From positions 1 to 43,968 of the forward strand of contig CASBRB010000072.1 in NCBI GenBank assembly GCA_949127975.1: a DNA stretch of 43,968 nt. Direction: 5' to 3'. A model generated the notes under the pieces. That model saw only the letters and a list, made by a program, of their open reading frames with translations, did no database searches and was not told the origin of the DNA. The position numbers were made by a program, and so were the translations under genes. This DNA is from Oscillatoriales cyanobacterium PMM_0019. Lineage in GTDB: Bacteria > Cyanobacteriota > Cyanobacteriia > Cyanobacteriales > CASBRB01. Shown here in pieces: positions 1 to 43,968 of the stretch (position 1 is the first letter of the stretch; each line of letters starts with the position of its first letter).

Positions 1-222
1 CCAATATTAGTTTGCCCTGAAACGTCGGGCTGAGAATTGCTGTTCACAGGTTTCCTCTTTTATTAATCTACCGAAAAATGGGGGAGTATCAGGGGGTAAT
101 CTTTAAGCCAGTTTAAGTATGGGGATGAAAGATTACTCCCGAATCATACAACAAAATCGGCGATCGCACTAAGAAAAATTATAGCCAGTAGGGTGTGTTA
201 GCGTAGCGTAACGCACCGAAAA
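1..222. other. Non-coding flank downstream of the NRPS terminal gene
   Basis: No convincing gene is seen here. The stretch holds a HIP1 octamer at 160-167 and a small hairpin at about 192-217, whose arms GGTGTGTTA and TAACGCACC pair almost fully. This hairpin type is a common dispersed repeat in cyanobacterial genomes. It lies just past the stop codon of the minus-strand NRPS gene, so it could contribute to transcript 3'-end formation, but there is no T-run to support an intrinsic terminator. Confidence 0.5.
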
Positions 223-3200
223 TTAGCATATAGATCGCTCTCTGGGATTTAAGCAAAATTTCAGCTTCTCAGTGAGAATCTGGACATGGGGCTTTTTCAG
301 CATAGTTAGGTGATTACCAGGAATTAAATTAATTTCTACCCCACCTAGAGCTAGTTTATCCCAGCCCCGTGTAGGATCTTGATGGGTTGCGATCGCGGAG
401 CTAGTTTTAAACAGGGTAAGTCGGTTTGGGTAAATCTGTGGTACATAGCTGCGAACTGCTTTGGAGTTAGCTTGGTAAACACGCCACATTGGTGTAACTG
501 TTAGCTCATTTAAAATCCGCAGTTTTGCTTCTTGAGGCAGAAAATTATCTATTTTCGTCTGTCCGGAGATGGAGTTCCAGAGAAAATGGGTGCCGAGCGA
601 TCGCATCATATTCCTCAACTTAAGATCGATCGTCGCTAATTCTTCACTTGGGTGTCGATCGCTCACTGTCAGCAGATAAACATAATCAAATAGAAAAGAC
701 CATATATATCGTACTCCTGTAGTGGCAATAAACTTCAAACCATCCCAAAAAGAAGTCTGTTGAGCCGAAACTGGCGCATAAGTATCGAATATTGCCAGTA
801 GCGCCACTTCATGCCCCATTTGATGTAACTGTTGAGCCATTTCAAAAGCTACCAAACCTCCAAAAGACCAGCCGCCAATAAAATAAGGCCCTTCTGGCTG
901 CACCAACCTGAGCGCCTGAATATAGTAAGCAGCCATATCCTCGATCCGGTCTAACGGGGCTTCTTTACCGTCTAAACCCAGAGGTTGCAGCCCATAAAAC
1001 GGTTGGTCTGTTCCTAAATTATACGCCAATTCGTAATAAGGAAAAACTACACCAAAAATAGGATGAATGCAGAAAAAAGGAGGCTTTTTACCAGCAGGTT
1101 GAATTGCTACTAAGGGAGACCAAGGTAGAGCCTCTGTATCTGAAGATAGTTGTTTGGCTAACCCTTCTACCGTTGGATTTAAAAATAAAGTAGAGAGAGG
1201 TAACTGTTTTTGAAACTGCTTGTCTATTCGATCGATCAAGCGTACAGCCAGCAGAGAATTTCCTCCTAAGTCAAAAAAGTTGTCTTGAATCCCCACACGA
1301 TTGAGGTTAAGGACTTGAGCCCAAATTTCGGCAAGTGCAGACTCGGTTGGAGTACGAGGAGCAATATCAGGGCCACTATTCAAATTATCGGGTGCTGGAA
1401 GGGCACGGCGATTTACTTTCCCATTGGGGGTTAGCGGCAGAGCATCTAGCACTACAAAAGCTGACGGTATCGTGTACTCAGGCAGCTTTTCCTTCAAGAA
1501 AGAGCGCAACTGACTCGATTTAGCATTAGACACTACATAAGCTATCAAACGCTGGTTGCTATATACATCTTCTGTAGCAATTACCACTGCTTCTGTTACT
1601 GCTGGATGCTGCCTCAGCACTGCCTCAATTTCGCCTAACTCGATGCGGAAGCCGCGAATCTTTACTTGCTCGTCGATGCGCCCTAAAAATTCGATATTGC
1701 CATCAGATCGGTAACGCCCTAAGTCACCAGTGCGATAAAGGCGAGCGCCCTGTTGATGATTAAAAGGATGAGGTATAAACCTTTCAGCAGTAGTTGCGGG
1801 GCGGTTGAGGTAGCCCCGCGCCAGCCCCACACCGCCGAGGTACAACTCGCCCACAACACCAATGGGTACGGGTTGTAACTGGGCGTCTAATATATAAATT
1901 TCCGTGTTAGCAATTGGGCGACCGATGGGTATAATAGATTTAGCATTGTTAACCTGGTTAATTTCTGCTACAGTTGACCAAACAGTTGCTTCCGTTAACC
2001 CGTAAGCGTTGAAAAATCGGCGTCCACCAGCCCAGCGTTTGACAATATCTTGAGAACAGGGTTCTCCCGCACATATAATAGTCTGCAATGCGGGAAGTTC
2101 TGCGGTAGGTAAAATTGCCAGTACAGCAGGGGGGAGTGTAACGTTAGTAATGCCATTGTCCCGCAACAGTTGGATTAAAGCTTTTCCTGGCATAAGGGAT
2201 TCATTTTTGGCTACGTATAGTGTAGCTCCTGTTGCCAGTGCCATGACAATCTCAAAGATTGAGGCATCAAAACTCAAGGAAGCGAATTGCAGCACTCGGT
2301 TACTTGGCTGTAGGTTGAAAGTTTTCCTCTGGGCTTGCACCAAGTTGCACAGCCCTCGATGCGATATCGCAACACCTTTGGGTTTGCCTGTCGAGCCAGA
2401 TGTATATATAATATAAGCTAGGTTGTCAGGTAGTACGCTGCTATTGGGATTTTCTTGACTTTGCTGGGCATTCCCTGGCAGCTCGTTGTCAAAGAAAGCA
2501 CCATTTTTAACTCTGAGGATAACAAAATGCCTGTTGTCGTTCCCGAATTGCTCAACAAATTGCTGCTGAGTTAGCAATATAGATACCTGAGCATCCTCTA
2601 ACATGAAACTAAGACGCTCTTGAGGATAGGTGGGATCTAAGGGCAGATAAGCTCCACCTGCTTTGAGGATGCCCAACACTCCCACAATCATTTCTACAGA
2701 ACGTTCTACGCAGATACCAACTATACTTTCTGGCACTACCCCCAGTTGCTGTAGATAACCTGCTAGTTGGTTAGCCCTGATGTTCAATTCGCGGTAGGTT
2801 AACCGCTGAGTTTCAAAAACAACTGCTATGGCATCAGGCGAGTTTTTTACCTGAGTTTCAAATAGGTAGTGAATGCAATTCCCCAAGTTTTCCTGCTTGG
2901 TGTCATTCCAATCATATAATAATTGCTGCCGCTCTGGTATGGTTAAAATAGGTAATTCACATAAGGGTTGCTCTGGATTAGCCACTATGCCTTCTAGTAG
3001 GGTTTGAAAATGTCCTACCATCCGGGTAATTGTGGTATGGTGGAATAGATCGGTGCTGTAGATTACTTGTCCTTTAAGAGTTTCCCCTTCTGACCAAAAA
3101 TGGAACTCTAAATCTAACTTGGCACTGCCGTTGTCAACCTCTAAGAGACTTAAATTTAAGTCGGGTAACTCTAAAGCTGATATTGGAGTGTTTTGCAGAG

Positions 3201-4389
3201 AAAAACTAACTTGAAATAAGGGATTGCGGCTTAAGTCGCGCTCTGGATGCAGATCTTCTACTAATTTCTCAAAAGGTAAATCTTGGTGGGTATAAGCTCC
3301 TAAAACTACCTCTCGCACTCTGACTAAAAGTTCGCGAAACGTCGGGTTTCCTGATAAATCGCTGCGCAATACTAAGGTGTTGACAAAAAAGCCAATTAGC
3401 CCTTCAATCTCAAGGCGGTTACGGTTGGCGATCGGGACTCCGCAAACAATGTCGTCTTGTCCTGTATAATGGTATAATAAAGTTTGAAATCCTGTAAGCA
3501 GAGTGGTAAACAAGGTCACTCCCACTTGCCTGCTAAGCTCCTCTAGCCCTTGTTTTAGGGAGTGGGGTAGCTCTAGCAATTGTTTAGCTCCTTGGTAGGT
3601 GGGAACTGTAGGTCTAGGTTTGTCGGTAGGTAGATTTAGCACTGGCAGGTTGCCAAGTTGTTGCCGCCAATAAGCTAGCTGAGTTGACAGCACTTCTCCC
3701 TGTAACCATTGGCGCTGCCATTCGGTGAAGTCGGCGTATTGCAAGGGTAATTCTGGAAGGGGCGATAACTCTCCCTTGACAAAAGCTGTATATAATCCCC
3801 CCAGTTCCCGAACTAGCACCCCAATAGACCAACCATCAGCAATAATATGATGGAGATTCAGCAACAAGACATATTCTGCTGCATCGAGTTGTAGGATCGT
3901 CACTCTCAGTAATGGTGCCGTGGTGAGGGAGAAGGGGCGTTGGAATTCTTCTGTTATCAGCCTGCTGAGTTGTTTTTCCCTTTCAGTCGCCACCAGATGC
4001 TGTAGGTCGATCGCTGGTAGAGCTATAGTTAAGTGGGGTGCGATCGCTTGGATGAGGTCTTCACCCATAATAAAGCTAGTACGCAATATTTCATGACGAC
4101 GCACTATTTCGTTAAACGTCTGCTCTAGTGCAGCTAAGTTAAGCTTCCCTGTCAGACGAAGGGCACACCCGACATTGTAGAAAGGATTGCCCGGTGCCAA
4201 CTGGTGGAGAAACCACAACCGCTGCTGGGCAAACGATGCCGGAAAGACAAAAACCTCTGTTTCTTCATCACAACTAGCATTCATAGAAGGGGACGTTGAC
4301 GGGTGTAGGTTAAAGTCTACCGGAAAATGGGGGAGTTTCTCGTTCCCAGGCAGAGCCTGGGAACGCCGCTTTTGAGGCTCTGCCTCCAC
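223..4389 (-). CDS. NRPS terminal module, C-A-T-TE
   Basis: This 1388-residue peptide synthetase adds one amino acid and releases the product. Domains in order are condensation (about 47-480, HHIIADG at 180-186), adenylation (about 510-1000, YTSGSTGKPKG at 662-672), carrier (GGNS, pantetheine Ser1045) and type I thioesterase (about 1100-1380, GWSFGG with Ser1175, likely Asp1202 and His1360). Residues aligned by eye to the GrsA pocket read D708 A709 F712 T751 I772 A774 A795 V803 W804 K991. The DAxTIAAV pattern resembles Phe/Tyr-type codes, so an aromatic substrate is inferred with modest confidence. The 5' end is uncertain. The GTG at 4389 gives an N-terminus translated from a palindromic repeat, and the ATG at 4284 gives MNASCDEE, just before the conserved FAQQRLWF motif, and is more likely the ancestral start. 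No Shine-Dalgarno is seen at either. Its likely upstream partners lie 12 kb away. Confidence 0.93.
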   Translation of the reverse strand: MEAEPQKRRSQALPGNEKLPHFPVDFNLHPSTSPSMNASCDEETEVFVFPASFAQQRLWFLHQLAPGNPFYNVGCALRLTGKLNLAALEQTFNEIVRRHEILRTSFIMGEDLIQAIAPHLTIALPAIDLQHLVATEREKQLSRLITEEFQRPFSLTTAPLLRVTILQLDAAEYVLLLNLHHIIADGWSIGVLVRELGGLYTAFVKGELSPLPELPLQYADFTEWQRQWLQGEVLSTQLAYWRQQLGNLPVLNLPTDKPRPTVPTYQGAKQLLELPHSLKQGLEELSRQVGVTLFTTLLTGFQTLLYHYTGQDDIVCGVPIANRNRLEIEGLIGFFVNTLVLRSDLSGNPTFRELLVRVREVVLGAYTHQDLPFEKLVEDLHPERDLSRNPLFQVSFSLQNTPISALELPDLNLSLLEVDNGSAKLDLEFHFWSEGETLKGQVIYSTDLFHHTTITRMVGHFQTLLEGIVANPEQPLCELPILTIPERQQLLYDWNDTKQENLGNCIHYLFETQVKNSPDAIAVVFETQRLTYRELNIRANQLAGYLQQLGVVPESIVGICVERSVEMIVGVLGILKAGGAYLPLDPTYPQERLSFMLEDAQVSILLTQQQFVEQFGNDNRHFVILRVKNGAFFDNELPGNAQQSQENPNSSVLPDNLAYIIYTSGSTGKPKGVAISHRGLCNLVQAQRKTFNLQPSNRVLQFASLSFDASIFEIVMALATGATLYVAKNESLMPGKALIQLLRDNGITNVTLPPAVLAILPTAELPALQTIICAGEPCSQDIVKRWAGGRRFFNAYGLTEATVWSTVAEINQVNNAKSIIPIGRPIANTEIYILDAQLQPVPIGVVGELYLGGVGLARGYLNRPATTAERFIPHPFNHQQGARLYRTGDLGRYRSDGNIEFLGRIDEQVKIRGFRIELGEIEAVLRQHPAVTEAVVIATEDVYSNQRLIAYVVSNAKSSQLRSFLKEKLPEYTIPSAFVVLDALPLTPNGKVNRRALPAPDNLNSGPDIAPRTPTESALAEIWAQVLNLNRVGIQDNFFDLGGNSLLAVRLIDRIDKQFQKQLPLSTLFLNPTVEGLAKQLSSDTEALPWSPLVAIQPAGKKPPFFCIHPIFGVVFPYYELAYNLGTDQPFYGLQPLGLDGKEAPLDRIEDMAAYYIQALRLVQPEGPYFIGGWSFGGLVAFEMAQQLHQMGHEVALLAIFDTYAPVSAQQTSFWDGLKFIATTGVRYIWSFLFDYVYLLTVSDRHPSEELATIDLKLRNMMRSLGTHFLWNSISGQTKIDNFLPQEAKLRILNELTVTPMWRVYQANSKAVRSYVPQIYPNRLTLFKTSSAIATHQDPTRGWDKLALGGVEINLIPGNHLTMLKKPHVQILTEKLKFCLNPRERSIC
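4341..4365. repeat. Palindromic repeat, CGTTCCCAGG family
   Basis: This is a perfect inverted repeat, CGTTCCCAGG / CCTGGGAACG, with the 5-base loop CAGAG. Other copies lie at 4660-4688, 4834-4854, 21533-21554 and (half only) 43874-43894. If the GTG start at 4389 is used, this copy encodes the SQALPGNE part of the NRPS N-terminus. Confidence 0.85.
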
Positions 4390-4394
4390 CTAAA

Positions 4395-4485
4395 CAGGAC
4401 TTACGCATGCCTCTATATATAGCGGGTTCGTAGGGGCAATCCCCAAGTGGGTTGCCCCTATATATGCCAGTGTGCATAAGTCCTG
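4395..4485. mobile_element. Full-length 91-bp palindromic MITE-like element
   Basis: The element begins CAGGACTTACGCA and ends TGCATAAGTCCTG, so its termini are inverted repeats with one mismatch. The interior contains a GTAGGGGCAA...TTGCCCCTA stem. It starts 6 bases upstream of the GTG codon of the NRPS gene. It encodes no protein of its own, so movement would need a transposase supplied elsewhere. No clear target duplication is visible, because a second partial copy abuts the right end. Confidence 0.85.
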
Positions 4486-4540
4486 ATATAGCGGTTCGTA
4501 GGGGCAATCCCCAAGTGGGTTGCCCTTACATATGCCCAGT
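4486..4540. repeat. Partial copy of the MITE body
   Basis: This stretch repeats the interior of the element (ATATAGCGGTTCGTAGGGGC through CATATGCCCAGT) directly after the first copy and lacks both terminal repeats. The following bases (CTGCCTCCATCTAAA) resemble those preceding the first copy, so the array looks like a local tandem duplication. Confidence 0.7.
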
Positions 4541-4555
4541 CTGCCTCCATCTAAA

Positions 4556-4647
4556 CAGGACTTACGCACTGCCTATATATATAGCGGTTCGTAGGGGCAA
4601 TCCCCAAGTGGGTTGCCCTTACATATGCCCAGTGTGCGTAAGTCCTG
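4556..4647. mobile_element. Full-length MITE-like element, second copy
   Basis: This copy has the terminal repeats CAGGACTTACGCAC and GTGCGTAAGTCCTG and a body nearly identical to the copy at 4395-4485, with a few substitutions such as CCCTTACATATGCCC. It lies between the NRPS gene and the upstream kinase gene, in a 526-base repeat-filled gap (4390-4915) with no gene that I can support. Confidence 0.85.
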
Positions 4648-4659
4648 TTAGCCCTTTTT

Positions 4660-4688
4660 CTCGTTCCCAGGCTCTGCCTGGGAACGAG
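4660..4688. repeat. Palindromic repeat, CGTTCCCAGG family
   Basis: This is a perfect 12-base inverted repeat, CTCGTTCCCAGG / CCTGGGAACGAG, around the loop CTCTG. The loop is the reverse complement of the CAGAG loop in the 4341 copy, so the two copies are in opposite orientation. Confidence 0.85.
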
Positions 4689-4713
4689 GGCTTTGAGCCC
4701 AGGCTCCAATCTT

Positions 4714-4752
4714 CTCGTTTCTCGTTCCATCGCTCGTTTCTCGTTCCATCGC
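4714..4752. repeat. Short tandem direct repeat
   Basis: CGTTTCTCGTTCCATCGCT occurs twice in direct succession. The unit shares its CTCGTTCC portion with the neighbouring palindromic family, so it may be a degraded derivative of that family. Confidence 0.7.
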
Positions 4753-4833
4753 TAAAGGAGGGAATGAGTTTGAACACCGATTGCTCCCGTGGTGGTATTC
4801 CCGACTGGTGGAGGCAGAGCCTCCTTTCCAGCA

Positions 4834-4854
4834 TTCCCAGGCAGAGCCTGGGAA
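4834..4854. repeat. Palindromic repeat, CGTTCCCAGG family
   Basis: The arms are TTCCCAGG and CCTGGGAA around CAGAG. A related GGCAGAGCCTCC tract precedes it at 4812-4824, matching the tract that encodes the first NRPS codons at 4370-4389. Confidence 0.75.
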
Positions 4855-4878
4855 CGAGAAATAAGAACACCGATTGCA

Positions 4879-4915
4879 GGGCTACCCTACATATGCCCAG
4901 TGTGCGTAAGTCCTG
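4879..4915. repeat. Right-end fragment of the MITE
   Basis: The bases from CTACCCTACATATGCCCAGT through GTGCGTAAGTCCTG match the right end of the element. The terminal CCTG (ending at 4915) abuts the TAA stop codon of the kinase gene (4916-4918), so the insertion lies exactly at the 3' end of that gene. Confidence 0.75.
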
Positions 4916-6136
4916 TTAGCCCATTTTTCTCTCAGCAACCTTAGGCAAAATAATTGTAAAAACACTTCCCTTACCGACTTCACTTGTAACCGCAATCTCC
5001 CCTCTGAAAATTTTTAATAGTTCGCGAGATATATAAAGTCCTAGCCCTGTTCCTGCGGGTTCACCGGCTTCTTTTTCCTCACCTTTGGCTGGCTTTGAAG
5101 TGTAGAAAGGGTCAAAAAGGTTTGAAATATTATCGGGTGCTATTCCACACCCTGTATCTTTAACATCTATGTATATGCTCGTTTCATCTTGTCTGGTAAC
5201 AATAGTCACTTCTTTTTCGCTCATGTTCCACATAGCATCAATAGCATTATTTATTAAATTATGAAATACCTGGGTAATGTGAGTATAAATCAAAGAAATG
5301 CTTGGTATTTTATTGTCATAAAAATATTTTTTTTGGATTTTATGCTTAAAATCTAAGTTAGACATTAATAATTGAATTTCATTTTGCACAATATCATTGA
5401 CGTTGAGCAATTTTAAGTCTAAATTTTGGCTCCTGCGATTATTAATTAGCAAATTATCCATTATCTTCTGGATTTGGAGAGTGGCAATTTTAATATATTT
5501 ACTTAACTCTAAAATTTCTTCTTCATTAATTGTTGTTGCTTGCGAATTAATTAAATCGTTAGACAGCAAAATTGTTTGCAGAGGATTCTTGATATTATGA
5601 ACTATCCCTTGAGTTAAGCGACCTAATAAAGCCGCTCTTTCTTGTTCAATCAGTTGTTTTGTTTTTTCTTCAACGATATTTTCAAGATTTTGATTGATGT
5701 CTTTCAGGGCTTCATTTTGCTCGATAAGTTTTGAATGCAAACTCTGGATAGTCAGTTGATTCTGTACGCGAACCAAAACTTCTTCAATTTGAAACGGCTT
5801 TGTAATGTAGTCACTGCCACCGGCGCAAAAAGCTTTTACTTTGTCCAATGCTTCGTCGAGAGCGCTGATAAAAATAATCGGCACTTTACGAGTCCTCTCA
5901 TCCGCTTTCAGATGCTGGCAAACTTCATAGCCATCCATCTCTGGCATCATAATGTCGAGTAAAATCACATCTGGTACCAGGGCTTGACACGCAGTCAAAG
6001 CCATCTCCCCGTTCAAGGCTTTGCGAACTTTATATCCCTGCTCTGTCAGCATTGTGGATAAGACGCGAAGGTTGGCTGGGGTATTATCGACGATTAGAAT
6101 ATCTTTTTTGTAGAAGTCAACCTGAGCGGTGTTCAT
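4916..6136 (-). CDS. Response regulator-histidine kinase hybrid (REC-HK)
   Basis: This is a 406-residue cytosolic two-component protein. An N-terminal receiver (about 11-128) has phospho-acceptor Asp61 in LLDIMMPEMDGYEV and the Lys of ITKPF. A predicted coiled coil follows (about 135-170), then a histidine kinase core with His180 in IVHNIKNPL, an N box at NLINNAID (Asn297), a DTGCGIAP box, an F box at LFDPFYTSK and GTGLGLYIS. There is no output DNA-binding domain and no membrane segment, so it probably takes phosphoryl groups on its receiver and passes signal through its kinase core. It follows the CHASE2 hybrid kinase gene by 95 bases on the same strand, so the two may form one relay (inference). 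The last residues (VAERKMG) and stop abut a MITE end. A diverged copy of its 3' end occurs at 24537-24630. Confidence 0.9.
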   Translation of the reverse strand: MNTAQVDFYKKDILIVDNTPANLRVLSTMLTEQGYKVRKALNGEMALTACQALVPDVILLDIMMPEMDGYEVCQHLKADERTRKVPIIFISALDEALDKVKAFCAGGSDYITKPFQIEEVLVRVQNQLTIQSLHSKLIEQNEALKDINQNLENIVEEKTKQLIEQERAALLGRLTQGIVHNIKNPLQTILLSNDLINSQATTINEEEILELSKYIKIATLQIQKIMDNLLINNRRSQNLDLKLLNVNDIVQNEIQLLMSNLDFKHKIQKKYFYDNKIPSISLIYTHITQVFHNLINNAIDAMWNMSEKEVTIVTRQDETSIYIDVKDTGCGIAPDNISNLFDPFYTSKPAKGEEKEAGEPAGTGLGLYISRELLKIFRGEIAVTSEVGKGSVFTIILPKVAERKMG

Positions 6137-6231
6137 TGAGTCTAGCTCTCCATTCCCCTTGCCTTGGGGGAAAATTTGTTATCATCAACAATTAAAATGC
6201 TTGATTTTAAATACATCAGCTTGGTGGCTAT

Positions 6232-9054
6232 TCATTCTAAAGTTGCTTGAGTTAAGTTAATTATTTTATCAAACCGAAAGTTATTAGTACAATCAGCTAG
6301 GGTTTGGCTTAGATTTGCCTTGTCTTTAGGGATTTGTTCCAGCAACTGAAAAATTACATCGTCGCTACCTTCAGCCGCAGCGTGGTGTAATTGTAACACC
6401 CAATCAGTCGGCATTACAGCTAAAGCTGCTGGAGTCAAATCTTCCACCGCAACCGCTTCTGGTGATGGAGCCCAGAAGGCTACTTTTTCATAAAGATAAC
6501 GCACCCCCAAATATTTCGCCATTTTTTCAAAAATCTCTTCCTCTTTGAAAGGCTTACGCACGAAGTCATCGCAGCCTGCTGACAAGGCTGTTAAGCGTTC
6601 TTCTTCTAAAACACTAGCACTCAGGGCAATAATTACAGTATTTTGACTGGTTTCAATGGGGATTTGGGTGGAGGAAAAATTTTCTTCTCCCGGTTTACCT
6701 ATATCTCTTTCTCTGGCTTTAATTTCCTTGCTACACTCATACCCATCCATGACTGGCATCTGCAAATCCATCCAGATAAACTGTGGCTTCCAACTCGCCC
6801 ACAGAGCTAACGCTTCTCGACCATTTTCAGCCTCACGGATCTCTAAACCCTTCATTGCCAGTAATTTGACTAACAGTTCGCGGTTTTCCCATCGGTCATC
6901 AACCACCAGGATACGATATATAGGTTGGTTTGGTTCCAAACCAATGACTCGCTTGGGTGGCTGTTTACTGTGAATATTAGCTGTCTCAGCAAGTTCGCTC
7001 TGGATATCAAATTTTAAAATAGTTTTTTCACCTAAAACACTGCTAGCGGTAATGTCTCCCCCCATTAGTTGCACAAATTTTCGGCTAATCGGTAAACCTA
7101 AACCCGTTCCTTGCTGAGATTTCCTACCTGTTTCGGTTTGAACAAAGGCTTGAAATAAACTGTCAATTTCTGCTGGTGCAATCCCAGGGCCAGTGTCTTC
7201 GACTTCAAACCAAAGATGGATAGTAGGATATTTTTCGATTTTACTGACTAACTCTGATATACTACCTGGCGAAACTCGCAACGCGATCGTACCAGTTTCA
7301 GTAAATTTTATCGAGTTACCGATTAAGTTAATTAATACCTGACTTAATTTATTTTCGTCCGTTTTCACGTATTGGGGAACTTCTGGGGCGCGGTAAAATA
7401 ACAGCTTTAATCCTTTGGATTCGGCTTTGAGTTGCAACATCTCTTGCAGATTATCCAGCATGTGATAAAGGTCAAAGCTATTCTCATTTAAAACTATCCT
7501 ACCCGCTTCAATTTTAGACATTTCCAATACGTCATTAATCAATGTCAGTAAATGTTCGCCACTGTTACTAATAATTCCCAGATATTTCTGGTGTTCCTGT
7601 TTCAGGGATCTGTCGCGGTTCATAACTTGTGTAAAACCCAGGATCGCATTCAGTGGAGTTCTCAATTCGTGGCTCATTCTTGCCAGAAATTCACTTTTAG
7701 CATGGTTAGCCACTTCGGCTGCCTCTTTAGCCTTTTGCAAGGCGGTTTCGGCTGCCATACGTACTCTAATTTCCTGCTGTAATTCTTGGGTTCGTTCTGC
7801 TACTTTCACCTCCAAGGTGAGAGAATACTCCTCTAGTCGCTGGTTAGAGAGTTTCAATTTCTCCCACAAAAGATACCCGTTGCTGATAATCGCAGACCCC
7901 ACCAGTGCTAAGAGCGGTGACACTACAATAATCCACCAGCCTCCTAGAAACAACAGATAGGCACTGCCAAATATAACACTGCTTGTCAATATAAAGCTGA
8001 GGATTTTCCTCATGGACGATCGCAAGAAACGCCCCAGTATAGTGCCAATTCCAGACCACACCAAAATCCATAACCATTGGAGAGGTTCGGGACAGGGTTT
8101 GAGCAGGGGTCGCCCATCTAGAGCAGCACTCAAGATTTGACTGGCTGCATTAGCATGAATTTGAACCCCAGGCATTGTAGAGCCAGGGTTTTGGCTAAAG
8201 GGTGTATAGAATAAGTCTTTAGAACTTTGAGCAGTTGAGCCAATCAGGACTATTTTACCCCGGAAAAAATTTTTAGAGACTCTACCTGCTAGTACATTGG
8301 TGATCGAAACTGTAGGAAAGCCGTCTCTGAATTTGCGGAAGTTAGCTAATATTTGGTAGCCCCCTGTATCTGCACCGACATACCCTCCCTGGTTGGCACT
8401 CAAAGGAACGAATTTAGCCCGACCTAGCTGAAGTTGACCCGATTCGGCATTAATTTGTTTAAGAGTAATGCCTCGGGCATCCAAATAGGTTAGAGCCAGC
8501 TTTGCACCCAGACTCATTACTACTTGACCCTGGGGATCTTTGAGACTCAGCAGACTCCGACGAATTTTGCCATCTGCATCCACTACTAGATCGATCGCAG
8601 CCACCTGACCTAATTCACTGAGCTTTGGAGGTGGAGCGACAGGAGGATTGTCAATATTACCAACAACTTTCTCGACTCCGATCGCGTTTGGGGTTGAGGC
8701 AAAGACCTCGATCAGTTTAGAATTACCCGGTGGTACTGGTAGATTGCGGTAGAGATCTAACCCAATTACTGTGGGTTGTTGTTGCTTAATTTTCTCAAGC
8801 AATTGTGCCAGAAGCTCGTCTGACAGGGGCCAACGTCCTAATTGGGAAATATCAGACTCACCAATGGCAACAATCGCAATTCGAGACTCAGTTGACTCGA
8901 AAGGGCGCAGACGAAAAAATTGATCGAGCGCAGCCCATTCCAGTAGCTGTAGTACACCGATAGATTTCACGGCAATGACTACTGCGCTGATACAGAACAT
9001 CATTCCCCATATTTTCCAACCCTGCTTAATTTGCTGTCTTAGCTTTGCCTGCAT
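6232..9054 (-). CDS. CHASE2-domain hybrid histidine kinase
   Basis: This 940-residue membrane sensor kinase opens with a transmembrane segment (about 15-35) and a long CHASE2 sensor (about 38-315, with AIGESDISQLGRWP and LDLYRNLPVPPG), which should be extracytoplasmic. Two or three transmembrane helices follow (about 325-398). A coiled coil (405-450) leads to the kinase core with His462 in MSHELRTPLNAI, an N box at LINLIGNSIKFT, DTGPGIAP and QGTGLGLPIS. A receiver follows with Asp763 in WMDLQMPVMDGYE and Lys in VRKPF. The C-terminal about 75 residues are helical and unassigned. The gene starts 3 bases after the DUF928 gene, which strongly suggests an operon with the CHAT gene. The CHASE2 ligand is unknown. 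Confidence 0.92.
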   Translation of the reverse strand: MQAKLRQQIKQGWKIWGMMFCISAVVIAVKSIGVLQLLEWAALDQFFRLRPFESTESRIAIVAIGESDISQLGRWPLSDELLAQLLEKIKQQQPTVIGLDLYRNLPVPPGNSKLIEVFASTPNAIGVEKVVGNIDNPPVAPPPKLSELGQVAAIDLVVDADGKIRRSLLSLKDPQGQVVMSLGAKLALTYLDARGITLKQINAESGQLQLGRAKFVPLSANQGGYVGADTGGYQILANFRKFRDGFPTVSITNVLAGRVSKNFFRGKIVLIGSTAQSSKDLFYTPFSQNPGSTMPGVQIHANAASQILSAALDGRPLLKPCPEPLQWLWILVWSGIGTILGRFLRSSMRKILSFILTSSVIFGSAYLLFLGGWWIIVVSPLLALVGSAIISNGYLLWEKLKLSNQRLEEYSLTLEVKVAERTQELQQEIRVRMAAETALQKAKEAAEVANHAKSEFLARMSHELRTPLNAILGFTQVMNRDRSLKQEHQKYLGIISNSGEHLLTLINDVLEMSKIEAGRIVLNENSFDLYHMLDNLQEMLQLKAESKGLKLLFYRAPEVPQYVKTDENKLSQVLINLIGNSIKFTETGTIALRVSPGSISELVSKIEKYPTIHLWFEVEDTGPGIAPAEIDSLFQAFVQTETGRKSQQGTGLGLPISRKFVQLMGGDITASSVLGEKTILKFDIQSELAETANIHSKQPPKRVIGLEPNQPIYRILVVDDRWENRELLVKLLAMKGLEIREAENGREALALWASWKPQFIWMDLQMPVMDGYECSKEIKARERDIGKPGEENFSSTQIPIETSQNTVIIALSASVLEEERLTALSAGCDDFVRKPFKEEEIFEKMAKYLGVRYLYEKVAFWAPSPEAVAVEDLTPAALAVMPTDWVLQLHHAAAEGSDDVIFQLLEQIPKDKANLSQTLADCTNNFRFDKIINLTQATLE

Positions 9055-9057
9055 GAA

Positions 9058-9780
9058 TTACTTGTTTATCGGTTCTGAGGCAATATTACCAAGTCCAGTT
9101 GATTTCAGCAGTTCCTCCCACTTACTGGTTATAGTTAGATCCTGGGGATTCTCTCGTCTTAACTGAGCCAGAGTGTTTACTGCCTCATACCAAATTCCCT
9201 TAGAGGCATACACGGATGTACGTTCCAAAGGATTTAGCCCTTCTAATGAAGGTAGCTTAGGATCGATTCTTTGAATCCACCCACTCACAACTAGGTCATC
9301 ATTGAGTCTATCTTCTGGATTGCAAATCACGGCAAACTTCCACTGGTAATGTTTGCCAATCTCTAGAGCGGGTTCGCTATCTGGTAGGCTAATGCTCACA
9401 ACACCAGGATGACCTGTAAGTGCCACCCTAGTTTGATAAATTCCATTGTCCGTGCCCTCAACCACGGTTAATTCAGCAGAGCTTGCGGTAGTTTGAGGAA
9501 CGTAGACTAGGAATGTAGGGTGTGCTGCCACAGTTAATGCTGGATGGTTGTCAGGGATTAGGGCAGTCAGAGAAGTAGTCTTAACTGATACATCTTGGGG
9601 ACATTTCCCCCTTGCGGCACCTCCATCAGTTGTTCCGGGTGAACCGCCATTGCCAGAAGGAGGGTTAAAAGTAACTGACTGTGCTTGCGCTCTTAATCCC
9701 AAGCTAGATGTTGTTGATAGTGCAAGCACTAGAGCCGCCCAAAAGCGGAGAAATTTTAGACGAATTCTTACTTTCGACAT
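9058..9780 (-). CDS. DUF928 domain secreted protein
   Basis: This 240-residue protein has a signal peptide (hydrophobic LRFWAALVLALSTTSSLGL, cleavage near AQAQS) and then a Gly-rich stretch (PPSGNGGSPG) and the DUF928 pattern: GGAARGKCPQ, LTALIP, an LT..AHPTFLVYVP strand, and a second Cys in FAVICNP. DUF928 proteins are largely cyanobacterial and recur beside CHAT and CHASE2 genes, but their function is not established. The two cysteines could form a disulfide in the periplasm (inference). The start is well supported by AGGAG about 9 bases upstream (complement of 9790-9794). It lies 25 bases after the CHAT gene and 3 bases before the kinase gene. Confidence 0.88.
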   Translation of the reverse strand: MSKVRIRLKFLRFWAALVLALSTTSSLGLRAQAQSVTFNPPSGNGGSPGTTDGGAARGKCPQDVSVKTTSLTALIPDNHPALTVAAHPTFLVYVPQTTASSAELTVVEGTDNGIYQTRVALTGHPGVVSISLPDSEPALEIGKHYQWKFAVICNPEDRLNDDLVVSGWIQRIDPKLPSLEGLNPLERTSVYASKGIWYEAVNTLAQLRRENPQDLTITSKWEELLKSTGLGNIASEPINK

Positions 9781-9805
9781 CTCAATGAACTCCTTAGTTT
9801 ATAGA

Positions 9806-12529
9806 TTAAAGCCAGTTTCCCACCAAAACAAAGGGTGCCCAGTAATAAGGATGACTGAATTGAGGTTGTTTCAAGAGGCTCAACTGGGCACGACGCAAAG
9901 CTTCAGCTTTATTCACTCCAGGTAAGGCAATATCTTTGTAGAATTCCACCATAGCAGAAGCAGTAGATCGATCGTTCACCGACCAAAGACTTGCTAGGGT
10001 ACTGCGGGCACCAGAGCGAACAGCGATCCCGGCAAGTCCTAAAGCTGCCCGGTTGTCTCCTTGTGCAGTTTGACATGCACTGAGAACCAGTAATTCGATC
10101 GGACTATGGGGTTGGTTTAAGTCTCTAGTCTGTAATATGTCCTCCAGTTGTTGGATGTCGAGCCGTCGATCCCAGAGGAGAATAAAGGTATCTTTAGCAT
10201 TAGAGCTAAATTGACCGTGGGTTGCTAAGTGAACGATCGAAAAAGAAACTTTATCGATCAGAGACGCTATGGCTTTTTCCGTAAACTCCTGGTTCAAAAT
10301 TACTTTTGAAGGCACTTGAGTGCGGATTCGGTCGAGTTCTTGCTCGACACCAGGTAGAGGTGCAAAACCTCGGATCGCTTTGCTGATTCCACCCATTAAC
10401 AACTCAAGCCGATCGCGTTTTAGGGGTTTTGGCTTCAGCAGTTGCAACCCTGGAGTAAGCGCGATGCTGTATTTCTCTATTATATACTTTTTGCCATCGT
10501 GAAGGGCTGCCATTGGTAGGTTTCGCAGTTCACCGTCTAAGACAAACACTAGCGTTTTTACACCCGCTGCCTCTATTTCTGATGCCGCTGGTCGAATCAG
10601 CCAGTCGTAGAGCGTTTGAGCCAAAGGCAGTCTTTCTTGACGAAAAGATGTTTGCCGGAGAGATTGTCTCATCTTGCTAAAGGTACTTGACAAACTTTCC
10701 TGTGGCAAAACAGTCGCGTAATGTCGCAGAGGATGACCAGGCAAAGCTACAATAACTTCTAACCGATCGCTTAAAATAATTGGATAAATAACTGCTACTG
10801 TTCGCTCAACTTGCTCTATTTGAACTGGCTGAGTGTCTAAACATGCTTGGCGGAAGAAGTTTTGTAGTTCAGCTAATTGTAGCGACTCAATTACATCTCT
10901 AGCTTGAATGATATTTTTTTGACTAGGCTCCTCATCTCCAGGTTTTAATAGTATACTTACTAGCTCTCGATATACAGGTTCTACACTATCTCGAAAGGAA
11001 AATTGTACATCTGGATTAACTGCTACTAAATCGTTGCGTAATAATTTGATATTGTTGACTGCTTTGCTGTAATAAGCGATCGCTTCGGTATTTTTTCCTG
11101 TAATTTTCATCAGGCGACCTAACTGCCATTGCCAACGATAGGCAATATCTGGGGCATTAATAGTTTCAGCAAGGATAAGTGCTTTTTGGGTTAGTTCTAA
11201 AGCATCATCCCATTGATGACTTTGTTGGTATACCCCACCTAAATAACCGAGAGCGTAGGCTTCCGAGCTTGCATCTTGGATACTGCGAGCCTGTTGAACG
11301 GCTGTAGCCAAAAGTTGTGCAATTTCCGACCCCAATTCTGAGATGCTAGTTGCTGAGTTATTTTCGCTTTTTTTCTCAGAGGAGAAGGGGCACTGCTGAA
11401 ATATTGGGGATAATGTTTCTCGTTCGTTCGGCTTAAGTTTCTGCTGTTTCATGCAAATCAGACTTTGAGCCAAGTTAATCCTAGCGTAAACTGTTGCCCT
11501 ACTGATAGGCAAACTAGACATTTCTGAGTTAATTTGGGTTAACAGAGCTGGAATTTCAGTTCCTTGATGAAGCTGCAACAATATCCTGAGTTCATTGAGA
11601 TGAATCTTAATTTTCATCGCGGGCAAATTCGCCTTTTTCGCTGCTTCTTGATAATAAGCTAGAGCCTCTTTGTTATGCTGCTGAACGCTTGCAGTATTTC
11701 CTAGACTTATCAAAATAGCACTTTCGTCTTTGGAGGAAGGTTCGCGCTTGGCTACAGCCAAACTTTGCTGTAAAACTTCTTCAGATTCTTTAAAGGAGCC
11801 AACTAACCGTAGAACATCACCAAGGCTCCGCAATCCAGTAGCCTTGAGCGGCGAATCCGGTTGTTTCTGGAGCTTTCCTTCCACATCAATTAACGTGGTT
11901 AAAGCACGACGGTAAAATCCTAAAGCTTTGAGGGCTTGGGCTTGGTTTATATGGCTGCCTATCGCCATCGCCTCATCACCCGATCGGGCATATATAGCGC
12001 TAGCTTGTTGCCAACTGTTCAGAGCCTTTTCTGATTGTCCCAGTGTTAATTGTAGCTGACCTTGAGTATTAAGTCCTTGGGCTGTAACTAGCCAATATTC
12101 TGTAGATTTATCTTTATTTGACGTTGTTTGTAATAGTTTTAAACTATCTGTAATCGCCTTGTTAGCTGACGACCACTGTCCGAGTTTTTGATAAACTAAT
12201 GAGAGATAGTTAAGAGCCCGCGCTTCATTTAGCACATTTCCTTGGGAATCAAATTCTCCCACCGCTTGTTGCAATTTTTCTGCTGCCAAGGAGAATTTTT
12301 CGGCTTGGTAGAGTTCGACGCCCTGGCTTAACAGATGCAGAGCATTTGAGCTGGGTTCTTTCGGTGCTGGGTTAGTGGTTAGTGACGCTACCGATAGCTT
12401 AGGGAAGCTGAACGCTGCCGCTTGAGTCAAGGCGACCCACAATAGCAATTTTGGTATAACATATAGCACTTTCGTAAACAGATATTTTAACCTCAAGGGC
12501 GATCTGTGTTCGTTCGATCGATCAAGCAA
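9806..12529 (-). CDS. CHAT-domain caspase-like protease with TPR repeats
   Basis: This 907-residue protein has an N-terminal hydrophobic segment (about 20-45, a signal peptide or anchor), about ten TPR-like helical repeats (about 60-520), and a C-terminal CHAT domain (about 620-907). The caspase-fold dyad is visible as His771 in IVHLATHGQF and Cys819 in LLVLSACQTAQGD, and both are in standard context, so the peptidase is probably intact. CHAT (caspase HetF associated with TPRs) proteins are caspase-like cysteine peptidases or signalling scaffolds. Substrates here are unknown. It is the first gene of a tight minus-strand series with DUF928 and CHASE2 kinase genes. If the N-terminal segment is a signal peptide, both the TPRs and protease would face the periplasm, alongside the CHASE2 sensor domain (inference). 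Confidence 0.92.
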   Translation of the reverse strand: MLDRSNEHRSPLRLKYLFTKVLYVIPKLLLWVALTQAAAFSFPKLSVASLTTNPAPKEPSSNALHLLSQGVELYQAEKFSLAAEKLQQAVGEFDSQGNVLNEARALNYLSLVYQKLGQWSSANKAITDSLKLLQTTSNKDKSTEYWLVTAQGLNTQGQLQLTLGQSEKALNSWQQASAIYARSGDEAMAIGSHINQAQALKALGFYRRALTTLIDVEGKLQKQPDSPLKATGLRSLGDVLRLVGSFKESEEVLQQSLAVAKREPSSKDESAILISLGNTASVQQHNKEALAYYQEAAKKANLPAMKIKIHLNELRILLQLHQGTEIPALLTQINSEMSSLPISRATVYARINLAQSLICMKQQKLKPNERETLSPIFQQCPFSSEKKSENNSATSISELGSEIAQLLATAVQQARSIQDASSEAYALGYLGGVYQQSHQWDDALELTQKALILAETINAPDIAYRWQWQLGRLMKITGKNTEAIAYYSKAVNNIKLLRNDLVAVNPDVQFSFRDSVEPVYRELVSILLKPGDEEPSQKNIIQARDVIESLQLAELQNFFRQACLDTQPVQIEQVERTVAVIYPIILSDRLEVIVALPGHPLRHYATVLPQESLSSTFSKMRQSLRQTSFRQERLPLAQTLYDWLIRPAASEIEAAGVKTLVFVLDGELRNLPMAALHDGKKYIIEKYSIALTPGLQLLKPKPLKRDRLELLMGGISKAIRGFAPLPGVEQELDRIRTQVPSKVILNQEFTEKAIASLIDKVSFSIVHLATHGQFSSNAKDTFILLWDRRLDIQQLEDILQTRDLNQPHSPIELLVLSACQTAQGDNRAALGLAGIAVRSGARSTLASLWSVNDRSTASAMVEFYKDIALPGVNKAEALRRAQLSLLKQPQFSHPYYWAPFVLVGNWL

Positions 12530-12547
12530 CCGTCCGCTTACAACCCA

Positions 12548-12648
12548 TTACTCCCTTCCCGCCAGAAGATTTTGTATTTTCTACTCCCCCTGCTCCCCCT
12601 GCTCCCCCACCTGGCTTAATACATAATCTTAGAGCGGGAAGGGAGTAA
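12548..12648. repeat. 101-bp element with perfect 15-bp inverted ends
   Basis: TTACTCCCTTCCCGC at 12548-12562 is repeated exactly in inverse orientation at 12634-12648, enclosing 71 bases that include CTGCTCCCCC repeats. The first 13 bases recur at about 24693-24705, so the sequence is dispersed. It sits in the 316-base gap between the adhesin and CHAT genes. It could be a second MITE family or a transcript hairpin. Confidence 0.65.
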
Positions 12649-12757
12649 CTCTATTGTAGTCCATTTCTGTCGCCCTAGTCTACCCAAAGACATAATTTAT
12701 TTATATCCAAAGATATAATAAATCTCTATTACCAGTAGAGTATATACAGGCTTATCA

Positions 12758-12793
12758 GTACTGTAGCAGACTGGGCATATGTAGGGGCAACCT
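12758..12793. repeat. Half copy of MITE variant (CAGTACTGTAGCA end)
   Basis: The sequence CAGTACTGTAGCAGACTGGG followed by CATATGTAGGGGCAAC matches the left half of the variant copy at 24719-24812. It shares the body of the 91-bp family but has a different outer end. The right half is missing. Confidence 0.65.
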
Positions 12794-12845
12794 CACAGAG
12801 TTATGTGGCAGCGTGGCATCTGACTTAATCTGTGCTGCCAACCCT

Positions 12846-15311
12846 CTAAGAGTGGTGGCAGGCAACAGGAGCAGCCGAAAAACTGCTGGGCGCGACGTTG
12901 GGCATGTTTGCTACTAGGATGACTTCTCCTTGAGAGTTAACCACCCAGCCATTAGCTTCAACCATCGAGCCAGAGCCAGAGGCAGCAGCTAGGTTTTCAG
13001 GAATTGATGAGACAGCAATTTTCTTTGTGCTTCGGGTTGTTAACCTCAAATCCTCTAAGACAGCTTCATCACTGAGATATCCTGTAGGATCGGAAGGTAA
13101 GCCTCCTCTGCCTGTGATAGTAAAGCTACTTCGGAACCCTGCTTTAGTAGCGTTACAAGTTTGGGGCACTAATATTTGTAAATTAACTAACTTGTCAGAA
13201 AAATCGGTTAATCCCTTACTGGGGTCTATCCCAGGTGTGTTGATTTTTACCACCCCACTTATACCAAAATCTGAGGTAGCAGTAACTTTACTATCTGAAG
13301 AAACAAAAATTCCTTGAGTATTGATTTGAATGTTACCGCCTCTACCTCGCGAGGCATTAGCTGCAATGCGGCTATTTTCTAGGGCAACTAAAGTTTCTGA
13401 GTTCAAGGTGAGGTTGCCACCATTACCCGTACCATTGGCAGTAGCAGTGATTGCACTGTTGTGGTGTAGTTGCAACTGTTGTGAAAGTAAGGAAATATTG
13501 CCACCTTCACCTGATGCGGTTGCTGCTTGGATACCACCACGATTCAGAAAAATCGCTCCAGCGTTTATTTTTAAATTTCCAGCGTTACCCGGACCATCAT
13601 TCCTGACAGTAACTAAACCTCCATTGGTAACACTCAATCTTCCTGTGTTAATCGTCACATTTCCAGATGCTCCTGAAGGCACTGGCGGCAGATTCAACAA
13701 GTGTTGGGTAACTTTATCTAAAATAAAGGCAGAGGAAGTTATTTGACTAGGATTTATAGAGCCAGACACCATGCCGCTCACATCAACTGAATCAGAGGCG
13801 TTGATAATAATACTGCCAGCATTACCCGTTGCGAAAGCGCCAGCACCAATTCTGCCTCCGTCTTTCAGCGTCAAAGAAGAGGTGTTAATCAGCACTCTGC
13901 CAGCATTGCCAGCACCAAATGTTGCATCAGCGATTACGCTTGGTAAAAAAAAGATTCGCTCAACTCCTAACAGTTGTATAGACTGGCGTGAATTCAGGGT
14001 TAGATTTCCTGCGTTGCCGCTCCCATAGGTTATAACAGACACCTCTCCTCCATCAACTTCAGTTAGCTGCCCTGTTGAAACCGCAATATCTCCTGTGGCC
14101 CCAGAATGAAAAGTGCTATTATTAATAAAGCTGACAAACTGGGGATTTATCTGTGAAAAACCTAATATTTGAACCGAATTAGAGGCGTTGACATTTATGG
14201 TTCCGCTAGTGGCAGTACTAAAGGTTTTAGAAGATACTTCTCCCCCACCTTGAATTACTAACTGCTTGGTATCAATTGTAATGTCTCCTCCGCTGCCAGT
14301 GCCTAGAGTTTCAGTCGTAATTCGGGAATTAATTTTGCCATCTGGAGAAGTTCCACTCACTTGTAGTAAATCAGATGCTTTAACGGTTAAGCTTCCGGCT
14401 GGTAATATTCCTTGGTTTTGAATTAACACTATCGAGCCATCGTTGATGCTGACGACTCGCCCCTGTAAAGAAATCGAGCCACTGGTATCTACAGCAGCCC
14501 CTGAGACTAACTGAATATTCCTGAAAGCTGGTACGTCAAGATATTCCAAAGTCCAACCAGCGCTATTAGGGTGGAGACTGACATTTCCTCCGGCAACAGA
14601 GCCTAATTCAATCCTGCCCCCTGGCGCTGTTAAAATACCACCATTCAAAGTGACATCGCCCCCGACTAAGGCTAGGGTTTTCCCAGGAGATACCTGCAAG
14701 CCTGTGCCAGAACCTGCACCGGCTAGAGGTGAAAATGTGGGATCTGAAACTGTTAAACTGTGTCCTGTGCCGATAACATCAATTGCACCCGACTTCGCTC
14801 CATACTGTAAGCCGATAGGGACACTAACAGTTAGTAGAGGCGAAGCTAGGGGACTTACGGCGCTAAATTGAGTGCCATCAGCAAAGTTGATGCTATTTGC
14901 CGTACTCCCGAAAAAGGAGCCGCCAATGTTTAACTGTGCTGTGCGATCGAATATAATACCATTGGGGTTAAGCAAGAATAAGTTAGCAGTACCATTGGCT
15001 TTGAGAATGCCATTGATATAAGAAATTCCCCCACCCGTTACCCGCGTGAAAATGTTATTCACATCCTTGGTATTGTTAAACACAGCCTGACTGCCGTTGA
15101 GGACAGAAAACTGACTAAAGCTGTGAAAAAGATTCCCACCCTGTTTAGTGCCACCCTCGATATAATTAGTATTCCCCTGCTGTCTGACTGTGGAATTGAC
15201 GGGCAAGGTGCTATCTGGAACAATTTGTGCCGCAGTGGGTGCAGCGGTTACTATATAAAGTATTGTACTAATTTGAAGTTGCCAGAACTTATTTTGCCAA
15301 GGTTTGCTCAT
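12846..15311 (-). CDS. Filamentous haemagglutinin N-terminal domain adhesin (TPS exoprotein type)
   Basis: This 821-residue secreted protein has a signal peptide (about 1-28, ending APTAAQ) followed by a two-partner secretion haemagglutination-activity domain (about 35-165). Landmarks are NYIEGGT, GGNLFHSFSQFSV, FNN, IFTRVTGG, ANLFLLNPNGIIF and an NFADG region. The rest is a Gly/Asn/Ser-rich beta-helix with recurring GxGGNI or GNAGNLTLN units, ending in a short Cys-containing segment. In known systems such proteins cross the outer membrane through a TpsB/ShlB transporter, and none is present in this window. It lies 316 bases upstream of the CHAT gene on the same strand. Adhesins of this type are often found with CHAT and DUF928 genes in cyanobacteria (family knowledge), so a shared surface-related role is plausible. 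Confidence 0.9.
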   Translation of the reverse strand: MSKPWQNKFWQLQISTILYIVTAAPTAAQIVPDSTLPVNSTVRQQGNTNYIEGGTKQGGNLFHSFSQFSVLNGSQAVFNNTKDVNNIFTRVTGGGISYINGILKANGTANLFLLNPNGIIFDRTAQLNIGGSFFGSTANSINFADGTQFSAVSPLASPLLTVSVPIGLQYGAKSGAIDVIGTGHSLTVSDPTFSPLAGAGSGTGLQVSPGKTLALVGGDVTLNGGILTAPGGRIELGSVAGGNVSLHPNSAGWTLEYLDVPAFRNIQLVSGAAVDTSGSISLQGRVVSINDGSIVLIQNQGILPAGSLTVKASDLLQVSGTSPDGKINSRITTETLGTGSGGDITIDTKQLVIQGGGEVSSKTFSTATSGTINVNASNSVQILGFSQINPQFVSFINNSTFHSGATGDIAVSTGQLTEVDGGEVSVITYGSGNAGNLTLNSRQSIQLLGVERIFFLPSVIADATFGAGNAGRVLINTSSLTLKDGGRIGAGAFATGNAGSIIINASDSVDVSGMVSGSINPSQITSSAFILDKVTQHLLNLPPVPSGASGNVTINTGRLSVTNGGLVTVRNDGPGNAGNLKINAGAIFLNRGGIQAATASGEGGNISLLSQQLQLHHNSAITATANGTGNGGNLTLNSETLVALENSRIAANASRGRGGNIQINTQGIFVSSDSKVTATSDFGISGVVKINTPGIDPSKGLTDFSDKLVNLQILVPQTCNATKAGFRSSFTITGRGGLPSDPTGYLSDEAVLEDLRLTTRSTKKIAVSSIPENLAAASGSGSMVEANGWVVNSQGEVILVANMPNVAPSSFSAAPVACHHS

Positions 15312-15460
15312 GGTTGATTAGTTGTTGATGAAAGAATTTTACTACATCGCTCTTTTAGAATTTATATCCAAAGATAGATTTTAATCATGTACTTTTAGCC
15401 CACATTCCGCACCCCTCACTCCGGACTTGGGCCCAGCGATGTCCCAGGTCCGGCTACGCT

Positions 15461-15793
15461 ATGCACACTGCCATCTGGACACAGTATCGCATTCTGGAAG
15501 AGAGTGACTTTCAGAAAATGTACGGGTTGGTGAGCGACTTGGATCGCTGGCGTGGAGGGCTGAGGATGGTACTATCTGCTGCTAGAGCAGTACAGAAACA
15601 CCGAGACTCAGACACTGTTGAGGTCGTGTTAGAGAGTATCAAGTTACTAGGAAACTTGCCAGAAGTTCTGACAGGTTCAGAGGTTGAGGCGCTAATTCCA
15701 GAAGGTATCGATCTTGAAGATATGGCTCTCGACGAAGTAACTCTCGACCCTAATGAAATTAAGCGTCCGTTAGATACTGAACATCTAGCTTAA
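15461..15793 (+). CDS. Hypothetical protein
   Basis: I do not recognise a family for this 110-residue acidic protein. It appears all-helical: a basic first half (RWRGGLRMVLSAARAVQKHR) and an acidic tail with repeated LxxD/E motifs. The ATG at 15461 is the first in the frame. An internal ATG at about 15518 (MYGLVSDLDRW) is also possible, and no clear Shine-Dalgarno distinguishes them. It runs opposite to the flanking NRPS and adhesin genes and precedes an antitoxin-like gene by 89 bases. This small plus-strand island interrupts the minus-strand block and may be an insertion (inference). Confidence 0.55.
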   Translation: MHTAIWTQYRILEESDFQKMYGLVSDLDRWRGGLRMVLSAARAVQKHRDSDTVEVVLESIKLLGNLPEVLTGSEVEALIPEGIDLEDMALDEVTLDPNEIKRPLDTEHLA

Positions 15794-15882
15794 TAGGGCT
15801 TTTTTTAACCAGATGTCAGGAAATTTAGCAGAGTTAGAGGCTGAGTTACCCAAATTAACTTTGATATCCGTTTCGGAGGGCT

Positions 15883-16131
15883 ATGAGTTCATTACTCCAG
15901 CAAATCTTAAGTCAGGTTGGCCAACTCGCACCCGCAGAACAAATGCAGTTGGTTGGACATTTGATGACTCAGCTTCAGAACCGAGCAGCGATCGCAGAAA
16001 AGCCCAGGCGCTCGTGGCAAGACTTGGAAGGCGCTGCTCCTAACCTGCTCGGTGGAGAAGATGCCCAGGAATGGGTCGATCGCCAGCGTGATGAATGGGA
16101 TGAACGAGAGCAATTGAGAGCGACGCGATGA
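15883..16131 (+). CDS. Antitoxin-like small protein
   Basis: This 82-residue protein has an N-terminal helical part (SSLLQQILSQVGQLAPAEQMQLVGHLMTQLQ) and a C-terminal RRSWQDLEGAAPNLLGGEDAQEWVDRQRDEWDEREQ tract. That arrangement resembles cyanobacterial antitoxin-like proteins found upstream of PIN-domain toxin genes (recognition by pattern only). GGAGGG lies just 2 bases before the ATG, tighter than usual. Its TGA stop overlaps an ATG (16128-16131) opening a second frame, as in toxin-antitoxin operons. That second frame stops after 10 codons, so the putative toxin is missing. An overlapping frame starting at 15813 is judged spurious. Confidence 0.65.
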   Translation: MSSLLQQILSQVGQLAPAEQMQLVGHLMTQLQNRAAIAEKPRRSWQDLEGAAPNLLGGEDAQEWVDRQRDEWDEREQLRATR

Positions 16132-16160
16132 AATTAGACGATATAGCGGATTGCAAGTGA
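16128..16160 (+). pseudogene. Stub of a possible PIN-type toxin gene
   Basis: The ATG overlaps the antitoxin stop in the ATGA arrangement typical of translationally coupled toxin-antitoxin pairs. The frame reads MKLDDIADCK and then stops at TGA. MKLDDI-like starts occur in PIN-domain proteins that follow this antitoxin type (recalled pattern, not checked). From about 16140 the sequence (ATATAGCGG) looks like MITE or other repeat sequence, so the gene was probably truncated by repeat insertion or deletion. Confidence 0.35.
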
Positions 16161-16336
16161 GTGGAGTACACGCATGGCAGGGGCGGGCACGGGGGCACCG
16201 CCCCTACAATCTTACCGTACCTTATGCGGCTGCAAGCAGCTGTATAGGGGCAACCACAGGGGGTTTGCCCCTACGAACCCGCTATATATAGAGGCAGTGC
16301 GTAAGTCCTGTTATTCTAAATTTTCCTCTTCTCAGC
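16161..16336. repeat. Repeat-filled gap with a 5'-truncated MITE copy (16242-16310)
   Basis: The span begins with a GGGCGGGCACGGGGGCACC-type repeat, then contains TATAGGGGCAACCACAGG through GAGGCAGTGCGTAAGTCCTG, which is the right about 70 bases of the MITE. The left terminal repeat is absent. It separates the toxin stub from the 3' end of the NRPS gene and so marks a likely rearrangement junction. No gene is seen. Confidence 0.7.
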
Positions 16337-19300
16337 TCATGGTTTATTTTTGAGAGAAGATAACTTCATGCGACGATTTTCTCTCTCGACTGGTACTAAA
16401 GCTGGGGCTTGACTTTTAGTATCGCTTTCTTGCAAACCCTCTATTACTTTAGATAGTTGCCCGATCGCCGGAGCCTCAAATACACTCCGCAAAGGTAACT
16501 CTACCCCGAAAGCCTCCCGCACTCTAGATACTAACTGAGTCGCCAGTAAGGAATGACCCCCTAATTCAAAGAAATTATCATCAATACCTACTCGCTTCAC
16601 TCCCAATACCTCAGCCCAAATTTTTACTAGCACTTCCTCAATAGCATTGCGAGGCGCAACATCAACTCCTGCCCATTCCGATTTAATCGAGTCCGGTTTA
16701 GGTAAGGCGCGACGATCGATCTTGCCATTAGGCGTGAGCGGCAATTGTCCCATCACTACAAAAGCTGAAGGCACCATATAATCAGGCAACTTTTCTGTCA
16801 AATAAGCCTGAATCTGAGGCACTAATTTTCGGGCTGTTTCACCTTGCAAAGGATTATTAGCATAAGTTCGCCAAGGATGCAGACTATTACTATCTTCCAC
16901 TAGGTCAGGACTTACGCACACTGGCATATATAGGGGCAACCACGGGGGGTTTGCCCCTACCAACCCGCTATGGTTTTCGCCTTGCGATCGCGCCAACACG
17001 ACATCATAGCGTCCTTCAATGCCAGAATCTGACCAACTAATGTTAAGACTATAACCTAGCTCATCACCCAGTGCATGCCAATCCTCTGGGTTTACTCCCA
17101 AAGAAGGCATTTCTTCTAGGGCTTGACGAATCTGACCTGCTGTTTTATATTTACAATATCCTGACAACCATGCTGCTGTTTTTACTGCTGCCATTACCCG
17201 CGCATTAGGTATATTAACGAGCGCTAACATTTCTGGTGAGGTTTCGGTTAATAGCTGACGCACTGTCGATACTGTCAAATTATCTTTATCCCAGTTCAGC
17301 CCCTGAAACTCCCGTCCACGGGGAGAAGTAATTTCAGTGCCAATATGCAAAATCGCATTGTAACGAAACTGAGTTAACTCATTTTGATGACTACCCCGCA
17401 TTAGTTCAAGTCTTACCTGGCTTATCTGCGGAAATTGTTGCTGTAATGCACTAAAAAAATCTGGAGCGATGACTAACTCAGTTTCTTGGAACATTTGCAT
17501 TTGTACCCTTTGCTGCAACTGTTCGCGAGTCAGGGAAGGTTCTGCTTGATGCAGTTGCACTGAAGCATGGAAAGCTTCTAGTAAAGACAAATTACGTAGA
17601 TCTCCGATGAAAATAAAGCCACCGGGCGCTAACGCTTTTACCGCCCCCTCGATTACTTCCATCAGATACTCAATACTGGGAAAATATTGTACCACAGAGT
17701 TGAGGATAACGGCATCAAAGGCTTGTGTCGGTATGCCTTCAAAGTCGGTAGCCATTTTTGGCAGCAGAGTTACCTGGGGTAGATCTTGGAATGCTTGCTG
17801 CTGTCTAATATAGTTTAGCGATCGCACAGAAAAATCTGTTCCCCAGTATTCCTCGCACCTGCACGCAATCCGAAACAGCAACAAACCCGTACCACACCCT
17901 ATTTCTAACACTCGCTTAGGTTTCTTTTCTAAAATCTGTGCTACTTGGTTATTCACCCATTCCCGTACCTGCTCTGCTGGGATAGGCTGATTAGTGTAAG
18001 AACTGTTCCACCCTACAATATTAAATGTGGGATCTGAATCGGCAGGTGGTTGGCTGTAAGTGTCGTTGTAGAGCATCTGCCATTGGGATACCTGTTCTTC
18101 GTGCAATTGCGTCTGGTAACTGGTACTGCTGGCTTCACCATTTAACACCATATAAGCTACCAAACGGTCTTCCCCAACTACATCTTCTCGATTCATCACT
18201 ACTGTTTGTAGCACTGCCGGATGTTGACTCAATACCGCTTCAATTTCTCCTAACTCCATGCGAAAGCCGCGAATTTTCACCTGATAATCTAGGCGTCCTA
18301 GAAATTCGATGTTGCCGTCAGCTCGGTAACGAACTAAATCACCAGTTTTATAAAGTCGCCTTCCTTGTAGTGTAATAAACCTTTCAGCGGTTAAGTCAGG
18401 ACGGTTCAGGTAGCCCCGCGCCAATCCATCACCACCGATGTATAATTCTCCGGGAATGCCAACGGGCACGGGTTGTAAATGGGCATCCAACACGTAAACT
18501 TTGGTGTTAGCAATCGGAGTACCAATTGTAGGAGCTACATCAGTTTGTTTCCGGGCAGTAATAGTACCGGAAGTTGTCACAACAGTATTTTCAGTGGGGC
18601 CGTAATTATTCACCACTATAAAGGGATGGGAAGCTAAAGGATACTGATGGAGTTTGTCTCCACCTGTGAGTAATATCCGTAAAGCTGCATCCTGGGGCCA
18701 ATCTAATGTTAAAATTTTCTCGGCTAGGGGTGTGGGCAAAAAGCTAATCGTAATTCCCTGTACTTTCAACCAGTCTAGAAGTTTTACAGGTGAAATGCGG
18801 GTTTCATCATCTATAAAGTAAATGCTAGCTCCAGCGGTAAGATAGGGCCAAATTTCCCATCCACAGGCGTCAAATGCTACTCCGGCAATTTGAGTTGTTC
18901 GATCGCTCGGCGAAACTGCAAACGCTTGTTGATGCCAAAATATCAAATTTAACAATCCGCCATGTTCAATTTCTACTCCCTTGGGTTTACCAGTCGAGCC
19001 TGAGGTGTAGATAACATAAACGAGATTGTCTGTTAGTACTGAGTTATTTAAATTATCTTCACTTTCTCTGGCAATATTTTCCCAATCGCTATCTAGGCAG
19101 ATTACTTGCGTTCCCTGCTGCCCAATCCGATCGATCCATTGTTGTTTTGTCAACAAAACTGGCACTTGAGCCTCTGCCAGCATCAAACTTAAACGTTCTT
19201 GGGGATAGCTAGGATCTAAAGGCAGATATGCTCCACCAGCCTTGAGGATGCCCAACATACCTACTACCATATCTAGCGATCGCTCAACACAAATTCCTAC

Positions 19301-21076
19301 TAAAACTTCCGCACCCACGCCCAGTTTTTGTAGATAATGCGCTAGCTGGTTGCTGCGGATGTTTAATTCCCGGTAGGTAAGTTGTTTATCTCCACTTATC
19401 AGCGCTGGAGCATCAGGAGTTTCCTCTACTCGTTTTTCAAATAACTCATGGATGCACTTATCTTTGGGATAATCTGCCTCGGTGTGGTTCCAGTCTACTA
19501 ACAATTGTGTTAACTCTGCTTCGCTTAACAAAGGTAACTCTGAGATTTCTTCATCTGGATTAGCGACAATACTTTCTAGGAGGGTTTGAAAATGTTCTAT
19601 CAGCCTGGTGATAGTGGAGCGATCGAATAAATCTGTGCTATACACTACCAAACCGCAGATATTATCTGAAGCTTCACTCCAGAGATGATTAGAAGATGGC
19701 TCCCACAAGTGAAACTCTAAATCGAATCGCGTGGTACTGGTATCAAATTGCTGCGGTTTTAGTGTTAGCCCTGGTAACTCTAGCACCTCTATTGGTGCAT
19801 TCTGGAGCGCAAACACTACCTGAAACAGAGGATTTTGACTTAAGTTGCGCTCTGGATGTAATTCTTCTACCAATTTCTCAAAGGGTAAGTCTTGGTGACT
19901 GTATGCTCCTAGAGCCACCTCTTTCACCCGATTTAACAGTGTTCTAAAAGTTGGGTTGCCTGATAAGTCGGTACGTAACACTAGACTATTGACAAAAAAA
20001 CCAATTAATGGTTCTATTTCTTTACGGTTGCGATTAGCGATCGGTACTCCGCAGGCGATGTCCTCTTGCCCCGTGTAGCGGTGGAGCAAGGTTTGGAATG
20101 CTGCCAGCAGGGTAATGAACAAAGTCACCCCTGACTGCTGACTAAATTTAATTAGTGCTTCGCTCAGGGCTTTAGGTAATCTCAGAGATTCGGTAGCACC
20201 TCGGAAGGTTTGGATTGCTGGGCGAGGAAAATCTGTAGGTAGATTGAGCATAGAAATGTCATCTAATTGCTCCTGCCAGTAAGCTAGTTGTGTCGCGAGT
20301 ACATCTCCTTGCAGCCATTGGCGCTGCCAGTGGGCAAAGTCTGCATATTGCATAGGTAATTCTGGTAGGGGGGAAGACTGCCCCAGAGAGAAGGCTGTGT
20401 ATAGCGAGCCTAGTTCTCGAATCAGCACCCCTAGAGACCAACCATCAGAGACAATATGATGTAAATTCAGTAACAGGACATGTTCTGCTTCATCTAGCTG
20501 CAATAACGTTACTCGCAGCAAGATATCTTTTGTCAAATCGAATGCACGCTGAAACTCTGCTGTAGCGACGCGCCGAGCTTCTGACTCACGCTCTGGTTTT
20601 TGGCGCAGATCTATTATAGGTAGGGATATACTTAAGGAGGGAGCGACCTTTTGAACTGGTTGCCCTGCCACCATGACTAAATTAGTACGTAAAGCTTCGT
20701 GACGCCGTACTATTTCGTTAACAGCCTGTTGCAGTGCAGGTAAATTAATTTCGCCACACAGACGCACTGCTGCCGAGACATTATAAAACGAATTGCCGGG
20801 TACTAACTGGTCTAAAAACCATAATCGCTGCTGAGCAAAGGATAGGGGTAGGAGCCCAGAGCGTGGAATCGTTACCAAGTCAGGAGTTGCAGGGCTGTTA
20901 GTTACATTTCCGGCTTCGCGCAAAAAGGAAATAATCTCTGCCTTGCGCTCGCCCAGTTGGTTTTTTAATTCAGGTGTCAAAGTGCCGTCAGGTGCATTAC
21001 AACGTAACCGCGCACCATCGACAAAAACCTGAATATCCAAGCTGCGAAGGTAAGATAAAAACTCTACTATTTTCAA
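16337..21076 (-). CDS. NRPS module with TubC docking domain, C-A-NMT-T
   Basis: This is a 1579-residue synthetase. Domains: an N-terminal TubC-type docking domain (about 1-55), condensation (76-510, HHIVSDG near 206), adenylation (545-975), an N-methyltransferase inserted before the last A motifs (about 995-1300, SAM site VLEIGCGTG 1056-1064), the A-domain tail (1400-1470) and a carrier (GGHS, Ser1509). The pocket residues D736 A737 W740 F779 L803 G805 N824 V832 V833 K1452 spell DAWFLGNVVK, a classical Leu code, so N-methyl-Leu is the likely residue. The TTG start (21076) overlaps the preceding gene's TGA, so translation is probably coupled. A MITE fragment encodes about residues 1370-1393. 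After the carrier the protein ends ALVPVERENRRMKLSSLKNKP, which looks like the linker into a next C domain cut off just before FAQQRLWF, so a downstream module may have been lost. Confidence 0.93.
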   Translation of the reverse strand: MKIVEFLSYLRSLDIQVFVDGARLRCNAPDGTLTPELKNQLGERKAEIISFLREAGNVTNSPATPDLVTIPRSGLLPLSFAQQRLWFLDQLVPGNSFYNVSAAVRLCGEINLPALQQAVNEIVRRHEALRTNLVMVAGQPVQKVAPSLSISLPIIDLRQKPERESEARRVATAEFQRAFDLTKDILLRVTLLQLDEAEHVLLLNLHHIVSDGWSLGVLIRELGSLYTAFSLGQSSPLPELPMQYADFAHWQRQWLQGDVLATQLAYWQEQLDDISMLNLPTDFPRPAIQTFRGATESLRLPKALSEALIKFSQQSGVTLFITLLAAFQTLLHRYTGQEDIACGVPIANRNRKEIEPLIGFFVNSLVLRTDLSGNPTFRTLLNRVKEVALGAYSHQDLPFEKLVEELHPERNLSQNPLFQVVFALQNAPIEVLELPGLTLKPQQFDTSTTRFDLEFHLWEPSSNHLWSEASDNICGLVVYSTDLFDRSTITRLIEHFQTLLESIVANPDEEISELPLLSEAELTQLLVDWNHTEADYPKDKCIHELFEKRVEETPDAPALISGDKQLTYRELNIRSNQLAHYLQKLGVGAEVLVGICVERSLDMVVGMLGILKAGGAYLPLDPSYPQERLSLMLAEAQVPVLLTKQQWIDRIGQQGTQVICLDSDWENIARESEDNLNNSVLTDNLVYVIYTSGSTGKPKGVEIEHGGLLNLIFWHQQAFAVSPSDRTTQIAGVAFDACGWEIWPYLTAGASIYFIDDETRISPVKLLDWLKVQGITISFLPTPLAEKILTLDWPQDAALRILLTGGDKLHQYPLASHPFIVVNNYGPTENTVVTTSGTITARKQTDVAPTIGTPIANTKVYVLDAHLQPVPVGIPGELYIGGDGLARGYLNRPDLTAERFITLQGRRLYKTGDLVRYRADGNIEFLGRLDYQVKIRGFRMELGEIEAVLSQHPAVLQTVVMNREDVVGEDRLVAYMVLNGEASSTSYQTQLHEEQVSQWQMLYNDTYSQPPADSDPTFNIVGWNSSYTNQPIPAEQVREWVNNQVAQILEKKPKRVLEIGCGTGLLLFRIACRCEEYWGTDFSVRSLNYIRQQQAFQDLPQVTLLPKMATDFEGIPTQAFDAVILNSVVQYFPSIEYLMEVIEGAVKALAPGGFIFIGDLRNLSLLEAFHASVQLHQAEPSLTREQLQQRVQMQMFQETELVIAPDFFSALQQQFPQISQVRLELMRGSHQNELTQFRYNAILHIGTEITSPRGREFQGLNWDKDNLTVSTVRQLLTETSPEMLALVNIPNARVMAAVKTAAWLSGYCKYKTAGQIRQALEEMPSLGVNPEDWHALGDELGYSLNISWSDSGIEGRYDVVLARSQGENHSGLVGANPPWLPLYMPVCVSPDLVEDSNSLHPWRTYANNPLQGETARKLVPQIQAYLTEKLPDYMVPSAFVVMGQLPLTPNGKIDRRALPKPDSIKSEWAGVDVAPRNAIEEVLVKIWAEVLGVKRVGIDDNFFELGGHSLLATQLVSRVREAFGVELPLRSVFEAPAIGQLSKVIEGLQESDTKSQAPALVPVERENRRMKLSSLKNKP
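16906..16971. mobile_element. Truncated MITE copy inside the NRPS coding sequence
   Basis: CAGGACTTACGCACACTGGC through CCAACCCGCTAT matches the first about 66 of 91 bases of the element. The right terminal repeat is missing. The host frame stays open: the minus-strand translation GLVGANPPWLPLYMPVCVSP is element-derived and lies between the methyltransferase and the C-terminal part of the A domain, a linker that probably tolerates insertion. Confidence 0.85.
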
Positions 21077-24000
21077 AATTCTGCCTCTTCTCGTTGAGCG
21101 ATCGTATATTTGGTATTATCTGCACCTTTTACTGCCCAAGAAACTGTTTCTATATACTCAGCCAGACTAGCTACAGTCGGTGACTCAAACAATTTCCGTA
21201 AGGGCAACTCCACTTGAAAGGCATCCCGGATGCGAGAATTGAGCTGAGTTGCTAATAGAGAATGCCCACCCACCTCAAAAAAATTGTCGTGGACACTCAC
21301 CTGATGCCGCCCTAAAACCTCAGTCCAAATTTTCACTAACACTTCCTCAATGGGAGTACTAGGTGCTACATAATCTTCTCCCATGTCGGTGTTAGTTGTA
21401 TCTATCTTAGGTAGGGCACGGCGATCGATTTTGCCATTTGGTGTCAGGGGTAGAGCTTTCATCACCACATAAGCTGCGGGTATGGCGTATTCTGGTAACT
21501 TTTGTTTCAGGTATTGGCGCAGCTCGCGCTCCATCCCAGGCTCTGCTTGGGAATGATTAGGAACTACATAAGCTATCAACTGGTTGTTACCAGTCGCATC
21601 TTCTCTAGTAATTACCACAGTGTCTCGAACTGCTGGATGCTCAAGCAGCACCGCTTCAATCTCTCCCAATTCAATGCGGAAACCACGAATTTTTACTTGT
21701 TCATCAATTCTACCTAAAAACTGGATATTGCCATCTGGGAGATAGCGGGCTAAATCACCTGTTTTATAAAGGCGCGAACCCGGTTCCTGACTAAAAGGAT
21801 TAGGCATAAACCGCTCAGCCGTTAACTCAGGGCGGTTAAGATAGCCCCGCGCTAATCCATTACCACTAATATACAACTCGCCAGTAACACCGATCGGCAC
21901 GGGCTGTAGTTGTCCATCTAGTAAATAAATCTGCGTGTTTTGAATCGGGCGACCAATAGGTATAATTAAAGATGTACCTTTTAAGCTTTCCTTTTCTACT
22001 CTGTACCAAGAAGTAAATGTTGTATATTCGCATGGACCATAAAAATTCAGCAATTCTTGTAGCGGATTTGACTCGATGAGTTTTGCCACCACTTTAACAT
22101 CAGCAGTTTCGCCGCCAAATAATAAGTATCGCAGCGAGTCGAAAGCTTCGGGAGCAATTTTTGCTACCTGTTGAAATAAAGCGGTGATTAAAAACAGGAC
22201 GCTGATACCAGATTTTCGGATTTGTGAGGCTAAATCCTGGGGGGAAAGAATCACATCTCTGCTAATGACGACAAGTTGGCTGCCGTTAAGCATAGCACTC
22301 CAAATCTCGAAGGTTGCTGCATCGAAAGAAGTGTTGGAGATTTGGGCGATTTTATCGCTAGAGTCTAGTTGGATATAATTAGTATTGCAGACTAAATGAG
22401 TTACAGCTTGGTGAGGAATCGCAACTCCCTTGGGCTTTCCCGTAGAACCAGAGGTGTAGATGACGTAGGCGAGGTTGTCACCTGTCAAGTCGTTAGTGGG
22501 ATTTTTCTCGCTTTCTTGGGCAATTTCTTCCCAGTGGGTATCCAAGCAAATTACTCGTGCTTGGTGTAATCCTCGCGAGCTTAACTGCTGCTGAGTTAAT
22601 AATACTGATACTTTAGCATCCTCCAGCATAAATTTTATGCGATCGGGGGGATAACTGGGGTCTAAGGGCAGATATGCTCCTCCTGCTTTGAGAATACCCA
22701 GCATTCCCACGATCGTTTCTACAGAACGTTCCATGCAAATGCCGACTAAAACTTCCGCACTCACTCCGATTTTATGTAGATAATGCGCTAGTTGGTTGGC
22801 ACGGTTATTCAGTTCTCGGTAGGTTAACTGCTGATTTTCAAAACTAACTGCTATGGCATCGGGGTATTTTTCTACCTGGGATTCAAATAAGTGGTGAATG
22901 CAACAGGACTTACGCACTGCCTCTGTATATAGCGGGTTCGTAGGGGCAATCCCCCTGTGGTTGCCCCTATATATGCCAGTGTGCGTAAGTCCTGTGCAAT
23001 TTCCCACGTTTTCCTGCTGGGTGTCATTCCAATCGTGTAATAACTGCTGTCGCTCTGAATCGGTTAAAATAGGCAATTGACTGAGGCGCTGTTCGGGATT
23101 AGCAACAATGCCTTCGAGCAGGGTATAAAAATGTTTCAGCATCCGCCTAATGGTAGACTCATCAAATAGATCGGTGCTATATACCATTACAGCTCTAATC
23201 CCTTGGGAATGTTCCCACCCCTCCCCTAGCAGACTCCTGAAGTTTTCCGAACATTCCCACAGATGAAACTCCAAATCAAACCGCGTTGTTTGAGAGTCAA
23301 AATCTACAGCACTCAGGGCTAACCCTGACATCTCTAAGGCTGACATCGGCGCATTTTGCAGATTAAACACTACTTGAAATAGGGGATGGCTGTTGAGGTT
23401 ACGTTCTGGCAAACCTTCCACCAGCTTTTCAAAGGGCAAATCTTGGTGGCTGTAAGCTTCTAGTGTTAACTCTCTTACCCTGCCGAGTAGCTCTTGAAAT
23501 GTCGGGTTGCCGGATAAGTCGGTGCGTAACACCAGGTTATTGACAAAAAAACCAATTAACCCTTCAATTTCTTTACGGTTACGGTTGGCAATTGGCGAAC
23601 CGATGGCAATATCTTCCTGGTGGGTGTAGCGGTAAAGCAACGTCTTAAACGCTGCTAGGAGAGTCATAAATAAGGTGACTCCGTTTGCTTTTGAAAGTGC
23701 TTTTAGCTCCTCAGTAAGCTTCTGGGGTAGCTCTAGAGTTTGAGTTGCTCCCCGATAGCTGGAAACCGCTGGTTTTTGTCTATCTGTGGGTAGATTCAAG
23801 ACAGAGATGTTGTGAAGCTGTTGTCGCCAGTAAGCTAATTGGGTTTCTAGCACTTCCCCTTGCAACCACTCGCGCTGCCAGTGGGCAAAGTCGGCATACT
23901 GGAGGGGTAGCTCTGGCAGAGGAGAAGGCTGCCCGCAAGATTTGGCTGTGTAGAGTGTACCGAGTTCCTGAATTAGCACCCCCATAGACCAATCATCTGA

Positions 24001-24495
24001 TACAATATGGTGCATGCAAAGTAGCAGTAGATATTCTGTGTCGTCGAGTTGAAAGAGCTTCAATCGCAGCAACGGTGCTTGGGTTAAATGGAAAGGACGC
24101 TTAAACTCTGCTGTAGCTAGTCGTTTGGCTTCTGTCTCTCTAGAAGCTGTGGGGAGCGATCGCAGGTCTACTACTGGCAGGGGTATACTGAGGCTGGGAG
24201 CGATTACCTGAACGATTTGCCCTTCTACCATCTCAAAAGTGGTACGCAGAGCTTCATGACGTAGCACAATCTTGTTGATTGTCTGCTCTAGGGCAGTTAA
24301 GTTGAGAAAACCTACCAAGCGAACTAAATAAGGTATATTGTAAAAGCAATTTCCTGGTATCAACTGATCGAAGAACCACAGTCGCTGCTGGGCAAAAGAG
24401 GCGGGAAAGACGAAGACGTCTTCTTCTTGAGGAAGATTGAATTTTTCTCGCTCAGCCATAAGGAGGAAGAATGAAGTATTAAAAATAAGATTCAC
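21073..24495 (-). CDS. NRPS module, C-A-T, carrying an in-frame MITE
   Basis: This is a 1140-residue synthetase with condensation (about 28-480), adenylation (533-1030, YTSGSTGKPKG about 680-690) and carrier domains (GGHS, Ser1079). The condensation motif reads HHIVSDD (162-168), with Asp replacing the usual final Gly. Pocket residues D725 A726 F729 F768 L792 G794 F818 T826 F827 K1022 resemble Ile/Val-type codes, so a branched aliphatic substrate is inferred. Residues 501-532 are encoded by a complete MITE plus its target duplication: the homologous NRPS at 223-4389 reads GNCIHYLFE where this one reads GNC, then 32 extra residues, then IHHLFE. A palindromic repeat encodes SQAEPGME near 982-989. 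The start could be the codon at 24495 or the ATG at 24459 (MAEREKFN), which lies nearer the conserved FAQQRLWF. As the first gene it begins with a C domain, so an upstream donor or starter acyl group is expected. None is in the window. Confidence 0.93.
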   Translation of the reverse strand: MNLIFNTSFFLLMAEREKFNLPQEEDVFVFPASFAQQRLWFFDQLIPGNCFYNIPYLVRLVGFLNLTALEQTINKIVLRHEALRTTFEMVEGQIVQVIAPSLSIPLPVVDLRSLPTASRETEAKRLATAEFKRPFHLTQAPLLRLKLFQLDDTEYLLLLCMHHIVSDDWSMGVLIQELGTLYTAKSCGQPSPLPELPLQYADFAHWQREWLQGEVLETQLAYWRQQLHNISVLNLPTDRQKPAVSSYRGATQTLELPQKLTEELKALSKANGVTLFMTLLAAFKTLLYRYTHQEDIAIGSPIANRNRKEIEGLIGFFVNNLVLRTDLSGNPTFQELLGRVRELTLEAYSHQDLPFEKLVEGLPERNLNSHPLFQVVFNLQNAPMSALEMSGLALSAVDFDSQTTRFDLEFHLWECSENFRSLLGEGWEHSQGIRAVMVYSTDLFDESTIRRMLKHFYTLLEGIVANPEQRLSQLPILTDSERQQLLHDWNDTQQENVGNCTGLTHTGIYRGNHRGIAPTNPLYTEAVRKSCCIHHLFESQVEKYPDAIAVSFENQQLTYRELNNRANQLAHYLHKIGVSAEVLVGICMERSVETIVGMLGILKAGGAYLPLDPSYPPDRIKFMLEDAKVSVLLTQQQLSSRGLHQARVICLDTHWEEIAQESEKNPTNDLTGDNLAYVIYTSGSTGKPKGVAIPHQAVTHLVCNTNYIQLDSSDKIAQISNTSFDAATFEIWSAMLNGSQLVVISRDVILSPQDLASQIRKSGISVLFLITALFQQVAKIAPEAFDSLRYLLFGGETADVKVVAKLIESNPLQELLNFYGPCEYTTFTSWYRVEKESLKGTSLIIPIGRPIQNTQIYLLDGQLQPVPIGVTGELYISGNGLARGYLNRPELTAERFMPNPFSQEPGSRLYKTGDLARYLPDGNIQFLGRIDEQVKIRGFRIELGEIEAVLLEHPAVRDTVVITREDATGNNQLIAYVVPNHSQAEPGMERELRQYLKQKLPEYAIPAAYVVMKALPLTPNGKIDRRALPKIDTTNTDMGEDYVAPSTPIEEVLVKIWTEVLGRHQVSVHDNFFEVGGHSLLATQLNSRIRDAFQVELPLRKLFESPTVASLAEYIETVSWAVKGADNTKYTIAQREEAEF
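21533..21554. repeat. Palindromic repeat, CGTTCCCAGG family, inside NRPS coding sequence
   Basis: ATCCCAGGCTCTGCTTGGGAAT is a slightly degraded copy of the palindrome with the CTCTG-type loop. It is translated in the NRPS as part of SQAEPGME, in the variable A-domain loop before the ELRQYLKQKLPEY segment. Confidence 0.7.
22904..22994. mobile_element. Complete MITE inside NRPS gene with 5-bp target duplication
   Basis: The element has perfect 14-base inverted ends (CAGGACTTACGCAC / GTGCGTAAGTCCTG) and spans 91 bases. TGCAA flanks it on both sides (22899-22903 and 22995-22999). The uninterrupted homologous site in the paralogous NRPS (about 2871-2880, GTGAATGCAATT) has a single TGCAA. Element plus duplication adds 96 bases, a multiple of three, and the inserted minus-strand frame has no stop, so the synthetase stays open. 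The site is the linker between the C and A domains. Confidence 0.93.
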
Positions 24496-24536
24496 TGATA
24501 ATTATAAACGCACCCCGCCATACGCCATCACCCAAT

Positions 24537-24630
24537 TTAGCTAATTTTTGCCCCAAGACCCTTAGGTAGAACAATTGTAAAAACGCTTCCCTTCCCGACT
24601 TCACTTGTAACTGCTATCTCTCCTCTGAAA
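24537..24630 (-). pseudogene. 3' fragment of a histidine kinase gene (duplicate of 4916-6136)
   Basis: Bases 24560-24630 match 4939-5009 of the REC-histidine kinase gene with 8 differences over 71 bases by eye. Translation gives RGEIAVTSEVGKGSVFTIVLP and then KGLGAKIS before a TAA at 24537-24539. Homology stops abruptly upstream at about 24631, within the kinase ATPase domain. The fragment lies directly upstream of the NRPS gene at 21073-24495, just as the intact kinase gene lies upstream of the NRPS gene at 223-4389. This suggests a segmental duplication. Confidence 0.8.
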
Positions 24631-24718
24631 CGGGATTTTAAATTATCGGAGAGCTATCGCTGATTACATTACCCAAAGTCATGCCCGCCCTGCCTTACTC
24701 CCTTCCCTTTAGACTAAC

Positions 24719-24812
24719 AGTACTGTAGCACACTGGGCATATATAGGGGCAACCCACCCCTAGTGGGGGTGGGTTGCCCCTACGAACCGCTATATTTAGT
24801 GTAGCTGCTACA
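24719..24812. mobile_element. Variant MITE with alternative ends
   Basis: The copy begins AGTACTGTAGCACACTGGG, continues with the shared body CATATATAGGGGCAAC, and contains a GC-rich stem (AACCCACCCC / GGGGTGGGTT). It ends with TAGTGTAGCTGCTACACTA. The outer end differs from the CAGGACTTACGCAC end of the other copies although the body is the same. It sits in the 360-base gap 24496-24855, which also holds the kinase fragment and a TTACTCCCTTCCC tract at 24693-24705. Confidence 0.7.
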
Positions 24813-24855
24813 CTACTGACTAATTTATAATGGGCGATGTGCAAGAGATAATCTG

Positions 24856-25722
24856 ATGGCTCTCGCTACTTACTTCATTCCAAAACCTACCGCGATGAAA
24901 ACAGACAAAATATTTTATACCATCTTTCTAGTATTCCCGGAACTGTTATTTCAACTGATTGGGCAACCCTCAGAGCTAGCCCAAAACTATGAATTTAAGT
25001 CAGTAGAAATCAAAGAATTATCTTTTACATTTGATGGAATATTTATTCCCAATGACAACACCCCATCAGACATCATTTATTTTGTGGAAGTCCAATTTCA
25101 AAGAAATAAAGACTTTTACTGGCGATTTATCACCGAAATCATCCTGTACTTAAATCAGTATAAACACGAGCGTCAGTGGCAAGCAGTGGTGGTGTGGGCA
25201 AAAAAAAGTTTTGACCATGACTTACCCCTAGCTTATCAAATGTTTAAACCCAACTTAAAAACCATATACCTAGACCAACTTCCCCAAACCTCATCCTCCC
25301 TGGGCTTAGGGATTCTCCAGCTAATCACCATTCCCGCCGCCAGAGCCCCCCAACAAACACAAAGCCTCATCACCCAAGCTCGCCAGGAAATCGCCGATGC
25401 CAGTATCCAGCAGAATATTATAGAATTGATCTCAAAGGTGATCGTTTACAAGTTCCCTGAAAAAAGTAGTCAGGAGTTAGAGCAAATGTTTAACTTAACT
25501 GAATGGAAACAAACCAAGTTCTATCAAGAAGCCAAAGCAGAGGGCAAGTTGGAAGGCGAGTTGGAAGGCGAGTTGAAAGGCAAGTTGAAAGGCGAGTTGG
25601 AAACCAAGCTGAAAACAGTCCCCCTTTTATTAAGGTTGGGATTAACCGTAGAACAAATTGCCCAAGAATTAGGACTAGAACTTGAGAAAATTCAGCAAGT
25701 TATCTCCAGCGATCGCAATTAA
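24856..25722 (+). CDS. Rpn family recombination-promoting nuclease / DUF2887 protein
   Basis: The protein is 288 residues from 24856, but the ATG at 24895 (MKTDKIFYTIFLVFPELLF) fits the family start better. It has the PD-(D/E)xK-like arrangement of the Rpn/PDDEXK transposase-related family: FTFDGIF, then IYFVEVQFQ, with RFITEIILYLNQY after it. The C-terminus has a charged low-complexity tract (EGKLEGELEGELKGKLKGEL) encoded by about five tandem 12-base units at 25553-25600, followed by a helix-turn-helix-like LGLTVEQIAQELGLELEKIQ. Rpn proteins in Escherichia coli have DNase activity and stimulate recombination. In cyanobacteria these genes are abundant and their role is unclear. The gene stands alone between repeat-rich gaps. 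Confidence 0.85.
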   Translation: MALATYFIPKPTAMKTDKIFYTIFLVFPELLFQLIGQPSELAQNYEFKSVEIKELSFTFDGIFIPNDNTPSDIIYFVEVQFQRNKDFYWRFITEIILYLNQYKHERQWQAVVVWAKKSFDHDLPLAYQMFKPNLKTIYLDQLPQTSSSLGLGILQLITIPAARAPQQTQSLITQARQEIADASIQQNIIELISKVIVYKFPEKSSQELEQMFNLTEWKQTKFYQEAKAEGKLEGELEGELKGKLKGELETKLKTVPLLLRLGLTVEQIAQELGLELEKIQQVISSDRN

Positions 25723-25736
25723 CCAATTCTAGAATG

Positions 25737-25764
25737 TGACAACTGAGCTCGTTCTCAGTTGTCA
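25737..25764 (+). terminator. Hairpin after the Rpn gene
   Basis: TGACAACTGAG and CTCAGTTGTCA form a perfect 11-base stem with a 6-base loop, 14 bases after the stop codon and between two convergent genes. There is no downstream T-run, so it is a hairpin that may end transcripts from either side rather than a textbook intrinsic terminator. Confidence 0.5.
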
Positions 25765-25792
25765 GCCCACCAAGGGGATCAAAGCAATAATA

Positions 25793-25806
25793 CAGGACTT
25801 ACGCCT
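25793..25806. repeat. Solo MITE terminal repeat
   Basis: CAGGACTTACGCCT matches the terminal repeat but no element body follows. It is probably a relic of an excised or deleted copy. Confidence 0.45.
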
Positions 25807-25868
25807 ACGCCGGACGTTTTAGCTGTTGAATCAAATAGTTATCAAGCAATCCATACTTAAGTTCGTTA

Positions 25869-26849
25869 TTATTTTTGGTTTCTCCATCGTTGGCCAAACT
25901 CGTCTAAAATTGGCTGTGGTATTTGACTTTGTAGCCAATTTAGAGCTGCATCTTGGTAGGGAGCGATCGCTCCTCCTTTATAGGACTTGCAAACGTTAAT
26001 CAGGCTGAGTGGTTTGGTAAATGGTTGGCGTGTTGAGGTTGGGGTATACCACAGCATCCTTACCCAAGTTTTTGGTCCAATCACCCCGTCAGCTTGCAGA
26101 GTATTAGCATTTTGAAAAGCGAGAACGGCATTTTTCGTATCAATATCAAACTGTCCACTAATGCTACGTGGATCGAATTCTGGCTTCTGCAAATCTTTTA
26201 GTAGCTGTTGTATGTCTCTTACTCTAGGACCTTTATCTCCTAGCTGAAGGACATTAAACTTATTCAGATCTGCTTTACCGCTGACACCAGTTATATTGTC
26301 AACATCTCCTCCGTATTGGTGAATTGCCCAGTTACCATCTCCCCAACTGCTAGGTGTCCAAGGGCTGATCGCATCATAATTAGCAATCCATAAGGGAAAG
26401 TTAACGAAGTCTGTAGGATCGCCGAGGGTGTTAATCCAGAAGTTAGGATAGGTGTAAATAATTGGTTTAATTCTTTTTCCCGTTTGTTGTTGAATACCTT
26501 TCATTACCTCTAACAGCCAGAGCTTCATACCGTTAACAACCGTCATGGTACTAGCTCCATCAGTTGTTTCTACATCTAAAACTGGCGGTAGATCGTCAGG
26601 ATCAAGCTTACCTAAAGTTTTAAGAAATTCGCTTGCCTGTTGTACGGGGTCTGAGGTTAACGGATGAAAGTAGTGGTAAGCACCCCTAATAATACCAGCC
26701 TTCTTCATGGCTGGCCAATGCGTAGAAAACATGCTGTCTTTTATGGTAACGCCCTCGGTTGCCTTGGCGAAGGCAAAGCTTTTACCAGAATTTTTTACCG
26801 CTACCCAATCAACTGCTCCATCAGTTTCAGCAACGTCAATACCAAACAT
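25869..26849 (-). CDS. GH25 lysozyme with peptidoglycan-binding domain
   Basis: This 326-residue protein has a GH25 (Chalaropsis-type lysozyme) domain at about 1-199. The catalytic features visible are FGIDV (Asp5), LDVETTD (Asp92, Glu94), plus the conserved GAYHYF and NFPLWIANY strands. A PG_binding_1 domain follows (about 200-268, LGDKGPRVRDIQQLL and DGVIGPKTW), then a 55-residue tail. GH25 enzymes cut beta-1,4 bonds of N-acetylmuramic acid in peptidoglycan. No signal peptide is present, so it may be released by lysis, by a non-classical route, or be of phage/contractile-system origin (inference). The start is supported by GGGAG about 8 bases upstream (complement of 26855-26860). Confidence 0.9.
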   Translation of the reverse strand: MFGIDVAETDGAVDWVAVKNSGKSFAFAKATEGVTIKDSMFSTHWPAMKKAGIIRGAYHYFHPLTSDPVQQASEFLKTLGKLDPDDLPPVLDVETTDGASTMTVVNGMKLWLLEVMKGIQQQTGKRIKPIIYTYPNFWINTLGDPTDFVNFPLWIANYDAISPWTPSSWGDGNWAIHQYGGDVDNITGVSGKADLNKFNVLQLGDKGPRVRDIQQLLKDLQKPEFDPRSISGQFDIDTKNAVLAFQNANTLQADGVIGPKTWVRMLWYTPTSTRQPFTKPLSLINVCKSYKGGAIAPYQDAALNWLQSQIPQPILDEFGQRWRNQK

Positions 26850-26963
26850 ACTTATGCTCCCTGATAGTTGGTTTCAATAAATTCAAAACTCAGGGCGTTT
26901 CGGAACGCGCCCTACAAAACTCAAACCATTCTAGAAGGTGTGGCACCTTTTTGTCAAAAACTT

Positions 26964-27234
26964 CAGGACTTACGTAGAATGGGCATATGTAGGGGCAACA
27001 ACAGGGGGATTGCCCCTACCAACCGCTATGTACAGGACTTACGCACACTGGCATATATAGGGGCAACCACAGGGGGATTGCCCCTACGAACCCGCTATAT
27101 ATAGGGGCAACCACAGGGGATTGCCCCTACGAACCCGCTATATATAGGGGCACACACCGGAGATTGCCCCTACGAACCCGCTATATATAGAGGCAGTGCG
27201 TAAGTCCTGATGTAGTGTAGTTGCGTAAGTCCTG
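26964..27234. mobile_element. Compound MITE cluster with a tandemly expanded core
   Basis: A truncated copy at 26964-27032 is followed by an expanded copy at 27033-27209 with both terminal repeats. Its core unit (TATAGGGGCAACCACAGG to ACGAACCCGCTATA, about 44-45 bases) is repeated three times in tandem. An extra right end (TTGCGTAAGTCCTG) closes at 27234. The repetition arises between TATATA tracts at unit edges, consistent with slippage or unequal exchange. The 462-base gap 26850-27311 holds nothing else that I can support. Confidence 0.85.
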
Positions 27235-27311
27235 GACAAAATCTACCGATGGTAAGATGCATATCTCATCAAGGGTAGGGGCAAAGCAGATGGTTCTAAA
27301 CCGGGGGAGCG

Positions 27312-28658
27312 TCAATCGCCCGTTATCGACAGCCCATCAACCCAAACTCTAGGACATACTCCACCAGGAGTAAGTTCCGCCTCTTTCTCCACAAAAACGA
27401 TCGACTGCAATAATTCTAGGAAGTCTCCAGCAACGGTAGCTGACTCAATACTGGTTAATTTTCCGTTGTTCACCACCCAACCATCAAACGGCAGAGAGAA
27501 AGAGCCCTGTAAAGCTTTAACTCCAGCATGAAGAGCTTGTAGATCATCAATCAAAATCACATTTTCAGCAGTATCAAGGCTATACTCCTGTTGGGCAGTT
27601 TGGTTGGAAAAAACATGATAAAAATGTGGATCTACCGTCACTTTAGCGCCCATATTCGCATGCCCTGTAGGTTGAGCATTCATCCTTTTAGCAGTGCCAG
27701 CGCTGTGCAAAAAGCCTGTTAAAACGCCATCATTAATCAGCGCCACTCGCCTGGTTGGCGTTCCTTCTCCATCGAAAGTCTCTGCGGCTAGGTTATCTGG
27801 GTGCAGAGCATCATCATACACCGAGAGCAAAGGCGAGGCAATTTGTTTACCCAAAGATTCAGGAGTGGAGAGGCTTTGCTTGTCCAAAATATTCTGAGCG
27901 TTGTATACATTAGAAAATGCACCCAGCAGGCTCAAGAAAGCCTCCGGTGAGAACACCACTTGATATTTGCCAGATTTTACTTTTTCATAATTCAAGTGAC
28001 TGATGGTTTTGTCGGCAGCTTTTTTCAGGCAACCGTTGATATCCAGTTGCTCTAGGCTACGGCTAATTTTAAAAGCTCCTCCACTGCGCGGTTTCTTCCC
28101 TTCCTCCTCTGTTTTGCTGTAAAGATAAATTGATGCATAAGAGCGGGCTTCAGTCCTCAGGGCTGCGTCACTGTTGAGATAAAACCTGTTGATATCTCTT
28201 TGAGACAGTCCATTATAAGGCACGCTTGCGATCGCTGGGTGAACTGCCAACAGTTCTTTCTCAACTGAAATCAGTTTTTCTATTAGCTCTGAAACTGGAG
28301 CTTGTGGTGCTGTTTCATCAGGTATATCTTTGATTGGAGCGATAGCCTCCGGGCTAAAATCAGGAACATGTTCTTTGACACCAAAAAAACTCGCTTCGTA
28401 GGCAGTTTTTAAGGCTACTTCAACTCCTGCTGGTTCTACATCTGTCGTGCTGGTGATTCCTACTGTATTGTGTTCATTCCAGACACGAACAGTTACACTA
28501 GAGCGATTTGAGGCTTTAACTTGTTTAGGTACACCTCGTTCTACTTGCACGCTGTTTTCATCTATGGTAGCTCCATAAATGTCAAATTTTTTGATACCAA
28601 GCTTATCAGCTTTATCTTTTGCACACGTAGCAATATCGTTGAAATTCGGCATAGTCAA
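27312..28658 (-). CDS. pmbA: TldE/PmbA-type metalloprotease subunit
   Basis: This 448-residue protein belongs to the TldD/PmbA family, PmbA (TldE) branch. Evidence is overall length, the N-terminal YGATIDENSVQVERGVPKQVKASNRSSVTVRVW segment, GKYQVVFSPEAFLSLLG, DPHFYHVF and the C-terminal SFSLPFDGWVVNNGKLTSIESATVAGDFLELL. The HExxxH metal motif is absent, as expected for TldE, which pairs with the catalytic TldD. In E. coli the TldD/E complex degrades unfolded peptides and processes microcin B17 leader. It follows the TldD gene by 109 bases on the same strand, so the two are probably co-expressed. Confidence 0.9.
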   Translation of the reverse strand: MTMPNFNDIATCAKDKADKLGIKKFDIYGATIDENSVQVERGVPKQVKASNRSSVTVRVWNEHNTVGITSTTDVEPAGVEVALKTAYEASFFGVKEHVPDFSPEAIAPIKDIPDETAPQAPVSELIEKLISVEKELLAVHPAIASVPYNGLSQRDINRFYLNSDAALRTEARSYASIYLYSKTEEEGKKPRSGGAFKISRSLEQLDINGCLKKAADKTISHLNYEKVKSGKYQVVFSPEAFLSLLGAFSNVYNAQNILDKQSLSTPESLGKQIASPLLSVYDDALHPDNLAAETFDGEGTPTRRVALINDGVLTGFLHSAGTAKRMNAQPTGHANMGAKVTVDPHFYHVFSNQTAQQEYSLDTAENVILIDDLQALHAGVKALQGSFSLPFDGWVVNNGKLTSIESATVAGDFLELLQSIVFVEKEAELTPGGVCPRVWVDGLSITGD

Positions 28659-28767
28659 TTTTAGAGAAAGCGATTTGGGATTGGGAAGTTTGGAAATTAA
28701 TTCCTTCTGGATTTTAAATTATGGATTTTTGTTTTTTCATGATCCAAAATTTAAAATCCCAAATTTT

Positions 28768-30240
28768 CTAACGACCACCAACAGTGATAGAATCCACCTT
28801 AATGTGAGGTTGTCCTACGGTTACATAAATGCTGCCGCTGACGGAACCACAGAAGCCAGCCGCCAGCCCCAAGTCTTGCGAACACATGGAAATTTTGTCC
28901 ATAATCTCGGTTGCTTCACCGATAAGTGTGGCTCCCTTGAGGGGTTTGGCGATTTTGCCATTTTCGATCGAGTAGGCTTCATCGACGGAGAAATTAAATT
29001 GCCCTGTGGCTCCGACACTGCCGCCACCCATCTTTTTACAGTAAATCCCTCTGTCGATCGAGGCGAATATATCTTCGTTGGTGTACTCACCTGGAGCAAT
29101 ATAAGTATTTCGCATCCGACTAGCGGCGGGGAAAGCATAGCTCTGCCGCCGCCCACTCCCGGTTCTAGGGTGTCCGGTGCGCCAAGAACCCGCCCTGTCT
29201 GCTATAAAGTTCTTGAGAACTCCTTTTTCAATTAAAAGTGTTCTTTGTGCAGGCATACCTTCGTCGTCCATATCTATGGTACCGAAGGCAGTGGGAGACA
29301 ATCCTTCATCCCAAGCGGTTAAGCTTTCATGAGCAATTTTTTCACCTTTCTTTTTGGAGAAGGGAGACGTCTCTTTTTCAATCTGAGTAGTTTCTAGCAG
29401 GTGTCCGCAGGCTTCATGGAAGATGACACCGCCAAACTGATTAGCCATCACAATCGGATAATTACCCGAATCCACATAATCAGCGTAGAGCATTTGCCCT
29501 GCTGAGTGTGCCACTTCCTCTGCATCAGACTGAGACTCCCAAGCCCGCAGAAAGTTCGGGTTACTGGTGCTACCAACACGCTTGCTGATAGATGAACGAT
29601 GGGCACCGTCAGCGCACAACAGGCTATAGCCTACAGATTGAGTCAAGCGAATATCACGGGCAAAAGTGCCATCACTGCCTGCTACCAATACTTCTTGCCA
29701 ATCCCTGAAATAGACGCATCGTCTCGATTGTGCGTGAGAGGCTTTCTGTTGTAACTGGGTATTAGCGTCGAGGAGAACCTCCCCCATTTCCCTGATGGAG
29801 CTACATTCAGGCAGCCAAGAATCTTTGTTTTTGATGGTGGCGTAGTCTCTAAATAACTCCAGGTTGACGGCAGGAATATAAGCATTGGCACCTGGCAGTT
29901 GCAATCCCATGATGGAGAGAGCTTTTTCTAAGGCTAATTTTAGCCCTGAAAATGTCACATCATTGGTGCTAACGTAGCAGTCGGCTTTGCCTATAAACAC
30001 TCTGACACCCGCACCTTTAGACAGACGCGGTGTAATGCTGGTGATGATATCGTCTTCTGCAAGGCAACTGATATAGTTTACCCGTTCTAGGAAGAATTCA
30101 ATAAAATCAGCACCCGCTGCCCGTCCTAACCCCAGGAGGGTGGAAAGCGGGGCTTCCCAGCTTTCATCAAATCTATCTGGTGTAGAGGTGTATTGCAGGG
30201 TGGGCAGTTGTTTAGAGAGGAGTAGGGTACTTGGATGCAT
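28768..30240 (-). CDS. tldD: TldD metalloprotease
   Basis: This 490-residue protein is TldD-like. The metal-binding HExxxH motif is at 275-280 in [16 protein letters not shown], followed by [43 protein letters not shown] and GGSVG...[16 protein letters not shown]. It forms a heterodimer with TldE (encoded next, at 27312) to cleave unfolded or flexible peptides inside the cell. The ATG is at 30240, about 300 bases from a divergent plus-strand gene. No Shine-Dalgarno is visible. Since this pair also processes peptide leaders in other bacteria, a link with peptide natural products is possible, but nothing in the sequence ties it to the NRPS locus. Confidence 0.92.
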
Positions 30241-30555
30241 TCGTAGCCTCGCGTGCTGACTTATTTTATCGGCTGTGCTTACAGTCTAGCAAATCAGCTC
30301 CCGCCCTGTTGGGCGGCATGTCCTACCACAATTTACGGTTAGTGCGATACATACAGAAACCCGGTTTTTCCAAAAAACTGGGTTTCTTGGGGATTGGTGA
30401 TTGACATTCCCCAGTATAAAGATACAGTATCCTAAAATGACCGAAAAAGAAACGGATTCAAGCCCCACCGAAGAGGAAGAGGGAGTGGGGAAATACAACT
30501 CTCCCTCTCCCTCTCCCTCTCTCTCTTTGTCCCAGTAATTGTGAGGAGTTTCATT
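30241..30555. other. Divergent intergenic region with two palindromes and a CT-rich tract
   Basis: The gap between the divergent TldD and beta-barrel genes holds CCGCCC-TGTT-GGGCGG at 30302-30317 and a longer near-perfect palindrome at 30356-30388 (AGAAACCCGG...ACTGGGTTTCT). The second is a common dispersed cyanobacterial repeat type. A CT-rich microsatellite (CTCCCTCTCC...) lies at 30499-30527. GAGGAG at 30543-30548 is the likely ribosome-binding site for the GTG at 30556. Confidence 0.6.
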
Positions 30556-32667
30556 GTGATTAAAAATGGCTGTCAATACCCAACAAATAGGATAGCTACC
30601 AATTCGTTACGCTCAGGCAGCAATGCTGTAGGTGCCAGAACCCAAGTTACTGGAGTTAAAAACCAGTTTACTATCTTTAATTCCTTTATTTTAGGATTTC
30701 TATCTTTGTGGCTGGGATGTGTTGACAAAGCTGCATTAGCAGATCCCATACCACAGCAACCTAAAGACTCTGGATCGATCGCTAAACCAATTTCTACTGC
30801 TCTGCCTGATAAGTCTAACCCTTTAACTTGGTCAACTTCAGCGACATCATTAAGACCAGAAAAGCAAACCACACCTGTTTCACCAGGTAATCAACCGGAT
30901 AACAATGGCACGCCTGCCCAGATTAATCAACAGGATAACAATAACACTCCTACACCAGAAAAAACTACGATCCTAAGACTGCGAGGAAATTCCTTAGAGA
31001 GCAGTAGTCCCATTTTAACAACAGCACATCACTTGTTGCAAGGAGAAGTAATCACCCGCTTGCGCTATCGCCAAAACTTTCCAGCGAAAAGCGTAGAAGG
31101 CAACCTGACAATTCAGCCTACATTAGGTTTTAGCTGGGGGATAACGAATAATTTAGAAGTTACTTTTGATGCCCAGAGTGTAGACAATGGGGGGCCAGGA
31201 CGTCAAGGACTTTTCAATGCTCAAAGAACTACCTCCACTGGCAGTGGTAACATATTTCAAGAATTAACGCTTCAGGCAAAGCAAAGACTTTGGCAAAATG
31301 CCGAAGGTACCCAAGCCCTGAGCGGTGTCGTAGCAATTTCTAGAGGTGTACGCTCTTATCGTTTTTCCAGGACACCGGGAGATCCTCTATTCGCGGGAAG
31401 TAATACGAACGAACTGGTGCCGTCTCTAGAGTTGCCCTTCACGGTAACAACGGGCTCTAACTTACAGTTGACTCTTTCTCCTAAAGTTGCCTTCTTACCC
31501 GAAGATAATGCCTTATATTTCCGTCGAATGCCTCTACCAAACTCTGGTTCTTTTGGTACAAGCTTCGGCATAGCTGGGGGAGCAATTTATCGTCTTAACT
31601 CCAGACTTTCCCTCTGGGGAGATGCGTTTATCCCCTTCACAGGTAACAACTCCATTTCTAGAGATTCAGGACTTCCTACTCGTACAATTGCGTTTAATGC
31701 AGGGTTGCGATATTTAGTTAATCCTCGCTTGTCTACAGAGTTATTCGTTTCTAATACTCTCGGTAATACAGGAGCTTTATCTGTGGTAGCAGATAAGGAT
31801 TACCCTTTCTTAGGTTTGGGTGTTACCTTTATCCCTGGAGCCACCAGTGCCAATCGTAGCTATCCTGCCCACTTTGGCACAACTCAAGCGCCAACTCCTG
31901 ACACTCCCGCTGGATTTGCTTTTTTTGACGGCGGTACTATTCCTAACGGACAACTGGTTACTACAGTACAAGTAGGCGGACAAGGGGTGCTTACTGCTGT
32001 TGAGTATGGCTTATTAGATGATTTTGGGATTGGGTTTTTTCTGGATCACATTCCAGGAACCACCGATGAGTCTGAATTAGGAGTCAGTGGCAAGCTGCGA
32101 CTTTTAAATCAAGCTGATGGCAGCCCAGTTACTTTAAGTGCTGTAGCTACTCTAGCTCGATCGAATAATGTCCTGATTAATTACATTACTAACAATGCCA
32201 ATGAATTTAAACAACGAGGTTTCAAGAAAAGCGGATTTGCTTTTGGCAACGAAACCGATGGACAGTTGTTTATCATTACCCTTTCTACCCCCATCAATTA
32301 TCAATTCAAAAATGGCAATTCCATTTGGTTGACTCCTACGGTAGGATTTATTCAAGATAATGGGTTACAGGAAGCTGGAGTAAACTTCGGTGGCTCAACT
32401 CCCCTGCTGAAGAATCTCAATCTAATTGCAGAGGCTGGTGTAGACTTTAGTGGCAAAGGCAACGCTTTTATTGGAGACAAACGTGAAACAATAATTCCCT
32501 GGAGTGTAGGCTTACGTTGGAATCCAGATTTCAGAGTAGTTTCGGGTTTGTCACTTGAGGCATACCTGACAAATCGCCTTGGCTCAACACCTTTCCAAAG
32601 CCTGAGGGTGCAAGCAAATAATCCAGTCACAGTCGGCGTAGGTGTTCGTTTACCCGTTCAGTTTTAA
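30556..32667 (+). CDS. Predicted outer-membrane beta-barrel protein
   Basis: The frame opens at 30541, but GTG at 30556 with GAGGAG 7 bases upstream is the better start (703 residues). After a basic N-terminus comes a hydrophobic segment and likely signal cleavage near ALADPIPQ. A disordered Pro/Thr/Asn/Gln-rich stretch follows (about 60-145 of the open frame), then about 550 residues with alternating amphipathic strands, frequent Gly and aromatic residues (e.g. GVVAISRGVRSYRFSR, AIYRLNSRLSLWGDAFIPF), ending VGVGVRLPVQF. The terminal Phe and strand pattern fit an outer-membrane barrel. I do not recognise a specific family. No adjacent gene suggests a substrate. Confidence 0.75.
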   Translation: MIKNGCQYPTNRIATNSLRSGSNAVGARTQVTGVKNQFTIFNSFILGFLSLWLGCVDKAALADPIPQQPKDSGSIAKPISTALPDKSNPLTWSTSATSLRPEKQTTPVSPGNQPDNNGTPAQINQQDNNNTPTPEKTTILRLRGNSLESSSPILTTAHHLLQGEVITRLRYRQNFPAKSVEGNLTIQPTLGFSWGITNNLEVTFDAQSVDNGGPGRQGLFNAQRTTSTGSGNIFQELTLQAKQRLWQNAEGTQALSGVVAISRGVRSYRFSRTPGDPLFAGSNTNELVPSLELPFTVTTGSNLQLTLSPKVAFLPEDNALYFRRMPLPNSGSFGTSFGIAGGAIYRLNSRLSLWGDAFIPFTGNNSISRDSGLPTRTIAFNAGLRYLVNPRLSTELFVSNTLGNTGALSVVADKDYPFLGLGVTFIPGATSANRSYPAHFGTTQAPTPDTPAGFAFFDGGTIPNGQLVTTVQVGGQGVLTAVEYGLLDDFGIGFFLDHIPGTTDESELGVSGKLRLLNQADGSPVTLSAVATLARSNNVLINYITNNANEFKQRGFKKSGFAFGNETDGQLFIITLSTPINYQFKNGNSIWLTPTVGFIQDNGLQEAGVNFGGSTPLLKNLNLIAEAGVDFSGKGNAFIGDKRETIIPWSVGLRWNPDFRVVSGLSLEAYLTNRLGSTPFQSLRVQANNPVTVGVGVRLPVQF

Positions 32668-32700
32668 AGCACTGCCAGTAACTTTTACACTTAACTTCAC

Positions 32701-32946
32701 TAGGACTTACGCAGGCTGGGCATATATAGGGTAACCCTGTCAAGGTGCTACAGTACTGAAAATGTTGGGTTTCGTTCCTCAACCCAACCTACAACTACTG
32801 AAAATGTTGGGTTTCGTTCCTCAACCCAACCTACAACTATAGCGGGTTCGTAGGGGCAAACCCCCTGTGGTTGCCCCTATATATGCCAGTGTGCTACAGT
32901 ACTGTACTTAAAATGTTGGGTTTCGTTCCTCAACCCAACCTACACC
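32701..32946. repeat. Mosaic of MITE halves and three 34-bp repeats
   Basis: A left half (AGGACTTACGCAGGCTGGG, from 32702) ends in the variant terminus GGTGCTACAGTACTG (about 32744-32758). A second body with the same variant right end lies at 32838-32904. A 34-base hairpin repeat, AAAATGTTGGGTTTCGTTCC followed by TCAACCCAACCTAC, occurs three times (32759-32792, 32801-32834, 32910-32943). The region lies directly upstream of a 5'-truncated gene and contains no gene itself. Confidence 0.8.
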
Positions 32947-32997
32947 TTTGATAGCTGAAAACAATTATTGCAGGATCGATCGATCCTCTAACCTAAC

Positions 32998-33501
32998 ATG
33001 GAAAATTATACTGGTACCCAGAGCCCGATCGACAAACCACCCCCCAAACCTCTACCAGAAAACCTCTGGGGGGAGCAGTGGCGATTTGCTACCCTGCCTG
33101 CTGGTGAGATTGAGGAGGCGTTTGCCTTCCGCCCGATTCCAATTTTGCAGATGCCAGAATTTCTGCTGCCGATAAATTTGGGCTTGGCATCAACAGTTGC
33201 AGTACCTGGTGTAATAATTTATGGCGGAAGGCAGTCAATGCGATTAGCTCGTTGGCTAGATGAAGCCAATCCCGTGTCGCTGAATTATATAATTGGTAAG
33301 CCTGCTGGGTTAGTATTAGAAGCAGGTCTGGTAGACCGTTGGATTGTTGCCACGTTTGAGGATAAAGAGGTTGCTAACGCTGCCCAAGCCTACGAACAGC
33401 GCAAGCAGTTGAGTCAAGGTTTGCACTTTTTGCTGATACAGCCTGATGATTCGGGAGTGACTTCTAGTGGCTTTTGGCTGTTGCGACGGGAGGAAGGCTA
33501 A
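32998..33501 (+). pseudogene. 5'-truncated Tab2/Atab2-like (DUF1092) RNA-binding protein
   Basis: The 167-residue frame matches the C-terminal part of the cyanobacterial/plastid Tab2 (DUF1092) family: PLPENLWGEQWRFA, IPILQMPEFLLPINLGLAS, VPGVIIYGGRQSMRLARWL, GLVLEAGLVDRWIVATF and GLHFLLIQPDDSG. Tab2 proteins aid translation of photosystem mRNAs in chloroplasts. Full-length members are about 280 residues, so roughly the first 110 residues are missing here. An in-frame TAA lies 6 bases before the ATG, and a repeat mosaic ends about 50 bases upstream. The ATG may be an internal Met of the original gene. Whether the remaining fragment is expressed is unknown. The genome may have a full copy elsewhere. 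Confidence 0.75.
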
Positions 33502-33504
33502 CAT

Positions 33505-33660
33505 GTATCTGTGATAAATAACTCGTTGCTACCGCAGGCCCCGTTTTCGCAACAAGGTATCTGCGTTCATCTGCGTTCATCTGCGTTCGCAAATTTGGAT
33601 GTATCTGCGATCAATAACTCGTTGCTACCGCAGCCCCCGTTCTCGCAACAAGATATCAGC
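33505..33660. repeat. Direct repeats with a 3x10-bp tandem core
   Basis: Two about 58-base direct repeats (GTATCTG...AATAACTCGTTGCTACCGCA...TTCGCAACAAG) occupy 33505-33563 and 33600-33658. Between them CTGCGTTCAT-type 10-base units repeat three times (33561-33590). No protein of interest is encoded. The function is unknown. Confidence 0.75.
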
Positions 33661-33721
33661 CCACTCTCTCTCGACTGCCTTGAGAGGAGGGTAAGGTTCT
33701 TGATGGTAATCAATTGCTAAA

Positions 33722-33967
33722 TCAAATCGAGCTTGATTGTACACGCTGATTAATAAAGTTTGCCGTCTTGGGGATAAAGTAAGAAAGTTTCAAACGTTCG
33801 TATTCTACAACTAGCTTTGTAACTAAAAATCCTGTGATTTCTTCATGTTCTCCTAGGGGTTGGGACATCTGAACGATGACTCCATCATGCAGTTCATAAC
33901 GCCCATTTTCCGTTTTCCAAGAAACAAATTCTTCAAATGTTACTATTTGGCGTAAGGTTTCAGTCAT
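33722..33967 (-). pseudogene. Truncated Uma2-family (DUF820) nuclease-like gene
   Basis: From the ATG at 33967 the frame reads MTETLRQIVTFEEFVSWKTE, then NGRYELHDGVIVQMSQPLGEH, then VVEYERLKLSYFIPKTA, a typical Uma2 N-terminal half. It then diverges into INQRVQSSSI and stops at about 81 residues, where complete members run to about 190. The part that should carry the PD-(D/E)xK catalytic residues is lost. Uma2 genes are highly multiplied in cyanobacteria. The frame could be extended to 34009, but the ATG at 33967 fits the family start. Confidence 0.75.
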
Positions 33968-34033
33968 TTTTGTTTTTGATTCTAGGCATAAAAACTGACA
34001 GAATTGCACCTCATCCCAACACCATAATCTGTT

Positions 34034-35773
34034 TTAATTAAACTGCTGAGAATAAAATCGGGCATAACGTCCACCAGGTGCTAATAGTTCCTTATGGGTT
34101 CCAGATTCCACAATCCGTCCTTTTTCCATTACCAGAATCCGGTCAGAGCGGCGCACAGTGGCAAGTCGGTGAGCAATAATAAATACAGTACGATCTTCCA
34201 TCAACCGTTCTAGTGCCTCCTGTACTAAAGCTTCTGATTCCGAATCCAGAGCAGAGGTAGCTTCATCGAGAATCAGGATTCTAGGGTTGAGCAGTACCGC
34301 ACGAGCTATGGCAATCCGTTGCCGCTGTCCCCCCGATAAATTTACCCCACGTTCGCCTACCCAAGTGTAATAACCTTGGGGTAGCTGACTAATAAACTGA
34401 TGGGCGTTGGCAATCTTAGCTGCTTTCTCCACCGCTTCTATGTCAAACTCGGTTTGACCAAAAGCGATATTCTGAGCAATAGTACCGGAAAATAGGATAG
34501 TTTCCTGGGGCACAATACCGATTTGACGTCGCAGACTCTGTAGCGTCACGTCCTTAATATTAATGCCGTCGATAAAAATTTCCCCGGCTTGAGGATCGTA
34601 GAAGCGAGGTAGCAAGTTAACCAGGGTGGTTTTACCAGCACCTGACGCCCCAACGACGGCAATCATTTCTCCCGGCATGACCACTAAATTTAAATTTAGC
34701 AGTACGGGGCGATCGAGCTGATAGCTAAAGCTGACATTGCGGTACTCTACCTTACCCGTGACTGGGGGAAGGGCTGGCGCATTCGGCTTTTGGGCCACCT
34801 TTGGCTTCATTATCAGTAGTTCAAAAATCCGGTCCACAGAGGCTTCACCCTGTTTGTACTCGTTATAATTGCTACTAACTAAAGAAATCGGGTCAATCAA
34901 CATTGCCACTGCTGTTATATAACTTACAAAACTGCTGCCTGTAAGGTTGCCTCGCGAAACCTGCCAGCCCCCCAGAAAAAATAGCAGCAGTACGCAAACA
35001 GCTTCCAGAAAACCAACCACGGTTAACTGAAATGATTTCAGTCGCTCTGCTTGATACTTAGCTCGTCGATTGCGTTCCGCTTCCTGGGAAAACTGCATTA
35101 GAGCGTAGTCTTCTGCGGCAAAGGCTTGTACCAAGCGAATACCGCTAAATAATTCAGTTAGCAAAGTGGCTAAATCCGACACATGATTTTGACTGCGGCG
35201 TGAAAACTGCCTGAGCCGTTCCCCAAACCAGCCAATCAGCACTGCCATCATAGGTGCTAGTAGAAAGGTTGCTAAAGTTAGCTGCCAGTTGAGCCAAACC
35301 ATGTAGCCTAGCACCACGATGAGCTGCAAAATACAGGGGATAAACTGCTGAAAGATTTTATGCACCACTTCCCCAATCCGATCGATATCTTCGGTGAGGC
35401 GGTAGGATAAATCGCCTGTCTTGGCGGTTTCAAAATAGCTCAGGCTGAGTCGCTGCAAGTGAGCGTAGACACTGTTGCGGACGTCGAAAGTCATCGCCAG
35501 AGCGGCTTTTGCCATCAAGGTGTCTTTAGCATACTGTACTGACTTTTGCATGAAAAAAAGCAGGACAGTGATTCCGGCAAGTTCGGCGATCGCTTTTACC
35601 TCCCCCTGCCCTATGTACTGTGCCATGTGACCCGCTAGCCACGCCAGAATCGGCCAAAACACGGTATATATCAGCGTAAAAAATACGGCTTGAGCAAAGG
35701 TTCGCCAATGGGGGCGGATGTAAGGTAGTAGTTGCTTGTAACTAGAGTGGGTTTTCAAAGCTTTTATATCCAT
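34034..35773 (-). CDS. ABC transporter, fused permease and ATPase (MsbA-like exporter)
   Basis: This is a half-transporter of the type I exporter class. From ATG 35773 (MDIKALK) it has 579 residues; an upstream start at 35809 is possible and would overlap the preceding gene. Six transmembrane helices occupy the first about 310 residues and the ATPase about 350-590. Using the longer numbering, Walker A GASGAGKTT is at 387-395, the Q loop in VPQE, signature LSGGQ at 491-495, Walker B ILILDE at 511-516 and switch His547. It would act as a homodimer. The substrate cannot be predicted from sequence; lipid or peptide export is common in the group. It follows a small membrane-protein gene and is probably co-transcribed with it. 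Confidence 0.92.
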   Translation of the reverse strand: MDIKALKTHSSYKQLLPYIRPHWRTFAQAVFFTLIYTVFWPILAWLAGHMAQYIGQGEVKAIAELAGITVLLFFMQKSVQYAKDTLMAKAALAMTFDVRNSVYAHLQRLSLSYFETAKTGDLSYRLTEDIDRIGEVVHKIFQQFIPCILQLIVVLGYMVWLNWQLTLATFLLAPMMAVLIGWFGERLRQFSRRSQNHVSDLATLLTELFSGIRLVQAFAAEDYALMQFSQEAERNRRAKYQAERLKSFQLTVVGFLEAVCVLLLFFLGGWQVSRGNLTGSSFVSYITAVAMLIDPISLVSSNYNEYKQGEASVDRIFELLIMKPKVAQKPNAPALPPVTGKVEYRNVSFSYQLDRPVLLNLNLVVMPGEMIAVVGASGAGKTTLVNLLPRFYDPQAGEIFIDGINIKDVTLQSLRRQIGIVPQETILFSGTIAQNIAFGQTEFDIEAVEKAAKIANAHQFISQLPQGYYTWVGERGVNLSGGQRQRIAIARAVLLNPRILILDEATSALDSESEALVQEALERLMEDRTVFIIAHRLATVRRSDRILVMEKGRIVESGTHKELLAPGGRYARFYSQQFN

Positions 35774-35798
35774 GATAATCTTATTTTGTAAGACGTTA

Positions 35799-36371
35799 TT
35801 AGTTCTCAATTGTTTCTGGATCGGTTCCGGGTTTAATTTGGTTTTTTACTTTTTCTTCTCCTGTACTTCCGGTGCTAAATAGCTCTGGTAGCGCTGACAA
35901 GTCCAACCCGTAGTTACAAATCCAAAGTACGATTTCTACAACCAACAACCTATGTACCCATCTCAGCTCGCTCTCCAGGCTGACGAGTGTCAGTCCTTGA
36001 TACAGCTGCCAGACGCGGTAAGGGACGTACAAATAAGGCACCATTACCCAAACGCAAGATTGAAAACGTCTCAGTGTCAAGCTCTCCGATAAAATTTGTA
36101 ATCCCAGTATCGCAAAATATGGAACCAATGCTTGCAGCACGCTGGTGTGGTTCCACCAAACACCCCATACCAGCATTGCCACTAAGGGCAGCAATACCCC
36201 CACTACCAGCACCACGTATAACCAAGGTTTGAACCAGCGCGGTAGCGGTTGTGGCAGGGTGTAGGGCTTGGCGTGTCTCCAGTACCAACCCACAAACACC
36301 AGAAAAGACGTAGCGGCTACTAAGAACAGGAGGTTTGACAAGAAAATGTTCAGGTTGGTGTCGAAAATCAT
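35799..36371 (-). CDS. Hypothetical multi-pass membrane protein
   Basis: This 190-residue protein has predicted transmembrane segments at about 9-28, 48-70, 82-98 and 133-153, and a hydrophilic C-terminal tail. I recognise no family. The ATG at 36371 has GGGAGA about 9 bases upstream. Its stop lies 26 bases before the preferred start of the ABC exporter (or overlaps the longer start), so the two are likely translated from one mRNA and the protein may work with that exporter (inference). Confidence 0.75.
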   Translation of the reverse strand: MIFDTNLNIFLSNLLFLVAATSFLVFVGWYWRHAKPYTLPQPLPRWFKPWLYVVLVVGVLLPLVAMLVWGVWWNHTSVLQALVPYFAILGLQILSESLTLRRFQSCVWVMVPYLYVPYRVWQLYQGLTLVSLESELRWVHRLLVVEIVLWICNYGLDLSALPELFSTGSTGEEKVKNQIKPGTDPETIEN

Positions 36372-36422
36372 TTACGCCTTCTCCCATTCAACGTAGTTTC
36401 CACTATTTTTTAGTCAAATTGC

Positions 36423-37505
36423 TTATTGCACGCAATCTAGGTCATCTTTTGATATGTTTTGCATTCCCTGTTTTTCTAGAGGACGAGCTTTAAACAGCAA
36501 GCGATCGCCTACTTTTCGGCTTTCGTTGTACTCAAAATTACCACACTTTAAGTAATTCTGCCTAGGAGCCGATGATAAGTTTTTCGGATGAATCACATAA
36601 GGAATATTTTTGTCGATCGAGTACGGCAGATATTGTTCTAAGACTCGATTGCCACTATCGTCAACTTTTTGGGCAAATTTAGATTCCCGCAGCGGACATC
36701 TAGTTGCTTGTTTGAATTCGCACCTGTAAATTTCTGCGTGCTTATTTTGTTTAGTAGGTAGTTCCTGGGTGAAATCAACCACGCTAGACATTAAATGACC
36801 TTGTTGATAATCTTTCTCTAAAGTGACATTTGTCAACTTTTTCCCAGTCTTTAAATCAAAAGAGTCGTGGTATACTGTCAATCCACCGCTGGAACCGTGA
36901 CCCCACAAACTCCAAAGCGATTTATTATCTGCATACACCAACCTGGTTTTCCGGTCGCAAATGTAAGGATTGTCTTTAGGATCACCTCCCAAAATCGCTC
37001 TTTTTGATAAACTCTCTAAATCTATTTCATAAACATTACAAATCAAATTTTTATTTTGGAAGCTTTGAATATATAATTTCTTCTTCTGCACGAGCGCGGC
37101 TCCGATTTCGTCTCCGAAATCTTGCACTTTAAAAGTTTTAGTTTCAGTGTTCCAAGCTGCTATACTTTTGTCAAAAACAAAATTTACTAAACTTCCAGAA
37201 ACGAGAGGTTTTTGTCTTAAGCCAGCAGTTAAATAATCAACAGCGAGCGGTTGGTTAGTTTGGTCTAAAAACACGTAATTCTCATTTTTATCGTCGTGCC
37301 GATGAACTAATAACCAAGGTTTTTGGGGATAAGCTTTACCTAGGTCGATCATACCTGCTTTGGCAGCTTCTAAAACTTTTTGTGTAGCTGGGGTTGTAGA
37401 TTCACGAGGATTATCAGACTCAGAGTGTACCTGAGCTATCGATGTTAGACTGGCTAGTTGTGTAGCTAAGGCAGCAAGAATAAGAGTTTGAGCCTTGAAC
37501 ATAGG
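36423..37505 (-). CDS. Secreted protein of unknown function
   Basis: From the ATG at 37505 (MFKAQTLILAALATQLASL) it is 360 residues with a clear signal peptide, cleaved near SIAQVHS. A longer start at 37535 is possible. The mature part has beta-rich stretches (NYVFLDQTNQPLAVDYL, GSLVNFVFDKSIAAWNTETKTF, KLYIQSF, TRLVYADNKSLWSLWG) reminiscent of beta-propeller blades, and seven or so cysteines (e.g. ICDR, YRCEF, TRCPL, LKCG, LDCVQ) that could form disulfides. No specific family is recognised. It is divergent from the VIT-type transporter gene, and a perfect 36-base palindrome lies between their start codons. Confidence 0.75.
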   Translation of the reverse strand, partial: PMFKAQTLILAALATQLASLTSIAQVHSESDNPRESTTPATQKVLEAAKAGMIDLGKAYPQKPWLLVHRHDDKNENYVFLDQTNQPLAVDYLTAGLRQKPLVSGSLVNFVFDKSIAAWNTETKTFKVQDFGDEIGAALVQKKKLYIQSFQNKNLICNVYEIDLESLSKRAILGGDPKDNPYICDRKTRLVYADNKSLWSLWGHGSSGGLTVYHDSFDLKTGKKLTNVTLEKDYQQGHLMSSVVDFTQELPTKQNKHAEIYRCEFKQATRCPLRESKFAQKVDDSGNRVLEQYLPYSIDKNIPYVIHPKNLSSAPRQNYLKCGNFEYNESRKVGDRLLFKARPLEKQGMQNISKDDLDCVQ

Positions 37506-37552
37506 TATGGTGTGATGTGTCTGTTGAACGGCCATCCCGATCGCTTATCTAA

Positions 37553-37588
37553 TGAGTAATTATTATACGTTGGTATAATAATTACTCA
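37553..37588. promoter_or_regulatory. Perfect 16-bp inverted repeat in divergent promoter region
   Basis: TGAGTAATTATTATAC and its exact inverse complement are separated by GTTG. It lies 47 bases upstream of the ATG of the secreted-protein gene and about 107 bases upstream of the VIT-type gene. Each arm contains a TATAAT hexamer, one per strand (+ 37574-37579 and - 37562-37567), so it could combine divergent -10 boxes with an operator. A second TATAAT at 37647-37652 is 44 bases upstream of the VIT ATG. The binding protein is unknown. Alternatively it is simply a dispersed hairpin. Confidence 0.55.
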
Positions 37589-37695
37589 CTTAGAAGATAT
37601 TATAGCGCGTTGGCGACAGACAAGCGATCGCTGAACTTTATTTGGTTATAATACTTGCACTAAAAGCTAAAGTTTATCTACTACCATCGGTGAAA

Positions 37696-38394
37696 ATGCC
37701 TACTACTCCCCATATCGAGCGACACTTTACGGGATCGGAACTGGTGCGTGACATAGTCATCGGCATGTCTGATGGGTTGACAGTTCCTTTTGCACTAGCT
37801 GCTGGGTTATCTGGAGCCACCACATCTAGTGCAATCGTGGTGACTGCTGGTTTAGCTGAGATTGCCGCTGGATCGATCGCGATGGGGCTAGGCGGGTATA
37901 TGGCAGCCAAGACTGATGTAGAACACTACATGACTGAGCGGCGTCGAGAATTTCGGGAGATTAGAGAGATGCCAGCCGAGGAATCTCGTGAGGTGGCTGA
38001 GGTATTTCAGGGCTATGGTCTTACGAACGAGCAGATTCGTCCTGTAGTAGCAGCGCTACTAGCTAATCCCGAACAGTGGGTAGATTTCATGATGCGGTTT
38101 GAGTTAGGTTTAGAAGCTCCTGAACCCGGTCGCGCTTGGCGGAGTGCCCTGACTATTGGCCTCTCCTACATTGTAGGAGGAATGATTCCACTAACTCCTT
38201 ACTTATTATTACATAACACTGTAATTGCTCTGAAGTTTTCAGTAGTGGTGACACTAATAGCCCTGTTTGGCTTCGGCTATATCAAAGGACATTTTACTGG
38301 CACTAAGCCGTGGCGGGGAGGACAACAAACAGTTTTAATTGGCGGCTTGTCAGCAACAGCGGCTTTTATTATTGCCAGACTGTTTAAATCTTAA
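37696..38394 (+). CDS. VIT1/CCC1-family metal transporter-like membrane protein
   Basis: From ATG 37696 (MPTTPHIERHFTGSEL) it is 232 residues; the frame opens at 37642. The family pattern is clear: VRDIVIGMSDGLTVPFALAAGLSGA (first helix), ITAG-like VVTAGLAEIAAGSIAMGLGGYMAAKTDVEHY, a soluble charged segment with repeated Glu, then three more helices (IGLSYIVGGMIPLTPYLLL, FSVVVTLIALFGFGYIKG, VLIGGLSATAAFIIARL). The family moves Fe2+ or Mn2+ across membranes, in yeast and plants into vacuoles. Five transmembrane segments fit. It is followed 20 bases later by a glycosidase gene. Confidence 0.9.
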   Translation: MPTTPHIERHFTGSELVRDIVIGMSDGLTVPFALAAGLSGATTSSAIVVTAGLAEIAAGSIAMGLGGYMAAKTDVEHYMTERRREFREIREMPAEESREVAEVFQGYGLTNEQIRPVVAALLANPEQWVDFMMRFELGLEAPEPGRAWRSALTIGLSYIVGGMIPLTPYLLLHNTVIALKFSVVVTLIALFGFGYIKGHFTGTKPWRGGQQTVLIGGLSATAAFIIARLFKS

Positions 38395-38414
38395 AAAATA
38401 GGTAAACTGCTAAT

Positions 38415-39572
38415 ATGATTAAAAAACCCGTCATAAGGGCTGGTGCTATATTAGGAACTTTAGCAATAGCAACACTGAGTTTAGCAATTAATAATAAATC
38501 CAATCAAAGCTTAATGGCTACACCAATCCTGACTACTGGATCGACGATTGAGAGCCAGCCAGAGCCAAAAATCCCTGACGCCTCTATAAAGAGGCCGTTA
38601 CTCGGCATCTACGATGGCCATGAAGGCTGGAATATTGAACAGGTTCAAGCTTTGGAGAGTTGGCAACAGAAGAAGAATGCTGTAGTTGAGATGTTCACTA
38701 ACTGGGCTAATGACACAACCCGTATCAACAACTTTTTTCAGCAACAGCTACCCAACATCTGGAACAATCACAACGTACCTATGATTACTTGGGAGCCTTA
38801 CACAGGTGACGCTAGCGCTCCTAAAGATATCGTAGTACAAATAAAAGAAGGAAAGTTCGACGCCTACATTAATAATTGGGCTGACCATTTAAAGACCTTC
38901 TTGGCAGGAGCAGACAGCGTCTACAATACAGGTGACGATCGCCGTGTATACCTTCGTCTTGCCCACGAAATGAATGGAAACTGGTATCCGTGGGATGCTG
39001 CTATGGGAGGAAATTCTCCCAAGGACTACGTTCGGATGTGGCAGCATGTTAAAAAAATCTTCAATAGCAAAGGATTGGATGCTAACCACGTACAGTGGGT
39101 TTGGGCTGTGAACCGCGATGATGTTGGAGGCTTTAGAGCTGAGCAATTCTATCCAGGTGACGCTTACGTAGATTGGATAGCGATCGACGGCTATAACTGG
39201 GGGACTAGCCAAACATGGTCGAGTTGGCAAACACCCGATCGAGTTTTTGGGCAGATGATTGCTCGTCTGCGTGCCATAACCAACAAACCACTAGCTATCA
39301 CAGAAGTAGGCAGTACAACCAAGACAAGTCTCGGCACTAACAAAGCCGCTAAGTCGCAATGGATTACCGACTTTCTGAACTATGCTATTAGCAAAAATAT
39401 TAAGATGGTCTGTTGGTTTAACAAAGATAAAGAAACCGACTGGGCAGTTTTTGATGGTAGCAACGGCTACAGTACTTACGCTATAGGTATTAAATTAAGC
39501 AGTTACAGTGAGTCTGATTCCGCCAACCTGCGTCTCCTGTCGGACGATCGTTTTTATGGGGTTGCACCATAG
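38415..39572 (+). CDS. GH26-like beta-mannanase/glycoside hydrolase
   Basis: This 385-residue protein has an N-terminal hydrophobic segment (about 9-26) that could be a signal peptide or anchor. The catalytic domain (about 60-350) has GH26 landmarks: LGIYDGHEGW, MITWEPYTGDA, acid/base Glu185 in LRLAHEMNGNWYPW, VQWVWAVN, DWIAIDGYNWG and nucleophile Glu297 in KPLAITEVGS. GH26 enzymes hydrolyse beta-1,4-mannans or related glucans, so it may act on polysaccharide outside the cytoplasm, perhaps the cell's own extracellular matrix (inference). It follows the VIT-type gene closely and may share its transcript, although no functional link is obvious. Confidence 0.85.
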   Translation: MIKKPVIRAGAILGTLAIATLSLAINNKSNQSLMATPILTTGSTIESQPEPKIPDASIKRPLLGIYDGHEGWNIEQVQALESWQQKKNAVVEMFTNWANDTTRINNFFQQQLPNIWNNHNVPMITWEPYTGDASAPKDIVVQIKEGKFDAYINNWADHLKTFLAGADSVYNTGDDRRVYLRLAHEMNGNWYPWDAAMGGNSPKDYVRMWQHVKKIFNSKGLDANHVQWVWAVNRDDVGGFRAEQFYPGDAYVDWIAIDGYNWGTSQTWSSWQTPDRVFGQMIARLRAITNKPLAITEVGSTTKTSLGTNKAAKSQWITDFLNYAISKNIKMVCWFNKDKETDWAVFDGSNGYSTYAIGIKLSSYSESDSANLRLLSDDRFYGVAP

Positions 39573-39721
39573 TTTGTAGCTTTTGTTCAAATAGAGCGAT
39601 GTCTAATAACGATTTTTCATGCAGTTTTAAAAAACTGGATTTTAGAGAACTTTGCGCCAATCAGGAGAACACCGGTCAAAATTTAGATGCGTTTTCCCGG
39701 CCACATTACCCCTATTTATCC

Positions 39722-40108
39722 TTATGGAGCATCTAATTCATCGCGTCGTTTAATGTTGTCAAAACTATATCCAAGTTTTGTAATAAATTCTTCTACTTCA
39801 TTCAAGGTGGAAAAATAATAGTTTTCCCTCTGTCGATAGTCATCTTCGCTTTGATAATTATCGCTTTCATGAACTTCACGTTTTAGTTCAACGATATGCA
39901 CATGATAAGGAGATTTTGTAATTTTTTCATGCTTCCTAACAACCCTAATATATATTGCTTCATCTTTGTAAAGTTCTTGGGAATAAAGAATGGGAGGTTT
40001 ATACTTTACAATTAAAATCCACCCCAAGTAATTAGGGTCATTTGTTTCTTTTCTAAACCCCCACTGTCCACCTTGGTTCAATTTCTTTTCTAAGCTATCA
40101 CTATCCAT
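39722..40108 (-). CDS. Hypothetical protein
   Basis: This 128-residue soluble protein has a charged composition with many Tyr, Glu and Lys (DPNYLGWILIVKYKPP, YIRVVRKHEK, YHVHIVELKREVHESDNYQ). I recognise no family. GGGAG lies about 11 bases before the ATG. It is isolated, pointing away from the downstream antitoxin gene and toward the GH26 gene. Confidence 0.65.
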   Translation of the reverse strand: MDSDSLEKKLNQGGQWGFRKETNDPNYLGWILIVKYKPPILYSQELYKDEAIYIRVVRKHEKITKSPYHVHIVELKREVHESDNYQSEDDYRQRENYYFSTLNEVEEFITKLGYSFDNIKRRDELDAP

Positions 40109-40280
40109 ATTTTTAAAACTCCCTTAATGCTTTAGATGCTGGATGATTCATAAAATGCTCTTGAACAAGGTAACTGTAACTTGACAAGCTAACTAGATTA
40201 TCCTCCTGCGATCGCTCACGCTCCCGAAACTCAGTTATAATATAATGGAAGGCTACACAGAATTGAAGAACTTTCTGATT

Positions 40281-40712
40281 ATGTCAACCCAGACAACATA
40301 CGCTGATGCTTTCGTTAACTTGGATAAACTCTGCGAGCAGGTTGTTGCCGATCGGGATGTGGTCATTATTACTAGGGAGGGAGCGGAAAGCGTGGCTCTG
40401 ATCGCGGCTGACGAGTTAGCCAGCTTGATGGAAACAGCTCACCTGCTGAGATCGCCTCAAAATGCGGCTCGGTTGTTAACTGCTTTGCAACGAGCAAAAT
40501 CCAATAACTTGGAACCTCAGACTGTCGATGCTCTGCGTCAGGAGTTGCGAGTTGGTGGAGAAGACTCAAAAATCATCCCATCTGGCATCGTTGCCCCCGT
40601 CCAATTCACATCATTCAGCTCAGTTGCCTCAAGAATAGCACCTGTCAAGTTAGCATTACTAAAATCGGCGGCACTTAAATTAACACCTACTAATTTAGCC
40701 CCAACTAACTGA
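40281..40712 (+). CDS. YefM/Phd-family antitoxin with extended C-terminus
   Basis: From ATG 40281 (MSTQTTYADAFVNLDKL) the protein is 143 residues; ATG 40245 is an alternative. The core matches YefM/Phd antitoxins: VNLDKLCEQVVADRDVVIITREGAESVALIAADELASLMETAHLLRSPQNAARLL. Members of this group usually end at about 85-95 residues after a TVDALRQEL-like helix, but here the frame continues for about 50 more, and those residues are antisense to the pentapeptide repeats of the convergent gene (overlap 40538-40712). The original stop has probably been lost. No RelE/YoeB toxin gene follows, so it is an orphan. A TATAAT-like sequence lies just before 40245. Confidence 0.75.
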   Translation: MSTQTTYADAFVNLDKLCEQVVADRDVVIITREGAESVALIAADELASLMETAHLLRSPQNAARLLTALQRAKSNNLEPQTVDALRQELRVGGEDSKIIPSGIVAPVQFTSFSSVASRIAPVKLALLKSAALKLTPTNLAPTN

Positions 40713-43219
40713 GCATTCCTTAAATCTGCATCACTCAAGTCAGCCCAACTCAAATCAGCCCCACTTAACTGGGAATCCCTCAAAATTGCACCCATCAGCT
40801 TAGCTTTCCTCAAACTAGCACCACTCAACAAAGCCCCTCTCAAATCTGCAATCACCAGTTTTGCTCCATCTAACTGAGCATGCCTCAAGTCTGCACCAAT
40901 AAGCTCGGAGCTGATTAAATTAGCACCCCGCAAATTAGCCCCTGCCAACTGGATACCCCTCAAATCCGCTCCTTGAAAATTTCTCCCACCTGCCGCATAT
41001 CGTTTCAGCAGTTCCCCCGCATCTGTAACGCTAATCTCCCGCTTCGGGCGACGATTGAAGTTAAAGGTGAAGGTGTCGCCACTGCTAATCACTCGTCGCA
41101 TCTCCTCATACAAAGGATATTTACCAATACCACTTAGCTTTACCCAACCCCTTGCCCTGGTTAACGCCACAAACAACTGATTGCGGAGAATAACGTTACT
41201 CTCATCTTTAGCAATATTATCCAAACCCACGACATAAACCATTTCCGCCTCATTTCCCTTAGCTCTGTGAACGCGAGATACTGTGACTGCTCCCTCATAC
41301 CAAAAATTGTTAGGGTTACGATTTTCGGGGTCTGGTTTTAAAATGTTGGATGCGGTGGCACTGGGAATAAAAATGTCAATGCCTTGTTCAATTAAGAAGC
41401 TGGCTACATGAGTTTCTAGGTGGATTGCATCGAAGAAAGAGCCTAAAATAACTACGAGTATTTCCCGGCTGGGCTGGAGATAATCTTGTTTGAAATTATG
41501 CAGAATGTTTGCGGCTAAAGCTGTTAATTCTTCGTGCAGCGATCGATATGTTTCAAACTCTAATACTGGTTGCTTCCATAACTGGGGGATAATATTAGGT
41601 GAGTTTTCAGGAATACGCCGCAGGGTAATTTGCTGTCCTGGTGTAAAACGCCCTGTAACTTCATAACCTAACGCTTTCCAATCTTCTGTCCGAGTAATGC
41701 CTGAAAGCATCCCACCTGGACGTAGTAAGCCCATGCTAATGCCATGAGCGGCTGTGAGAATTGGCGCAGGGGTGCGGTAGCATCGGTGCATGATTTCGCT
41801 CTTTTTGATGCCATCTGGGTAGTGCCCAGTAACTAGATGAGCTAACTCGTCACCAAACAATTCACCTGCTGTCGGAATGTTTAAGCTTTCCAGACTTTGG
41901 GCTTCGTCGTATGCCCAGATTAAACGTCTTTGTTCTGGATGTTGGGCGTCAACTGGTCGCAATGCTTGATAAGCCATCCAGTAAAATGGTTGTTTATCCT
42001 GGAATTTTAGCTCGTCATCAACTATTAGATCTTGCCCTTCATCAATTAGGATGGCATCAAATAGTTGGGGGATTACTGCTTGTTGGAGTAGCAGGCGGCA
42101 TACCTCTGCTAAGGATTCGTTGGGTTGCTTGCTTTCGGTGTTATAGACGCTCAGACGTGGAACTCCTGCGGCTTCACAAATAATGCTGTATAGTCCGGGT
42201 TGGTTTTTGGCTCCCCATGCATGAAGCGATCGCACTTTAGCATTACTCGGATCGTACCGCACTTCGCCACTACTAAACCGACGCATCCATTTGTCCACTT
42301 GCTGGATAATGGGGTCATACAGACTGCGACTGAAAAAAACTAAGGCAATATCCCAATCTGGGTGCTTCAAGTGCATCTGGGCAGCTTTCTGGCACAGTAG
42401 CACTGTTTTACCCGATCCAGCAATACCACGAATTCGTTGCGCCCCAGGAGGAATTTGTTTGCCAATCTGTTCTTGCTGCCAATCAAGTTCAGATAAATGT
42501 TCCCGTGCCTGAGCCAAAACATAAGCGCGAGTTCCCTTAGTAGGGGTTGGGGGTTGGGGTACAATTTGACTAACTAGCTTTCTTGGAGGCTTGCGGAAAA
42601 GGGGAGTTCCAGCTATTACGGCTTGTAGCAACTGCCACTGCTCATCCTGGAGTTTTCCACCCTTTATAACGGGGGTGGTTTGCTCAATCCGCTCAAGTAG
42701 GGCTGAACTTTCATCCTTTCCCAGATAGTCTTGGAATATAATAGGTGGGCAACTGGGTAGTTTGTGAAAGTTTTTTTGTTGCCATTGTTTTTCTGTAATT
42801 AGTGGTAAAGCAACCAGTACACGACCGTTAACTTTGCGACGTAGGGCAGGCTCGCGATCGCAATACCCCAGTAAGGCAAACAGTTGATGTTCGGCTTGCT
42901 CGTAAGGTCTGCCGTAGCTACTGTAAAAGTTGTGAAATTCCCACCGATGACCGTTAATAGCAACAATTTGGTCAATGGTGACAGACTTGACTTCTATAAT
43001 AATTAAACCAAGTTCCCAGTCCGCAATTAAAATATCAGGTTCTTTGCGGCTATTTCCCTCCCTCGAAAAAATAGGATAGCGCCAGTAGCCAATACATTCT
43101 CTTTCGGCAAAAACGCTCTTGACTATATTCCAAACTTGCCTTTCACCCCTCTGTCCCCCTTTTCCCAGTGGCTCAGTGGTGATGAACTTGCCACTTCCAT
43201 CTGGGAGAGCGTGAGCCAT
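40538..43219 (-). CDS. NERD nuclease-SF1 helicase-pentapeptide-repeat fusion protein
   Basis: From ATG 43219 the protein has 893 residues (a TTG two codons upstream opens the frame). Using the longer numbering, an N-terminal NERD domain (about 25-125) has EPDILIADWELGLIIIEVKS, with Asp64 and Glu78-x-Lys80 as likely PD-(D/E)xK-type residues. A UvrD/Rep-like helicase follows: Walker A GIAGSGKT (267-274), LIDEGQD (394-399), YRTPAPIL, VTVSRVHRAKGNEAEMVYVVG and FVALTRARGWVKL. Residues about 744-880 form about 27 pentapeptide A(D/N)LxG-type repeats, a right-handed beta-helix that can mimic B-DNA in other proteins. A nuclease-helicase role on DNA is inferred; substrate and partners are unknown. Its start lies 2 bases after the DedA stop, so the two genes are probably one transcript. 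Its 3' end overlaps the convergent antitoxin gene. Confidence 0.9.
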   Translation of the reverse strand: MAHALPDGSGKFITTEPLGKGGQRGERQVWNIVKSVFAERECIGYWRYPIFSREGNSRKEPDILIADWELGLIIIEVKSVTIDQIVAINGHRWEFHNFYSSYGRPYEQAEHQLFALLGYCDREPALRRKVNGRVLVALPLITEKQWQQKNFHKLPSCPPIIFQDYLGKDESSALLERIEQTTPVIKGGKLQDEQWQLLQAVIAGTPLFRKPPRKLVSQIVPQPPTPTKGTRAYVLAQAREHLSELDWQQEQIGKQIPPGAQRIRGIAGSGKTVLLCQKAAQMHLKHPDWDIALVFFSRSLYDPIIQQVDKWMRRFSSGEVRYDPSNAKVRSLHAWGAKNQPGLYSIICEAAGVPRLSVYNTESKQPNESLAEVCRLLLQQAVIPQLFDAILIDEGQDLIVDDELKFQDKQPFYWMAYQALRPVDAQHPEQRRLIWAYDEAQSLESLNIPTAGELFGDELAHLVTGHYPDGIKKSEIMHRCYRTPAPILTAAHGISMGLLRPGGMLSGITRTEDWKALGYEVTGRFTPGQQITLRRIPENSPNIIPQLWKQPVLEFETYRSLHEELTALAANILHNFKQDYLQPSREILVVILGSFFDAIHLETHVASFLIEQGIDIFIPSATASNILKPDPENRNPNNFWYEGAVTVSRVHRAKGNEAEMVYVVGLDNIAKDESNVILRNQLFVALTRARGWVKLSGIGKYPLYEEMRRVISSGDTFTFNFNRRPKREISVTDAGELLKRYAAGGRNFQGADLRGIQLAGANLRGANLISSELIGADLRHAQLDGAKLVIADLRGALLSGASLRKAKLMGAILRDSQLSGADLSWADLSDADLRNAQLVGAKLVGVNLSAADFSNANLTGAILEATELNDVNWTGATMPDGMIFESSPPTRNS

Positions 43220-43221
43220 AC

Positions 43222-43833
43222 TCAACTTTTGCTGGATTTACGTTCTTGATAAAAATGTATAATTGATGGTATAAAAGAAGCAATAATAATCACCACTATA
43301 ATTGGTATTAAAAATTTATCTACATCAACTACTTGCCCTAAAAAATAACCTAGGGCATATCCTAGAATGGTTAACCCAAATGTCCAAATTAAACCACCTA
43401 TAATATTATAAGCTATAAATATATCATATTTCATTACTCCAATACCCGCTACAATCGGAGCAAAAGTCCGAACGATCGGCATAAACCGAGCTATGATAAT
43501 CATCTTTTTACCATATTTATCAGCAAAATTTTGCGTACTAACTAAATGCTTCCTTTTAAATAACCATGTATCTTTTTCAAATAATCTGCGTCCAAATCTG
43601 TAGCCAAGGGTATAGCCAACACTATTGCCCGCAACGGCACAGATAAAAGCACCCACCATCAAACCCCAGATGTTTAAAGAGCCTTTGAATGCTATGAATC
43701 CAGCAGTTACAAGTAAGCTATCTCCTGGCAGAAAAAAAGCTATACATGATTCAGCGAATATAATTCCCCACACCCCTAAATAACCAATAGATTGAATCAA
43801 TTCCCGCAGGTGTTGTCCATCAAAAAAATGCAT
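43222..43833 (-). CDS. DedA-family membrane protein
   Basis: This 203-residue protein shows the DedA (SNARE-associated/VTT) pattern: GVWGIIFAESCIAFFLPGDSLLVTAGFIA, GNSVGYTLGYRFGRRLF, and IIIARFMPIVRTFAPIVAGIGVM with the conserved Arg and Pro. About five membrane helices are predicted. DedA proteins act in lipid scrambling or flipping, e.g. undecaprenyl phosphate or phosphatidylethanolamine. GAGGA about 7 bases upstream of the ATG supports the start. It is the first gene of a two-gene unit with the NERD-helicase protein. Confidence 0.92.
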   Translation of the reverse strand: MHFFDGQHLRELIQSIGYLGVWGIIFAESCIAFFLPGDSLLVTAGFIAFKGSLNIWGLMVGAFICAVAGNSVGYTLGYRFGRRLFEKDTWLFKRKHLVSTQNFADKYGKKMIIIARFMPIVRTFAPIVAGIGVMKYDIFIAYNIIGGLIWTFGLTILGYALGYFLGQVVDVDKFLIPIIVVIIIASFIPSIIHFYQERKSSKS

Positions 43834-43968
43834 TTAAAATCCTCTCATTAAAATTGAACAGGAGTCAGGAGTCTTCTCGTTCCCAGGCAGAGCCCTTGTC
43901 CTTACCCACATTTTTGAGCAAGTACGCACGATCGTGAGCCCTGCCAACTCTAAAAAGCCCTCACCCCC
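43834..43968. other. Window-end intergenic region with a half palindrome
   Basis: The only recognisable feature is a left half of the CGTTCCCAGG repeat (TCTCGTTCCCAGGCAGAGCC at about 43874-43894). The right half is replaced by unrelated sequence. No gene is seen before the window ends. Confidence 0.6.

Follow-up and report, generated by a model that had tools for sequence, protein, structure and literature searches.

Kaur et al. 2021 described, in the passages of that paper that were searched, systems in which an EACC2-caspase-CHASE2 protein is encoded together with an ECF sigma factor and DUF1822 (PMC8195603), and paralogous loci of our host genome share the caspase-CHASE2 fusion, DUF1822 and a sigma-like gene with them. 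In magnetotactic bacteria the exported-protein gene mtxA is followed by a gene for a CHASE2 cyclase, and deleting mtxA had no visible effect under standard conditions, as stated in the available sections of the report (PMC4439547).

The locus that we analysed lies in a stretch of 43,968 nucleotides from Oscillatoriales cyanobacterium PMM_0019 (the window), where five intact ORFs stand in one row, all on the minus strand (4916-15311). Read along that strand they encode a TPS exoprotein, a TPR-CHAT protein, a DUF928 protein, a CHASE2 hybrid kinase and a REC-histidine kinase, with intergenic gaps of 316, 25, 3 and 95 bases, respectively. The five-gene directional block with a haemagglutinin-type adhesin upstream, as given in the original prediction, is confirmed to the base, and its spacing of 25, 3 and 95 bases matches the ORF coordinates. 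No RNA families or tRNAs were found in the window. Compared to the EACC2-caspase systems, the window copy has kinases in place of the caspase and its CHASE2 domain starts at residue 24; haemagglutinin or two-partner proteins are not mentioned in the searched text of PMC8195603, and a search for DUF928 did not retrieve that paper. The MtxA operon likewise has an exported Ig-like and TPR protein encoded directly before the CHASE2 gene, but the available sections of PMC4439547 describe no CHAT or TPS gene there. A similar arrangement was seen in two Betaproteobacteria, where a gene for an exported-type LysM-FecR protein directly precedes a CHASE2 histidine kinase gene, with FecR and LysM domains instead of DUF928; the annotation around these genes lists neither CHAT nor TPS, and a profile comparison of DUF928 with the FecR proteins gave no signal. 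The claim that recurrence of the gene set was already known was not borne out by the open-licence literature searched, which offered separate family annotations only and no description of the whole five-gene set.

Our preferred reading, to which we give a probability of roughly 0.45, is that cyanobacteria have a module which reports on the envelope and can be fitted with different outputs, and that the window holds one copy of it. CHASE2 would be the transmembrane receptor and DUF928, exported to the periplasm, its dedicated partner subunit, while the TPR-CHAT protein would be an exported caspase-fold protease (separase/Craspase-like) acting on or with the TPS exoprotein. If the exoprotein of the CHAT/TPS pair became stalled, bound, damaged or cut, this change would pass via DUF928/CHASE2 and switch the cytoplasmic output. 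In the window copy this output would be the hybrid histidine kinase and the REC-kinase, acting on regulators whose genes lie elsewhere; other copies would use a nucleotide cyclase, GGDEF-EAL or a cytoplasmic caspase instead. Cleavage by CHAT, the CHAT substrate, binding between DUF928 and CHASE2 and the outside-to-inside direction of the signal are steps that we infer.

The best-supported part of the module is the pair of DUF928 (240 aa, 9780-9058; Pfam PF06051 4.8e-60) and the CHASE2-HisKA-HATPase-REC hybrid kinase (940 aa, 9054-6232; Pfam CHASE2 2.2e-70). In the host genome CHASE2 was found within 5 kb of 9 of the 11 DUF928 genes (chance per locus 0.028, binomial P 5e-13). Co-occurrence beyond chance, a check set beforehand, was also clear in other cyanobacteria, as CHASE2 was present in 57/80 DUF928 loci (46 within 300 bp) compared to 1/20 control regions, and the single positive control region also contains DUF928; about 3 in 10 DUF928 loci lack CHASE2. 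Among genomes of the same order, CHASE2 (E<=1e-40) occurred in 62 of 63 that were DUF928-positive vs. 5 of 20 negatives (Fisher 2e-11). Close DUF928-CHASE2 pairs (n=109) were co-oriented in 97 cases with a median gap of 67 bases, and 14 were overlapping or abutting. This was further supported by the DUF928 tree, which tracks the CHASE2 output type with 11 changes, compared to a mean of 45 and a minimum of 36 in 200 shuffles. However, linked genes would also be co-inherited if the locus is simply passed on vertically, so that co-inheritance is no proof of contact.

DUF928 has a predicted export-type N-terminus, and its AF2 model (core pLDDT >90) shows an Ig/FN3-like beta sandwich (residues ~70-175) and C-terminal TPR-like helices (184-226). 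The best structural match of the model was the C-terminal domain of MtxA (4z29; VIA Z 9.5 over 146 residues, next 7.6). MtxA carries a further region at its N-terminus, and its sequence shows no detectable similarity to DUF928; a DUF928 profile run against PDB sequences gave neither an MtxA match nor any convincing relative. The likeness is thus structural, and we take DUF928 to be MtxA-like in its working and not a member of that family. DUF928 is, on the best reading, the exported partner of CHASE2 receptors, with binding as the presumed mode of contact. Because of the DUF928-CHASE2 pairing and the link from DUF928 to MtxA, our results suggest as a general rule that CHASE2 receptors work with an exported protein of their own, which would be DUF928 in cyanobacteria, MtxA in magnetotactic bacteria and LysM-FecR in some Betaproteobacteria. 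DUF928 is without known function and the ligands of CHASE2 are mostly unknown, and the pairing makes the ligand question testable for a receptor family that is widespread.

The TPR-CHAT protein (907 aa, TTG start, 12529-9806; Pfam CHAT 3.3e-63, 214 bits vs. a cut-off of 24) has a predicted hydrophobic N-terminus (residues ~12-48), TPR solenoid (65-500) and CHAT caspase-fold domain (635-905). The putative catalytic residues His771 (HLATHG, codon 10217..10219) and Cys819 (SACQTA, codon 10073..10075) are intact at the positions first proposed, and the dyad is kept in 121/121 aligned exported CHATs, by which a degenerate CHAT was rejected. The AF2 model (pLDDT 84.8) matched Craspase TPR-CHAT/Csx29 best in the PDB and then separase (Z up to ~30 and 24, respectively) and DdvA, although among PDB sequences no convincing relatives of the CHAT domain were found. 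Craspase and separase share the TPR and caspase-fold build and the His-Cys dyad; identity is only ~12%, and the window CHAT differs in its export-type N-terminus. No CRISPR-related families were found among the neighbouring window proteins scanned. In the transmembrane anti-sigma factor DdvA of Myxococcus a TPR-CHAT-like region (Z 22.6) is part of an envelope signalling protein, made in one piece unlike the gene set in the window. By a crude hydrophobicity rule, not SignalP, export-type N-termini were present in 33/38 CHAT and 88/99 DUF928 proteins, compared to 1/21 for DUF1822, 2/24 for EACC2-caspase-CHASE2 and a background of 30%. Cytoplasmic CHAT, the second point set beforehand as a check, is not supported by this rule, and the predicted N-termini agree with the original proposal that CHAT, DUF928 and the CHASE2 sensor share one side of the membrane, here the outer side of the inner membrane.

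The TPS exoprotein (type Vb, filamentous-haemagglutinin-type; 821 aa, 15311-12846; Pfam PF05860 1.4e-72, 245 bits; NCBIfam TIGR01901 8e-24) shares with other type Vb exoproteins the N-terminal TPS secretion domain (residues 28-284, 15230-14460; PF05860), but it has a conserved cyanobacterial C-terminal domain (~residues 709-821, 12849..13187) with a C...TGRGGLP...C motif, and no adjoining ShlB. This domain matched no Pfam model. An ShlB/FhaC transporter gene is absent beside the window TPS gene, but the host genome has PF03865 matches above the cut-off on five other contigs. The C-terminal domain (TG[R/K]GGLP) is common to 76 of 82 complete TPS ORFs. In four genomes (L137, L150, L151 and L202) a single intact ORF joins the TPS domain (125-151 bits) to CHAT (233-244 bits); all four fusions lack the C-terminal domain, their loci have no separate TPR-CHAT gene, and their CHAT domains form one clade. 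Assembly errors are therefore an unlikely source, given four genomes, four family codes and one CHAT clade. The fusions add support to a putative protease acting beside the exoprotein, and as sequences they point to candidate caspase-fold proteases that would work outside the cytoplasm in connection with type Vb secretion, of which no description was found in the open-licence literature searched.

Bordetella FHA has SphB1 or CtpA as its processing or release protease, and CHAT could play this part for the TPS exoprotein while DUF928-CHASE2 only times exoprotein production, with no signal passing via proteolysis. The existence of the fusions, the occurrence of TPS in 49/80 CHAT loci, and a C-terminal domain that is on nearly all other TPS ORFs and missing where CHAT is fused are all in line with such maturation. 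However, the domain is also found, within the same genome, on TPS proteins that have no CHAT beside them, by which it was rejected as specific to CHAT loci, and CHAT shares locus type and tree structure with DUF928-CHASE2 beyond what pure maturation needs. We consider this explanation somewhat unlikely. A little less likely still is a protease-activated receptor, in which exported CHAT would cut an envelope protein and DUF928 would relay its cut state to CHASE2. The protease is sometimes part of the two-partner exoprotein, and the CHASE2 outputs comprise kinase, cyclase, c-di-GMP and caspase types.

Linkage of the exported pair is looser. In the host genome CHAT lies within 5 kb of 10/11 DUF928 genes (binomial P 1e-10) and TPS within 5 kb of 6/11 loci (binomial P 4e-6), and in other genomes CHAT was near 30/80 and TPS near 18/80 DUF928 loci (Fisher P ~0.01 each, with only 20 controls), which makes the exported pair optional. 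DUF928-CHASE2 receptors and TPS/CHAT surface systems could thus be two modules, made neighbours by shared regulation or expansion without biochemical coupling, as the far tighter linkage of DUF928 to CHASE2 and the frequent lack of CHAT near the cyclase and caspase types would suggest. On the other hand, with TPR-CHAT as reciprocal bait (80 loci) DUF928 was recovered in 47, CHASE2 in 46 and TPS in 49, with all four in 26. Moreover, CHAT clades correspond to the CHASE2 output type (13 changes vs. a shuffled mean of 34 and minimum of 27), and the order CHAT-DUF928-CHASE2-HK is conserved in many distant genomes. We therefore find two uncoupled modules rather improbable. Chance clustering was rejected by the own-genome binomial, the 20 control regions and the reciprocal CHAT bait. 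At least four other genomes (L237, L241, L263 and L194) have exactly the gene order of the window. Since many cyanobacteria have related sets, the one described here probably forms a genuine system, still uncharacterised, that reports on the cell envelope.

The output is the variable part. In the window copy CHASE2 (residues 24-338, 8985-8041) is followed by HisKA (452-518), HATPase (565-683) and REC (714-849), and the acceptor His (MSHELRTP) and Asp (WMDLQMP) are present by motif check. In paralogous loci CHASE2 carries a cyclase, GGDEF-EAL or an N-terminal caspase, and the core is therefore DUF928 with CHASE2, to which exported CHAT and TPS are often added. Of the surface-sensing or proteolysis-coupled system originally proposed, the recurring set and the predicted shared outer side stand, whereas the kinases are not its constant part. 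Where the CHASE2 neighbour of a DUF928 gene could be typed, it was the caspase form in 35/93 cases; this form has His/Cys intact in 24/24 proteins and is often beside DUF1822 and a sigma-like gene. These features, which match the searched passages of PMC8195603, would fit a module that serves the EACC2-caspase systems (Kaur et al. 2021) as their extracytoplasmic arm, with the caspase as suicide effector and the HK copy as a derived regulatory form, but a cytoplasmic caspase, NTPase and DUF1822 are all missing from the window copy and the cyclase, GGDEF-EAL and HK outputs resemble ordinary signalling, which makes a conflict or cell death role very improbable. The REC-HisKA-HATPase kinase (406 aa, 6136-4916; Pfam Response_reg 1.3e-28, HATPase_c 7e-25), whose phospho-acceptor His and Asp are intact by motif check, is confined to the HK variant of the set, where a REC-HK follows 15 of 21 CHASE2-HK genes.

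Five open reading frames lie on the minus strand between 4916 and 15311 of the window, encoding a two-partner secretion (TPS) exoprotein, a TPR-CHAT protein, a DUF928 protein, a CHASE2 hybrid kinase and a REC-histidine kinase, and their spacing and domains agree with the original prediction. The TPS and CHAT genes are 316 bases apart and the following gaps are 25, 3 and 95 bases. The catalytic dyad proposed for the CHAT protein was likewise recovered, as His771 and Cys819 are located within the expected CHAT motifs; the exact CHAT N-terminus is uncertain since the ORF begins with TTG. Both kinases retain the phospho-acceptor His and Asp. NRPS genes flank the block (223-4389 and 16337-24495), C-A-PCP and TubC_N-C-A-MT-PCP upstream and C-A-PCP-TE downstream, and the block is placed as if inserted ahead of the NRPS terminal module. 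It is bracketed by copies (4393-4917 and 16247-16312) of a dispersed, MITE-like repeat with a AACAGGACTTACGCA core, present 128 times in the genome and in some cases forming inverted pairs about 80 bases apart; the copies at 4554-4587 and 16279-16312 lie in inverted orientation, with 97% complementarity. Two PmbA/TldD-type metallopeptidase genes lie side by side at 27312-30240.

DUF928 was present in 83/291 sampled genomes of the phylum and in 52/113 genera. In 80 DUF928 neighbourhoods of at most 20 kb, taken from the best-scoring matches so that divergent members are under-sampled, CHASE2 was found in 57 (46 within 300 bp), CHAT in 30 and TPS in 18, compared with 1, 2 and 0 of 20 control regions. 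With TPR-CHAT as reciprocal bait (80 loci from named genomes), TPS was found at 49, DUF928 at 47 and CHASE2 at 46. Within the taxonomic order of the window, CHASE2 (E<=1e-40) occurred in 62/63 DUF928-positive vs. 5/20 DUF928-negative genomes. The full gene order was also seen in Oscillatoria princeps, Oscillatoria sp. PCC 10802, Microseira wollei and one further neighbourhood (L194), and shorter versions in eight (L160, L163, L168, L178, L245, L247, L256 and L276). The pair or the whole set is carried on cyanobacterial plasmids as well, e.g. Nostoc sp. C052 pC052_D. We consider the gene set real and recurrent, with a probability of about 0.95. On one Nostoc plasmid (L309:5300-8768) genes for an anti-sigma-factor antagonist, an ATP-binding protein and a PP2C phosphatase precede CHASE2-DUF928, an order that suggests a partner-switching output.

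The host genome (5.74 Mb, 512 contigs) has 11 genes that pass the DUF928 cut-off, 12 CHASE2 genes and approximately 35 CHAT and 20 TPS matches, and its DUF928 genes are adjoined by CHASE2 (9/11), a separate CHAT (10/11) and TPS (6/11) far above chance. CHASE2 output varies among these copies, from HK-REC in the window to HK, GGDEF-EAL and nucleotide cyclase on contigs C70, C320 and C252, and on C196, C370 and C300 the CHASE2 ORF has an N-terminal CHAT/caspase domain. Many copies have the CHASE2-DUF928 pair convergent with a CHAT-(ShlB)-TPS group, unlike the window copy, in which the whole set shares one strand. In trees made by a quick method, CHASE2 output type required 11 changes on the DUF928 tree (shuffle mean 45) and 13 on the CHAT tree (34 in shuffles), with the host paralogs scattered across the former; thus the locus types are probably old and inherited as units, which speaks of long-term linkage and not of physical contact.

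The AF2 model of DUF928 (core pLDDT above 90) shows an Ig/FN3-like sandwich that leads into TPR-like helices. Its best VIA match was the C-terminal domain of MtxA (4z29; Z 9.5 over 146 residues spanning both domains, next match 7.6), and MtxA ranked second in Foldseek (E 6e-4). MtxA is an exported protein of magnetotactic bacteria, and a CHASE2-cyclase gene directly follows mtxA (PMC4439547); this context is independent support, as the structural match was found without using it. In two Betaproteobacteria a LysM-FecR protein gene precedes CHASE2-HK. Taken together, these findings lead us to infer an exported protein as the dedicated partner of many CHASE2 receptors. In cyanobacteria this partner would be DUF928, and its partnership with CHASE2 is likely. 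No sequence-level link between DUF928 and MtxA was found, and we therefore do not claim family membership.

Kaur et al. (2021) described EACC2-caspase proteins with CHASE2 among the variable C-termini, as well as related neighbourhoods with genes for ECF sigma and DUF1822 (PMC8195603). That account covers the cytoplasmic caspase type of our loci and, in the text searched, leaves out DUF928, the exported TPR-CHAT and the TPS protein. In the open-licence literature searched, DUF928 was mentioned in a single paper, and neither DUF928 with CHAT nor CHASE2 with 'CHAT domain' was found. At L111:5785-6459 a DUF1822 protein with a match to a TRADD-like N-terminal domain (PF20694, 3e-6) is encoded ahead of a CHATn-CHASE2 gene.

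Judged by a simple hydrophobicity criterion, 33/38 CHATs have an export-type N-terminus, compared with 5-9% of predicted cytoplasmic neighbours (DUF1822, sigma-like, caspase-CHASE2) and a background of 30%. The His and Cys are conserved in 121/121 aligned exported CHAT domains, fusions included. The model of the window protein (AF2, pLDDT 84.8) best matched Craspase TPR-CHAT/Csx29, followed among caspase folds by separase and by DdvA, a transmembrane anti-sigma factor; this is a predicted fold likeness at approximately 12% identity and no proof of activity. A contribution of the exported CHAT to signalling is plausible, though tentative, and the main rival is that CHAT acts in exoprotein maturation. 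Four intact single ORFs (L137, 1850 aa; L150, 1565; L151, 1404; L202, 1822) join TPS towards the N-terminus to a C-terminal CHAT, in three of them behind a Pro-rich low-complexity stretch, and no separate TPR-CHAT gene was seen in the mapped stretch of these loci. Most simply, these fusions would mean that CHAT and exoprotein share a working compartment. A conserved C-terminal domain (two Cys and TG[R/K]GGLP), present on 76/82 complete TPS ORFs, is absent from all four fusions. Their CHATs form a single clade with full support that also takes in a broken copy from the host genome. In L202 (4109-9577) a Glycosyltransferase family 2 domain is fused N-terminally to the putatively exported TPS-CHAT protein. 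A decayed host locus (L118, contig C109, 2-7448) has the GT2-TPS and CHAT ORFs split, their counterpart in L202 being one open frame, and its CHASE2 carries an in-frame TAA.

Follow-up and report, generated by a model that had tools for sequence, protein, structure and literature searches.

The literature already describes MITEs of cyanobacteria, MITE insertions within NRPS clusters and palindromic elements read in frame in Rickettsia (PMC10969869). The Rickettsia elements are about 150 bp long, and nearly half of the first set lay in genes, where they encode a conserved peptide (PMC10969869). MITE insertions are also reported to inactivate the mcy (microcystin) cluster in Anabaena (PMC10969869). 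The present analysis concerned a window, i.e., the whole stretch of DNA analysed, of 43,968 nucleotides from Oscillatoriales cyanobacterium PMM_0019 (contig CASBRB010000072.1), in which a 91-bp MITE lies within an NRPS gene. Very probably, this is a MITE of IS701 type (ISCysp21/NF049921) that is mobilised in trans by an IS701 transposase and that recently entered the NRPS gene in frame and was tolerated there, copies that land in genes being otherwise selected out or avoided.

The complete element occupies positions 22904-22994 (no strand assigned; 94.8 bits in nhmmer) and has IS701-type ends that form perfect 14-bp inverted repeats, CAGGACTTACGCAC on the left (22904-22917, + strand) and GTGCGTAAGTCCTG on the right (22981-22994, - strand), each an exact match. 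A TGCAA target duplication flanks it at 22899-22903 and at 22995-22999 (neither with a strand), in keeping with the 5-bp rule observed genome-wide. Exact coordinates and sequence therefore bore out the original prediction of a complete MITE with perfect 14-bp ends and TGCAA on both sides. The A/T at its borders would allow this copy, taken alone, to be read also as having 15-bp ends and a 3-bp duplication, a reading ruled out by the genome-wide peak at 5 bp. The end sequence was matched 18 times within the window versus 2.4 matches expected by chance. The shortness of the element, its inverted ends and its want of transposase coding capacity are those of a MITE, as are a high copy number (at least 91 exact-ended copies) with a fixed 5-bp duplication and the evidence of an empty site in a paralogue and in homologues.

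The empty site was evident from NRPS gene 3 of the same window (223-4389, - strand; C-A-PCP-TE, 1388 aa), a paralogue in which a single TGCAA stands at 2874-2878 (no strand assigned). This gene reads GTGAATGCAATT where the filled gene, NRPS gene 1, reads GTGAATGCAA-CAGG..CCTG-TGCAATT, and the two BLAST pieces of the filled versus the empty gene overlap by exactly 2874-2878, so that the alignment confirmed the internal control proposed at the outset. Empty sites sought in NRPS homologues at loci from other genomes were likewise found, the element being absent from 27 of 27 linkers. The insertion into NRPS gene 1 appears to be recent, as suggested by the 98-99% identity of the MITE to its nearest copies in the host genome and by its perfect duplication.

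Hundreds of relatives of the 91-bp element were noted in the host genome, the assembly of which is fragmented (5.74 Mb in 512 contigs). At least 91 copies in this assembly carried an exact match to the inner end at each side, versus none for a reversed-pattern control, and a profile search of a 1.6-Mb sample (28% of the host genome) gave 398 non-redundant matches, 114 of them full length. The statistics of copy position given below come from this sample, for which contigs holding copies were favoured, with no bias toward copies inside or outside genes. Flanking repeats of 5 bp were perfect at 42 of 93 candidate copies, compared with 4, 4 and 2 copies for repeats of 3, 4 and 6 bp; copies elsewhere in the genome thus do carry the 5-bp duplication. 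The core palindrome of the MITE is widespread in cyanobacteria, and the MITE had no match in phage or plasmid sequence collections. Copies or fragments of the MITE also cluster between genes of the window at 4395-4647 and 26964-27234, where they are apparently nested or tandem. At three further loci (L128:12977-13044, L119:8588-8670 and L175:5835-5925), MITEs supply the last residues and the stop of predicted genes, one of which encodes an ABC transporter ATPase. Near-identical copies (93-99%) were also noted in a genome of another family (G327, locus L142), reflecting either contamination or recent transfer.

MITEs with the same ends and unrelated interiors were found in Okeania, Trichodesmium, Microseira, Argonema, Nostoc and others. 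The 5-bp duplication was perfect in 78 of 110 same-ended MITEs of other genomes, and their lengths peaked at 91 bp. Across these genomes (loci L208-L317 and L318-L320), lengths lay near 91 bp and less often near 103 and 111 bp; clustering near 91 bp despite unrelated interiors may reflect a constraint on the spacing of the ends. Same-ended MITEs occurred in a few other phyla as well, singly in Legionella brunensis, Litorilinea, a Daviesbacteria MAG and a gammaproteobacterial MAG. The same 13-bp ends outside cyanobacteria were located at L300:6583-6658, L226:2673-2758, L305:3630-3715, L219:6251-6343 and L269:3438-3519, with a perfect 5-bp duplication at three of these five loci.

A likely source of the transposase was indicated by solo ends in the host, three of which, on clustering of such ends by their inner sequence, shared the longer sequence TAGGACTTACGCATTGACAAAT. 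This clustering led to IS701-family elements of the ISCysp21 type, which are about 1.14 kb long (1.09-1.16 kb), end in (T/C)AGGACTTACGCATTGACA and make 5-bp duplications. Their transposases, of about 340 residues, match NF049921 (transpos_IS701_2) far above the cut-off, with E values down to 1e-119, and have close relatives annotated as ISCysp21, ISCysp20 and ISPna6. Complete IS701 elements carry the ends TAGGACTTACGCATTGACA and identical 5-bp flanking repeats; exact 5-bp duplications together with TAGGACTTACGCATTG.. ends were present at five copies, four on plasmids and one in a genome. These repeats were tcatt in Anabaena cylindrica, aatca in Legionella israelensis, aactt at ISPna6 of Polaromonas, taatt in Nostoc (C057) and gttca in G001, so that these five IS701 copies and the MITEs have a 5-bp duplication in common. 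The outer 12-13 bp, AGGACTTACGCA, are also identical between IS701-type elements and MITE ends, and some IS701 copies start with CAGG, as the MITE does. By protein, ISAba11 of Acinetobacter is a relative (45.6% identity); it was set aside as its ends differed in the one copy read.

The IS701 transposase itself gave no tblastn match in the 512 contigs of the host assembly, in which eight IS701-type end sequences are left, and a search of the host, relatives and viral contigs for paired ends spaced as in an IS yielded no IS. ORFs adjoining the solo ends, considered as transposase candidates, proved to be ordinary genes. A repeated IS701 element could have been lost from so fragmented an assembly. 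An alternative is mobilisation of the MITE by a transposase of a different family that also makes 5-bp duplications, a reading with which the missing transposase and a MITE interior unrelated to IS701 would agree. However, the extended end AGGACTTACGCATTGACAA was present in 40 of 390 cyanobacterial genomes, where, if complete, it usually flanks or points into IS701-type elements with the same 5-bp repeat, and a family-free search of IS-size TIR pairs gave no other transposase; a different mobiliser is accordingly improbable. In the same 40 genomes the extended end often stood about 100 bp from a contig end, as would be expected if a multi-copy IS had collapsed in assembly. MITE interiors differ from IS701 and from one another, counter to derivation by internal deletion, and as only the ends are common to both, the MITE is best described as using IS701 ends rather than as an internally deleted IS701. 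Under the favoured reading, an IS701 transposase acting in trans would recognise the outermost 12-13 bp at each end and cut the insertion site with a 5-bp stagger.

One such copy would then have recently entered NRPS gene 1 (21073-24495, - strand; C-A-PCP, 1140 aa), which is open through the element. The element plus its duplication amounts to 96 bp, or 32 extra residues (501-532), among which is a predicted tryptic peptide, GIAPTNPLYTEAVR. Translation would run through the element and lengthen the C-A linker by these residues, since 91 + 5 bp makes a whole number of codons and no stop occurs in the frame entered. Pfam placed the Condensation domain at residues 30-486 and AMP-binding at 537-886, followed by AMP-binding_C and PP-binding, and the insert accordingly sits between the end of the first (486) and the start of the second (537). 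Similarly, in PDB alignments the C domain ends at about residue 496 and the A domain starts at about 531-533, again with the insert between them. The predicted gain of 32 residues in the C-A linker with neither frame break nor stop was upheld by the ORF and by both sets of boundaries. In an AlphaFold model of a linker fragment (mean 70), confidence was about 33-37 over most residues of the insert versus about 90 or more just downstream; this modest model supports only a lack of any confidently predicted fold in the insert. Lying as it does in an unstructured stretch that joins two folded domains, the insert would be expected to be tolerated by the synthetase.

The C-A linker contacts both domains in solved NRPS modules. 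An insert of 32 residues there, together with a strong hairpin gained by the mRNA (-44 kcal/mol, z -6.6), might instead inactivate or impair the synthetase, making gene 1 a recent pseudogene that merely contains no stop. This outcome is unlikely in view of the following. All three NRPS genes of the window are open with core motifs present, including in the gene sequence such motifs as YTSGSTGKPKG and GGHSLLAT, the neighbouring NRPS gene 2 also holds a copy and is still open, and similar linkers elsewhere (L059 and L069) hold 24-25 extra residues. Measured from the LPLL motif, the linker is usually 27-29 residues long in the 27 homologues compared with 60 in NRPS gene 1, the two that reach 53 residues containing a G+C-rich palindrome (L059) and a 15-bp minisatellite (L069). 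Another palindrome lies in the C-A linker of L055; all three are NRPSs of other cyanobacteria, and their repeats are unrelated to the MITE. From the palindromes of L055 and L059 and the minisatellite of L069, the joint seems to have accepted repeat DNA repeatedly. It is conceivable, if somewhat doubtful, that in cyanobacterial NRPSs the C-A linker, immediately ahead of the C(I/F)HxLFE motif with which the A domain starts, repeatedly keeps insertions of mobile or palindromic DNA in frame; were it so, mobile DNA would contribute to the variation in linker length among megasynthetases.

Truncated copies read in frame were noted in three further host genes, i.e., the adjacent NRPS gene 2, a hydantoinase (in a linker) and a glycosyltransferase. 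The copy in NRPS gene 2 (gene at 16337-21076, - strand; TubC_N-C-A-NMT-PCP, 1579 aa), overlooked by the original prediction, spans 16906-16972 (- strand; model positions 25-91) at the junction of the methyltransferase with the rest of the A domain and reads ..GLVGANPPWLPLYMPVCVSPD.., in another frame and orientation than that of gene 1. In a hydantoinase A-B fusion (L338:600-4250; MITE piece near L133:19116-19189), the insert lies at the inter-domain joint between the end of Hydant_A_C (668) and the start of Hydantoinase_B (708), a joint of 39 residues here versus 11 in a PDB relative. The glycosyltransferase (L118:10605-10830) contains the MITE core as five tandem 42-bp units in frame, with GGNHGGIAPTHPLD repeats, in its N-terminal domain, while the NRPS and hydantoinase inserts are at domain joints. 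Three of the four in-frame host genes share one reading frame (..RGNHRGIAPTNPLY..; ..HRGIAPTNPLY..). N-terminal and C-terminal long frames found by tblastn (C145, C485, C290, C22, C127, C202, C297 and others) were rejected as upstream frames or tails rather than internal inserts.

The in-frame copies in four host genes, three of them in one frame, and a modal length of 91 + 5 bp, divisible by three, might be taken to mean that the element is specialised for coding insertion and so diversifies proteins, the original prediction having called it suited to such insertion. Positions of the copies contradict this. After joining of the flanks, only 3 of 114 full copies fell in an ORF of at least 120 aa, and the case was convincing only for NRPS gene 1, the other two frames being short (127 and 153 aa); in contrast, 69% of random sites and 67% of GC-matched sites in the host sample lay in ORFs. 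For 61 of the 114 full copies, length + 5 was a multiple of three, simply because 91 bp is the modal length, whereas only 51 of 684 combinations of copy, orientation and phase (about 7.5%) were both frame-preserving and free of stops, and every frame of the consensus copy is interrupted by a stop. Similarly, of 123 copies in other cyanobacteria 3 were clearly gene-internal, one lying in frame within a hybrid histidine kinase of Coleofasciculus (L255:2156-2247) and two that disrupt the frame, in Prochloron (L274:3410-3500) and Nostoc (L286:284-386). Specialisation for coding insertion was dismissed on these statistics as most improbable. Uniform insertion would be expected to give, alongside the intergenic copies, about 226 gene hits, 17 of them readable, and one was seen, from which we infer that even readable insertions are mostly eliminated, whether by selection or by the choice of target. 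Copies landing in genes elsewhere would thus be lost to selection or avoided by the transposase. As the element is almost always outside genes, the insertion into NRPS gene 1 is genuine but must be counted a rare accident, one probably tolerated because the C-A linker is flexible.

A literature search, weak evidence because of its incomplete coverage, found no description of the end sequence, the MITE family or its link with IS701, and none of a MITE read in frame within a bacterial NRPS. The locus offers a clean case, dated by structure and with an internal empty-site control, of a transposable element that has become part of a megasynthetase, and it connects a very widespread 91-bp cyanobacterial MITE family with IS701 transposases. 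Given how strongly such elements are excluded from genes, the cases read in frame point to joints at which a protein tolerates insertion, information of use for the choice of fusion or cut points in NRPS engineering.

Among known systems, the nearest are IS701 elements of the ISCysp21/ISCysp20/ISPna6 type (NF049921), which resemble the MITE in the outermost 12-13 bp of each end and in their 5-bp duplication; in contrast with these, the MITE is 91 bp long, has no transposase and has an unrelated palindromic interior. Nezha and other cyanobacterial MITEs are also non-autonomous with inverted ends (PMC10969869). The MITEs of the Anabaena mcy cluster likewise lie in a cyanobacterial NRPS/PKS cluster, but they inactivate it whereas the MITE of NRPS gene 1 keeps the frame. 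The likeness to Rickettsia palindromic elements is that of a short palindromic element read in frame in a protein gene (PMC10969869). Unlike those elements, a large share of which lie in genes in frame, the copies described here occur in genes far less often than expected (1 of 114 at full length) and conserve no peptide by design.
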